Origin: Siphonodentalium dalli
Taxonomy: Eukaryota; Mollusca; Scaphopoda; Gadilida; Siphonodentaliidae
Length of the DNA stretch: 64,000 nt
Reading direction: 5' to 3'
Assembly: GCA_032622095.1 (NCBI GenBank)
Contig: CP136064.1
Coordinates: 37,498,426-37,562,425 of the forward strand
Under the pieces are notes generated by a model. That model did no database searches. It worked only from the letters and a program-made list of their open reading frames with translations, and was not told the origin of the DNA. Shown piece by piece: positions 1-64,000 of the stretch; the first letter of the stretch is position 1, and each line of letters opens with the position of its first letter. The position numbers and the translations under genes are program-made.

Positions 1-379
1 TTTCTTATTAAAAAATACATACGAAAATTGGTAGTTGGGTCACCTGACCAGGGGAATGTCATGGGATGCACATTTGACCTCAGTTGGCTTAACGGGTGGC
101 TAATAAATTATATGATCAATAAATCAAGGATAAAATTGGTGCAAAAGTAAAATGACGAGGGGAATGTCATGAGATAGGTGCTACTGACCTCAAATGATTT
201 AAAAAGGTACTAATAATTAGCCATAAAGATCGTTTGTAACCAACTTAAAAGATATCATATAAATGTATTACCATGCAATAGGTGCCATTTACCCCAGATG
301 CCTAATAATTTTTTTGAAATGACTAAATGATGGCAACTAATAAATTACACATTTTTCACCGGAGCAACGCTAAGTACCC
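1..379. repeat. Degenerate tandem repeat, no gene
   Basis: Three or so imperfect units share the phrases AGGGGAATGTCATG, TGACCTCA and CTAATAATT/CTAATAAATTA. Nothing coding is visible. It borders the target duplication of the hAT-type element that follows. Confidence 0.4.
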
Positions 380-387
380 CAGCTGGT

Positions 388-1520
388 CAGGGTTGGGGCG
401 ATTACATACCAATGTAATCGATTACGATTACAATTACTTTTGATTTACACGATTACGATTACGATTACTGATTACATTTTTTCCAATGTAATCGATTACG
501 ATTACAATTATTTCAGTAAATGTAATCGATTACTTTTTGATTACATCTGATTACAATTGTTGGTTTCCAACCATTTTGATCGCATATGAATAAATAATGA
601 AATAATTCAAATTAACATGTCTAATATGATTGAATAAAGACATCACTGCTTAACATGGAAACAAGAAACGACTGAAACAATAGAAAGGTGCAAGCAAAAA
701 ACATAAAAACTTTTTTTTACATTTACATGTATTGGAAAGGTTTCATCATGAAGTTATGCACCAACTTATTGGGAATACATTATGTTTTATTTGTATTTAT
801 TTATGTAAATAATTTTTAAGATATTTTTTTATTTTCTTACATGCCCAACATGTCCATATACCCAACACAATGAAGATAACATTAAGATGTATTTGATGAT
901 CATCCGTTGTTAATCCTGATGAGGATTAAATTAGGCTTAACTAATGGGTGCAGTAAATCACAAACCAGCTAATTAGGTCTACCGATGTACTTCACACCTT
1001 CTTTGTTCAGTTAATTAGCCCTATTGTACCAGTGTGACTTTACAGCCATTGTCTGCAGCAATTCAATTTAATCTTAATTGAAGTTGGCTACCCTATTTAT
1101 TCATATTAGAACATTTCATTTGTCTGTATCACAAGTTTATTGCTATTCATGCTGTATTCAACAATTGTGTGTTGTTATCTGTGTCCACTGCCAGAATGTA
1201 CATAAACACACTGTACCACTAACATAAGACATGACAACATTGTATTAACTTTCTAATATGTTGTATGTATATTTGTACACTCCATAGTACCACAGTATGA
1301 GACTGAGTATCCAATAGCCATCCATATGGATATTTTAGTAAAAGTAATCAAAAAGTAATCAAAATGTAATCATGATTACAGGTACATTTGAAAGTAATCG
1401 ATTACGATTACGATTACTTGTAATCAAGAAATGTCATGATTACTGATTACAGATGATTACTCCAAATTTTGTAATCGATTACTTTGATTACAATTACTGA
1501 TTACGATTACCCCAACCCTG
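388..1520. mobile_element. Non-autonomous hAT-type DNA transposon
   Basis: The element starts CAGGGTTGGGG and ends CCCCAACCCTG, so the termini are inverted repeats of the CAGGGTTGG type common in hAT elements. It is flanked by a perfect 8-bp direct repeat, CAGCTGGT, at 380-387 and 1521-1528, the duplication length expected of a hAT transposase. The subterminal 150-200 bp on each side are arrays of GTAATCGATTACGATTAC-like words in inverted orientation, plausible transposase-binding repeats. The interior has no transposase reading frame, so movement must have used a transposase from elsewhere. Coordinates are exact if the TSD reading is right. Confidence 0.85.
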
Positions 1521-1557
1521 CAGCTGGTCAGAAATAAACTTGATGCTGTCCAATAAT

Positions 1558-3448
1558 TTACCTGCTGCCAAGAATGTGTGTTCCAATAGACAGGAGAAAT
1601 GCTGGGAAATTGCAGTCCATTGTCTGCTCGGCCAATTGCAAGAGATTTCTAATCGGTTCAGACGAGAAGGGTTGAATGAAGTCTCTTGTGAAATCATCTA
1701 CTGATGGGCAGCCTTTGTAGTCCTTCAACCAGACATATCTGCATTGGTCTGCATCAACCTGAAATAAATAACAAATTTGGTATTACATTTTTGACACTGA
1801 TGATCATGTTTATAATATGGAACAATATGGTCAAAGCATCATGGTACAGATATATACATTATTTGCACCCACATCTTGACCCACATATTGTGATTACAGT
1901 GTTGAAGCAGAACGGACAATTTGTCTGTGGCAATAGAATGCATGAGAGCTCTTTATCATTATTTTTCATAAATAAACACACAATCAATATTGTATTTGTA
2001 TTTCAATATAATTTGAGTTTTAGATAAAAAAGATTGTAGAATCTTATGACATAGTGAAATAAAAGAGCACCTTGTTAATTCTAATTTAATATCACTTACC
2101 TGGTCGCCATTTGTATTTATTATTACTCTGGTGTGAGGAAGATAATGTCAGTTGTTGGTTGGAGACCAGCCACTTCAACTAGAGTCTACAAAATAAAAAA
2201 ACAGCTTAGCAATGAGCCACTCTATCTCTCAAAATAATGTGGCTTTATTTAACTGTTGGCTTTTTAAATAATGAATAAATTTATTCTGGAAAATTCTAAC
2301 TGTTTGTGTCAATTGCTAGTTTTCTTTGACTAGGCACAAAAATAATCAGTAAATTCTATGAATTGTCATCCAGAAACCAAAAACAATTGGAAAATTCTAA
2401 GTCAACAAGGTTCCGGACTCTGGAAAAACATACATGGAAAAAATTAGTGCCCAAAACATGATTTTTGTATTAAATTTGACCTATATTTTCTTGTGAGTAA
2501 TCCATGTGCCGAAAAAAATACAAAATTCAATTGTGACAATAGAAAGCAGATAAGATGAAAAGCTTAAACTAGTAATTAATCAATTTATATATATCAACCT
2601 CTCTGTATATTCCCACAGTACTTTAAATTTAATAAGGCGGTACAAATGATGACAAACGAGAACTCTCGAATACTTAATTCTACATTTAATTATGTATAAA
2701 TACGACAGAGATGATCATATATCAAATTTAATTTTCCTCACCTTGCTCTTGATAGTAGTTAGATTGGCATGGAGATCATCTTGGAGGTCCATCATAAGGG
2801 ATGTCATCTGTGTGGGACTCAAGCTGCACAGTAGCACTATTCCATAGTTTGAAAGTGATGCTGTGAGGGTTCTGGCTAGCTGAATACCATTGCCAATTTC
2901 AGTAATGCGGAAGTGAGCCGTTCTGAAAAATATGTTTTGAAAAATTAGTTAATAGATAATACATGGAAAATGTGATTGGTAATCAACAGCAGAAGGACAA
3001 TATAAGGTTGTATCCCTGTGATCTCTTTATGACAGTGTCACACTGATCTCAGCTGAACGATACATACTAACTATGCATTTCAAGGTGGTATGTTCTAATC
3101 TGATGGGTAACTCATATCAGTGATCAGTTTGGAGATTAATAAAATGTAAAACAGATATCAAGCAACGATTGGAGAGCTCAGTTTTAATAAAAATGTAAAA
3201 GAGATCTTTATATAAATTGAGGTTACATATATTTCCATTACATGTCATACAAGCCAGAGACATAAATTAAAAAGTTTAACATACCCGATATGTCCATCAG
3301 ATGTGGTTACTTCAACCACATAACCGGCATTGCTATTACTTCTGGGACTGCTAACAGAATAGAGCAATCTGATCACAAAGTTGCTCTTTCTCTGAAACTG
3401 GCCTCGGCTGATGTTGCCCCAGCAATTATCTCGTACGATGATTTTCAT
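1558..3448 (-). CDS. Unrecognised spliced host-type gene, four coding exons, 204 aa
   Basis: Minus-strand exons: 3448-3285 (ATG just inside the exon, acceptor TTTCAG before it), 2922-2742, 2178-2100 and 1748-1558 (TAA stop). Each junction has GT/AG ends and the phases agree: the total is 615 nt, or 204 codons plus stop. The product begins MKIIVRDNCWGNISRG, contains an IQLARTLTASLSNYGIVLL stretch, and ends with a segment holding YVWLKDYKGCPSVDDF. For exons three and four the second available acceptor (after GACTCTAG and after GATGCAG) must be used to keep the frame open; the first acceptors give stops. I do not recognise the family. An upstream exon may exist, since the ATG is the second base triplet of its exon. 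The stop overlaps a possible donor (AG/GTAAAT), so the 3' end is uncertain. The gene lies on the same strand as the KDZ gene upstream and could be a partner or an unrelated neighbour. Confidence 0.5.
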
Positions 3449-3943
3449 ACTGAAACAGAAATATGCATGATATGGCTTTCAGTTAGCTAAAGATGCATAC
3501 TGATATTACTAAATGACTATATCCTCAGCCTCGAGGTAGAAAATATTTGAATTCAAAGCTCTGTGTTCTCAGGTTGATTATTTAAATCTGTTATTTTTCA
3601 CCACCTGGAATATTTGGCGGCCTGGCAAACTTTTACTGGTTTCTTCAGAAAATAGTAGAGACATGCACAGATGCCATAATGAGACCCCGATGTACGATCA
3701 GTGCCAATCACAAATTTATACAGAATGAAAAGTATTGCTATAAAAAATAGTACAGTATGCTATTATAGTTGATGTGCCGATACATACATAATATTTAATT
3801 ACGATCTGTTAATCATGTTTTATTCATGAAATTAGACATTTTATCAAATTAGTTGTACATGCAAATATTATGCGTTTACATTTGTGATAACATACAGTGG
3901 GGAATTCCAATTTAACTAGAAATAAAAGGTCGGCCGACCACAG
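3449..3943. other. Intergenic, nothing recognised
   Basis: AT-rich stretch upstream of the four-exon gene. No clear promoter, exon or repeat was identified. Confidence 0.4.
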
Positions 3944-4741
3944 TGTCCCCCGACAACGTGGCAAGTAGCTTTGTTAAAGAAATTTTAAAAAATGTAGATG
4001 GCCGCTTTGTTAAAGAAATTAAACCAGAGTTTCAAATCTCTACATTTAAAACTGTAGGAGGAGTTGATTACACCGTGAAGGTACCCAATCTCATCCAAAA
4101 GGCAAAAATGTTCCAAATTTTCTAAGTAAAAAACCCCCCAATATATGGAAAAAATGATATTTTTTATTAGCTATATAGATGATGCTAATTATCAACATGT
4201 TAGGAACAATATCCCAGAGTTTAAAATCTCTACATTTAAAACTGTAGGAGGAGTTGATTACACCTTGAAGGTACCCAATCTCATCCAAAAGGCAAAAATG
4301 TTCCAAATTTTCTAAGTCAAAAACCCCCCGAAAATATGGAAAAAATTATAATTTTATTAGCTATATAGATGTTGCAAATCACCAACATGTTAGGAACAAT
4401 ATCCCAGAGTTTCAAATCTCTACATTTTTAAAACTGTAGGAGGAGTTGATTACACCATGAAGGTACCCAATCTCATCCAAAAGGCAAAAATGTTCCAAAT
4501 TTTGTAAGTCGAAAACCCCCCCAAAAATATGGAAAAAATTATATTTTTGATTAGCTATATAGATGTTGCAAATCACCAACATGTTAGGAACAATATCCCA
4601 GAGTTTAAAATCTCTACGTTTAAAACTGTAGGAGGAGTTGATTACACCATGAAGGTACCCAATCTCAGACGCACGGACGGACGGACGCACGGACGGACGA
4701 GGGTCATTTCTATAGTCCTCCGACGGAAACGTCGGGGGACA
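3944..4741. mobile_element. Non-autonomous element with tandem core and microsatellite tail (pearl-like)
   Basis: Ends are an 11-bp inverted repeat: TGTCCCCCGAC at 3944-3954 and GTCGGGGGACA at 4731-4741. The core is about four copies of a roughly 190-bp unit; the word CTCTAC recurs at about 4038, 4218, 4418 and 4612. An (ACGG)n microsatellite follows at 4671-4708. A tandem core next to a microsatellite recalls the pearl/CvE-type non-autonomous elements of bivalves, related to Helitron-like transposons. That assignment is by architecture only. Short open frames here are repeat-derived and not genes. Confidence 0.6.
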
Positions 4742-7688
4742 ATAACAGATATGGAAAATATGTTTGACATGCCCCAGTTAACATAAAGCTCAAATTGTTT
4801 ATGTGAAATGGGACCTATTATGTTATTGGTCTGTCTGCTTACAGGTACATGACAAAAATGTTTTTTCCCGTCGGAATATTCCCTAAGTCTGTTAGTCAGT
4901 AAATGTGCGACCAGAAATTTTAGCCAATATTTTTCTGTTCCATTGCCAGTACCTTTTCTCAGGGTGGTAGGGTCTATTGTGCCAAATACATATGCGTTCG
5001 CTCTCCTGAGGATATACTTGTGTGGTGACATGGTTTTAGTCACGTTTTTATCAAAAGACAACTAATGATATGGCAAGCAACAATATCTTAGTTGAGATTG
5101 AAACCAGGTTTGTCTTGGTTATTTTTACTTAAGTTATGGCCAGTAGTTGGTAACTTTTATGATATTTTAGGTCCGTTAGTGCGATAACATGAACAAACAT
5201 GAACTTATATTATTCATATCTCGTAAATCAATCTCTCATAAGAATATCTTGATCATGTTTGAAAACCAAATTTGTTCGAATTTGTTCGCACTTAGCCTAT
5301 TTTTTATTTATATACATTTATGGTCTCTGGAGTCTGGACCTTTCGAAAGATTTTTCAGATTTTTTATATTAGTTACAGCCATTAGTTTGTCTATCTATAG
5401 CAAAAGGGGGTAAAAAAACTTGGTTGACATCACATTCATATTTTACAACAATATCATGATCAAGTTTGATAACCAGGTTTGTCAAATTTATTTGCCTGAG
5501 TTATTGCCATATTATATATTTTAGTAATATGACCATTACAGGTCATGCAAGCTCAAAATTGGATTCTGTCTGCCAATTTCCACCAGAGCTTTGGTCCTTA
5601 TTGTTGGAATTTGCACACATTCAGATGATGACTTTTGTTAGTCTAAACTGAATGGTATAAAAATTGGTGTGCAAGTTTTTACTAGCCCCAAATACAGGTC
5701 AAGCTCAAATTTGGTTGCTACCATTTGACAGAATGCAGTGAATCAAACGACTCTGTTAAGAGTTATTATAAGGAACTCATGTTAATAAGAGATTGGGTTG
5801 CTTTAAAAATGATGTTTGTGTTAATTATTCAATCCACTCATAATATTACTGCCCATGAAATACTCCTAATTTTTTATTATATCTCGATTGAGGTATCCAA
5901 GGGCCATAAAGTTAAAGCAAGACTATTAAGCAAGTCCAATGAAAATCAAGACCTTGAAACGTTCTGGCCCATTTTATTTCCATTTAGATGTTAGCACTGT
6001 ACTTTTGTGGGTAGACACAATTGCATCAAGAAGAAACTATTCAACAACAAATTTATAGGCATTGCTGTAGTCTGATTCAAATCAAAGTGGCTATTGACAC
6101 TGTCAAAAAGTTGTCCGATGGATGATGGCAAATTTTAGTCATTAAGAAAAGTTCGGACTTGACTTCTGCTAGTAAACACACTAACCAAATTTAAATCCAT
6201 TTAGTTATCATCCCAAAACCAAAAGCGATTACACAGACTGATGGTTTTTAAATCATGTGCATAAAAAACATACAATTATTTCTTATGCCTTGTTCCAATA
6301 ATTTGAAACCCAGAGAAGGGACCAGATTTTTTATGTTTCATAGGTCAAGTAAGCAATAATAATTGCCACAGTGTTAATTTCATATTATATTAGTAATAAT
6401 TGTATCAGAGACCATTTAATTTCAGGATATTCAATTTTATAAGATAACAATTATATTGTTTTATATTATGTTTATTTTCAACAATATGTTCATAAAATAA
6501 GAAGTTCTTGAACAGAAAGCTATTTAAATTAATTTCCATAAGTAATCAGATCAAGTGTATATCAATTAGCAAGGCTACAAGTGGCAGGCCCCTGCTGGAT
6601 TTCATAATAAAAACACAGGATTTGAAGTTGGGCTAATATTCCAGATAGTTGCCTTGGTATCTAACCCCAATATTCCATCCCAAATCACCATCGCTATCCG
6701 CATTATAAATACGTGCCAATTACGTAGGCAAAGCGATGACAATTGAGCAGATACTGAGGCAACTATCTGAAATGTTTGCACACCAAACCCTGTCATAAAA
6801 CAACTTTCAGTTGACATCAATATAAAATATATTAATTTTACTATCATTTAAAAATCTAATAACTCAGCTTCTGCAATACACAGTAGCCTGCTAATAAATA
6901 TTAGTTGAATCTGATTACATGAAATTTTCACAAATTAACAATCATGAGTCTTGCACTAATTCTCCACTGACTTCAGCTGTGGTGAGGAATAATATTATCA
7001 GTTTGGATTAAACTTATAACTTGAGTTGACAATAAATCCATAGTGAAAACAAATGGGAAAATAAATAGAAAAACCTATAAAAATACCTTGATCGATTGTA
7101 AATCCAACTGAGAAATATCCACAAAAGCACAATGACTATGAAAGAAACTATGCTCTATAGGCGTGATGCCTGCTATTTAAAGTCAAAGGGGATTACTGAC
7201 TGGTTTGAGTAGGGAGAATGTCATTGGTTAATTAGTTGTTGGCCACACCCATTAATCAAGGATGAGCACTTGTCTGTATTGTATTGGTCAACCCAAGGCT
7301 AATCTAAAAATGCAATGTCCAATAATGTAAAATGTTGACTAAGATTTTTGTTTTAGATGGAAACTAAAGTCTCATGAAATATTCTTTTATATATATTTAC
7401 TTTGTATCTATTCCGATGTCTTAATAATTTATTTTTCTTATCAATTTTAACTAATTGTGTGCTTGAATGAATGAAAATGACATATTGGTATCAAGTCAAC
7501 TAGTTCAGAAGGAGAAAACAAATTGCACTATTAGGGTTTTATGTTACCAGAAACACAAGCAGTTGTTTAAATTAGAATTGATAATTGCCAAATGTTGTGC
7601 ATACAAAATGCAATTAGCAGTATTGTAAACTGATGAGTTTGATGAATTGATTTACAAATATATCTGTTTACATTTCCAAACACAGCAT
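4742..7688. other. Intergenic with degenerate repeats
   Basis: Around 5,060-5,720 two or three diverged units share phrases such as AATATCTTGATCATG, GATAACCAGGTTTGTC and AGTTATTGCC, a decayed tandem repeat. The rest is AT-rich with no supported exon. Short open frames at 5,725-5,994 and 6,602-6,847 have no splice context or recognisable domains. Confidence 0.4.
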
Positions 7689-10600
7689 CTAGTGATACTT
7701 AACATTCAAGTTTATAGATGGGAGTAGTGGTTCAAGTCCATTGCTTCTACAGTGAGATGTGTAACAATTTCTTCTCTTAACGGTTCTATGAAGAAAGAAG
7801 AGGTGGTGATATTGCGTCATCGAATTGGCTATCTTTTTAAAACGTGAGAACCACGAAAATGTTTGTTCAGCTGCCATACTATTGAATCCTTCAGGAAGAA
7901 CTTTGTCTGGATCATAGCGCAGTTTACATGTCTCACTTTTGTGGTTATTGATACGGAGTCGATCGATCACTTTTTGAATGCCTTTCCACATTTTGTCATA
8001 AGGAACTGGAAGTGGTAAATCAGTCATTGCAGCCTTCAAACTGTCCAACTTACAGATATTGTCATAACATAGAATGTAGTCCGAAATCTTTCTGTCCACT
8101 TCAGATGGGTCAGCTTTCTTGAACTCCAGAAGAAGTTGCCTGATGACATACATAAATACTTGACTCGGTCCCTCTGACCTGAAAAATCATAAGATAAGAA
8201 CATATTGGCATATATATTTTGAATATTGAACATAAATTTCACCATATTGTTCATGAAATATCTCCATTGTCAAATTTTAAATATTAATTATTTTTCAAAT
8301 ATTATTCAATGAAAGTTTTTTTTGCCAGATTCTTCTCACACATTTGCTTCTATATAGTTAAGCATATTCAACTTTCTGCTTTTCTTAATATTTCCAAATA
8401 ATTGACAACAAATGAAGCTATGCAGTTTTTGTGCATCTGTTGGAAAAACATATTGGGAATTGGTCACTCTTTAATATGGGTTCATTAGGTACATTATATC
8501 TCGACAATATATTCATAAAGAACAAAAGATAAATATCCAATATAGAAATCTTCATGCTCAAAGACATTTGGTGTTTTGAACTGAAGACTTTACATCAAAA
8601 ACAGTACCTTTAATAATAAAAAAGAAAAGAAAATATTCTCAATAGTCTCTATTGATTTCACTGGGCTCTTTGATGTATTACTGTGAAAACACTGCATTGT
8701 ATCAGTATTCACACCTCCCAAGTGTACTGGTCTATGTTTTTTCAGCAATAATTATTACACAAACATAACAGATTTAATTGGGCCTCATCTTCGCATTATT
8801 TCATAAACAATGATCAGTGTGTAAACAGACAATTAATTCTTTTGTTCCATATCACTTCATTAACACCATTGCGGGTAGCAGCTTTCACACCTTTTCTGCA
8901 ACCCATCTGCCCTCAGAAACTGGGCACAAGCCAACATATTGTCAATCAGTTATAAGTTGATGCTTTTAATTGTACATAAATTTGATAGAAAAGATGACCG
9001 GTAAAAAAAAGATTTTAAACATAGGCATTTTGATATGACCCCCCCCCCCCCCGCCCAATCACATATTCAAAATATAACATATGATATATTCAGTGAGTGG
9101 GATTAATATGATAGCATGTTAAGCGTGGCTATAATAAAGCATAAAATAATTTAAAAAAATAAAGTTAATATTAATATGTATAGTACTTCCAATTATTGAT
9201 ACAAATTCAACACAGTTTGAATATATTCCTTGACATTCTTCTTCATTTGGGGAGTATGGTCAGGAAGATAGTCATTTCTATTTGTTGGCAAACAAGAAAT
9301 TCAGAATAAACCCTTTTGGTTTGACTACTTATGTTTTACTTGGTCTCAAAACTGATGAAAGAAGAATTACATTGAACATACTTAAATATTGGATCGAAGT
9401 ACATGATATGGCCACCACCAGTCACGCTCATCACATGGCCTCGAGATCGCTGTCGAAGTCTGGCTTTCTCACCAGTATCTTTATTGCATTCAGTAGTCTC
9501 AGATGAATCAAACCAAATGGCTGATGGAAAGGTCTCAACATAGTGTTGTGTACCTGAAATAAATGTAAATAACTTTAACCTTAGAATGACAGGTTCAATT
9601 AGCAAATATTTTAAATAAATTTTTTATTAAAAAAAAGTATTATTAAAGTACCAAACTTGTAAATCACAGAATTGTATGGAAACAAGATACGTTTATAGCC
9701 CTCAGTGAACATGATACACAAAGCATGTATTCTGACAACATTATTGTGATTTATTCAAGAGGGAAGGTCTGAAAAAATGCAGTCAGTATGCTACAAACTA
9801 TTGTTCATTGTATGGAAGGAAGACATGTACGTACCACATGGATTTAACCCCATGTTTACATTTCCCGTTACCGTGTGTATAGTAGCCTGTCCTCCCACTG
9901 GGCCAATCATTTTATGATAATTGAGTCAGCCCATACCTTTAATAATTACATATCAATTTTAAGAAACTAATGATATCTCCAACAAAATTATAAAAGAAAG
10001 TGTTAGGAAACCTATCAATTGTACAGGTATCCAATTGGCCCCATATTTCGCAGCCAAATAAAACGTACTCAGTAAAAGCTTTGTGCATACTGGCTCATAT
10101 TTTAATTTTCAACCTGCCTGACAATCTTCTTCATGAATTCTGACCATGATATCAAGTTTTAATGAAGTTAATGATAGTCCAATTTAATTGTGAAATAGTT
10201 TCAATGAGTCCTGACCACCAGGCATGTAGATTGCCTAACTATAATCTTCTTATTATAAGTGGGGTATAACATGTGATTTAAATTGTTTGTAGTCATTGAG
10301 TCCAAAGACCGACAACCTATAGATATGATAAGGCCAATGTGTTATCGTTTTATAAGAATTATTCCTGAGTTATTAACAGTTGAAGTACACACACATAATT
10401 TAACACAAACAAGAAAGATGTTTTTGTTTTGGTTTTATAGGCAAACACATTTTATCAAATGATTTAGCAAACAGAAACTTGGCAAACTCTGAGAATGGCT
10501 GCATTTGTACCAGTATTGGAATATCAGACCATATATAATAGACCCCCTACAGGGAGCTAAATGTGTTCTAAATGATATATTCGAGTAATATGAATCTATA

Positions 10601-13600
10601 TAAGATTAATAGAGGACAAACATGAATAAATTTCAGTGTTGGGAAAAATTAGCATTAATTCATTACTCTTCGGGCCCCAATATACTCAACCACCCCCATC
10701 TTGCCTCTGGAAAATATCTGCACACACCACTGATTCATTCAGTATTTATATCTACCCTCAATACACTTACATTATGATTTAGAACAAATGAAAGTGTCAA
10801 TGACACTGTAGCTCAACTTGAAAAGGGAATAATTTAATGTGTTACTTACTTACTGTCGGTGGAGTGATTAGAAATGTGGAAAGTTAAATGTCTAATACTA
10901 GTTTATCAATATGAACAGATATATATATACATGTATATAAATGTAAAATATAAGATGGTTGCTGGCGGCTATGTGTTCCAACAATTCAAAAACATTTGAT
11001 AGCTTTAGTCATGCAAAGAGTAGAATCCAAAATGGCCACTGGCAGCCATGTTTTAATGCCGAATAACCCCAAAATGACTCGTTCCCATCTACATGTCAAT
11101 TTCAACAGCCATGACAAATTTTATGATGATCAGACTAAAGGTACGACCTGTAGCCCGTCATACAAAGAGTAAAATCTAAGATGGCTGCCAGTGGCCATGT
11201 TTTTTGGCAGAATGACCTCAAAATTACTCGTTCCCATCTACAAGTCAATATTAACACCTACGACAAATGTCATGATGATCAGATGAACAGTACGACCTGT
11301 AGCCCGTGCTAATGGATTAAATTTTGAAATCCAAGATGGCCGCTGGCAGCCATGTTTTTTTTTCCGATTGACCCCAAAATGACTCGTTCCCATCTACATT
11401 CCAATTTCAACAGCCATGACAAATTTTATGATGATCAGCCTAAAGGTACGACCTGTAGCCCGTGCCAAAGGATTTAGTCATACAAAGAGTAAAATCCAAG
11501 ATGGCTGCTGGTGGCCATGTTTTTTGGCCGAATGACCCCAAAATGACTTGTTCCCATTTAGATGTCATTGTTAACATCCATGACAAATTTCATGATGATC
11601 TGACCAAAGGTACGACCTGTAGCCCATGCTAAAGGATTTAGTCATGCAAAGAGTAAAATCTAAGATGGCCGCCAGCGGCCATGTTTTTTGGCTGAATGAC
11701 CCCAAAATTAATCGTTCCCATCTACATGTCAATATTAATATCTATGACAAATTTCATGATGATCAGAAGAACAGTACGACCTGTAGCCCGTGCTAATGAA
11801 TTGAATTTTGAAATCAAAGATGGCCGCTGGCGTCCATGTTTTTTCAGCCGAATGACCCCAAAATCACTCGTTCCCATCTACATTCCAATTGCAACAGCCA
11901 TGACAAATTTCATGATGATCAGACTAAAGGTACGACCTGTAGCCCGTGCTAAAGGATTTAGTCATACAAAGAGTAAAATCCAAAATGGCTGCTGGCGGCC
12001 ATGTTTTTTGGCCGAATGACCCCAAAATGACTCGTTCCCATCTACATGTCATTGTTAATATCCATGAACAAATTTATGATGATCTGACCAAAGGTACGAC
12101 CTGTAGGCCGTTCCAAAGAATTTAGTCATGCAAAGAGTAAAATCTAAGATAGCTGCCGGTGGCCATGTTTTTTGGCCGAACAACCCCAAAATTACTCGTT
12201 CCCATCTACATGTCAATATTAACATCCATGACAAATTTCATGATGATCAGACGAACAGTACGACCTGTAGCCCGTGCTAAATGAAATTGTTAACACATCA
12301 CGCACACACACACGCACACACACACGGACGACAAAGCCATGGCAATAGCTCAAACTTTACAAAGTAAAGTTGAGCTAATAAGGGTAAATCTATAGGATCT
12401 GAGAGCTTGTGAGTTGCTCCGTATATTGAGTTATTTCTTCAGAAAAGAATAAAAGCATGCACAGTTTATGCATGCATGTGAAGAGGAACAGGCAAGATTC
12501 TGTCACAAATTTAGTGACACTTATTCTGCCATAATATCTTAGAAATCGCCATATAATGCATTAAAAACTAATCTTGATAAGCTGTAGCAGATACACCAAG
12601 GGACTTTGCATTCCGGTCATTATCATACAGCTTTTTTGCAAAGCCCAACAGTGCCGTTTCCACTTCAGCAATATCTGCTGCTGTCTTTGGATTACCTGCA
12701 TAAAGATAGAAAGAGAATGAATCATGGTCATGATGAGGAGATAAAGGGATCAGAGTACAGGTTATAAAACTTATGGAATTGGAAATACTAATGACAACAT
12801 TTCACCCTCTTTTTAAATAAAATATCCAATGTGGGCCATTCATTTCAATGAAACAGTAAAGTCTTCCAGCAATACTTCCAGTCACAGCAAAATCAAATAA
12901 TAGAAGTTAGAATGTAAACATATTTTTAATTCTAAATCCAAACTAATAGTTAGAATGTGTTCAACTTTATTAGCCCATAATTCTCGAATAACAAATACAG
13001 ACATATGGCTTATTGCCCCAGCCTCATTTAACTCTGTTTTATAATTGTTTATGTATAACTTGTCAATGCGATATTCTGTTTTTGTTCAAATAAATAAATA
13101 TATTCCTGCTGAATTACCTTTGCATCCTACAAACTTCAGAAATTCACTTTTGGCCGTTGGAATGGAATGTCGCTCTAGAAGGAAGTGATGGTCAGCACAG
13201 AAAACAGACCCTGGCTTTGGTTCTTGTGTGCAGACATTTGGAAAGTTCAAGAGTGGGAAACCTTTCACTTCAGTCGTCACCACAAACATACAGTGCGGCA
13301 TCGCAACTTTCCAGCATCCATCGATTACTCGTAATCTTTCACAACCTGAAAATATACAGAAATGTTGGTCATTAACAACATTTCGTAGGAACTAACCATC
13401 CCAATGTACACCAAGCCACATGTCCCACTCTACCTTGACATGGTCATGTATCGGTTGAGTCAATATTCTGGCAACATGCCTATGCTAAGGTATTGGAACA
13501 GATATGCAATTTGAAGCCCAAACGCCAGTAGATTATTATCTCCAAAAAAAAACTTATGCTGCCTTGAGTGCTATATTGTATACATTCTGAGTAACTAGCG

Positions 13601-16600
13601 TAATAATACTGAGGGAGCTTCTGTGTAAACATATTTTTATATCCAAATCAGAACAATTAAACTAATATACAAATCACGCATATATACAAAATAGAAGTGT
13701 TAATATGTGGAAATGAAGATCAGACAAGCCCTCGGGCTTACAGTGTATATGAAGTCTTCTCCTCGTTGGCTACATGCGTGTCCCTTCCCCAAAACGTGAG
13801 AGAGGGGTATAGCTCAGACGGAAGGGTTGACAATAATGATTTTCAGAAAAATTTAACAGAATTTGAGTTAGGCATGGGAGAAATGGGAAGAAGGTAGTGT
13901 TAGTGGATCTCAGGAGTAAAAAATATGGTTGTATAAAGTAATTGTCATGGTAGGGGGTCAACCACAATAATTACTGCTGTAAACCAGTTTATATCTGTCT
14001 GTTGGAATTAGCTCCACGGTGGTTTCTGTATATAAGATAAATGTACAAATTAGAATTAACCCTTTACCCAACAAACCGGCCATAACCGGCCAAATAAAGC
14101 TTCAACAGCCTAAAATATCTTCGGTCTGTCTCAATAGAACCATACAGATATGGATATCATTGGAACCGGCTCCTTGACCACATTGTGATAGTTACAGTGA
14201 TGCCCTGTGCCAATGCATTCTCTTATATATGCGAGTCGACCATAGGTCGCCTCGCATATATAAGAGAATGCATTGGCCTAAACAAAATCTTTTTTTAACA
14301 CTTTTTACCATTTTTTCTTACATTCTTTAACAATTTTATAATTTTTAATGTGTTAAGCCAATGCATTCTCTTATATATGCGAGGCGACCTATGGTCGACT
14401 CGCATATGTAAGAGAATGCATTGGCACAGGGCCCTTCTGTTGGGTAAAGGGTTAAAGTGGCGTATTTCTCTTATCAGATGAAGTAAAAGCAACTCTGCTC
14501 GTACTATATTTTTTAGTTCATATCCAAATCTAGATGAAATCCCTTGCTAGACTTATGCTTTGTAGTTGTTGGAATCTACTCCAAGTAAAATTTTACATAC
14601 TTAATACTAAGGGGATAAACCTATATGCACCTTAACAATGCGAAAACTCACCTTTAGACTTGCAATTTTCAGAACAATTAGGATGATCATACAGATTCCG
14701 GCGTCTTATTTCATCAATCTGCATGAGCACTGACTGTCTTGTATCACTCCTGGAAATGGTGATACCATTATCACAAGTTTCGTTGCTGATCTCTCCATTG
14801 AAGTACCCATTTGAAACATTTTTCCTAGTAATAGACACCTGAGTACCATACTTCCTTGTTTCATGAATGACTGGAAAAAAATGTATAAACTTGTAGCGAC
14901 ATTCATTCTTCACAATATGATGCCACTGGTATGAATGAAATTTATAGAACCATAGCTACATGTAGCCTTCACGATTGCACCTCTCATTTGGGACAATTCA
15001 TACAATTTATAGCAGTAATGCTGATTAATACCCTATTTCATTGTCCGATGTACCAGAGACAAACAAATTAATGCTTCTCTGACATTTCTAGGAAATTCGA
15101 CTTTTGTCTACATTGAAAGAAACAACTTCAAAAAAGCTTAAGTGAAAAGATATCTACCTTTAAAATAGTTCAGAAATGTATAACTATGACACAATATTTT
15201 CAAACTATAATACTAAGGCACTAGTAACAAATAAGCAACACCCAAAGTATTAAGTGCATAAACAGAAGATCTCCAATGAATCAACAGGTTATAGCAAAAT
15301 TAACAAGTCCATTAATTAGGTCTGGACCCAGATTCTGGTGAGGCCCAAACCTAATATACTGGATGAGTTTTGTAAATTTTGCTTTTAACTGGGTGGTCAA
15401 TCACAATGGCTGTTAACAGTTTACAGCCTTCAAAAACATAAACACACAAAGCTACAAGTGGAATTTCACTATACGAGCCCTCCAACCACTGGGGATGAAC
15501 AAGAAGGACTTTTAGTCGATTCTTTTATTAAGATATTATGCCCTTTGTCCATGGCGGGAATGTTTTCAAATTTTTAACTGAATACCAGCTGTGAATACTA
15601 GTAAATTGTTCATAAGTAGTTACCTATTTCTTTATCCCTTTGAGTGAGATTCTCGTTAAGATTTGAATCATCAGTATCTGAATTGTCAAACACTTCAGAT
15701 TCATCAAGAGGATCAGTAGGGCCATCACTATGAGTTGATCCTGTTAAAATATAGTTTCTGACAGAATAAGATTAAGGTTATTGATTCATAGATAATTATT
15801 TAAAACTTAAAATTATATTCAAACAATATTTATTCAACTCTCAATATTATCATTTACAAATATAATTGACATTATTCAGAAATTAGAATAAGACTATAAT
15901 TTCACCAAAAAAAACACAAAATGAAAGTGTCATGGATGGATAAATGGATGGACGCCAACTCATGGCAATTGTTCAAACTAGACTTTGTCAAGATGAGCTA
16001 ATATATCAACATAAAAATAAATTGAGATTGTCAAATTGATATAGTTTGATTCTCCAAATAATAACTAATTGAGAATTATTTGTTTTAGCAAGATGTAGTT
16101 GTATTCCTGCTTTTGGTCAAAATATTTGACTGAAATAGCCATTAGTTGAAAATTTTCTAACCTTATGGGGGTGTCTGGTTGGAAATTTCCAACACTTTCA
16201 GAGATAATGCTAGTCTAGATGCTAGGATTTTGCAGTTTTACAGGTTCAGGTTTGAAAAAATCTCTCCCATGGGGCTGAGGGCTCCTGGCTCCACCATGGT
16301 GGCCAGACAAAGTCTGCTAATCAATTAACTAATTTTCAATTTGAAAGTCAAGGGGTTGAAATTGGAACTATATGTAAACTTGGGGAATATTTTCTGATTC
16401 AATGATTGTGCATTTGGAAATTCCAAGGTCGACACCACCAACGATGACCCTATAATCACGTCCAGGGGCTGTGTCTGAATCAGTTGCTATTTTTCACCGA
16501 GTGAATATGTGGCATATCATTAATTAATTAATTTAATAGTGTTTGCAGCACAATGTGTTAATCATTAGATTTTCAATAGTTAACAATGTGATTGTGATGC

Positions 16601-19600
16601 AATAACTATATTTATATTATGGTTTTGGTAACCTGTCTTTTGCAAACATGGAAGAACACAGATTTGAATACTCCTGAGGTCTTAATTTGGGTAATATTGA
16701 AGGCTAAACTGAAGGATGAAGTTCCTGTGATCACTGCAGGTTGTTTTTTAGTGAAGGTAAGCATACTTTAACCAGAACCAAATTTATATAGACACTTGTA
16801 TGTGTGAAATTCACTGGTCCAATAGTTTGGCAAAACAATTGCTAACTTCAAAATTTGTGCGTGTGAAGTCCGGTACTAATTCATGTAAGCTATTTGATCA
16901 AGCATAACAGTATTGATTAGTAAACATAATTTTCTTTCCATGATTTACAAAATAATACTTACCACTGGGAGTTGAATGTCCTGTAGTATGAGCTTGATTG
17001 TGATGCTGATCTGCCAATGCTTTGCTGTGTTGCAATATGGATTTAAGGTCTGAAAAAGATTTGGATCATATAGAAGGCAAGGTTACATAGACCTTGTGGC
17101 AAGATCCCCAATCGCTATGGAATACTCACATATATATTAGACTACACTGACACATAATCTTGAATGCTGCACAAGCGCAACTCCCACCATGATAGGGTTA
17201 AATATTATATAAACTGTTTGGTTCAAAGTGAATCACAGATTATGAGAAAATATTTTAGTACAGATAGAGGATTCTACTATTTAGCATTTTTTTTCTTATT
17301 TAGATATTAAAGGCACAAGCGGCGTTCATAGCAGAAATATTCACATTTGTTCAAATCGCCATCAAGAGAAGGAATATTAAAATATATAGAGTTTTGTTCT
17401 TATACCAAACATAATCAGTGCGTAAATAGTATATTGTCATCACTCATCAAGACGCACGATGGTTTACGTAAACAAGAGCCTACTCGTGTTACAGAGGTTG
17501 TGCTTCTGTTTACATAACACAGCACTATTATATAGGTTAATCACACAATAATGATATAAACACTCTTTATCCAGGAAAACAAAAACAAATAACACTATTT
17601 ATGTTAACCATATATGGATCTAAACAAAAGCCAGGTAACATGATGTTTTTTTAATTTTTTTTACATAACAAAGGGAAAACAAGGGATATGCATCTAAGAT
17701 GCTATGTCGAGTTTATTGGCAGTCGAAAAAAACTTCTGCCAATAACTTGGCAATAAGGCCCACACAAGGCCCAAAAAGTCGGACAAACTTGGTTTTCGAA
17801 TTCGTCCGAGACATTGTTGCAAGAGACTCATATATCAAATATTGTTTGACTCAGTTAATATTTAATTGAGTTATCGTGCTAACAGTGAAAAAAATGCTAA
17901 AAATAGACAAACTAAGGCCCATAACTCCTGGGGAAAAAATTCGGACAAAACTGGTTTTTGAACTCGTCCGAGATATTGTTGCAAGAGACTCATATATCAA
18001 ATATGGTTCGAATCAGATAATATTTGATTCAGTTATCGCGCTAACATTAAAAAAATGCTAAAAATAGACAAACTAAGGCCATAACTCTGGGGGAAAAATC
18101 TGGACAAACCTGGTTTTCGAACTTGTTCGAGATATTGTTGCAAGAGACTTATATAATCAAATATGGTTTGAATCAGTTAATATTTTATTGTGTTATCGCG
18201 CCAACGGTGAAAAAAATCAAAAGATGGATAACTCTTGTCAAAAAGTTTGGACGTGACCCATTTTCTACAGGCAGTAAACAGTCATTGGGAGCAACTCACT
18301 TACCAAAAAAAAATTTGAATCCGTTCACAAATGTCAAAGTTATAAGGCATTCATTAGGTCCGATCGCCCGTCCGTTGGCCAACCATCCCTCGTCAAACCA
18401 TAAGTCAAGTTTTTAGCTCAACTTTACTTTGTAAAGTTTGAGCTATTGCCATGGCTTTGTCGTCCGTCGTCCGCGTGTGTGTACGTAAGGCGTCAACAAT
18501 GCAGGCTACAGGTCGTACCTTTGGTCGGATCATTATGAAATTTGTCATTGCTGTTGACATCAACATTTACACCAGAATGATTAATTTTGGGGTCATTCGG
18601 ACAAAAAACATGGCCGCCAGCGGCCATCTTGGATTTCAAAATGTAATCCATTAGCACGGGCCACAGGTCGTACTGTTTGTCTGATCATCATGAAATTTGT
18701 CATGGATGATAATATTGAAATGTAGATGGGAACGAGTAATTTTGGGGTCATTCGGCCAAAAAACATGGCCGCCAGCAGCCATCTTGGATTTTACTCTTTG
18801 TATGACTAAATTATTTAGCACGGGCTGCAGGTCGTACCTTTAGTCTGATCATCATAAAATTTGTCATGGATGTTAACGATGACATGTAGATGGGAACGAC
18901 TCATTTTGGGGTCATTCGGCCGAAAACATGGCCGTCAGCAATCATCTTGAATTTTACTTTTCTCTTCATGTATAGTATTAGACATTCAACTTTCCACATT
19001 GCTAATCGCTCCATTGACTGTAATACATTAAATCATTCCCTTTCCAAGTTGAGCTACAGTGTCATTGACACTTTCATTTATAAACTCGACTAAAAATTTA
19101 TTCTTTCTGTTTATAGCGGCTTTTGACAGAGGTGAATATATTAACAACATACCCACCGCCAATGGCGCTCATATCTTATATCAATGAGTGAGTATTGGGT
19201 ACCCATAAATGAGTCAGTTTTTACCCACCAATCCCATTAACTGTATAAAATTGAATATGTTATATATCATGTGTTATATAAATAAGACAAATAAATATGC
19301 TTAAACTAAACTACGTACTTATCTGAGAGAATGTTCTGAGAATTTTTCCAGTATTGGCATTATTCACTGTGAACACACTGTTGTAAATTTCAGCAAAGCT
19401 GTGGAATGACACGAATGCATGATTGCTGTAAAAAAAAAATTAGAATTATGAGAGGAAATAAATGCTACAAAATTGTCCCAAATCTGTTAGATTCATTGAA
19501 AATAAATATTATGTAGGCATTCCTCACAAGCAGACATTTCCATATCTGGACAATTTACCCATCTGAACATTTATTCACATCACCTTACAAATAAGAAGCA

Positions 19601-21708
19601 ATATATAAGAAATTATGTTTGGAACTGAAACTCAACCCAAAGTGTCAACTCAGCTGATGCAATGTCCTCTAGAAAATCAGATTGCATGGAACCAAACAAA
19701 TTGTGGGGTGAAGGAGAAGATCACTCGATCTATTCGACCATCCCTGGCACAAAGCACCACTCTCTCTACTGCATGAACCATCAAGAGTCTGAATTGTTAA
19801 TCTATTCCTGATAGGGTAGGAGTCTATTTAATTTTATTAATTTGTATACCATTTCGAAGCACTGAGTACGTTTTGTGTAACATTCCCTGCCAATAGATGT
19901 TTTTTCATTTTAAATGGGAAATTACCACAGGGGCCTGTAACGCGTTCCACTGTCTGCCCCCTTTGCACTGCCCATATACGCCGCTTTTATATACGCGCCT
20001 GCTTCAGTTAATGGTAGTATCATAGAGACAAGGGGAACTGTAGATATTCACCGTTTTACCATCGCTCGGTAATCGCACAAATTTAGCCCATCTACTCGAG
20101 TACACTGATGTATCGGCGAAGGATTCATCTTTCAATCAATACCACAAGCTCCCATCAGAACCATTTATATCCATAGCATTTGATAATTTCTTTACCACCT
20201 AATATTTTCTCCGGAGAGCGTAAATTTCCAGTTTGATCCGACTCAGTAGCAATGGCGATTATGTTTCTCTAAATTCACCACCCATGAGTAAATCAATTAT
20301 TAGCCGACAAGAAATCCCTGAGCGCTAGATGTTTAGTTGATCGTTTGACTGATTTTTAATTATAGTAAGCCGGATCAATCCGAAAATTTACGCTCTTCGG
20401 AGACAATATTCTGTGGTTAACAATTTATCAAGTGCTATGTATATGAATGGTTCTGATGGGAGATGTGGTATTGATTGAAAGATGAATTCTTCGCCGATAC
20501 ATCCGTGGATATATCGTTGGCATTACTGGGGTTAATGGGCTAAATTTGTGCGATGGTAAAACGTTGAATATCTACAGTTCCCCTTGTCTCTATGATACTA
20601 CCATTAACGTGAAGCAGGCACATATATAGAAGCGGCGTATATGGGCAGTGCAAAATGGGGCTGACAGTGGAGCGTGTTACAGGCTTCTGTGAACTTACCT
20701 TGCAACATGAATCCAGTGAAATCAAGCCCTGTAGGGTACAAATAAAGAGCGATGAATTTACTTCTGTGTGAACAAAAATACTGTTTTCTGTTAGTCTTGT
20801 AAGGGTTGCAAATTAGAAACCTAGCGCCCTCCCTCTAATTGAGTGTTTGGGCGGGGGGGGCTAGCCCCAGGATTCTCGAAAAGGTCCTCTTCAAAAGTAT
20901 TGAACAAATGATGAATTAGAGTTGAAATTCTATTATCTTACCTTGCTTGGCATAGGAGCTCGTGAACATCTCTTGTCATGTATACTTTGTTCAAACAACA
21001 GATATAGTTGTTTGTATCCCGCGTATAAAACTTAATTCCTCTCTCTGAAGAAAAGTACTTGTCAATATGGAAAATTGAGGAACAGTCTCTGCAACGGAGG
21101 GAACATTTCATCGAAGGCATTGGTCCATTACTTAGAGTGAATACAGTGCAGGAAACTGGTTGGCGCAGTTGGTTCAGGGAACCACCACATTTTAAACAAT
21201 CTTGTGTTGGTGGAACAAGGAATTTGAGGTATGAACATCCATATTTCTCACTGGCATGAAGAAGCAGGTCCAGCATATAGACTTTATTATCAGTGAAATG
21301 TGCAGTTAGTGAGTTGTCTGATAATGCAGTAATCAACTGCTTAGTATCTGAGAAGGTCAATTGTTGACTGGAATTTGAGTTGATAATATTTTGTATCAGG
21401 GTTACTCTTTGTGGAAACTTTACAGGCACATGTGACATGGCAAAACATAAGTTTACTGTGTTTAACAATCCAATCTCTTCACTCACACTATCAACACTTC
21501 TTCTTTGTATTTTGGCAGACTGGCTGGTGGATGGGGATAAAAACTCATGAGCAGATGGAAGAACACTAGCTGGTGAAGACATAAAGGCCACATTTAAGTC
21601 AATATTGTGAACTGGTGATTCCACAAAAGCATCATTCAATTTCCTTTTGGCAGAGATTTTTTTTTTCGGAGTCCTAGATATGTCACGAAAAGTTTTACGA
21701 ACAGACAT
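7689..21708 (-). CDS. KDZ-family (Kyakuja-Dileera-Zisupton) transposase-like gene, nine exons, 761 aa
   Basis: Minus-strand exons: 21708-20942, 19425-19319, 17049-16963, 15740-15624, 14870-14652, 13345-13118, 12695-12597, 9553-9382 and 8178-7689. All introns have GT/AG ends and consistent phase, and the exons total 2,286 nt (762 codons with stop). The N-terminus is basic (residues 1-25). C171/C174 and C202/C206/C209 form a CxC5-like cysteine cluster, followed by the exon-2 segment SNHAFVSFHSFAEIYN. Exon 6 (about 433-508) is a CxC6-like cluster with GC, DGCW and FCADHH. The C-terminal part has GGGHIMYFDP, YDNIC (D638), an NH-x4-C stretch (H678, C683) and EQTFSWFSRF (E703), matching the end of the KDZ catalytic domain. 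Where relatives commonly have a DRFHF motif, this copy reads DRLRI. Whether it is a live transposase or a domesticated host gene cannot be decided here; long repeat-filled introns favour a resident host locus. Start ATG at 21708 is the first in a long open first exon. Confidence 0.8.
9041..9055. repeat. Poly-C tract in KDZ intron
   Basis: A run of about 13 C followed by GCCC, in the intron between exons 8 and 9. Likely a slippage-prone low-complexity tract with no apparent function. Confidence 0.6.
10791..12379. mobile_element. Tandem-repeat element with palindromic ends, copy 1 (KDZ intron 7)
   Basis: One end has the hairpin AGTGTCA-A-TGACACT (10793-10807) followed by TAGCTCAACTTG. The other ends in a longer hairpin TAGCTCAAACTTTAC / GTAAAGTTGAGCTA (12347-12378), preceded by an (AC)n stretch. 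Between them are about nine units of roughly 150 bp carrying AAGATGGCCGC, CCAAAATGACTCGTTCCC, CATGACAAATT and GTACGACCTGTAGCCC. Two unit subtypes alternate. The same family sits inverted at 18.4 kb. End hairpins without flanking long TIRs suggest a Helitron-like or similar replicative non-autonomous element; the class is uncertain. Confidence 0.65.
14056..14455. mobile_element. piggyBac-type MITE with nested palindromes
   Basis: TTAA at 14056-14059 and 14452-14455 flanks 14-bp inverted repeats CCCTTTACCCAACA (14060-14073) and TGTTGGGTAAAGGG (14438-14451), the TTAA target and CCC start expected of piggyBac-type elements. Inside, a hairpin of about 66 bp beginning CCAATGCATTCTC occurs twice, as inverted copies around an AT-rich spacer. 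The element is 400 bp, has no coding capacity, and lies in the KDZ intron between exons 5 and 6. Confidence 0.85.
15921..16002. mobile_element. Short remnant of the TAGCTCAA-hairpin family
   Basis: The stretch contains GAAAGTGTCATGG, GGATGGACG, CATGGCAATTGTTCAAAC and AAGATGAGCTAAT. These match both ends of the element at 10.8-12.4 kb with the tandem core missing. Likely a decayed internally deleted copy. Confidence 0.4.
17450..17694. mobile_element. Dispersed AT-rich element, copy A, left fragment
   Basis: Shares phrases with 23.8-24.2 kb: GTAAACAAGAG, GTGCTTCTGTTTA, ATGATATAAAC followed by a CTCTTTAT motif. The copy breaks off near 17,694 and resumes at about 19,087, so later repeats were inserted into it. 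Confidence 0.55.
17695..18413. repeat. About 160-bp tandem repeat, three copies
   Basis: Units at about 17,781, 17,940 and 18,103 share CGGACAAAC, TGGTTTTCGAA, CGTCCGAGA, ATTGTTGCAAGAGACT and AAAATAGACAAACTAAGGCC. The AAGGCCATAACTCTG phrase resembles repeats I recall as common in bivalve genomes. Small open frames here are repeat artefacts. Confidence 0.6.
18414..19075. mobile_element. Tandem-repeat element with palindromic ends, copy 2 (inverted)
   Basis: Opens with the hairpin TAGCTCAACTTTAC...GTAAAGTTTGAGCTA and closes with GAGCTACAGTGTCATTGACACT, the ends of the element at 10.8-12.4 kb in reverse order. It has about three core units instead of about nine. It lies in the KDZ intron between exons 2 and 3. 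Confidence 0.65.
19087..19178. mobile_element. Dispersed AT-rich element, copy A, right fragment
   Basis: CTTTCTGTTTATAGCGGC and CATACCCACCGCCAATGGCG match 24,100-24,180 of the uninterrupted copy. It is the distal part of the copy starting at 17,450. Confidence 0.55.
19920..20702. mobile_element. Large fold-back element
   Basis: Two arms of about 325-333 bp (19,920-20,243 and 20,370-20,702) are inverted copies, moderately diverged, around a 126-bp spacer. Matching phrases include GCCTGTAAC, CACTGCCCATATACGCCGC, GAGACAAGGGGAACTGTAG, CACAAATTTAGCCCAT and GAGCGTAAATTT. No coding capacity. It lies in the first KDZ intron. Confidence 0.75.
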
Positions 21709-22681
21709 TGTTTGGCCAACAACACGAATAATAATTAGATTAATGGCATAAAACTGTTTGATAGTTGTTTTAATAAAACCATTGATTTCAGTTGCATAAA
21801 TATCATGCCAATGAAAGTTATTAACTCCAGATTACTCGGTTAATCTGTGTCTTTTTAACAGGTTTAAAATGATAGGCTTATCTTCATTATTAATGCTCAT
21901 TAACTTAATCCTCATTGCTGGGATATCACTGGATAACAGTATCACCTTATTGTGAAGATTTGTGGATTAGTCACCATAAATTATAGTATAAACATGAACA
22001 GATTATCCAATTCTCCTTAATTAGTAATGCTGAACCCGCCAAAATGGTTTCCCCAAGAACTCATACAGAATATAGTCTGCTAAATAAAACATTCTAAGCA
22101 TTCATTTCATTATATTGCTTTTTGTTTTAGTTTATGTAAAATGTACCAGTTATGATAAATACATATGGTTTTGTTACACTATTATCAAGGCTATTTAACA
22201 TATATTTGTTGGTGTATTTAAGATTCATCAGCCATGCCAGATTGGGCTTCAGCCATGTAGCAAAACTTCATGTCTACTAACTTTATGCCTATTTTCAAAC
22301 TGATTGATGACCTTTTTACTTCATAAAAATCTATTTTGCCACCGTTGCAAAAATAACAATAAGTAGCATCCTGAAAATCACAAGACTGCAATTTAGAAAA
22401 AGAGAGGTAATTTTGGCAGATTTCGAATTCAACGTTGGTTCATCAAAATAGCTAAATCAGTATGTAAGCTTATAGGCAATTAAAGCACCAACCAAATGAG
22501 CAATTTTTTACAGATAAAATACTCATTGCTGTCAAATCAATCTGTCTAAATATAGTATTTTTTGTGTACGGTCGACGATCCCTAGACACGACTTTAAGGA
22601 GACCTTAATGTCATGCGAATGTGTATATCTAGGGAAATTCCCATTTATATGTATAACGTACCTCTCTCACTGATCACAAAT

Positions 22682-22896
22682 ACAGTAATGCCCTAAGTAA
22701 TCGACCTCTCAACCAAAGCAGAATTATGGGTAACTTTTCAGGATTTAGTCGGAAATATGGCTTGTTGCCATTCATAGGAAAGCTCTCACTGAGAGCTTTC
22801 CGATGAATGGCAACAAGCCATATTTCCGACTAAATCCTGCAAAGTTACCCATAATTCTGCTTTGGTTGAGAGGTCGATTACTTAGGGCATTACTGT
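22682..22896. mobile_element. Near-perfect 215-bp palindrome (hairpin MITE)
   Basis: From ACAGTAATGCCCTAAG to the inverted CTTAGGGCATTACTGT with essentially no loop; arms of about 107 bp meet at GAGAGCTTTCC. Only a few bases differ between arms, implying recent origin or gene conversion. No obvious target duplication beyond a possible TA. Confidence 0.8.
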
Positions 22897-23812
22897 GTGT
22901 ATAACTTGGCTGATTTAACCCAATGTTTGCTACTGTGAAAGGTCAATTAGAATTTTCCTCATTGCGCTTAAGTAAAATAAGACATTTCTTATTGCACCTA
23001 AGCGAAATTACATCTCTCATTCTTATTGCGCTTAAGTGCAATTAATATCTCCAACACGAGATCACCCATCTGTGCAAATATACTTAATAGTGAGTGTATT
23101 TGATCATCATAGACTACAGACGTAGCCAGCTAGGCATGCACAGTAGAAGGCTACAGAAAGCTGCATCCGGTTACAGCTGGTAGTCACTAACTATTGTACC
23201 GCCACTCCGAACTTGGAATGTGGCTGATAGATAATATTATACTGGCATAATGTTGGCATTATGTTATATATGTGATTTTATCTCGTTTTCTAAATCGGCA
23301 TATGCAAACAAGATATAATTGTATATATTTTTACGAAATAAGTTTAATTATTCACCAAACATTGGTCATAGTCTCATAGATATAAATTATCTAATTTGAT
23401 ACCAACAAAATGGGAATGACAATTATGTGTCCCCAGTTAGCAGTATTAAAAATTATCTCCTGAAAAGAAATTCTCCTATCAGAATCGAAGTACAATGTTT
23501 AAGTGATAGTCACCATTCATTTTCCTGGCCGCTGTAGCTTCCTGCTGCGCATGTCTTATAAGTCACAGCCGGCTACAGCTTTTTTTTGCTACACTCAGTA
23601 GAATCCAAATAGGCCTACGCATGGACAGTCACCAGGTCACAAATAAATTCCACCAATTGCACTATGGACTACACCATTTGAATTATAGGGTGTTTATGTA
23701 ATGTGGCTAATTGTACTTAAAGACATGTTATGGACTTGTTCAGGTGTGTGAAACTGATAAATTAGTACCCAGTCATTTATGCCAACTCTGGAATTTCTAA
23801 TAACTACTAATT
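22897..23812. repeat. Non-coding with a short CGCTTAAG minisatellite
   Basis: At about 22,960-23,050 the phrase TTATTGCGCTTAAGT recurs three times (CATTGCGCTTAAGTAAAAT, TTGCACCTAAGCGAAATT, TTGCGCTTAAGTGCAATT). The rest shows no exon. Confidence 0.4.
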
Positions 23813-24185
23813 AGACGTACGATGTTGTACGTAAACAAGAGACTGCTCGTGTTACAGAAGTTGTGCTTCTGTTTATATAACACAGTGCAATTATATTGGT
23901 TAACACACACAAATGATATAAACGCTCTTTATTATTTCCATATCAGGAAAACCTTAACAAATAACGCTCTTTGTGTTTACCATATCCGGACAGGAAACGT
24001 AACGTTTTTGCTTTCGTTTACACAACAAAATGGGGAAATGACAATAACATACTTTTTATGCCATATTTCTGATTGACATAAGAACAAAGGCTCTATATTT
24101 TTACTAATCCTTCTGTTTATGGCGGTTTTGGACAGATGTGATTATTTTAACAGCATACCCACCACCAACGCCGCCCGTATCTTTA
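23813..24185. mobile_element. Dispersed AT-rich element, copy B (uninterrupted)
   Basis: Aligns with 17,450-17,694 plus 19,087-19,178. It carries two ATAAACGCTCTTT-type motifs at about 23,917 and 23,961. No coding capacity and no clear terminal repeats, so the class is unknown. Confidence 0.5.
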
Positions 24186-27100
24186 ACTTATGTAAAGAAA
24201 TCATACCTATATAGTATATCGAAAATTTGTAATTATATGTTGGATTATGACTATATATGGGCATATCTTGCCTGAAATAAACACAATACAATAGCAGTAA
24301 TGTTTTTTTTCCCATTTACATACACACACAATATACATCTATTCAATTATATATGACCTGTCAAATGAACAGCGATTTCGTTCTATATTGTTAAATGGCT
24401 ACGATATACGCTTCAACCTCTACTTATCCACGCATCTATGTACATGTACATTGATTTGCAATGGTGTCGATATACCAAAACCATTGCTAGACACCAAATA
24501 ATTCTGATCAAATTGGTCGACATAAACTCAAATGTTTTGTATCTCGTAATTTGCTGTACATTTCAGTTTGATAAGGTTTCGAAAATTCAACCATTTCGTG
24601 CTTAATATGCAAACTACTTGGCTTCAAATTGAATAGGTGCGAAAAGTGTTGTTCCACATGTAAGTCATATTGTAGCTTGAAAGAAATCGAAGATGGTGCA
24701 CCGTATTACCACTTATGGTTGCACACCAGGTTGCAGTGAATTATCTCTGAACGCGACCAAATTTACATGGCATGGTCACATGTCACCCCGATAACGATGC
24801 CATGAAAATTTTGTAAGCGAATTACTCGCCCCTGAATGTTCAAAACAAATATATTTGCTCTCCATAATGGAGGAAAGTTGCTAATGGAGTAGCCGAAGCG
24901 CGCGCGAGGGTGAGATCAGACCAGAGGAGGCGGTACACGTCATATTTAGCAAAAAGAAATAGGAGTCAAATTGTTGAGCAAACAGTTAAGTCAACAATAT
25001 TTTCAGTGTATATACTGTTGCCACGTCCCTACAACGGCGTAATGTACACGATGCTGGTTGATCGCATCCATGACAGGGGCGACGCACTCTATTTGTCATT
25101 GGTCATAACCAATGATTTCATGCAATGCATACATAAGCAGATGTTGAGTATATCGATGGATTATATGCGTGATTGATCATCATAATTACGAATTTTATGT
25201 TTTCAGTACGCTTTCATAGTGTTGAACATGAAATCTTGTTTTGTCGGTGCCATGAATGTACATTTATATGTGGTGCGCTAATCATTGTTAATGTTAAGTG
25301 CTTTTAAAGATGCATTATCCGATTAAGTGCTTTTTAAGATGCATTATCCGATTGAAGAAATATTGTCGTTGTATCTTGGTGATATGGTGACCGTCTGATA
25401 AATTAAAATAACTGGGGTAAAATATGTAACATCACATTGTGTCACGCATACATTTGGCGATTTACTACAAAAGCCAAACAGGAGGGAATATCTATCTTGA
25501 GCAGTGAGATCGCCTGCCGGCGCGTGTTAGCCCATCCATAACTAATATAATCCGATGGCGCGCCTTAGGGGCGGCGGCAGATATCTCAAATTGTCTCAGC
25601 CCATAGTGTGCGCTACATATCTGCCCTGGCGGTTAATAGGAATTATTATTCCCTTCTATATGGCTGTGTTTGTATATACCGTCGGGGTGGTACGCCATGG
25701 ATGGCGGCAAACACTCTGGGTTTAAAATTAATAGGTCAGTATATTGCTATGCAATGTTATAGTCCCTATATATAGTTTGCTTATATTAACATCCACATAT
25801 GTACATGTACGTACACAGTCACAACTGATCCCGTCTATCTCAAATCTCAAATGTATTATTTTTTAAAATAATTATTGGCATCGCGTATGATCGATACCTG
25901 CAGAATATATCCCACTAGGACATTGGTATCCATATTATTCATGCTGTTGTCGTCATACAAACAAAACAACCACAATCATGCGTGATTAGTTCCACAGATT
26001 TGTATTGAAGTGCTCTAAATTGATGACAAATTACGACACATACTCTTCGTTAAAATATGCAGTCGAAAATGGCGAATCAAGAAGGATGATCTTGGATTCA
26101 TCGATGTGGCTGGAAAATATTTTTATTCGGCCGTTTCCGAAAATAAAAATACTGACAGACATACGGATTACGACATGTTTCAATGGGTGGAGATGAGGAT
26201 AATGAGAGTATTCTAAAGGAACGGCATATAAATAATATAATTGTGAAATTTCCTCGTAATATTGTGGGATAAGTGGGATTAACTTTTATTTTATTTATCT
26301 AAAGGAACAGTAACTCCTGCATGCAAACTACTTATGTCCGCGCTGCGTGACATTCGCATAAATTTGGAGACAGCATGGCGTTTATTAAAATAATTCATAT
26401 GCCGCCTATATGGCGGAAGCTTTTATTTTATGTAATCTTGTGATATATTTCTATAATACCATATGGGCGCACAAAACCTAAATTAAACAGTAAAATATAA
26501 TATAGACACATAAACAAACTCAAATGTTAATGTCGATGCGTACGTGCACATGTACGTCAGTGAGATATCCCGAATTTAAGTAGTCTTGTTGATTTGCTAC
26601 GATGCTGGTGGGTATACCACGGAGTTGAAATATGCTGATATGGTAAACTGATTCTGTTAAGAAAATGTACCGTTATTCTTTCGGAACATACATGTTGCAG
26701 TGTCTGGATATATATACAATAACGGAACAATTTCTTAACACCAATATTTGTCACTACCAGCACAATGGCAAGTCAGCAGGACCCACCAGCATCAGATCAA
26801 ATTAGCAGGATAACTTAACCGGGATGGAAAGTGTTTGCCTTGCAATGACTGGACCTTGAAATTAGCTCTATCTCACCTATGACATACATGCACTGTGTCA
26901 CACTTATAGTAAGGTGGTCACTTTCACCGCTGTGGCCTGCTCCCACAACTAATGATACACACGGAGTTACCATAGCTCACATCCCTGTCGACGCGCCCGT
27001 GACCTGACGGGTGTCATCTTGTTGTCTCGATGTCCGTTTCGATATAGATTGGTGTGTGTGTGTATAGATGATGATCGCCGCTCTTCATTGCTATAAATAT

Positions 27101-29159
27101 TCATTTAACACTGGTTCGCCCTGGTTATTTGGTCATGTGGTCTTAGCAGCATCAGTTCGCCATATCAGCAGCATGACAGTTCACCTGATCCCACCAGCAT
27201 CATAGCAAATTAGCAAGACCATTTAACCAGTGTGTGGTTATTATATCACACCATCGTTGACTGACTGTTAGCATATTTTAATCTGTTGTGTACACTCGGG
27301 CGATTTATATTGGTCCACCGGGAGGTGTCAATTACCATGGCTAATGACCATGAAGTGATAATTTCGTCTGACGTGTGTCTGTTCCCGGGTGTCCCATCGC
27401 AGCCGGCATTTCATTAAAACAAATTGTGCATCTATTTACAATGCATAATGTATATATTTACATGAATTATATTCAACTATGGTCGTATGGTATGCATACA
27501 TGTACATCAGTATAATAATGTTCATAGTGTTCTCCTGCACTTAACTGTGAAAGACTGAAACCAAAGTTTCAGACAAACTAGGACAATCCGGTGTGTGTGT
27601 AATTTAGAAATCAGTTTCCACTGACGGGAAGTATATTAGTTATAAACGCTCTTTATCGACATACAACTTATAATATTTCGATATTTGCCTCCCACAACTC
27701 AACAAAATGCAATGTTAAGAAGATAACAGTCCACTGGCATGTATGCTGGAATATGGGAATGAGGACAGACTACCATTGTTCATGGGTCATGTGCTTCCTT
27801 TGACCACCCAACTCGGCATACGATAGTACAGCAAAGTGATTTATAATGATGCCCCTTGGGTATACGACTATCTGGTTGTACCACGAGGCATGATTGTGTT
27901 ATATTGAGTAAACTCATAGGAATTTTTTCGAGAACAGACAAACACCTATCTGGACTAAGAGCCAGTCTGTTAGTTTTGATGGAAGGTGAATAACTCTATA
28001 CACTTGTATTTGGTACAATTAACCTCACCACCATAAAGACAGCAATTAGAAACACACAAAACGTCATCCCGTATATATGTTATCTTCGTCATCTACGTTG
28101 TATTTGTTAAAATGTTAATGGGAGAGGGGTGGATGTAAGTTGTTAGAATTTGTGCCCCTATCCCTCTTGTAATATTATATTACAATAAAATATGTTTAAA
28201 AAAAAGACACGATATAAGACTTATATATGTATTTGGGGTGGTGGGGTCAATTGTGCGAAATTCCCCTGACTATATATCTCCTATTTTTTTTTTTTTTTAT
28301 GCATTTTAGTTAAATAAAGTGGGAGTTTTGGGGTAAATATGAGAATCTCTATCAATTAGTGGAAAATCTTCGGCGTGACGTCATCGCATGCGCTAATATT
28401 AAACGTGTGTCTTACCAATAATTATGAAGCTGATTTTGTGAGTTAATTATGTGATAAATATAGTTACGATGTACATGTAGGTTGTATACAATGCTATGTA
28501 TTGGCATCAAGCTAATACTATTCCGAAATTTGCCTTGCCAACTCAACATCATGCAATGTTAAAATAGCACATAACAGTCGGGAACATATGATTCAATATA
28601 ACCATACTGTATTATATTGATGCCCAAAGTAAGGTAGACATATATTTTGCATTGTGTTGTGTCGGGGACAGCCCGTCAATAATTATTAAAAAAACAGGCG
28701 TCCTATATGAACATATATTTCACCATTAACTTGCGATGAACGCTCTTTATTGGAATAATGCATAGCCCGTGCATACCATGTCCTCAACAGAACGACGAGT
28801 TAGGACCGAAATAAGAACAGTCTCACGCATACAGCGATGCGTTCATAAGCACTGCGCTCTCGTCGCACACCGTTCCGATACGCGCGCCGAATCTGGCTCC
28901 TAATTAGCTACAGCGCCGATCTCGGCGCGTTTACGCGCTGTATCTGGCGCGCCGGGTAAGCTAAGATACGATATTTCGTAGCGAGGAAGTATATTGTTTT
29001 TCTACTGAGGCCGTTTTCCGTTTATTTGGAAATAGTTAGAAACTAATTGCAGTAGGAACGCGAAATCTCTAGCGAATGTATGCCTATAGGCATCTAAGGT
29101 CTACTGAAAATAATGGTATCCGGATTTCGACCCAATGTTTCATTACAGAGTTGTCTTTT
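24186..29159. other. Gene-poor interval
   Basis: No supported exon. Two diverged direct repeats are visible: one at about 27,650-27,760 and 28,505-28,620 (CAACTCAACA...ATGCAATGTTAA), and one at about 26,745-26,820 and 27,140-27,235 (CACCAGCATCA, CAAATTAGCA). Copies of the ACGCTCTTTAT motif lie at 27,641 and 28,737. Confidence 0.4.
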
Positions 29160-29690
29160 ACAATTATTTTTCACTATTATTATTATTATTATACTTGACA
29201 CTTTTGCAACGCCTTAATATCTGAAACTATGGGGAATATCGAACTGAAATTTTGTACATATGTTGGGGTCAATGAGTTCTAACTTATCGGCATATAACGA
29301 GTATTGTCCGCCTTTTCCTTGCGGAGTTATCTCCCTTTATCTGAAAAAAATGTCATTTTACTATCTCGGAAATTATAAGGAGCAGAGCATCGAAAATTGG
29401 ACTGTATGCACACCTCGATATGCCCTACTGCCCACGGGCATCAAAACCTGTGTCCGCGCTCTCCCTGTGGAGTTACCGCCCTTAGATTGGCAAACCGCAT
29501 ACACCAGGTTGTATAAACAGAGGGTATTTTTTAAGTCTAGCTCTCTCAATGTTTTATTGCATATTCTGATTCGGACGAGTAATCCGGACCCGAATATACC
29601 GCTTAAAAATATTTTTCCCAGGACTTTCCGCGTTACGGGGTACGGAAATATTGCACCTATTTTTCCCGCCAAATCCAAACCGGCTAATTA
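29160..29690. repeat. Repeat with GGAGTTATCTCCCTT/GGAGTTACCGCCCTT phrases
   Basis: Two diverged units at about 29,320 and 29,465 share a GCGGAGTTATCTCCCTT-like phrase familiar from molluscan repeats. An open frame of 143 codons spans it but also reads openly on the other strand and has no domain, so it is taken as non-coding. Confidence 0.45.
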
Positions 29691-30340
29691 AAGTGCAAGA
29701 TAATGTCGTAGCAGGTACGTTTACATACTGTATGTACGTCCAAACAGTTTGACCGCTATAATTTAAAAGTAACTTGCCTAACGGAGAATGCGAGTCGGGG
29801 TGGTTTGAGACTTTAGGAAAATTCCACGAAAATTGCAAAGGTGGAATTCAAACATCGAGATAAAAAAAATTTGACGATTACATCTGATGGGTAGTCTTCA
29901 CGCGCATCTACAGTGCGATTTTCTAATTTTCAGATGGAACGGTTTACTCGTGACAACGCTATATAACATAAATATGTATAATTAAGTAGTCCATCACTAA
30001 CCTATTTTTAGTCCCAAATCCAAACGGGCTAATGCAGGAGCGAGTTTAATTAAGTGGCATGTAAGCCGGTATACCTTGACCACTCTACTATAAACGCAAC
30101 CTGCTCAATGGAGTGTTTGTGTCGGGTGGGTTTAGAATTGGCAAATTCCACCGAAAATAAAATGGGGAAAATTACTCCGAAAGTCAGATATTGAGACGAG
30201 TGGATGTGATTAGTAGTATCTAATCGCAAGATTAGTACGCTTTTGAAAGTTTCATAGTAGACGGTTTAACCCTGGCAGCGTGTAAAGTTGTTAACGGGTG
30301 ATATATATTACTAAAATTCAAACCCACTCTTTATGACGCA
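29660..30340. repeat. About 335-bp tandem duplication, two copies
   Basis: Units starting near 29,668 and 30,005 share CAAATCCAAACCGGCTAAT-like, TTGACCGCT/TTGACCACT, AACTTGCCTAACGGAG-like and AATTCCACCGAAAAT-like phrases in the same order. Confidence 0.55.
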
Positions 30341-30379
30341 AATTCAAACGGACACAATTTAGTGCCCACGCCCTCCCAA

Positions 30380-30935
30380 TCTCTCATCCAAAAACAACAA
30401 TTTGGCGTTGTTAAGTCGCACAATTAGATTCCTTGTATCATGAAGAAGAATATATATCAATTTGGTGGAAATCGGCGCTAAAATTAGTTTTATCAATTTT
30501 GGTGCCCCTCTCCCCTTCCGTTCATCCCTGATTCAAACGACGCCACTTTTGACATATTTAAACCAAACCGTTGGATTCTTCATATCATGGGGATGATTAT
30601 ATGTAAGTTTCGTGGCAATCGGCGACAGAAAAATAAATCTGCCCCCCCCCCCTTCCGGGCACTCCTGACGCGAACGGCGCGACTTTTGCCATATTTAAAC
30701 CACGCCATTAGATTCCTCATATTATGGGGATGATTATATATAAGTTCGGTGGCAATCGGCGACAAATTTTTTTTCTGCCCTCCCCCTTTTCTGCCCTGAC
30801 AACAACGGCGTCACTTTAGAAAATTCTGACCCCGACCATTATCTTTCTCGTACAAAGCTACTCCTAGTAGACCCCTTTGGCATCATCTAGATGGTCCCCT
30901 GTAAATTTCTATAGAACACAGACAGACAGACATTC
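30380..30935. repeat. About 125-bp tandem repeat, 3-4 units, ending in (ACAG)n
   Basis: Units share ATTTAAACCA, ATTCCTCATAT, ATGGGGATGATTATAT, GTGGCAATCGGCGACA and CTGCCC. The block ends with TTTCTATAGAACACAGACAG, a typical tail of a non-autonomous element. It abuts the Penelope-like fragment. Confidence 0.55.
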
Positions 30936-30959
30936 GCAAATATAGATATAGATTCTACC

Positions 30960-31500
30960 AATTTCTGTAACGCCCTGTGATATAACATTATGCATAAGTT
31001 CATATGGTACTTCTTTGTACGTTGTATCATCTGCCAGTTGCCTTTTATACTCATTAACGTACCAATCTACTGTATTAATAGAAAGCCCCGGACCTTTGTC
31101 TGCAGGGGCCACTACAAAATCTGGCCTACTACAAAATGTATTGAAGCGTTTAAATTGATTTTGATTAATATTGTTGTTATGAATGGACATTTCGGAATTC
31201 ATGACCAAATCTTCATTTAAGTCGCTAATAACATCGATTGTACCCTGTACATTTTTAGAGGGTAGGTCAGGATGAAGAATGTGTGCATACGTTATAGGGT
31301 TAGTGGACTTATTAGGCTGGACCTTATAAGCGGAAACCATATTTATGGTTGATCTGTTGACCTGTTCGACAGCTCGGTATGTTTCCTCTTTAATGGTATC
31401 AGCAAGGGTTTTAGGATTCCCTAGTAACGGCGTCATTATGAAAATAGGTCCCATCTCAAGAACTTGTATAAGGTCTTCTGGTAGACCATGGCACGAAATT
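30960..31500 (-). pseudogene. Penelope-like reverse transcriptase fragment (N-terminal part)
   Basis: An open minus-strand stretch of about 165 residues contains VVAPADKGPGLSI followed by YVNEYKRQLADDTTYKEV. The ADKG-plus-downstream Y and L-x-D-x-x-x-Y arrangement is the conserved region just upstream of the RT fingers in Penelope-like elements (the DKG motif). The catalytic RT core and endonuclease are absent. The frame runs into unrelated repeat at its C-terminus, so this is a truncated retroelement copy. Confidence 0.6.
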
Positions 31501-31564
31501 AAATACTTTACTCTTTAAAGATGTCTGTTATTTGATACATAATAGTGAATATTCATCTAATATC

Positions 31565-32934
31565 CTATCGTATGTCGACATTATAATGGTGTATAAGAGA
31601 TACAGAAACGCACGATATTTACCTGCCTAAATGGCTGACATATCCTGACTAGATCGACCTCATGTATGTTCATGTCGTACGTCGGCATTATAGTGGTGTA
31701 TAAAAGATACAGAAACGCATCATATTTACCTGTCTAAATGTCTGACACATCCTGACTAGATTAACCTCCTGTGTCATCCTGTCGTATGTCGGCATTATAA
31801 TGGTGTATAAGAGATACAGAAACGCATGATATTTACCTGTCTAAATGTCTGACACATCCTGACTAGATCGACCGCCTGTATGTTCCTGTCGTATGTCGGC
31901 ATTAAAATGGTGTATAAGAGATACAGAAACGCATCATATTTACCTGTCTAAATGTCTGACACATCCTGACTAGATTAACCTCCTGTGTCTTCATGTCGTA
32001 TACCGGCATTATAATGGTGTATAAGAAATACAGAAACGCATGGTATATACCTATCTAAATGTCTGACACATCCTGACTAGATAAACCTCCTGTGTGTACC
32101 TGTCGTATGTCTGCATTATAATGGTGTATAAGATATACAGAAACGCATGATATGTACCTGTCTAAATTCTGACAGATCCTGACTAGATTGACCTCCTGTT
32201 TCTTTTTCTCGTATGTAGGCATTATAATGGTGTATAAGAGATACAGAAACGCATGGTATATACCTATCTAAATGTCTGACACATCCTGGCAAGATCAACC
32301 TCCTGTGTCTTCCTGTTGTATGTCTGCATTATAATGGTGTATACGAGATGCAGACACGCATCATATTTACCAGTCTAAATGTCTGACACATACTGACTAG
32401 ATTAACTTCCTGTGTCTTCCTATCGTATGCCGGCATTATAATGGTGTATAAGAGATACAGAACGTATCATATTTACCCGTCTAAATGTCTGACACATCCT
32501 GATCAGATTAACCCCCTGTGTCTTCCTGTCATATGTTGACATTATAATGGTGTATAAGAGACACAGAAACGGATCATATTAACATGTCTAAATGTCTGAC
32601 ACATCCTGACTAGATTAACCTCCTGTGTCTTCCTGTTGCATGTCGGCATTATAATGGTGTATAACAGATACAGAAACGCATGATATTTACCTGTCTAAAT
32701 GTCTGACACATCCTGACCAGATTAACCTCCCGTGTCTTCCTGTCGTAAGTCGGCATTATAGTGGTGTATAAGAGATACAGAAACGCATGATATTTACCTG
32801 TCTAAATGTCTGACACATCCTGATTAGATCGACCTCCTGTATGTTCCTGTCGTACGTCGGCATTATAATGGTGTATAGGAGATACAGAAACGCATCATAT
32901 GTACCTGTCTAAATGTCTGACACATCCTGACTAG
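31565..32934. repeat. 107-bp satellite, about 13 copies
   Basis: Unit phrases: CATTATAATGGTGTATAAGA, GATACAGAAACGCATCATAT, CTGTCTAAATGTCTGACAC and CATCCTGACTAGATTAACC. The GTGTATA word recurs every 105-109 bp. Copies differ by several percent and none is coding. Confidence 0.85.
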
Positions 32935-33960
32935 AGTCGATAGCTCCACCCGTTTCCGAGATCTCGTCTGCGCATGCGCGAAGCTGGCGTCGCACGGGCT
33001 CGGCGACCCGATAAAATTCGTATCCGGGTCAAGATACATTCACATAGCAAATTTCAAGTCGATAGCTCCACCCGTTTCCGAGATCTCGTCTGCGCATGCG
33101 CGAAGTACGGGCTCACCAATACGACAACGACGACCGCCTGGTCAAACTAGACACACGTACCAAGTTTCGTCCCGATCGATCGAGAATCGTAGATTTGTAT
33201 AAATGACAGACAAACAAACATAGAGACAGACAGACTGAGGTCTTCAAAATATATATGAGACTAGCCGATGAGCCCGACGTTGTCCGGGCTATTAAAGAAC
33301 CAAATTTCTAGTCCGGGCTATTCAAAAACCAAATTTCAAGTCGATAGCTCCACCCGTTTCCGAGATAGATCTCGTCTGCGCATGCGCGAAGCTGGCGTCG
33401 CACGGGCTCGGCAACCCGATAAAATTCCTATCCGGGGCAAGATACATTCACATAGCAAATTTCAAGTTGATAGCTCCACCCGTTTCCGAGATCTCGTCTG
33501 CGCATGCGCGAAGCACGGGCTCGCCAATACGACAACGACGACCGCCTGGTCAAACTGCACACACGTACCAAGTTTCGTCCCGATCGATCCAGAATCGTAG
33601 ATTTGTATAAATGACAGACAAACAAACATACAGACAGACAGACTGAGGTCTTCAAAATATATAGTAGACTAGCCGATGAGCCCGACGTTGTCCGGGCTAT
33701 TAAAAAACCAAATTTCTAGTCCGGGCTATTCAAAAACCAAATTTCAAGTCGATAGCTCCACCCGTTTCCGAGATCTGGTCTGCGCATGCGCGAAGCTGGC
33801 GTCGCACGGGCTCGGCGACCCGATAAAATTCGTATCCGGGGCAAGATATATTCACTTAGCACATTTTCAAGTCGATAGCTCCACCCGTTTCCGAGATCTC
33901 GTCTATTGCAGAAATGTTGTAAGAGTACTATGGCCCGTATATCTCTCTGCAGATGCTAAT
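32935..33960. repeat. GC-richer tandem repeat, 407-bp higher-order unit
   Basis: GATAGCTCCACCCGTTTCCG recurs at about 32,940, 33,062, 33,342, 33,470, 33,751 and 33,873, two per larger unit. The CTAGCCGATGAGCCCGACG phrase at 33,262 and 33,669 sets the 407-bp period. Units carry CTGCGCATGCGCGAAG and end in a GACAGACAAACA microsatellite, like tails of non-autonomous retroelements. Open frames here mirror the repeats. Confidence 0.75.
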
Positions 33961-34398
33961 AACGTTGAATGGTAAACAAACGCTCTTTATAGCGATGCGT
34001 CAAAAACAAACGCTCATTAAATTATCACTTGATTAACCACCGCAGTGTCGTTTTTTGTGAATGAGAGTGGAGAACGGGTGGTCTGAGTTTCTCCAAAACG
34101 CGACACCGACGGTGTCCGTGGGATTTTACCCTTAGATATGAAGTTTGAACTCAATCGAGCCAGCCGTTTTCGATTCTATAAAGGACAGACAGACAGAGGT
34201 CTTCAAAATATATATGAGATATAAAATATAGTTTCGATCATTATTGTACGAAGAAATTTCCTTTGATTCTGATATCTAACAACAATTTCGGAAAGTTCTT
34301 TTCTGAGATCGCAATGGTGTGGACATTCCATAATGAAATCATACTCATTTTCTATATCAGAACCGGCCCTGCATTTAAGACACAGTCTCTTCCATTCC

Positions 34399-34917
34399 TT
34401 AAAGGTGGATTATCTCTTTGTAAACATGCATTATATAGTTACCGGGGTGTAAAATATTAGATCTGAATCGAAGACTCCTTCCCGGAAATGCTTCTATCGA
34501 TTAATATTAATTTTATTTCGAATATTTTATGGTCTGAAAAGGTGTCGTTTAGCTAACGAACAATAGTGGTTACTGTTAACAGAGACCAGAAATTGTATGG
34601 TGTAATTTTGTCACAAATAAACATTAATTATACTCATAATCGCTATGGAATAAAACAATACAACCAATCAATCTGGGACATTTGACTTTCGGTACGTAGC
34701 CATAGGAACAGCCTAATGCTCTCTATCGCTATATGGTATCACCCGAATGGTCTGTTCTAAAAAATAGACAAATAAACTGTCACAATAAAATATTCGAAAT
34801 AAAATAAATATTAATTGATAGAAGCCTTCCTGGACAGGTGTTTTCAGTTCATTTTTATTATTTTATACCCACGCAACTATTTCAAATTTGTTATTTAAAG
34901 AGATAATCCATCTTTAA
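34399..34917. mobile_element. Fold-back element with about 132-bp arms
   Basis: Arms 34,399-34,530 and 34,786-34,917 are inverted copies (TTAAAGGTGGATTATCTCTTT versus AAAGAGATAATCCATCTTTAA; TATTTCGAATATTTTA versus AAATATTCGAAATAAAA). The spacer is about 255 bp. Confidence 0.65.
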
Positions 34918-35262
34918 TTATAGGTTGATGACAAAAAAATTACTAGCTCCCGGCAGTGTTCACACTGGCCTAATATTTTCTTGAGCCACCACTTTAGCCA
35001 CATGTGAATTGTTTTGAGCCACTTTTCATTTACCGGAGCCACATTTTTTCAACCCATGTGTTTTGAGCCACTTTGATTTAAACATCCCAAGAACAACACA
35101 ATACAACCAATCAATCTGGGACATTTGACGTTCGGTACGTAGCCATAGGAACAGCCTAATGCTCTCTATCGCTATATGGTATCACCCGAATGGTCTGTTC
35201 TAAAAATAGACAAATAAACGGTCACAATAAAATATTCGAAATATAATCAATATTAATTGAAG
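34652..35262. repeat. Direct duplication of about 168 bp, 443 bp apart
   Basis: 34,652-34,821 and 35,097-35,262 are nearly identical (CCAATCAATCTGGGACATTT, GGTACGTAGCCATAGGAACA, CTATATGGTATCACCCGAAT). The first copy overlaps the fold-back. The spacer holds about five TTTTGAGCCACTT-type minisatellite units at 34,980-35,080. Confidence 0.65.
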
Positions 35263-35479
35263 CAACACTTTACATTCACACATTTCATTCAGGTGACATG
35301 TTTCATTGTTACGCCGCTCGTTATGTTATATGCTCTCTGAATTCCAAGATGTCCTGATAAGATTCAGACCTGTGATATTATACTGTTTGTTCTAAGTGCT
35401 AATTATACTTCCATGGTTTAGCATGGAAGTCTATACAGAAATTCCAACTTCGGGGTCTTGACGGAATCTGAAAGAACTC

Positions 35480-36425
35480 GAAAAATAAGTGTGACAAAGT
35501 GCGAACCGTTTTGGCGGCAAATCTTTTTTTCCGGTCGTTCCGGGGGTCGGAAAGTTCGGAACGAGGGTGGAAGTTCCTAGCCGTTCCGGGACGAACAATG
35601 GCAGACTAAAAAAATGTTGATGGAGAGCATCAAACTCGACCTAACTAACGTTTCGAAAAAAATACTTCCTGAATTTTTTTTCTCCCAAGTAGAATTTCCA
35701 TTGTCACTCGAAATTCGCCGGTTTTCCATCCGTTCTGGGCCGCTGCGGCTCGTTCCGGGTTCGATACCCTTTATTCGGAATAATGCAACGTTATGAGAGG
35801 GGGTTGAAGAAAGCGGAGAATAAGTAGACGACGATATGTCGTCGCCGATTCCAAGCTGTGTGGCCAGAAATTGATTTTCCGGCAAACCAAAAACATCCAA
35901 AATGAATTTGTTTTTCTTTAAATCAGTTAAGCTAATTGACACGCTTGGTGGCACATACACGATATTTGTTATGGGATCCCAAGAGAGCTCACAACGCGAT
36001 TTATGTCTCGTAAAAAGGCAATTTACATGTTATAACTCAATAATAAAAAACACCCCTAGTTGCCATTTTAATATGTTTAGCACCATATACTTCATTTCCG
36101 TCGGTTCCATTTGTCAAAGAAGTATTTTCTGTAGGTATGACGAACGGAGGGAATCATCTGAAATGCGTTGGTGAGGGGTTAAAAGATAGGGAGAAAAGTA
36201 GACGAAATTACATACTAGGTCGTTCCAAACCGTTCCAGGCTCGGTATCCATAAAACATGAGGCGCGTTAACCTGACTGGTGCTATGCTATCAATAGAAGG
36301 GATGCATTAGGAATATTCGAGCTGAAATGAAACACGATATTGACAGGGATGCGGTCGTGAGAGGGGGTGGAAGAAAACGGAAAATAAGTAGACGACGATA
36401 TGTCGTCGCCGATTCCAAGTCACAC
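35480..36425. repeat. Repeat family, two main copies
   Basis: GGCGACGACATATCGTCGTC-containing ends occur at about 35,793-35,853 and 36,358-36,418, each with AAGTAGACGACGATATGTCG, and a partial unit lies at 36,172-36,210. CGTTCCGGG phrases recur. A 127-codon open frame on the minus strand reads openly on both strands and has no domain; not called as a gene. Confidence 0.5.
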
Positions 36426-36533
36426 ACTTAGAAATAACAAGCCGTATAGGTACTAAGGTAGTGCCAATATGTCTGTTAGTACCAGACCAACAGGTATCGA
36501 GAAGAATTTGGTTCTATATATTGATATATATAG

Positions 36534-36674
36534 AATACACCCATAGTAGCCGAGAATAACAAATTTTCACCACGAGTGGTATTGTGGTTTTAACCACGAG
36601 CCTTTGGCGAGTGGTTAAAACCACAATTCCACGAGTGGTGAAAATTTTGTATTCTCGGCTACTATGGGTGTATT
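36534..36674. repeat. Long hairpin, 65-bp arms
   Basis: AATACACCCATAGTAGCCG (from 36,534) pairs with CGGCTACTATGGGTGTATT (to 36,674) across a 10-bp loop. The inner part, TCACCACGAGTGGT, is itself symmetric. Confidence 0.75.
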
Positions 36675-36675
36675 T

Positions 36676-37440
36676 TGTTTATACCATAATTATTATTCTT
36701 CGGTCGCTTCGTAAATGTATTGCTACTATGTTGGTGACAGTTAACATGTATGTGCACCGAGTGACCCAAATATGTTAAGCTATCATGAATGTGGGTCACG
36801 CGTAGTAATACATATTTCTAGGAAATTCGGTGATTCGCCACTTTCTTGGGCATCAGTCAGCTGATGTGAACACACATTCAGATTTCCCACATTGCAGATA
36901 CCATTAACAATCTATACGTTGTTGTCAAAATGTAGAGCCGTCGTTCGCTTCACACACGGAAAGGCAGACGAACACGTGCGTTTGTTTGTTTACATTTCCA
37001 ACAGCTATCGCCGACCTGTATAAAACGTGTACTTTGTCGGTGCATGCACCTATCATAAAACATCATTAAACTAACTTTAATGTGTCATTTATTGACAAGT
37101 AAACCCAGTAAATGGAATTGGATAGTATATATCTCTGTGTTTAGACCACTTATCGCATTTCAGTGTGTTTTGAGTCGGAAAAATTGTGTATTTACTTCGC
37201 GAAGCGGGCGTGACGAAAAATTGGGCTAAATTTCGACAGCGAGGTCACCAGAGGTCAAATGACGGGTCGTTCTACTATGGGTATAAACTTTTAACACATA
37301 AAGTGCCGTTGAAACATTTACACAACAGTAGAAATTTATACCAATAGTAGGAATCGTTATACCCACAGTAGGGTGTAAAGATGAAATTTACAAAACAGGT
37401 GTTATACACACAGTAGCATAGCCAATTATGGTATAAAATA
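36676..37440. mobile_element. Possible small TIR element next to hairpin
   Basis: TTTATACCATAATTAT at about 36,677-36,693 and CAATTATGGTATAAAA at about 37,421-37,437 form a 12-14-bp inverted pair. Several CCCATAGTAG/CTACTATGGG-like phrases lie inside. No transposase or clear target duplication. Confidence 0.35.
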
Positions 37441-37449
37441 CAACATCAT

Positions 37450-37670
37450 GTTGGTACTAGCCACTCTCGGAACCTAAAAGTTACCCACGTGATGGCATCA
37501 CGTGATAATTCATTTGGTACTAGCCGATCTCGGAACCAAAGTGTTACCCACGTGATGTTATCACGTGATAATTCATTTGGTACTAGCCGATCTCGGAACC
37601 CAAGTGTTACCCACGTGATGTTATCACGTGATAATTCATTTGGTACTAGCCGATCTCGATACAATGGCGG
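37450..37670. repeat. 62-bp minisatellite with paired CACGTG sites, about 3.5 copies
   Basis: Units at 37,453, 37,515, 37,577 and 37,639 read TTGGTACTAGCCGATCTCGG, then ACCCACGTGATGTTATCACG. Each full unit contains two CACGTG E-box palindromes. It reads open on both strands only because the unit contains no stops. Confidence 0.75.
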
Positions 37671-38321
37671 CGTCCAGCCACTTCATGTTGAGGCGATTGA
37701 TTTTTCTTACAGTATATAAACATGGACGAAGAGACAAACAAACATCAGGCTTAGACATTTTATGTTGCAATCGCTCTCGGACTCGGCTTACATGCTGTAG
37801 AATATGCCAGTTTAGGTACGTTGTTCGCTCGCTGGGTGGATTTAAGATTAGGGAAGTAAGTTCTCTGAAATTAATCAACATATTTTGTGTGTGTGAAATT
37901 GGACCTAACTGGCTTCTCAATAACCTGGAATATTGTCAGCACTGTGTGGATTATGTTTGTACATGGGCGGGACAAGATGATATATAACCTCCGAAAAAAA
38001 ATAACGGGCGCTAACATTATATATATTCTCCTCTGCAAAAGTCTGAAGAAAGCAGCAATTTTCGGTGAACTGAGACAGACCAAATTCAAAAGTCATTGAG
38101 TGCAGTGGTGTACCATTTTACATGCACAACAGTATTGTGAATTACAAAAGACAGATACTTAAGTTTCACAACATTATAAACCGCCCAATTAACTCACAAG
38201 AGTCAACCACTGGTGACTATGATTACGAGACATCCAATTCTGTATAAATTAGTCGGAGTTATGACGACACAGATCAGTCATGACTCATGAGTCAGTAACA
38301 ATTTGATGGCTACAACGTACA

Positions 38322-38513
38322 AGTACCTGTGCAAAGGACGATAGATCATATTCTTCAATTTTCATCGAAACGTGATTTGAGAACCACGTCGCCATGACAT
38401 GTCGCCCAGTTACGGAGTCTGCTATTCTTTTGATCGAAACGCCTGGGATGCTGTGATATTGTTCTGATATATTTATGGAATTTTGGATAATCTCGGAGAC
38501 ACGGATCCAATTC
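38322..38513 (-). CDS. Possible single coding exon of an unrecognised gene
   Basis: An open stretch of about 62 residues begins NWIRVSEIIQNSI and ends SSFAQ at a good donor, CAG/GTACTTG. A possible acceptor (TGTGTCCCAG) lies immediately upstream; an in-frame TAA just before it limits the exon to this start. No partner exon was found and no domain recognised, so it could be a chance frame. Confidence 0.3.
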
Positions 38514-38529
38514 TGGGACACACGTTATA

Positions 38530-39580
38530 ACTGAATCAATCGCAAGCTTTTAGTAACGTACTACATCTATGCTCTAATTAATCATCCCCCTTTAACAAGG
38601 CTGTAGGTGCGTTAATGACACCGGTTATACCATACCGCCGTTGAACCATGGTCAAGTGGTTGATATGTGGCAACCGCAGATAATCGTTATACAGTCTTAT
38701 TAATAATATTTTGCTACCACTGTACTCCGCACTAATTTGTCACATGGCCACTTTGTAAACACCCAGTCCAGCTTTTCATCAGCGCCATGCACCATATTAA
38801 CAATACACAAAACAATATTTCAATTAATAATTTGTTTACGGTTTAATTAACATTCAAAGTTGGTCACTGCCCGACATTCGCAACTACCATGGCAGCGTCA
38901 AGCCATGCCAGAAATATAGACTATGTGGTGGTTATAATGCTGAATTTAAAACGGTTCAAATGTCGCCCACGGTAGGATTAATCAATGTTAATAGTATCAA
39001 CAACGTGGTAATATCGGTGGCCAATGTCGTTAAGGGGGGGGGGTCAATTAGAGCTTAGCTGTATACATACATGAACATGTAGACCATTCCAATGTCCAGA
39101 TGCTTCATGTTCTGAGCGATTCGGCCATTTCCGCTTTGCTAGGAAATAACCTCATCCATAACTGGAAACCATATTAGCGAAATTCTACATTATATGGCTC
39201 TGGTGATCAGGCAATGACATTAACTTGTTGACGCATATATGCGAATGGAGAATAATTTATTAACCATGGCTTTACCAAACTTTATCATATATTAAATACA
39301 TTAAACTCTCTTTGTGTTACATGTATCTTAGAATTTGTTCATTTACTGATACAGCACATTGGAAGTGTACGATAAGCAAAACACTGAACACCGTGGCAAT
39401 TTTTTTGGGAGAGTGATAATAATTCTGGTAACCCATTCAACATCTCCTTGTAGCGAGGACTAGTGAGCGCTATAGCGGTATTTTGCAAACAACAGTTTTA
39501 ATTAACAAAAGTTAATGGTCTCCCCATTTTGGAGTATTTTGCTTATCGCACACTATTTACAAAGGTTTGGGAGTTATCGC
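38530..39580. other. Intergenic, nothing recognised
   Basis: No exon, TIR or tandem pattern was seen apart from short low-complexity runs such as the G9 at about 39,035. Confidence 0.4.
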
Positions 39581-39589
39581 AAAGATTTG

Positions 39590-40245
39590 CTCCCCTGGCT
39601 GTGAATGACCGATCAGTCTATTTTAGCACGACCGGGCAATTATAGATTGATAGGTTGTTCACTCAGACCTGTTTAAGATGTCTGATTTATAATTTTCACA
39701 GAAGCCCATTATCGGCAAAAAGCCTTTGCGACAAATCTCAGACATCTTTGATATAAATCGCAAAATATAATCGCCCAGTACGTAGTCTGAGAGTTATCGT
39801 AAATATGTTTGAGATTTATCGTAAAGGTTTGTGTGTTATCGCAAAGGTGTTTGTGATTTTTCGCAAAGTTTTGCGATTTATCGCAAAGGTTTGCTCCCTC
39901 ATCACTCATGCATCTGGCTGTGAATGACTGATCGGTCTATTTTAGTCCGACCGGGCATAGATTGATAGGTTGTTCACTCAGACCTGTTTAAGATGTCTGA
40001 TTTATAATATCCACAGAAGCCCATTAGCGCCAAAAAAACTTTGCGACAAATCTCAGACATCTTTGCGATAAATCGCAAAATATAATCGCCCAGTACGTAG
40101 TCTGAGAGTTATCGTAAAGATGTTTGAGATTTATCGTAATGGTTTGCGTGTTATCGCAAAGGTGTTTGTGATTTTAGCCTGACCGTTCAATTATAAATTG
40201 ATAGGTTGTTCACTGAGACCTGTTTAAGATGGATGTTTAAACACA
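39590..40245. repeat. About 316-bp tandem duplication with TTATCGCAAAG minisatellite
   Basis: Two copies start at about 39,600 and 39,917 (GACCGATCAGTCTATTTTAG-like, GATAGGTTGTTCACTCAGACC, CGCAAAATATAATCGCCCAG). A third truncated copy begins near 40,183. Inside each, AGTTATCG/GATTTATCGCAAAGGTTTG words repeat about every 25 bp. Confidence 0.7.
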
Positions 40246-40284
40246 AATTATGAAATTTTTGGCACCAAAACGTTTGCCACAAAT

Positions 40285-42885
40285 CTCAAGCAGGGCCTAA
40301 TTCAAGTTAAATATACCAACTTGACTATTAAAAAACCCAAATATTCTCCTCCCCCTGACCAGAGCCCAAAATCCCATTCAGGTGCCCAAATCAATTTTTC
40401 CCATTGCCTCTATATATTCTAAAGTCAAATGTGGAATAATTTTCAGAATTGGTATAGTCTGAGACAACACTGACCCAGAAATATGTTTTCATAGGAATGG
40501 GTGCTGTATGGTTTTATCATGGGTGCCGTGGGTGTTGGGCTGTCTCCATACCCTTAAAACCCACTGAGGATCCCCAACTTTGTGCAAACCATGTGTATAG
40601 ATGCTTACCTGTCCAACAACAATAAAAGTGCTGGAAGAAGATACCTATAATGGGTCACAGGGCACAATTCAAGTTAAATATACCAATATATACCCAAATA
40701 TGCCCCCCCCCCCCGACCAAATCCCAAAATCCCATTCAGGTGGCCAAATAATTTTTTCCCAGTTCCTATATCTATTCTATAGATGTGTGGGTGTTGGGAT
40801 GTCTCCAACCCTTAAAACCCACTGATGAGCCCAAGCTTACGCAAATATTCTTATACAGATGCATATCTTTCCATATATTCTAAAGTCAAATGTGGATTAA
40901 TTTTCAGAATGGGTATATTTCGAGAGAACTCTAACCCAGAAATATGATTTCATAGGCATGGGTGCTGTATGGTTTTTTCATGGGTGCTGTGTGTTGGGAT
41001 GTCTCCATACCCTTAAAACCCACTGCGGAGCCCAAATTTATGCAACTCTTCTTATACAGATGCAGATCTTTCCAAGTACACTAAAATTACTGGAAGTAGA
41101 TAAATTTTATGGGTCACAGGGCCCAATTCAAGTTAAATATACCAACTTGACTATTAAAAACCCCCAAATATTCCTCTCCCCCGGACCAGAGCGCAAAATA
41201 CCATTCAGGTGCCCAAATAATTTTTCCCATTGCCTCCATATATTCTAAAGTCAAATATGGATTAATTTTCAGAATGGGTATAGTCTGAGAGGACTCTAAC
41301 CAGAAATATGATTTCATAGGCACGGGTGCTGTGGGTGTTGGGATGTTTCCATACGCTTCAAACCCAATGATGAGCCCAAACTTATGCAAATCTTCTTATA
41401 CAGATGGAGATCTTTCCAGAAACAGTAAACGTACTCGACTGGTGCCCACAGGGTCCAAATCGAATTAAATATACCAATTTTACTATTTAAAAACCTATAT
41501 AGTCCCCACTCTGAGCCCAAATTCCCCTCCAGGTGCCCAAATATGTTTTGTTTATTGTCAGCCTATATTTATAAAGTCAAATTTGGTATAATATTCAGAA
41601 TGGGTATAGTCTGAGAGAACACTGACCAAGAAATATGTTTTCATAGGCATGGGTGCTGTATGGTTTTATCATGGGTGCTGTTGGTGTTGGGCTGTCTTCG
41701 TACCCTTAATACCTAACGAGGAGCCCAAACTTTTGCAATTCTTCTTATACAGATGCAGATCTTTCCAAAAACACTAAAAGTACTAGAAGTAGATAAATTT
41801 TATGGGTCACAGGGTCGAATTCAATTTAAATATACCAACTTGACTGTATAAAAACTCAAATATTCCCCTTTCCTGACGAGAGCCCAAAATCCCATTATTA
41901 AAGGTGCCCAAATATGTTTTCCCATTGCTGCCATATATTCTAAAGTAAAATATGGATTAATTTTCAGGATGGGTATAGTCCGAGAGAACTCTAACCCAGA
42001 AATATGATTTCATAGGCATGGATGCTGTATGGTTTTTTCATGGGTGCTGTGTGTGTTGGGATGTCTCCATACCTTTAAAACCAACTGAGGAGCCCAAATT
42101 TATGTAAATCTTCTTATACAGATAGAGATCTTGCCAAGCACACTAAAAGTACTGGAAGTAGACACATTTTATGGGTTACAGGGTCCAATTCATGTTAAAA
42201 TACCAATATGACTATTAAATACAAATATTCCCCTCCCCTCGAGTCAAAAATCCTTTACATGTGCCCAAATATTTTTATTGATTACCTGCCTATGTTCTAA
42301 AGTCATATGTGGAATCATTTTCACAAATGAGTATAGTCTGAGAGAACACTGACCCCAAAATAAGATTTTATAGGTACGTTGCTGAATGGTTTTATCATGG
42401 GTGCTCACCCTTAAATTCAACAGAGAAGCCCAATCTTTTGCTAATATTTTATATAGATGCAGACCTATCCAAACACACGAAAAATAGTGGAAATAAAAAG
42501 ATATAATGGGTTACAGGGCCTAATTCATATTAAAGGTACCAATTTGACTATTTAAAAAAACACAAATAGTCCTCTCCCTTGGGTCCTAAATCCCTTCTTG
42601 GTGTCCAAATATATTTTTTTCAATGCCTGCCTATATTCTGAAGTCAAATATAGAATAATTGCCAGCATGATTATAGTATGAGAGAACACTGACCCCTAGA
42701 TATAACATGATTTTAAAGGCACGGTGCTGTATGGTGTTATCATGAGTGCTGAGGACCATCTCCTTTTCCTCAAATCCCACTGAGAGCCCAAACATTTGCA
42801 AATCTTTTTATATAGATTCAGGTCTATCCAAAAACAGTAAAATTGGTGCTGGAAAGAAACACATATAATGGGTTACATGTATGGC
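40285..42885. repeat. About 350-bp satellite, roughly seven copies
   Basis: Units share AATTCAAGTTAAATATACCA, GGTGCCCAAAT, TCTAAAGTCAAATATGG, TAGTCTGAGAGAACACTGAC, CATGGGTGCTGTATGG and TTCTTATACAGATGCAGAT. The phrase AATGGGTCACAGGG recurs at about 40,650, 41,107, 41,440, 41,800, 42,165, 42,510 and 42,860. Divergence rises toward the right end. Open frames are by-products. Confidence 0.8.
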
Positions 42886-42988
42886 AGTGCGGGAATTCGG
42901 GTGTGGGTGATTCCCTACTTTTGTTGTTTGAAATCCTCTGCCATTTCTAATTTTTCATTTCTGTGGGGAATTAGCTGGGTAGGCTGTT

Positions 42989-44132
42989 GGTACCTAAATT
43001 CGTGAAAACAGAAGATTCATAAATGGTTGTGATATTGAATTTATTCGTTCAGAAAGTCGTAGTAAACAAACCAGAATTAGAATCAGAATGATAATAACGG
43101 AATAAACAGTGGTAGAATATAATGGTTGAAAGTAATTTCGTATTTGATTGATTGGTTGTATAAATTCAATAATTCCTATATCATCAAATATAGAGTACCC
43201 GTTTCGTGTACCCCAGAGATATCTGTATATATGTGATGGGGAAACACATCGCGAAGATGCGATTATTCTAGTTAATTGTCCCCTGAACTATTTGAGCATT
43301 GTATGATTGTGGAAATAGAATTATGCTAAGGTCGGCACCTATCATAGGTATGTAGATAAATTGAATGTATTATGCACTTGATAACTGAAATGTAATATCT
43401 CCCGGATTGTCATGGAGCCTGTAACTTAGCTTAAGTTTCAGGACCCACCAGTCTAAAAACCGACTGATTAAGGTAAATAATAAACTGGATGACAAATCCT
43501 TGAGACAAACATTGCCTTTATCAAATCCCGACTAAAACTTTCATATGATATGCATGTGTAACAGGTATACCATAATTATAATTAGAAACTATTGTTTACT
43601 TGTTAGGGAAAATCTGGGAAATGGAATATAGCCTTGCATTGAACGCTCCAGGACCAACCCGGGATAATTTGGGTTGTACAGAAACTTGAATTATATGTGG
43701 CCCCTAAAACCTATTTGCGAAAACTGAAGAATGTGATACACAAATATATCAAATTAGTAGACAAACAAAACACATGAACATGGCTATACAAAATTATCCG
43801 GAACCAGGTTGAAAGATTGGCATGTTGCATAATCGCCAATAATAATACAAATGTGTTACAGTTGAACAAACTCCGGATTTAACAGCAAAACTTTACTCAC
43901 AAGATTCACAGGTTCACATTGAAAATTACTCGCTTATTACAAATATTCATTGTGTATTCTTTGTTTTGGACATATTAACTCCAAATGATAAAGGTTTCTT
44001 CCGTGCCAATAATAAGGCAATGTAAAAAGTAAAATCTGCAAATGACAAGTATCGTAGTTTTACTTACCTAAATTCGTGAAAAGAGAAGATTCATAAATGG
44101 TTGTGATATTGAATTTATTCGTTCAGAAAGTG
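42989..44132. mobile_element. About 1.1-kb segment bounded by 65-bp direct repeats
   Basis: CTAAATTCGTGAAAACAGAAG onward (42,991-43,050) recurs almost exactly at 44,070-44,130, both ending TTATTCGTTCAGAAAGT. The interior is AT-rich and non-coding. Could be a small LTR-like (TRIM) insertion or a segmental duplication; no primer-binding site or polypurine tract was identified. Confidence 0.4.
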
Positions 44133-44659
44133 ACGAAATTGCTATCACAATCCATTTATACCCACCAGTTCTGCACGAATTAAGGTGTTCCTTGTGGCAG
44201 TATGTAGCCTGGATTAACCAATCAAATTTAACCACGTTCGTGAATGATAGCTCGCTCATTTACATATTGGCCACCATCTGGACTTCATTAAGTAGCCACC
44301 AGATGGACTGGGACTTCCAATTTCCCCGCTCCATGCAGACCTTGTAATTAAAAACCCATCTCGAGTTGAGTTCCAAAAGATTTATCACTGCCCCGTCTTG
44401 TAATCCCGGATCGGCGTTAGAGTAATCAGGCAAATGTATTCAACTAAAACCATTTGGCGCCGGTCAGTCGCGGGAGAGGTAATTAATATCCGTAATCTGA
44501 CTCTTTGGCCATTCAATTCGGGTAGTCATAATTATTTCCAACCGATCCCCAAATGACCGGCTATCTTAATGTGTAAACTTTTTAACGAACCCCTGTTGTT
44601 TGATGGACAAATATTTTCCATGACTTTAAATTTTTAGCTGCGTTCCATATTAAAACTCA

Positions 44660-44820
44660 AAGTGGAATATCCATACAATCTGCTATCCAGTCTAGAAATT
44701 TTTGGTATAATATTGAAATATAAGATATGAATTTTCTGAAACCAATAGAATAAAATGACCCCAGTCTAGACATTTTTGAGCGTATTATTTGAAATATAAA
44801 ATATGAAATTTCACAATATG
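44660..44820. repeat. Two-copy 74-bp tandem repeat
   Basis: CCAGTCTAGAAATTTTTGG...GAAATATAAGATATGAA at 44,688 and CCAGTCTAGACATTTTTGAG...GAAATATAAAATATGAA at 44,761. A 100-codon minus-strand open frame over it has no domain. Confidence 0.5.
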
Positions 44821-46080
44821 ACACTACCCCCTGGTCGCAATGAGATGTCTCCGACGTCTCCATAACAAACTGATCCAGACAGTCAGAAATTTTCCTTATT
44901 ATACTTGTGGATACAGTGGAGCTGATGCTCGTTCTGGAATGTCCGTTAAATGACACCAAAACACCAAAGTATTAAGTAGAGAGCGTTAGGTATTACCGTT
45001 CGAGTCATCTATCAATAACTTGTCAACCATAATTTGGTCTGCTAGTGAATGATTTGAAAAGAAGTTGTGCGCAAAATGACGTATCATATAGAGTAGAATC
45101 AAGGTGAGCCGAATATGGTCTCTTGAAATAAAATTGAATTGCTTTTGTGCTAAATAAATGAGACATATTGCAATAGTTTTCAACGTAATAGTTACATAAG
45201 TACTTAATCCTTCGTCATCACATTGGTGTGATTTGATCGAATGTTACTTCAATTCATTGCTCACGCTAAGAAGCTAAGAAGCTGTTGATTGTTACACATA
45301 AATAAAATTAATAACATGATACGAAAAATGTGGCGTGACTCATTTAATGAACGTAACCTACATACCTCGTTTACTCTTGGAGTGATTGGCATCTTGTATT
45401 AAGGCAAAATATAGTTGCAGAACACATATAGAAATTTGCTCCTTACAGTGCCTAATAATCTTCAAAGTCTAAGGCTTATGAATCGGTATAAGGAATCAAG
45501 AAGTAGTTGAAATAACATCAGTTTAAAGACTATTTAGCTTTTAACTAGCAAGAGCATTCAGTTTGTAAGCCTTGTAGAATGCATATCGCTGAAGAAGTTA
45601 GTGTTAGAAGTAATTCATTATTTGCTGGAACTGGAAATTCCATATCATGTAAATAGCTATTGCATATTCCAATGTGGTAATTGGTAATTGTGGCTAATTG
45701 ATATCCGTATATCAGTGCGATGTCGCAGAATAATGATATTTTATATATAGAATGAGAAGATTTTGCTGAAGGTATACTAGTTTGCAATGAATATTTGTAT
45801 AATAACCTTAATACATCTCGAATGATGGTTATGGTAGTAGTGGTAGCGTAGTAGATGTGGTGATGGTGGTGATGGAGCAATTATGAGTGACAGACAACGT
45901 TTCATTAATGAACTTAGTCAAGTAGATTTGTTATTAAAGCTCAGCATTATGTGCATTGCATGAGGTAAATGTTCGAATAACAATGGTTTAATTTCGTAAT
46001 TTCAGAGCATCACTGTATGACTTACATAGATATGCATGAATATGCATCTATACTTTCAGTTTTGAAACGGAAGGACCGTT
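44820..46080. other. Intergenic, nothing recognised
   Basis: AT-rich; only a GGTGGTGATGG-type microsatellite at about 45,830-45,875 stands out. Confidence 0.35.
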
Positions 46081-46087
46081 AATGATT

Positions 46088-46239
46088 CGTATATAAGTAG
46101 CATTTTTCAGAGTAACTAACTGGATAGCGTGTGAACCGAACCAGCACTTGTGTGGCTTGTTATATCTAAGTTATATTTAACTTCATATTAATCATTTATA
46201 TCTGAAGTAGTCAGACAGGATGAACATGACCTGTGCATG
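46088..46239 (+). promoter_or_regulatory. Candidate promoter and first exon
   Basis: TATATAAG at about 46,091 is followed about 130 bp later by ATG at 46,220 (MNMTCAW) and a strong donor, GCATG/GTAAGTAT, at 46,239. It looks like a 5' exon carrying the first seven codons of a rightward gene. I could not find a following exon in phase: the open region at 46,482-46,700 would create a TGA if joined at its nearest acceptor. Confidence 0.25.
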
Positions 46240-47199
46240 GTAAGTATTTCCATGTTTTAATTCGTATTTACGTCGTGTAAAGACAAGTTGATATCATAAA
46301 TATGTGTTATGTAGTGTCATATTTATAGGCGAATAGGCGCTATGATGTAGCCAGCAATTTCAGCTGTTTTAATGTCCTGTAGACAAGTGTATAGCACTTT
46401 ATATTATACGTGGTGAGGCCCGGATTTCTGTGATAAAGTGACAATTATATAGAAATTTGCCCTTAGTCTGTAAGACTGTATGTGGAAATGTACTCTTGGT
46501 TCGTACTTGTTATAATGACGTCACGTGGTGACAGTACGTGTAAACTATGCTCTCAAGCTCGTAAAGCTGTAATCAGGTCACATATTGACCTGTTTGTAGA
46601 ATATGCTCTAAGAAAACCAGCATGTGAGGCTTTCCTTTGGTTGGGCTGCTGTTTCAATCAGAACAATGGAAAATCACAAACTCAGGAGGTGTGGGTCTAA
46701 AGAATAAGATAAATAAATAAGTAAGTAGCCCCAATGACATATATTATATATAGAGTGATGAATTCTATACAAAATATCAGGAGCCTGTCAATAAATTGTG
46801 ACCCACAACCTGCATACCAATCTATCCAAACTTGAACCCGTCAGACAGCGGAACCCCTTCTAAAGCGAAGTCTTGCGTTGATGTCGGTATAGAAGTACAA
46901 CACAAGAAAATCCGTGGGACAAAAAGGTTGCTAAACCCTTTTCTTCGCCATAGAAATTGAGCATATATATAATGTAGTTTCGCACCGAAAGGAAGTTTAT
47001 ATATGAGCTGAGTCATATGCAACCTGCGATACAAAAACCACGGGAAAAATGGCATCTGAGCCATGTAGGATGGTAGAAACGAGCATGTTTAAAATTGGAG
47101 TCTGGCCCCGTCATGACGTTTAGAAATAAGCGATAATATATCACGAATTTGCGACATGCGACACCAGAGACCCCCAGGTCATGGCCCTGACGCCATGCC

Positions 47200-47475
47200 T
47201 AATTGTAGAATGTAGCATGATTGATTTCCAAGCTTCTCGCGACTGGGAAACCGGCTCACCCAAATATGAGTGTATCAACCAGCATACATGTATACATGAG
47301 CCTAGTTATGTACGAACTTCACGCACGGGGAAGCCGTTTCAAGTGATTGTAGAATCTAGCATAAAAATGCGTCTTTACGTATGACCTTCGCGCACTGGGA
47401 AGTAGCCATAAATAATCGTAAAAATCAGCTTGCATAATGAGCATAAGTCAGTTTGGGCCTCTCGCACGGGAAGTA
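47200..47475. repeat. Degenerate tandem repeat, roughly 65-85-bp unit
   Basis: Phrases CTTCTCGCGACTGGGAAAC, CTTCACGCACGGGGAAGCC, CTTCGCGCACTGGGAAGTAG and CTCTCGCACGGGAAGTAG recur in order, followed by GTAGAAT/AATCGTAAAAAT. Confidence 0.5.
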
Positions 47476-47547
47476 GCTATGATATTATAATTCGCATTGG
47501 AAATATTTTAAAGCAAAATTGCTTTAAAATAACGAAAGTTGTGAGTT

Positions 47548-47645
47548 TCGTACTCGGAAATGATTCGTTCCCGGAAGTGACAAGATTCGTTCCCGGAAGG
47601 GATAAAATTATTTACCGGAAGTGATAGATTCGTTACCGGAAAGGA
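47548..47645. repeat. 20-bp minisatellite made of ETS-like sites
   Basis: GATTCGTTCCCGGAAGTGAC-type units repeat five times at about 20-bp intervals (CGGAA at about 47,551, 47,572, 47,592, 47,616 and 47,637). CCGGAAGTGA is the consensus of ETS-family transcription factors. Whether any gene is controlled by it is unknown. Confidence 0.55.
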
Positions 47646-47649
47646 GAGA

Positions 47650-50530
47650 TTGGTTAGGAAATCGAACCACTCTGGAACAGGAATAGGACGTACACTGTAC
47701 TGTATGACGTCTCTTATTCTCTTCATTCCATGTTCATCACAATGAAGATTATTTTCATTACAACACAGCAAAACGATTGTGTTATTCACAAGGTCGCACT
47801 TCGGTGTGTATATAACTAAAAATTAAACAATTTATATATGCATTCTCGGATTTTAACCTTCATGTCTTTGTGACCCTATAACAAGTTATTTACAAGAATG
47901 CACGCTGATGTGCATTCAGCATGCTGGCATTGTATTACTTTGTGCATGTTCAACTTCTATCAGATACCATGGGATAAAGTCATCATTAATGTCTGGCAAC
48001 CATGGACTATCCTTTCCATATTAAATGAGGCGCAGTTAACAACAGACCAGGACATGCAATCCTGGTCATTTATTGGATTTAACTGCAAAACTATTCTATA
48101 GCCCGGCTTTGCAGTTGCTTATCAATCTGCATAATCTTGGCATATAGATATCGTATCACGGAAAGCGTGTGAACTACCGTTCATAAATAAGTATATGTCT
48201 TATAGTAGACTGAGAAATGTCGTGTTTTGTGTGAAATTGTATATAATATGACCAGAAAAGTTCGCGCAATGTCGGCTTATATATGCGTTCAGTATATAAA
48301 TGGATATACAGACGTCTAAAGTCCCTATTTGTTATTGAATATTGACAGTTTGTTGAAATATAGATCCACATATTAATGGATCCCAAAAACGCTCTTTATT
48401 GAGCCTGTATATATGGTAATCGGCGCGGAAAACTTTTATATTGATATATAAAGCCAATACTTATCATGTCATCTCAATTATAAACATACAGTGACCTAGG
48501 CATGATACGTATACTAGAGAACGCCGCCCATACTCTAGGTCTGATAGCGTGCACGGGACCCCGAACTCACTAGCTATCAAGACCAGAACAATAGACCACA
48601 TTCCACAATTATACTCAAGCCAATTTCACTGTACGTTATCACTTGTTTTATCTCTAGTTTTAAGAAAACAAAGAAGGAAGCATAATCTCGACTGCTATGC
48701 CTTGTTGTATGAACTTATTTAACTAAATTTATGTTGCAATTTGGAACAGATAATCTAAAATTACCCTTTTAATATACTAAATGGCTGACAAAATCATAGG
48801 ATAAATCAGGTACACATATGCACATTACTGCAGATGCGAAATGGGCGATGATTATCATGTCATCATCATGTGTACTGAGCTGCACGGAATAATAAGCAAA
48901 TATCGCCAAATTGTTGCGAAACCAATTTATTTCCGACAATTAATTTTGAAAAATTATTATTTAATCCTTTGTTCGTTTTTCCCTCTGGGAGTGTATATAT
49001 GCTGAATCGTGCATTACGCATGCACAATTCAAAATATGATTCGGTGACATATGTATAGGTATTATATAGTTGGGTATCAAGAGATAAAACTGAACCATTG
49101 AATAATAATAATACCTGTATTGAGTAATGACTGAATGAACATTTTATATTAAAAGACATACTATGCGCTTGTTCGGGTGCGTGAAACTGATAAGATGGTA
49201 TTCGAGCGCTATGCCAACGGAAAGAAGGTAAACTTCTACTAACCTCGCTGAAAATATGAAGCAAATCGACCGAAACACTCCATAGAAAACTTTGTTTGAA
49301 CAATGCTCAATTGTAAATATTTAGTAATCGATTCGGGACGCATGTATCTGTAATAAACGAAATAAATGTCGGCCCCAAGAACTACATCAACTTAATATTT
49401 ATGAGAAGGGCTGTATGTGTCATCTATTCGGATATAATATTTAAACACAAATTACAGATTTTAAACTTTTGATTATTCCATAATTATAGTTGATCACCAT
49501 ATCTGGGTGATTCATATTACATTAATGAGCTGTATTTCCATATTGTATTTTGTTTAACCATCTAAATATAGGGTAATTATGATGTCATGTTTCATTCCAA
49601 TCGGCGCCTTTTGTGTAACAAACTACATGAAAAGATAACTTCTAGTACTATATATATGCCCGTCGCATTAATTTTATTCAGGTCCATGAACACCCGCCTT
49701 TATTCTCGGCATGAGGTCCACAACGTTATGATCAAAACAATACCATGTGTGATTAACTACACGGCAACTTGAACTATCTATATTTGGAAACTGCATCGTT
49801 AGCTGTACCATTATGCAGTGAATAGTCACTTATATGGAACATATGGGGTTGACATTTCAAATGAACATGTGCGAAAATTGAAAACGGAAGATCTAAAACT
49901 GATAACAACGCATAGGTTGTTTAAAGCAAGGTACTAATTTGAGCCATACATTTGCAACACGCGTTCTAATAAAGCGAGTTTTCTATTTACGAGACTGCGA
50001 ATCAGCAATCATAGATTGGAAATTAACAAAGGGGAGACACAAACAGCCCACTACTCGTTAAGGGAAGATTATTTAAGGTGTGTAAATGTTAACAAATTGA
50101 AACTGAATACCATTTTACATTTTTCAGCAATGGCAATTTGGGAGAAATTTAGATTTATTATGAAGAATGAACACAAAGCAACTATTATTCCTGTATTTGA
50201 CATTATCCGGTCTTTCTTCACCGCTTGAAATTTCAATGAAAGCTAGTCAATCAATAATTTATGACCAATGAATCCCACGTTATAGGATGAAGAAGAGGAA
50301 AACGAAATTTTTTAGAAAACCACATTGTTCATGTATATGCCAATGTTTGTCAAATTATATGTATTTTATTCATGTTTTGCAACTGTGCATTTGGGTGTAT
50401 TTTGAATTAATTCTTATCTTATATTATCGGTTTAAATGAATGTATGTTGTATGGGCATATGCATTGTTCCGTGAATTGAAACATGCGCCAAGTAGTTTAC
50501 AGTACGCTTGTATACAAATTCTAATTAGGT
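47650..50530. other. Gene-poor interval
   Basis: No supported exon, RNA gene or tandem array. One ACGCTCTTTAT motif lies at 48,388. Several open frames of 60-145 codons lack splice context and domains. Confidence 0.35.
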
Positions 50531-50544
50531 TATACTTGAGTTTA

Positions 50545-50643
50545 TATTAAAACGAAGATTTGGTTTGGTTTTGTTTATTAGGGTTTATCGTCGTTCTAGC
50601 CGCTAGGCCACACAAGACGTTGCCAATTTTACGGGTGGAGGAA
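50545..50643. repeat. Left half of a SINE-like host repeat interrupted by the Polinton
   Basis: TTTGGTTTTGTTTATTAGGG and GGGTGGAGGAA resemble a repeat I recall as very common in molluscan DNA (GTTTATT-GGTTTAACGTCC ... GGTGGAGGAAAGCC). The matching right half would start at 63,463 (CACCGACC, AACTGACAAACTGGCCCA). The assignment is from memory. Confidence 0.4.
50638..50643. repeat. Left 6-bp target-site duplication GAGGAA
   Basis: GAGGAA directly precedes the AGTAGTG element end, and an identical copy at 63457-63462 directly follows the other end. A 6-bp duplication is the hallmark of Polinton/Maverick integrases. Confidence 0.9.
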
Positions 50644-51130
50644 AGTAGTGTATAGGAGTAATCTTTCCGTATACTTGATAGAAGGAGAGTTATAGTAAGA
50701 CTTATTAAAAACTATTTCTAGGCAGATGGTTATAGTAAGCAAACTATTTCTAGGCAGATGGTTATAGTAAGCAAACTATTTCTAGGCAGATGGTAATAGT
50801 AAGCAAACTATTTCTAGGCAGATGATATAGTCAGGCTAACTAGTAACTATTTGAAGGAATTAGTACGCACGATTGAATACATGTATTGATATATAGGTTA
50901 GTTATGATAGATTAGTAAAATAATGAGATGAATTATTCGCTAGTGAATAACCTCGTGCATGTAAAAAACCACAAGGCTAAAACACATGGAATATTTGTTA
51001 GTGTCGGAACTTTTTCTTCTTTATTGTAGATTTGTAGGTAACACTATTCGATCTCATAAAACTCGATATTACAGAGTCTCGTAGAAAACGAAATGTGGAA
51101 CCCTTCACACTTTAGTTCCTTTAATGAATA
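50644..51130 (+). repeat. Left terminal inverted repeat
   Basis: Begins AGTAGTGTATAGGAG. It pairs with 62971-63456 at about 98% identity by eye. It contains four or five tandem copies of CAAACTATTTCTAGGCAGAT at 50,705-50,825. It ends near TTTAATGAATAT, about 88 bp before the first gene's stop codon. Confidence 0.9.
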
Positions 51131-51217
51131 TTAATAATATATATCATAAACAAACACAATTATATCAATATTTTGATCAATATATATTAAATATATCATA
51201 AAACAAACATAATCAAA

Positions 51218-51505
51218 TCAATCTTTTTTAACATATGGACAGTCTGGTCTTAAATGATCTCCGTTACATTCATAACATCTAACACGAGTCTTTTTAAATT
51301 TATCAGCTGAATTCAATTTAGATATCCTATACAAAATTTTAGCATTTTTATCAGCTAATATTGAAATTTGTTGTCCTATCTCTTCTATATCAGCCAAATT
51401 ATCTAAAAGTTTTCTTTTTAAACTCCCTCTGTTCTTTCCTTTCTGAGAAACTTCGAATTCACTGTCAGAAGACATTTTGATTTTAAAAATATTATAAAAA
51501 AGCAT
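51218..51505 (-). CDS. Small zinc-knuckle protein of the Polinton
   Basis: Codes for up to 95 residues. ATG at 51505 or, more likely, the second ATG at 51475 (MSSDSEFEVS, 85 aa), because the first ten residues are low-complexity. The middle is a predicted helical/coiled stretch (LADIEEIGQQISILADKN), and the C-terminus carries one CCHC-type knuckle, CYECNGDHLRPDC (C-x2-C-x3-H-x4-C, one residue shorter than the retroviral spacing). Likely binds nucleic acid, perhaps in the virion core or assembly. It is the last gene of the leftward series, 23 bp after the protease. A degenerate inverted copy of its 3' end lies at about 62,870-62,930. No close family is recognised. Confidence 0.7.
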   Translation of the reverse strand: MLFYNIFKIKMSSDSEFEVSQKGKNRGSLKRKLLDNLADIEEIGQQISILADKNAKILYRISKLNSADKFKKTRVRCYECNGDHLRPDCPYVKKD

Positions 51506-51528
51506 TTCATTTATAGCACAAAAAAAAA

Positions 51529-51981
51529 CTAAATATCGAACAACACGGGTAGATGTTGTTTACACCAATTATAAACGTAAGTATCATTATGAAAACCGGG
51601 TTTATTTAAAACGTATAGACAGTCCAATCCTCTACAAGTATGATACAAATAATATAATACGAAATAACCACACAAAAAAGAAGATATATGTTGAATATAA
51701 TTTGTACTATAATACAATCTACCATATTTAGCTAACATATTTTTCAACTGCTCAGATGGAGGTAATCCGATAGGATCAAAATATATTATAAAATTATCAT
51801 CGCGTTTCCATATACATATCCAATGTTCACCATCTAACCAAGATGGGTCAGTATTACAAATTAAACCTCTGTTCGGCTTAATAGTATCAGGTAATTCGTC
51901 CAAAGCATAAACGCCTATTATCATAGAATTCAAAACTGAGTCTGATTTTAATGCATCAGATATATCTAAGTTGCTCAACAT
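51529..51981 (-). CDS. Adenain-type cysteine protease (Polinton PRO)
   Basis: 150 residues from the ATG at 51981, which lies 4 nt beyond the capsid gene's stop codon; upstream extension would need a GTG. Order and spacing of catalytic-type residues fit the adenovirus protease/Ulp1 (C48/C5) fold: H53 in DGEHWICIW, D69 in YFDPIG, Q97 in YIQH and C104 in FLCGYF. Length is shorter than adenovirus proteases (about 200 aa) but close to Polinton ones. In relatives this enzyme cleaves capsid and core precursors during maturation; substrates here are presumably the pVI-like and core-like products. No frame break. Confidence 0.85.
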   Translation of the reverse strand: MLSNLDISDALKSDSVLNSMIIGVYALDELPDTIKPNRGLICNTDPSWLDGEHWICIWKRDDNFIIYFDPIGLPPSEQLKNMLAKYGRLYYSTNYIQHISSFLCGYFVLYYLYHTCRGLDCLYVLNKPGFHNDTYVYNWCKQHLPVLFDI

Positions 51982-51985
51982 AATG

Positions 51986-53293
51986 TTAAAATATTCCACC
52001 CGTGTAAACGCTACGTTCCCCGCTAATTTCTATAGAACTATCGTATTCGGCATATACTATTACATTTACTGTATCTGGTAAAGCTGTTGAAAATTTTGCA
52101 CTTAACCGTGCACTACCTCGCTGTTTTGGATGCCAAACTAAACTATCAGCATTATGATCTGCAGTTAAATCAAAACCGAAAGTTGTAAAACCATTGGCAT
52201 AATCAAAAAAGCTAACTCTGAAAGATTGCTCGCAATATAATTTATTTATAGAATTCAAAAATGTGTAATATGAACCTACATATAAATCATCATCGAAAGT
52301 TTGTTCGTATTTATGCCCATTCACGGTTTTACCATTAACAGACAATTCCATTTCGTAGCAATCATAATGTTTAAAATTAAAAGGAGAAGATGCTATAGTA
52401 CCATTAAATGCTGTATTATCTACTAAAAATATTAACACTCTCTTAGGAAGAAATGGATCACCCAAAAACAAATCGTCTTTAATCAAGCTTAAAGTCCTAG
52501 GTGCTACGCTAAATGTTTTTAACGAAACTCTATCCAAAGGATATTGAGCATTGGTTCCACTTAATAACTTTTTGCTTATTTCATTTGAAGTGACATCACT
52601 TAACTCTACGGTTCGTACAAACAATTTAGTATCTGACAGCTCAATCTTATAATCACCAGCACTACCTTGTAAACAAAAAGTAGGCTTTGATCTATGCAGT
52701 CTGAGTTTTATGGGTACGTTTGGAATTAACAATTTTGGTTGATTAAACATGTCCAAATGTAGTTTACCGCATAATTGAATTTTTTTTCCAATATTACCGT
52801 CTTTAATTATTCCAAGTAACTGCCTACCTCTGGCAATGTCTGCCGGTACATCATCCAAAGTCCCACCTTTCTGAGGTATAAATAAAGTTGTTCTCTCTAA
52901 TTGATTTTCTCTTGTAGAACTTAAGAAAGTTTCTATGTAAGATCTATAAGCATAATATCGACCAACTCCACATTCTACACCGTTTAATAATAAATCAGCT
53001 CTCTCGAATAAAGAATGAAGAAAATTATTTATTGGAAATGCGTGTTGATCGCCTGCGAAAACGGTTCCATCGGTTTTCGATATTTTAACGTCGGTTTGCA
53101 AATAACTTTCCGAAAGATCAACATAATGTGCAGATGGAGACTCTAAAAAGAACTCTAGTACGTTACTATTTGAATAATTTGAATTCGATGGATGTTTCTC
53201 TGTAAATGAACCGTCTGTTATAGTTACCACAGTAGGCGGAATTTCAAAAACATCCACCTCGCTCTTAGAAACTGGACAGCTGTTGGGATTCAT
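51986..53293 (-). CDS. F54H12.2-like protein, major capsid candidate
   Basis: 435 residues, ATG at 53293 directly abutting the TAA of the preceding gene. It has the hallmarks of the widespread invertebrate F54H12.2-like family: an early EIPPTVVTITDG segment, YVDLSESYLQ, INNFLHSLFERADLLLNG (about 88-105), LHLDMFNQPKLL, SPFNFKHYD and, near the end, LPDTVNVIVYAEYDSSIEI. The family occurs beside transposon integrases in many animals. A beta-rich composition and position next to protease and pVI-like genes suggest a jelly-roll capsid protein; this role is inference, as is major versus minor status. Overlap-free but tightly packed with its neighbours. A structure prediction would test the double jelly-roll idea. 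Confidence 0.75.
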   Translation of the reverse strand: MNPNSCPVSKSEVDVFEIPPTVVTITDGSFTEKHPSNSNYSNSNVLEFFLESPSAHYVDLSESYLQTDVKISKTDGTVFAGDQHAFPINNFLHSLFERADLLLNGVECGVGRYYAYRSYIETFLSSTRENQLERTTLFIPQKGGTLDDVPADIARGRQLLGIIKDGNIGKKIQLCGKLHLDMFNQPKLLIPNVPIKLRLHRSKPTFCLQGSAGDYKIELSDTKLFVRTVELSDVTSNEISKKLLSGTNAQYPLDRVSLKTFSVAPRTLSLIKDDLFLGDPFLPKRVLIFLVDNTAFNGTIASSPFNFKHYDCYEMELSVNGKTVNGHKYEQTFDDDLYVGSYYTFLNSINKLYCEQSFRVSFFDYANGFTTFGFDLTADHNADSLVWHPKQRGSARLSAKFSTALPDTVNVIVYAEYDSSIEISGERSVYTGGIF

Positions 53294-53659
53294 TTATTCA
53301 AAAATATCACGTTTTGTTTTTCGTCTCTTCCTACGTCTTTTTGAAGGAATATCCGAATATTCTTGTAATTTACGTCGTTTTGATGGAATATCCGAATTAT
53401 ATTGTAATTTACGTTTAGGCCGTAAAAGATCTAAAGCTGCTTCTTTACCTCGATTTCGAGTAGATTCTGATAAATTTTGCCCACTCAATATATCACTACC
53501 AACATTAGAGGCTGTTTCTAAACCTTTCGTTAAAAGAGATTTTCCCAGATTTTTTGCAATTGGCGCAATTGATCTGGCTAATTTACCAAAAATAGAACCA
53601 AGTCCGTAACCTCTCTGATACCTATCTCCTATAAAAATAGGAATAGGACTATTCGCCAT
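53294..53659 (-). CDS. pVI-like membrane-active/basic virion protein
   Basis: 121 residues, ATG at 53659. After a short start comes GYGLGSIFGKLARSIAPIAK (about 17-36), then a second helix to about residue 60, an amphipathic pattern like the adenovirus protein VI N-terminus, with a G-G-rich protease-like site. The last third is strongly basic (KRKLQ, two SDIPSKRR repeats, RRKRRKTKR), including a duplicated QYNSDIPSKRRK/QEYSDIPSKRRR unit. Plausible roles are membrane disruption at entry and capsid-genome bridging. Stop and next start are fused as TAA-ATG. Assignment rests on pattern and neighbourhood. Confidence 0.65.
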   Translation of the reverse strand: MANSPIPIFIGDRYQRGYGLGSIFGKLARSIAPIAKNLGKSLLTKGLETASNVGSDILSGQNLSESTRNRGKEAALDLLRPKRKLQYNSDIPSKRRKLQEYSDIPSKRRRKRRKTKRDIFE

Positions 53660-53712
53660 AACTTTAAATAATGAAACATCTATTTATATACATTTATATT
53701 TAATATCAATCC

Positions 53713-54801
53713 TTATCCAATCAAAATGCGTTTAAATAATAAAACTAGAACAGTTTTACCATAATCCGTCCAAGGAGGTGGCATACCTGTAGAATCACGA
53801 ATATATATCGAAATAGTGTCAAAATTCTTATGATGTATAGGAAAAAATTGCAAATTTGCGAATTCATAATATGTTGTTGATACAATATCATCAGAACGTG
53901 GGCATATTACTTTCAATAATTGTGAATTAGAATCGCCTACTATACTATGTGTACATATATCTGAATAAATATAAAGAGCGTCTATATGATCCAATTGATT
54001 AGTTACAATTAAAAAACAGTCTTTGGATTTTCCACCGGTATCTTTTAATTTTAGTTGATAATTTTCACGCAAATTAAGAAGATATCCCAATTCGGAAGTC
54101 CTTGTAATTTGCAAATCCATCGCCAACGAATAACGAGACATGCTTGTATGGTTTGCCATTCTAGTGAAACAAAGGTAGTTCACGTTTTGACGTTTTCTCA
54201 CCTTAATGTCAATAACTACATCCCCGATTAAATCCTCAAATATGGTTTGGGACTCTTTCGCATCGATTGAATTCAAACCTGGTTCGATTAATTTATATTT
54301 CGTCTTTTCTAATTCTGACATAAATTCAGAATCTTTGTAAAAATGCAAAATTAATTTTCGTTGAACTAATTGCATCCTATCTATCAAATCTTCGAACGAA
54401 CATTTGTCATCAAAAATAACACCATATTCAATCTTTGTAAATACACTTTTCCTCCATCTAATCGGACCTTTAACCCGAAGTTTCCTAGCAATAATACCGT
54501 AATTGGGATCTCTAACAATTGGTAAATCAGTTTCTGGCGTCAAGAAATTCATATCCACCACTATTCCATAAACAAATGCATAAGATTGATCATCTGTGGA
54601 AAAGGTAAAATTTCTTTGTTCCAGGAGCGGGCTTTTAAATCTGGTTGGAATAATGGCTGATGATAAAGCTACACACCAATCATCCTCCTGTAACCGAATC
54701 TCACTAGGCAAACTCACGGTATATTCAGATAGTGAATTTCTGAATAAATCACCAGAAACATTAGACGGTAAAGTCACCGAAAACAGGCCCGTTGCTTCCA
54801 T
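53713..54801 (-). CDS. Virion-type protein of F54H12 elements, possible minor capsid
   Basis: 362 residues, ATG at 54801. The N-terminus FSVTLPSNVSGDLFRNSLSE, then EDDWCVALSSAIIPTR, matches a family repeatedly found next to F54H12.2-like genes in invertebrate genomes (typical theme: FYVTLPSN...N-x-x-x-x-F...L...W.VGL). No enzyme motif is seen. A predicted beta-rich fold and its position before the pVI-like and capsid genes suggest a structural protein such as penton or minor capsid. One ATAAAGAGCG motif falls inside the gene at 53,970. A 206-bp gap separates it from the integrase, the widest in the cluster, so it may start its own transcript. Confidence 0.65.
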   Translation of the reverse strand: MEATGLFSVTLPSNVSGDLFRNSLSEYTVSLPSEIRLQEDDWCVALSSAIIPTRFKSPLLEQRNFTFSTDDQSYAFVYGIVVDMNFLTPETDLPIVRDPNYGIIARKLRVKGPIRWRKSVFTKIEYGVIFDDKCSFEDLIDRMQLVQRKLILHFYKDSEFMSELEKTKYKLIEPGLNSIDAKESQTIFEDLIGDVVIDIKVRKRQNVNYLCFTRMANHTSMSRYSLAMDLQITRTSELGYLLNLRENYQLKLKDTGGKSKDCFLIVTNQLDHIDALYIYSDICTHSIVGDSNSQLLKVICPRSDDIVSTTYYEFANLQFFPIHHKNFDTISIYIRDSTGMPPPWTDYGKTVLVLLFKRILIG

Positions 54802-55007
54802 GTTTACTTAATTTAGGAGATGGAGACAAAAGTCCAACAGAACCCGATAGTAAACTAATCCAAATAGACGGTGTGTCCACGCCGTGTATACTAATATTTA
54901 ATATAGCAGAAACACATACTATATAAAGCAAAAATACTTGACTGATATACACAACCGTCCTTTGGAAACTTTATTATTGAAAAAAGTCCATTTTGACGAT
55001 TGTCGTT
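54802..55007 (-). promoter_or_regulatory. Candidate internal promoter and poly(A) signal between integrase and virion genes
   Basis: On the minus strand AATAAA (54,970-54,975) lies about 33 nt past the integrase stop codon. A TATA-like GCTTTATATAG (about 54,919-54,929) lies about 120 nt before the next ATG. This is the only gap over 60 bp in the gene cluster, so it probably separates an early ATPase-integrase transcript from the virion-gene transcript. Inference from sequence only. Confidence 0.4.
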
Positions 55008-56126
55008 TTAATCTGAGGTCGTGATCCATTCTCTTGGAATGTACGAATCGAAACTGGCTGGATAGCCGCTCCATCTAACTTTTATTTGATCCCCGTCTCG
55101 TTCTAATACACGTTCAATTTTCCACATAGTATCGGAATCAATCGTTACAGGTGATAACTCGCTCTCGTAGAATGTACCCAATATTTCCTCTGAATTGAGA
55201 TCAGCTATTTTATATCTATGTGGTTTAGAACCAGGTACCAAAGACGTAATCTTAAACACTTCATAAGTATAATTGGCCAAAAAACCCTTTTCAAACTTAT
55301 TTTTTAATTTTACCAAGCGAACGCTCTCTCCCACTTTAAATTTTGCTTTTGTAAGTGGTAATTTATAAGTCTTCGATTCATTTCTAGCTGCAATTGCTTG
55401 CGATGTCAAACACGACACATCTTTCGGTGCCATTTTAATCGCTCTGTGTATCTTCGAATTATATGAATTCACCAATTTAGGCAAAACTGTTAAATAGCGC
55501 ATAGATTTAGATTTGAAGAAATATTTATACATTTTAGACTTTAAAGAGCGTTGTACTCTCTCAACCAAAGCGGCTTTCGTGTCATAATTTCCCGTAGAAT
55601 ATAAATGTACACCATTCTTCTTCAGAAATTGCTTAACGTTAGCGTTGTAGAACTCGGTTCCGCGATCAACATGTATACCGTTCGGTCGTTTGCGCTGTTT
55701 AAAAATCATTTCTAAAGCCTTCATTATGGAAACACCAGTCTTGTTCTTTAATGGTTTAACAATTAAAAATCTTGAAAAGCAATCAATGCAAAACAACAGG
55801 TAGCAATAACCATCGTTTTGCTTGGATATATTTCGCACATCACTCAAATCCATCTGCCATATATTATTTACAGAATAAGACTCTGTTCTTGACCTAGGAA
55901 ATATTATTCGTTTCGGCCTATGCAACGAGTACGAATTTTGTTTTTGTAACCAAAGTCGAACATTTTTTCTCGATATTTTTTTTTTTACTTCCTTATACAA
56001 ATTATATTCAGATCCATAGGATGAGCGGTGAGATGCATCATAATAAATCGATGATAATATATTATCAATTTGACGAGGAGTCTGATGTCCATTTAAAATG
56101 CTTCTGTTTTTTGCCTTTGGGGGCAT
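55008..56126 (-). CDS. Retroviral-type integrase with C-terminal chromodomain (Polinton INT)
   Basis: 372 residues from the first ATG at 56126; any longer reading needs a TTG start. The rve core has D93 (WQMDLSD), D154 (IHVDRGTEF) and E189 (ALVERVQ), a D-D-35-E spacing. The N-terminal region lacks an obvious HHCC zinc site. The C-terminal 40 residues (WKIERVLERDG...IKVRWSGYP..FDSYIPREW) form a chromodomain with its aromatic positions, which could direct insertion to particular chromatin. Related to C. elegans F54H12.3. Catalyses strand transfer of the element ends, giving the 6-bp target duplication. It overlaps the previous gene by 62 nt in another frame, so translation may use internal initiation or a separate mRNA. 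Confidence 0.9.
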   Translation of the reverse strand: MPPKAKNRSILNGHQTPRQIDNILSSIYYDASHRSSYGSEYNLYKEVKKKISRKNVRLWLQKQNSYSLHRPKRIIFPRSRTESYSVNNIWQMDLSDVRNISKQNDGYCYLLFCIDCFSRFLIVKPLKNKTGVSIMKALEMIFKQRKRPNGIHVDRGTEFYNANVKQFLKKNGVHLYSTGNYDTKAALVERVQRSLKSKMYKYFFKSKSMRYLTVLPKLVNSYNSKIHRAIKMAPKDVSCLTSQAIAARNESKTYKLPLTKAKFKVGESVRLVKLKNKFEKGFLANYTYEVFKITSLVPGSKPHRYKIADLNSEEILGTFYESELSPVTIDSDTMWKIERVLERDGDQIKVRWSGYPASFDSYIPREWITTSD

Positions 56127-56688
56127 CTGCAACCATCAGATCTGCTTTACGAAATTTATTTCCTATGAAATGTGTTGGTATATTATTATCTCGTAATGAT
56201 CGGGACAAACTATCCCAATTTCTAAGTGCACTGGGTTTCCTGACCTTGCTAGAAGGTATTATATCATTTACCAAATCAGTTATGCTTCCGATTGGCTTGT
56301 CAGATAATGAAATCATTCCACTGTCGTTAATGTCAATTCCTGGCATTCTTTTTAAATGCGATAAAAATAACGAGCCTTTTTTCTGGTAAATTTTTGGCAA
56401 ACTCTCAATCGCTAAATCAATTTGGTTAGGTTCAGATAAAGCGACGTCACCGGCGGGCTCTTTCGCGATTTTAACTGGAATCGGCGTTGTTTTTATAGAA
56501 TTCTTAGCCATGTCATATTCAATAGACGTGGAATTAATTTTTCTTTTCTTAACTGACTCGGGCATATCTTTATCGTCTAATATTTGATGCATTTTTTGTC
56601 TCACATCCTCTGTTTTCAACGATTGAATAGACTGAGAATTTTGCCAGTTTGCAAAAGTCTTAAAAGGCACCAAAACCATTTTTTCCAT
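56065..56688 (-). CDS. Unrecognised 207-aa Polinton protein
   Basis: ATG at 56688, 2 nt after the previous gene's stop; M4 is an alternative. Lysine-rich N-terminal half (KKRKINS), then a conserved-looking centre (YQKKGSLFLSHLKRMPGIDIND) and RPSALRNWDSL-like stretch near 145-155. The centre resembles proteins often found in F54H12-type clusters, whose function I do not know. Its C-terminal 20 codons overlap the integrase gene in another frame. Could be a virion or packaging cofactor; no motif settles it. Confidence 0.6.
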   Translation of the reverse strand: MEKMVLVPFKTFANWQNSQSIQSLKTEDVRQKMHQILDDKDMPESVKKRKINSTSIEYDMAKNSIKTTPIPVKIAKEPAGDVALSEPNQIDLAIESLPKIYQKKGSLFLSHLKRMPGIDINDSGMISLSDKPIGSITDLVNDIIPSSKVRKPSALRNWDSLSRSLRDNNIPTHFIGNKFRKADLMVADAPKGKKQKHFKWTSDSSSN

Positions 56689-56690
56689 AT

Positions 56691-57008
56691 TCAGAAAACT
56701 TTGCCTAAAATATCTCCTAAAACAGGAATTAAACTAGCAGCCAGTGCAGCCAAAAAACCGCCGTGTTGTAATTTTTTTTTCCTGCTTTTAACAGGATTAG
56801 ACTTCTTTGACAAATGACGAATAGAACTTTTAAATGGTCTTAAATTAGCTTTAATTTTAGACGAAATTGGTACATTTCCTTTAAGCAAATTATTACAACA
56901 TTCAGATAGACTGTCTAATCTCGGTCTGTTTAATGCCCTCACGTCTCCAGTGCGTAACATGTTTCTCAAATATTTGGCATTTTTTCTTAATTTCACGCTG
57001 GGGCCCAT
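56691..57008 (-). CDS. Basic protein with hydrophobic C-terminus, core/pX-like
   Basis: 105 residues, ATG at 57008, overlapping the end of the ATPase gene by 16 nt. Residues 1-75 are rich in K/R/N (RKNAKYLRNMLR; SKIKANLRPFKSS; SRKKK), the last 27 are hydrophobic (QHGGFLAALAASLIPVLGDILGKVF), with a GG at the junction that would suit an adenain-type cleavage. The layout recalls adenovirus core/pX-mu type precursors and is repeatedly seen in F54H12-type clusters. Probable roles are genome condensation and membrane association. Confidence 0.6.
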   Translation of the reverse strand: MGPSVKLRKNAKYLRNMLRTGDVRALNRPRLDSLSECCNNLLKGNVPISSKIKANLRPFKSSIRHLSKKSNPVKSRKKKLQHGGFLAALAASLIPVLGDILGKVF

Positions 57009-57589
57009 ATCGTAGGATTTTCACTGAGCACGTCTGATCTCAATCGAAGGTTATCTGGACAAGTTTGGTTGAAATCCACCAGTAAATGAGAATATGGATC
57101 TGTTGTACACAATTTATATGCTTTTGATAAATTATTAATACCGCATTGGGTAGATAAGAAATTTATCTGACCACAATCTCTAGGAGATTTGAATAAAATA
57201 AAATAATTCGCGTTTAACGATAATTTTCTACATTTTCTTTCAAAAAGATTATGCGTCACGTATACCACACTACATCCTTCGTGATGTGATTTTCTAGCGA
57301 ATATATCTGTTACATTATCGATCTCTTTGTCAATATGATCCATATCATCCAATATTAATAAATCGCAATCGCACAACGATTCTGGAATTTGGTTTACTAA
57401 TTCTACATTATCAGACACCTGTTGATCACAATTAGGAGTCACGTAAGTTATTTTTTCCGGAACTGGGAACATTAATTTATCTTTATTTTCGATTAAACTA
57501 TATATAAACGTAGATTTCCCACTAGCTGAAGGGCCATTTATTATGGCCCTAAATATATCCTGAAAACATACGTAATTGTACGTTTTCAT
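56993..57589 (-). CDS. Packaging ATPase (A32/FtsK-HerA-like, Polinton ATP)
   Basis: 198 residues, ATG at 57589. Walker A GPSASGKST (19-27) and Walker B DLLILDD (76-82) are followed by VTHNLF (111-116) as the sensor-type strand. The small size and these motifs fit the A32-like genome-packaging ATPases of Polintons, adintoviruses and large DNA viruses, which drive DNA into preformed capsids. It is the first gene of the leftward series. Upstream on the minus strand is TTAAAGAGCGTTTG about 17-26 nt before the ATG, one of the dispersed ATAAAGAGCG-type motifs. Confidence 0.85.
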   Translation of the reverse strand: MKTYNYVCFQDIFRAIINGPSASGKSTFIYSLIENKDKLMFPVPEKITYVTPNCDQQVSDNVELVNQIPESLCDCDLLILDDMDHIDKEIDNVTDIFARKSHHEGCSVVYVTHNLFERKCRKLSLNANYFILFKSPRDCGQINFLSTQCGINNLSKAYKLCTTDPYSHLLVDFNQTCPDNLRLRSDVLSENPTIWAPA

Positions 57590-57603
57590 TGTGTTTTATT
57601 GTC

Positions 57604-57616
57604 AAACGCTCTTTAA
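57604..57616 (-). promoter_or_regulatory. ATAAAGAGCG-type motif just before the ATPase start
   Basis: Minus strand TTAAAGAGCGTTTG. It resembles a TATA-like word followed by GAGCGT, but is too close to the ATG to be a standard TATA box unless a leaderless mRNA or downstream start is used. Function unknown. Confidence 0.3.
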
Positions 57617-58320
57617 TTCAGTAAAACACAATTTGTTTTCCCACACACTGGATGTCCGGCAAAATTGACAAGAGAGAATCTGATGTATACATAACAGTGG
57701 GTAGCCATATATAATCACACGCTTTGTCGACTCGATGCTATCGCGTTACAAACCGTATCGGCAGTTTATTGTCGCGAAACACCTATTGAATTCAAATTTT
57801 ACTACCTGTTGTCGACCACCGCCCATTGTCGACTCCATGCTAATCCATTACGAACTGTCACCTCTGTTTAATATGGCGGAACCAATCTAAAGCCAGTTGA
57901 AATAAAAAATTTACCACATAGGGGCGCGGAAGGGTGTTGATATATCGTGTAAATTTAAGTTTGCGGTAAAAAAAAGGATTTTATCGTGTTGAACAGATAG
58001 TTCAACTATAAACATTGGTAGAGGACATGAATAGTGTTCGGGAACGATTGATCAGCGCGATAGAGTTGGACACAACACCATCATGGATTAGACGGCCTGC
58101 TGTTGCAAGAAATGATCAACGATAGTTTCGACGAAACATTAGATGATGATCAATTCCATGACGCTCCTGCATGTGTAACATTCTACTTTCTCATTAAAGG
58201 GAATAGGGCCCCCAATATATATTTTCACATGTCTAATGCGTTTTTTAAAACTAGTATTAGCATTGCGAATAATATGCGGGGAAACAATTAATTGCTACAT
58301 GTGTTTTCTTAATAATCAGG
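57617..58320. other. Polinton centre; possible remnant of a rightward gene
   Basis: On the plus strand ATG at 58,027 opens 32 codons (MNSVRERLISAIELD...) that stop; another frame then runs 58,103-58,291 with SFDETLDDDQFHDAP. A strong donor CAG/GTAAGTG follows at 58,320. It might be a short leader or a broken rightward gene, at the place where Polintons carry an opposite-strand polymerase gene, but no polymerase motif is present. Confidence 0.3.
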
Positions 58321-60062
58321 TAAGTGCAATTTCTATACGTAAACAAAACTGTTACAGCAGTAGTAAGAATGATGCACTCAACATTTTATAGTCGGATCTG
58401 CGCAAAATTAGTTCAATTATGTTAAATTCATCATGTTTACAGACAAGGATGGCCTTGTCGGTGGGTATCCTGTGAAAAAAATCGCATAAACAGTATGTTT
58501 TGGTCATACGTTTGTAAACAAAAGCATTAAAAAGTTACATTTCCAGGGTTTGAAATATTATTGTGGTAAACATAAAGAGCGTTGTATAATACCTGATATG
58601 TAATGAAGAGCGTTTATTCTATTTTATGCGCGATTAGTCAGTAACATTTTGCTGTATTCTGTAACACAATTAGTAGAGTGTTTGCATAGGTGTTTCTGAT
58701 AACATACTGTTTACCCGATAATCCTGTTCAGCAACAAATATTCAATTCAACGCCGTCATGACACATACATAATTCCATAAAATTTAACATGCTGGTGCTA
58801 TATTGGTTTTAAGTTGGACCATATATCTCAGATGATTAATCTTGTCTATACAATTCAACCAAATCGCTGTTGGAATACAGGTTCATAGATATTGCTCTGC
58901 ACACCTATAGTGATGGAAATTATTCCAGTCCACGCGCGATGCGCTTGGCAACATACGAATATTAGTTGCCCGATAGGAGATTGTGTATACACTTCCAACT
59001 AAATCGAGTTCCATCTATAAATAGAACATAATTGCGTAAACAAAGCTGTTACAGTATATTGTAAACAAAACTGTTGTAGTGAAATTTAACATGCTGATGA
59101 TAATTTGGGTTTGTTTTCTTCCGCCTCGGCCACGTACATCTCTATATCCTTTTCGATACAACATCCATATGCAATACAAGTTCAGAAATATTGCTCTGCA
59201 CACCTATTGTATGCAGATATAATTGAGTGCTGTCCACCCTATTTAACTATCTCAATTGTTTTTATTAGGTAGATTTCCGTGCCGATTTAAAAATGTGCAG
59301 ATAATGAACGGGGACATGCATATAAAACACACATTAACCTAGTCTAACGACATCGAGCAATTCCTGATGTAATGTTGCAACTAATTGGCTTAATATTATT
59401 GTGTGAGATAATTGCATACTATTGATAGCCATATGATTGCAAGTACATGTGCTCGTGTGTGAACATAAGCATTTTATATTCTGGTTCATCATTATACTTT
59501 ACAGAAATGCGAGAAAAATAATTACTCTAAATGTTTAAATTTCAAAATGGCGGTGAGTAATGAGTTTTATGCATGTGTGCAGATTCCAGTTTAAAAACGA
59601 ACGACCGGGCATTGTTTTTCTCCGATCGTGTTTACATTAAATGCTAAATTGCGTACGGATTAACCAGCATGTTTTTTTCCAACTCATGTTGCCATTATGA
59701 TTAAGAGCAGAATTATTTGCCATAATCAGTTAAGTGTTATCTTTATTTATTATGTAAACAAAACTGTTACAGTATTTATTTTTTTCAAAAATTAAAAAAA
59801 ATTTGAATTGGAATGTTAATTTGTAGAAATTAGAGCGCATTTGCTAGATAAATGTAAATATACTGTTACGATATGCTTAGCCACAACGTTTAGACAAATA
59901 AGATTTTACATAAAAAAAAAATTGTAAAACTATGATTATTGTTTTTAGTTTGCATGTTTAAAGATAACTTTCCGTAGAATCTGAATTGCAACAATGTTAA
60001 TTTGGATACTGTAATATACTATCTAAAAGTAATAGTGTAACAGTATCCGTTTTTTTTATATA
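58320..60062. repeat. Polinton right arm: repeated GTAAACAAAACTGTTACAG blocks
   Basis: GTAAACAAAACTGTTACAG-type words occur at about 58,338, 59,035, 59,058, 59,752 and, diverged, 59,854 and 60,037. The larger unit AAATTTAACATGCTG...ATTGCTCTGCACACCTAT at 58,780-58,910 recurs at 59,083-59,215. No coding frame. Confidence 0.6.
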
Positions 60063-60067
60063 TATAA

Positions 60068-60720
60068 TTAAGAGTTGCATACAAACAGATAATAAACGCT
60101 CTTTATCGATAAATGTACAACCATATTTAAGTTAAATTATTAGCGCCCTTTTAAGAATTATGATGTGAAGAAGACATATTTATTAACAATTCTAGGGTAA
60201 AATTATTCCAATTTTTTGTTGCTGTGATATTGAAACACTTTTGGTATTGAAATTATAAAATGAAATCTTAGTGCCCTTTTAAGACATCTTGTTTATAAAT
60301 AGGATAAAATAATAAAATAAATCTAAGTGTCATTTTAAGATATCTGGGATGAACAAAGTATACTGTATCAAAATATTACGAGGGATTGAAAGAGTTGCAT
60401 ACAAACAGATAATAAACGCTCTTTAACGATAAATTTTCAATCATATTTAAGTTAAATTATTAGCTCCCTTTTAAGAATTATGATGTGAAGAAGACATATT
60501 TATTAACAATTCTGTGGTAAAAATCAAATTTTGCTGTAATATTGAAACACTTTTGATATTGAAATTATAAAATGAAATCTCAGTACCCTTTTAAGACATC
60601 TTGTTTATAAATAGTATAAAATAATAAAATAAATCTTAGTGCCATTTTAAGACATCTGGTTTAAACAAAGTATACTGTGTGCAAATAAGAAAATAAATCT
60701 TAGTGTCACTTTAAAACAAC
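60068..60720. repeat. Polinton right arm: 320-bp tandem duplication
   Basis: GAGTTGCATACAAACAGAT at 60,072 and 60,392 starts two units about 320 bp long, each with AATAAACGCTCTTTA, TTAAGTTAAATTATTAGC, GAATTATGATGTGAAGAAG and several CCCTTTTAAGACATCT-like words. Copies are about 90% alike. Confidence 0.75.
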
Positions 60721-61175
60721 TGCTTCAAACTTCCTCAATATGTTTCGCTTCGATTAATATAGAAACTTTATATAATTTATTGTTTTAAATTACATAGAAT
60801 ATATGTTGAACAAGATAATAATTAATTAAAAGTTATCTGAAATCATAATATAATAAACTTATCTGACTATTGAATCCATGCTTTGATTTCCTATTTTAGC
60901 TGGCTTATATAGCATACATTGGAATGTTTACCGTAACATACCTTAAATATGCAAATTTGACAGGTGTAGTATAACTTATTCGTTTTGTAAGGACGGGTCG
61001 TTAACGAATGAGTTCTTTGAAATATGATCCAAGCTAGGTAGCCTAGTTGAATATATTAGTCGCCTTGTACAGATATATGTCGACATGAATTATATTATTC
61101 ATGTGGTCGGATAAAATGGGAGGGTACATTATGATAGGCATACGAGAACATTTAACAAGATAGCTCGACTGATTT
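60721..61175. other. AT-rich spacer in Polinton right arm
   Basis: No frame or clear repeat recognised. Confidence 0.35.
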
Positions 61176-62060
61176 GTTTGGGAGTATAGATAGCTTGAGT
61201 AAATTAATGTGTTACTGTATATAAACAGAGCTCGACATGAATTCTCGACGAATGATATTAGATTATTCGGCTTGGGTCGTATGACATCATTTTGATGGGA
61301 CCTAAAGATAGAATGAATAAATTAATGTCTTTTTATATAAACAGACGATTCTTATAGGTAAAATTGAGAGATAGAACTATACTTCGATGGATTATCTGTT
61401 GTTTAATAGGTAAGTAGCTTTTACTATGCAAAACAGAGGTGGACATGAATTCTCGACGAAGACCTCATCATGTTTAGTGCTATATGTTGGTAGATTATTC
61501 GACTTAAAGAAAGATGGCTCGAATGACATCATTTGTTGGGACTAAAGATAGAATGAATTTTCCTTATATAAACAGATACATTCGCATAGGTAAAATTGAG
61601 GCAGAGTAAAAACATTTGAAATATCAGTTGATTGCGTCAACAGTCAACATTTTTTCAAAATTTTAGCAATAAATTGATTAAAGTTTTATTGAATTTTCAT
61701 ATTATTTTATTGACATATAAAGTTTGTGCTTGAATTTTGTTGACGAAAACATTAGTGTTTTCCTAAGATTATAATATTTTTACATTTTTTGATTAAAGAC
61801 AAAACATTTATTGTCTTTTACAATTATTGTGGTAATAAAAAGGGACTTTTTATGCTTGCGATCGAAACATATAAAGTTAACATTGAAATTGTTTTTTAAA
61901 AATTCAGCTTTCAATTGAGATATTTGATTAAGGATTTTCATATTTTTTTGACGCATTATAACATATAACTTCAATTTTGTTGACGAAAATGTAGTTTTAA
62001 TTGGTTTATCGTGCTTTTACATATTTCATTAAAAGATAGATTTTTTTGATTTTTCTGAAA
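61176..62060. repeat. Polinton right arm: two further duplicated blocks
   Basis: ATAAACAGAGCTCGACATGAATTCTCGACGA (split: CTCGACATGAATTCTCGACG) at 61,225 recurs at 61,438, each followed by GATTATTCG, ATGACATCATTT, TAAAGATAGAATGAAT and TAGGTAAAATTGAG. Then TTGATTAAAG, TTTTCATATT and TTCAATTTTGTTGACGAAAA recur at about 61,675-61,760 and 61,922-61,990. No coding frame. Confidence 0.55.
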
Positions 62061-62469
62061 TATTGAATTTGTGTTGGAATTGAAATACGTTGTCTTGATA
62101 TAAACCGAAAATAGTTACTATTTGTTCCAGTTTTCTTTCCTAAAATACTATAGATTATGAATTAACGTTGGTGTGATATAAATAACTAATTATTCACAAT
62201 TTAACATGCTTGATACACTTATTTTATATATTTCAACATAAGTTGATTGATTTGAATATATTTCCATCATTCATAATGTTTAAAGGAACCGATAATGGTT
62301 ATACATGGTTATACAAATGTGTTGCCTACTAATCTACAGAAGAACGTTCCTAAAAAAGTTCAATGTGTTTAGACCTGTGGTTTTACATGCATAGGTTTAT
62401 TCGCTAACGAATATATCATTGTATCATTCATTAACATATATCTATCGTTTAAGATCTAAAATGAACTTA

Positions 62470-62850
62470 ATAAAACAACTGTTACAATTTACAGGGGAGC
62501 TAACTCTGTTCTTTATATTCCAATTAATATTTGTAGATTTAGTTTACAACTCTGATATTTTTGACTAACCTAGAAATAGTTTGCCTGAGTATAACCCATA
62601 GCCTAGAAGTAGTATTTTAAGACCAACCTAGAAATAATTAGTCTGACTTTAAATAATGATTAATTTGGATACTGTTACAATTCACAGGGGATCTAACTCT
62701 GTTCTTTATATTCGAATTAATATTTGTAGATTTAGTCAGTATATGTTATGAAATTTTTGAATAACCTAGAAATAGCTTGTTTGAGTATAACCTAGAAGAA
62801 GTATTTTAACACCAACCTAGAAATAGTTAGTCTGACTTTAAATATTGATA
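62470..62850. repeat. Polinton right arm: 190-bp tandem duplication with CTAGAAATAGTT words
   Basis: CTGTTACAATTTACAGGGGA at 62,480 and CTGTTACAATTCACAGGGGA at 62,672 start two units. Each contains TAACTCTGTTCTTTATATTC, ATTAATATTTGTAGATTTAG and ACCTAGAAATAGTT or similar at 62,569, 62,617, 62,765 and 62,816, the same word that is tandem in the TIRs. Confidence 0.7.
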
Positions 62851-62869
62851 CATTTTTGCCAGAAGATAT

Positions 62870-62930
62870 TTCGACGGGGAGACCAGACTGTCCATATCTT
62901 AACAAAAGATTGATTTGATTATGTTTTTTG
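62870..62930 (+). pseudogene. Degenerate inverted copy of the zinc-knuckle gene's 3' end
   Basis: GACCAGACTGTCCATAT then TTAACAAAAGATTGATTTGATTATG-like sequence matches, in inverted orientation, 51,205-51,255, which encodes the last knuckle residues and stop. It sits just inside the right TIR, as the left copy sits inside the left TIR. It therefore marks an older, longer inverted repeat now diverged. Confidence 0.65.
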
Positions 62931-62970
62931 ATATCTGTTTGTATACTAAGATTTATTCATATACCATTTA

Positions 62971-63456
62971 TATTCATTAAATGAACTAAAGTGTGAAGGG
63001 TTCCACATTTCGTTTTCTACGAGACTCTGTAATATCGAGTTTTATGAGATCGAATAGTGTTACCTACAAATCTACAATAAAGAAGAAAAAGTTCCGACAC
63101 TAACAAATATTCCATGTGTTTTAGCCTTGTGGTTTTTTACATGCACGAGGTTATTCACTAGCGAATAATTCATCTCATTATTTTACTAATCTATCATAAC
63201 TAACCTATATATCAATACATGTATTCAATCGTGCGTACTAATTCCTTCAAATAGTTACTAGTTAGCCTGACTATATCATCTGCCTAGAAATAGTTTGCGT
63301 TACTATACCATCTGCCTAGAAATAGTTTGCTTACTATACCATCTGCCTAGAAATAGTTTGCTTACTATAACCATCTGCCTAGAAATAGTTTTTAATAAGT
63401 CTTACTATATCTCTCCTTCTATCAAGTATACGGAAAGATTACTCCTATACACTACT
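62971..63456 (-). repeat. Right terminal inverted repeat
   Basis: Inverted copy of 50644-51130, ending CTCCTATACACTACT. Differences are mostly single-base indels in the CCATCTGCCTAGAAATAGTT tandem section (63,270-63,390). Confidence 0.9.
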
Positions 63457-63462
63457 GAGGAA
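63457..63462. repeat. Right 6-bp target-site duplication GAGGAA
   Basis: Identical to 50638-50643. Confidence 0.9.
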
Positions 63463-63593
63463 TGACCACGCAGAGACTTGATTTCACCGAGAAATTGTCC
63501 CACGGCGTGTAGAAACACCGACCCACGAAAATCAACTGACAAACTGGCCCAGATTAAAACAAAGAAGCTATGTGTTCTATGTGTTGAGATGTA

Positions 63594-63745
63594 TAATAAA
63601 GAGCGTCTGTGCTCCCGCTGTGGTATACAATAAAGAGCGTCTATGGTGAGTCGCGGTATATCTAATAAAGAGCGTCTATGCTATCTTTGTGTGATTAATA
63701 AAGAGCGTATGTGCTGTCGTTGTGGTATATAATAAAGAGCGTCTG
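63594..63745 (+). repeat. Five-copy 34-bp array of the AATAAAGAGCGTC motif
   Basis: TAAAGAGCG starts at about 63,598, 63,631, 63,665, 63,699 and 63,733 (spacing 33-34). Each unit reads roughly GGTATATAATAAAGAGCG then TCTATGCTGTCG. Only the motif and a flanking TATA-like word are well conserved; the rest varies, so the motif appears to be under selection or the seed of recurrent duplication. Confidence 0.7.
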
Positions 63746-64000
63746 TTTTGCAATCAATATATTGGGAAATGAATTTTGCACTGTCTAGGGTTTAGGTCAG
63801 TGAAAATGAATTTGCATTGTCATAATTTTAGACCAACGAATACGAACATAAATATTGGATATGTTTAAAAATTGTACCACCATAATGCGTCCACCATTAG
63901 ACTAATTTCAGTTTACCGAAATCTCACGGATTAAAATGAATAAATTATGTGTTCTGCTTTATATCTTGCATTAATTATATAATGTAAATACCTATAGAGA
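63746..64000. other. Flanking host sequence, nothing recognised
   Basis: AT-rich; AATTATGTGTTCTG at about 63,943 faintly echoes AGCTATGTGTTCTATG at about 63,569. Confidence 0.3.

What the first reader, a model, noticed from the sequence alone, without database searches (positions are those of the whole stretch)
50644..63456. Complete, young, compact Polinton-type virus with capsid, protease, ATPase and integrase but no polymerase
Both ends, the 6-bp target duplication and all nine reading frames are intact, and the TIRs differ at only a few positions. Classical Polintons (15-20 kb) carry a protein-primed PolB; here no frame anywhere has polymerase size or motifs. The element looks able to make particles and integrate, but would need a replication enzyme from a helper or the host. 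This may define a separate PolB-less virus-like lineage around the F54H12.2/F54H12.3 gene pair.
Basis: partly seen in the sequence, partly recalled or inferred. Interest (0 to 1): 0.9.

Follow-up and report, generated by a model that had tools for sequence, protein, structure and literature searches.

The report
Polymerase-less Polinton with palindromic satellite relatives
This is an intact virus-like mobile element in an animal genome that has lost its DNA-copying gene, and its relatives in the same genome include versions that still have the gene and gene-free, almost perfectly mirrored satellites with the same kind of ends, which suggests a helper-and-parasite system.

Summary
A 12,813-bp element (50644-63456) has 498-499-bp terminal repeats, a GAGGAA target duplication, nine minus-strand ORFs and no PolB trace above chance. 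Its 435-aa protein has the double-jelly-roll fold of major capsid proteins (MCP).

The inference of a separate PolB-less lineage fails. The host genome (2.23 Gb) lists 68 full-length copies of this MCP: 38 have a PolB match in the right arm, and 30, the window included, have none. Capsid genes of both classes are nearly identical (window MCP 0/1305 nt from a PolB-carrying copy), while outer TIRs and right arms differ strongly. So modules are exchanged, and here about 4.6 kb of non-coding DNA stands where PolB was. A near-identical PolB-less right arm at another site (27/6163 substitutions) suggests this form moves as a unit.

Unexpectedly, relatives of the same non-coding arm form near-perfect palindromes without genes or capsid (eight of eight read). 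One palindrome centre motif recurs as facing pairs at 28 loci; five of five palindromes tested have perfect 6-bp target duplications; measured lengths are mostly 12.3-14.9 kb. They resemble defective-interfering (panhandle) genomes of a protein-primed virus. Helper dependence is inferred, not shown.

The parts
50638..50643 (.). 6-bp target-site duplication GAGGAA (left copy)
50644..51142 (+). left TIR; starts AGTAGTGTATAGG, contains ~4 copies of a 32-bp tandem repeat (50709-50831)
51218..51505 (-). ORF 95 aa, C-terminal CCHC-like zinc-knuckle motif of atypical spacing (recognised from memory), function unknown
   Evidence: weak eIF3g Pfam hit below cut-off
51529..51999 (-). ORF 156 aa, probable Ulp1/adenain-type cysteine protease
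   Evidence: SidE_DUB E 0.0038 below cut-off; PDB SdeA E 0.02, ASFV S273R E 0.63: weak
51986..53293 (-). ORF 435 aa, major capsid protein (double jelly-roll), F54H12.2 family
53294..53659 (-). ORF 121 aa, very basic C-terminus, possible DNA-condensing core protein
   Evidence: inference from composition
53713..54801 (-). ORF 362 aa, candidate minor capsid (penton) protein by position only
   Evidence: two homologues; fold model unusable, pLDDT 36
55008..56132 (-). ORF 374 aa, retroviral-type integrase (rve)
   Evidence: Pfam PF00665 E 4.9e-17; PFV integrase E 2.6e-7
56065..56688 (-). ORF 207 aa, unknown
   Evidence: no Pfam match
56691..57008 (-). ORF 105 aa, unknown
   Evidence: no Pfam match
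56993..57589 (-). ORF 198 aa, packaging-type ATPase (Walker A GPSASGKST; motif recognised from memory)
   Evidence: Pfam Adeno_IVa2 22.8 bits, cut-off 21
57590..58356 (.). non-coding DNA shared with PolB-carrying copies (95-98% id)
   Evidence: loci L022, L024, L032
58357..62958 (.). non-coding arm in the place of PolB; 58188-59245 is also found in the longer PolB copies L026/L027; 59262-60929 and 60700-62900 have relatives in palindromic satellites
62959..63456 (-). right TIR, 11/498 differences from left TIR
63457..63462 (.). 6-bp target-site duplication GAGGAA (right copy)

Best explanation
The element is a PolB-less member of a recently active, recombining Polinton population in one animal genome. 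It keeps the TIRs, integrase, packaging ATPase, probable protease and capsid genes, but its right arm, where sister copies carry a PolB of up to 1312 aa, has been exchanged for non-coding DNA related to that of gene-free palindromic satellites. It most likely spreads when a PolB-carrying copy is active in the same cell: that polymerase replicates it from its intact TIRs, and an integrase (its own or the helper's) inserts it with a 6-bp duplication. Shown: anatomy, a second site with the same right arm, module exchange with PolB-carrying copies, palindromic relatives with the same kind of ends and target duplications. Inferred: supply of PolB in trans, packaging, and formation of the palindromes by template switching (snap-back) during protein-primed strand displacement.
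For: Of 68 full-length MCP copies, 38 have an own-family PolB match in the right arm and 30 do not; of these 30, 17 have the window-type right end and 6 more the window-type right arm (on the listings). PolB ORFs of L024/L032 hit PF03175 at E ~1e-52. The window MCP is 0/1305 nt from PolB-carrying L003 while the outer TIRs differ at 68/176 sites. L029, at another site, matches the window right arm with 27/6163 substitutions. 29 of 30 PolB-less MCP frames have no stop, against 32 of 38 in PolB-carrying copies (list, classes). Palindromes: 8 of 8 read are near-perfect, 28 facing centre pairs genome-wide, perfect TSD in 5 of 5 tested. A 25-base end motif (up to 3 mismatches) is shared by 17 elements with MCP and PolB and by 11 with the palindrome centre.
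Against: No transcript, particle or extrachromosomal DNA was examined. The genome search scores only the best candidates (40 of 243 and 40 of 1363), so classes and counts are incomplete; 14 of the 30 PolB-less copies were not read base by base, and one (C3:283532219) has a broken PolB piece on its other side. Of the 28 centre pairs only five were read through as palindromes, and 17 of the 28 lie outside any end pair found. None of the 34 type-B element pairs is a PolB-less capsid element, so the window class and most measured palindromes carry different outer TIR types (palindrome L019, with type-A-like ends, is an exception). Host-level recombination between inserted copies could also make mosaics.
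Confidence: 0.77

Rival explanations
1. Separate PolB-less virus-like lineage: a distinct group defined by the F54H12.2/F54H12.3 genes that evolved to live without its own polymerase.
For: 30 of 68 full-length copies have no PolB hit in the right arm; the window's right arm recurs at a second site.
Against: Capsid-side genes are identical or nearly so to PolB-carrying copies; the 49-53%-identical sister family has PolB nearby in 5 of 9 copies; PolB-less right arms fall in several branches among palindrome arms.
Confidence: 0.05
2. Cut-and-paste passengers: PolB-less elements and palindromes move only by integrase acting on their TIRs inside chromosomes, with no replication by PolB, like non-autonomous relatives of ordinary DNA transposons.
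For: TIRs and 6-bp duplications are all that is directly seen. The abstract start of PMC2836005 (listing) says the Gypsy-type integrase is conserved in Polintons and also in the cut-and-paste transposons TDD-4 and TDD-5.
Against: Arm-to-arm identity within a palindrome (99.0-99.95% in seven of eight) is mostly above identity between same-centre palindromes (97.6-99.5%), which suggests copying of one arm from the other before insertion. One case goes the other way: L017 and L018 are 99.5% alike while L018's own arms are 99.0-99.3%. Mosaics of TIR, gene module and arm suggest templates meeting during replication.
Confidence: 0.13
3. Post-insertion conversion: PolB-less copies arise when host ectopic recombination or gene conversion between inserted elements swaps right arms; they do not move themselves.
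For: Mosaic structure and many dispersed copies to recombine. The left part of L029 was not read beyond its MCP match.
Against: L029 and the window share the whole right arm at two sites with different right flanks; five palindromes have their own distinct target duplications.
Confidence: 0.05

Closest known systems
Polintons/Mavericks (class Polintoviricetes)
   Same: RVE integrase, double-jelly-roll MCP, ATPase, protease candidate, TIRs starting with an (AGT)2 motif, 6-bp target duplication (motif and TSD are stated for vertebrate Mavericks in passages of PMC8097293); sister copies carry a PolB.
   Different: This copy lacks PolB and is 12.8 kb (vertebrate mean about 17 kb, same passages); the PolB region is replaced by non-coding DNA.
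Defective-interfering, inverted-duplication (panhandle) genomes of adenoviruses and protein-primed linear plasmids
   Same: Both halves of the palindromic relatives repeat one end of the helper genome, keep its termini and have near-normal genome length (the adenovirus case is recalled; PMC1864894 passages, mention snap-back and panhandle replication intermediates for invertron plasmids).
   Different: Here they are inserted in a host genome with target duplications, and one centre motif recurs at 28 loci.
Polinton-like viruses and virophages
   Same: Double-jelly-roll MCP; PLVs mostly lack pPolB and RVE integrase (PMC11071308 passages); virophages depend on a helper (recalled).
   Different: No substitute replication gene was recognised here, the RVE integrase is present, and the likely helper is a near-identical relative, not a giant virus.
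Large retrotransposon derivatives
   Same: Non-coding DNA between functional ends, moved in trans (PMC6431247 passages).
   Different: DNA element with capsid genes kept in one class and full palindromy in the other.

Membership tests
Polinton/Maverick | protein-primed PolB | tested here: not met
   window: no relic above chance; sister copies: PF03175 E ~1e-52, PolB match in 38 of 68 copies
Polinton/Maverick | retroviral-type (RVE) integrase | tested here: met
   PF00665 E 4.9e-17
Polinton/Maverick | double-jelly-roll MCP | tested here: met
Polinton/Maverick | minor capsid protein (single jelly-roll) | tested here: inconclusive
   362-aa protein, model pLDDT 36
Polinton/Maverick | cysteine protease (Ulp1/adenain type) | tested here: inconclusive
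   weak matches only
Polinton/Maverick | FtsK/A32/IVa2-type packaging ATPase | tested here: met
   Adeno_IVa2 22.8 bits over cut-off 21, short match to residues 15-56
Polinton/Maverick | TIRs and 6-bp target duplication | tested here: met
Polinton-like virus | a replication gene other than pPolB in the element | tested here: inconclusive
   no such Pfam match among nine ORFs, right arm without long frames; several ORFs remain unassigned
Defective-interfering genome of a protein-primed virus (palindromic relatives) | inverted duplication of one helper end, helper-type termini at both ends, no genes | tested here: met
   central parts of eight read; both termini and TSD seen in five
Defective-interfering genome of a protein-primed virus (palindromic relatives) | replication at the expense of a helper | not testable with these tools
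   needs cells or virions

The most novel reading that the evidence does not exclude
A three-tier Polinton society in one animal genome: PolB-carrying helpers, PolB-less capsid carriers, and gene-free end-to-end palindromic satellites that are replicated as hairpins by the helper's protein-primed polymerase, packaged at about normal genome length, and inserted by its integrase; the tiers swap TIRs, gene modules and arms during shared replication.
Probability: 0.45. Interest if true: 0.85.

Novelty: new variant of a known kind. Interest (0 to 1): 0.68.

Why it matters
Polintons are thought to copy themselves by protein-primed strand displacement and to form particles, but both are hard to see. 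Palindromic, gene-free derivatives with helper-type ends, target duplications and a narrow size range are what such replication and size-limited packaging would leave behind. They turn both ideas into testable predictions in a living animal, and suggest that Polintons can carry their own parasites.

Tried and rejected
Separate PolB-less lineage: rejected on module identity with PolB-carrying copies. Degenerate, spliced or frameshifted PolB in the right arm: no relic above shuffled controls. Simple deletion derivative: rejected, about 4.6 kb of other DNA stands in its place. Assembly fold-back artefact for the palindromes: rejected, arms are not 100% identical, flanks differ and carry target duplications in five of five tested.

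Led nowhere: viral-contig scan with the MCP alignment (19 pattern matches, none confirmed); phage records (no match); PDB by sequence for the MCP (none); Rfam (none); NCBIfam for MCP, 362-aa protein, protease and PolB (none); fold of the 362-aa protein (pLDDT 36). The census of the window's own TIR type by pattern did not complete. Literature: 10 searches. No held paper has F54H12.2. Among the rows listed for Polinton or Maverick with palindrom- (14 of 14, 9 of 9) or with non-autonomous/nonautonomous (25 of 45, 15 of 75) no title or abstract start is about palindromic or PolB-less Polinton satellites; unlisted rows were not seen and bodies were not read beyond passages. Jeong 2023 (PMC10748475) is not held; Repbase reports were not searched.

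Script errors: one search gave empty tables (orientation) and searches had L005 in the wrong orientation; corrected.
Full report
OBSERVATION. Nine ORFs lie on the minus strand between 51218 and 57589. From 57.6 to 62.96 kb no stop-to-stop frame exceeds 92 aa.

THE HOST GENOME. The MCP has 98 matches there. After two second pieces were set aside, 87 copies belong to this family, 68 of them full length (match of 1290 bp or more), and 9 to a sister family at 49-53% identity. Right arms of 20 copies were read: 5 of 20 carry long minus-strand ORFs (1312 aa in L024 and L032; split or shorter frames in L022, L026, L027), and 15 of 20 have a non-coding arm. The 1312-aa ORFs are PolB (PF03175, E ~1e-52). 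tblastn with that PolB hits exactly those 5 of 20 right arms, and none of the eight palindromes.

COUNTS. With the listings, 38 of 68 full-length copies have an own-family PolB match in the right arm (one of them only 2.0 kb away, so rearranged), 17 have the window-type right end, 6 more the window-type right arm, and 7 have neither. Three of these seven were read and are non-coding (L033, L039, L040). Sixteen of the 30 PolB-less copies, window included, have been read; fourteen have not. One of the fourteen (C3:283532219) has a broken PolB piece on its other side. Stops inside the MCP frame occur in 1 of 30 PolB-less and 6 of 38 PolB-carrying copies (list, classes). Of nine sister-family copies, five have PolB nearby. 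All these numbers depend on a search that scores only its best candidates.

MODULES. Eight copies were compared base by base in the left part. Across protease with the 95-aa ORF, MCP, 121-aa and most of the 362-aa gene, PolB-carrying (four) and PolB-less (four) copies differ by 0-6 bases per segment of 366-1305 bp. The window MCP is identical (0/1305) to that of PolB-carrying L003, yet their outer TIRs differ at 68 of 176 sites. Inside the MCP, variable codons are 4 synonymous and 1 non-synonymous; over the four genes 13 and 6. Right arms of PolB-less copies align to the window's at about 83-99% over long segments and down to 72% in short ones. So a nearly uniform gene module has recently been combined with older, diverse arms and ends.

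MOBILITY OF THE PolB-LESS FORM. L029, on another contig, matches the window's right arm with 27 substitutions in 6163 sites and a right TIR without any, but has different flanking DNA. A second PolB-less copy, C6:110250297, has TATATA on both sides. Both flanks could be read for only two capsid copies, this one and the window. The simplest account is that the PolB-less form copied and inserted itself as a unit.

PALINDROMES. Several window-type right ends lie in facing pairs with no listed MCP between them. The central 7.1-8.8 kb of eight such pairs were read (L013-L020). All eight are near-perfect palindromes: arm-to-arm identity 99.0-99.95% in seven, 96.8-98.3% in the asymmetric L013, and no stop-to-stop frame above 143 aa. 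Five of eight (L015-L018, L020) share exactly one centre; L019 has its own centre inside the ATPase gene, L014 another, and L013 is asymmetric. The centre half-site occurs at 71 places with none in the reversed control, making 28 facing pairs: 15 with a 78-base gap, 7 with 4, 6 with others. Only five of these 28 were read through; the others are known by the centre alone. An end motif, AGTAGTATTAAGTAGAGGGAATATT with up to 3 mismatches, occurs at 97 places, reversed control none; by hand 68 of these form 34 element-sized pairs. Of these, 17 hold MCP and PolB (14 of 17 are 14,117-14,445 bp), 11 hold the palindrome centre (10 of 11 are 12,768-14,868 bp, one 10,071), 5 hold neither (two of them have one centre half-site) and 1 holds PolB alone. 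The other 17 centre pairs lie in no such end pair. In 7 of the 11 the centre is within 5 bases of the midpoint between the ends; four are off by 60, 140, 153 and 2303 bases. Target duplications are perfect in five of five palindromes tested: GTCGAC (L019) and GTAGTT (L015), and TGTGTA, TACGTT and ATTCTC (L017, L016, L018). L019 is 12,304 bp with its centre at the midpoint; its flanks share an inverted similarity, so it may sit inside another repeat.

ORIGIN OF THE ARM. The window shares 57292-58356 with PolB-carrying copies L022, L024 and L032 (95-98%) and 58188-59245 with the longer PolB copies L026 and L027 (about 95-96%). Relatives of 59262-62900 were found in PolB-less and palindromic elements and in none of the five PolB arms read, though the right ends of L026 and L027 were not reached. 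In a tree of a 536-bp piece, palindrome arms sit in several places among capsid-bearing arms (L016-L018 with L033, support 1.0; L019 with L038, 0.96; L013 with L025, 0.94). The piece contains repeats, so this is support for repeated exchange, not proof. Which came first, the PolB-less arm or the palindromes, is open.

MECHANISM. For the wider group a terminal-protein-primed polymerase is described (PMC11071308 abstract and passages); that it copies a linear genome from its ends is recalled knowledge. If such a polymerase jumps to the strand it has just displaced, the product is an inverted duplication of one end, with that end's origin twice. That matches the palindromes, whose arms are of right-arm type and whose type-B ends match those of PolB carriers. 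Identity between the arms of one palindrome is mostly, not always, higher than between same-centre palindromes (exception L017/L018), which fits copying of one arm from the other. The narrow length range of all classes fits a packaging limit; vertebrate Mavericks were also noted to vary only about 10% in size (PMC8097293 passages). But same-centre copies inherited one length, so only three or four origins are independent (L013 and L014 are 97.8% alike over 2458 bp). Supply of PolB in trans, packaging and the snap-back step are inferences.

COMPARISON AND NOVELTY. By tested features this is a Polinton that fails one defining feature, PolB, while near-identical copies meet it; so it is a derivative of a Polinton, not a new group. 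I found no report of PolB-less satellites or palindromic derivatives of Polintons among the rows listed, but Repbase reports and most subscription journals were not searchable. The palindromic satellites are the surprising part.

Noticed in passing
host genome, 28 facing centre pairs, e.g. C9:25595129-25609066 (L015): Gene-free, end-to-end palindromic elements (eight read, five with both ends and 6-bp target duplications seen); 10 of 11 with type-B ends measure 12.8-14.9 kb.
   Followed up: yes
host genome, about 60 rows, e.g. C8:90922943: A third PolB family (38-39% identical, 1363-aa open frame in many) in about 60 copies with almost the same score: another abundant, very recent family. Only two of its rows were checked for a nearby F54H12.2-type MCP (none).
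   Followed up: no
L026, L027 (and L038): Longer PolB copies whose right end was not reached within 9 kb carry plus-strand ORFs of 475 and 165 aa; those of L026 have no Pfam match above cut-off. A 163-aa form is also in PolB-less L038.
   Followed up: partly
window 22682-22896 and 14202-14432: Short near-perfect inverted repeats (98%) with 1 and 71 nt between the arms.
   Followed up: no
window 11004-12424 and 18504-18955; 31500-33081: Tandem arrays (164/320-bp units present in inverted orientation at two places; 107-bp units).
   Followed up: no
window 50709-50831 and 63270-63391: 32-bp tandem repeats inside the TIRs; other copies have a quite different subterminal repeat, so ends seem to be exchanged as modules.
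   Followed up: partly
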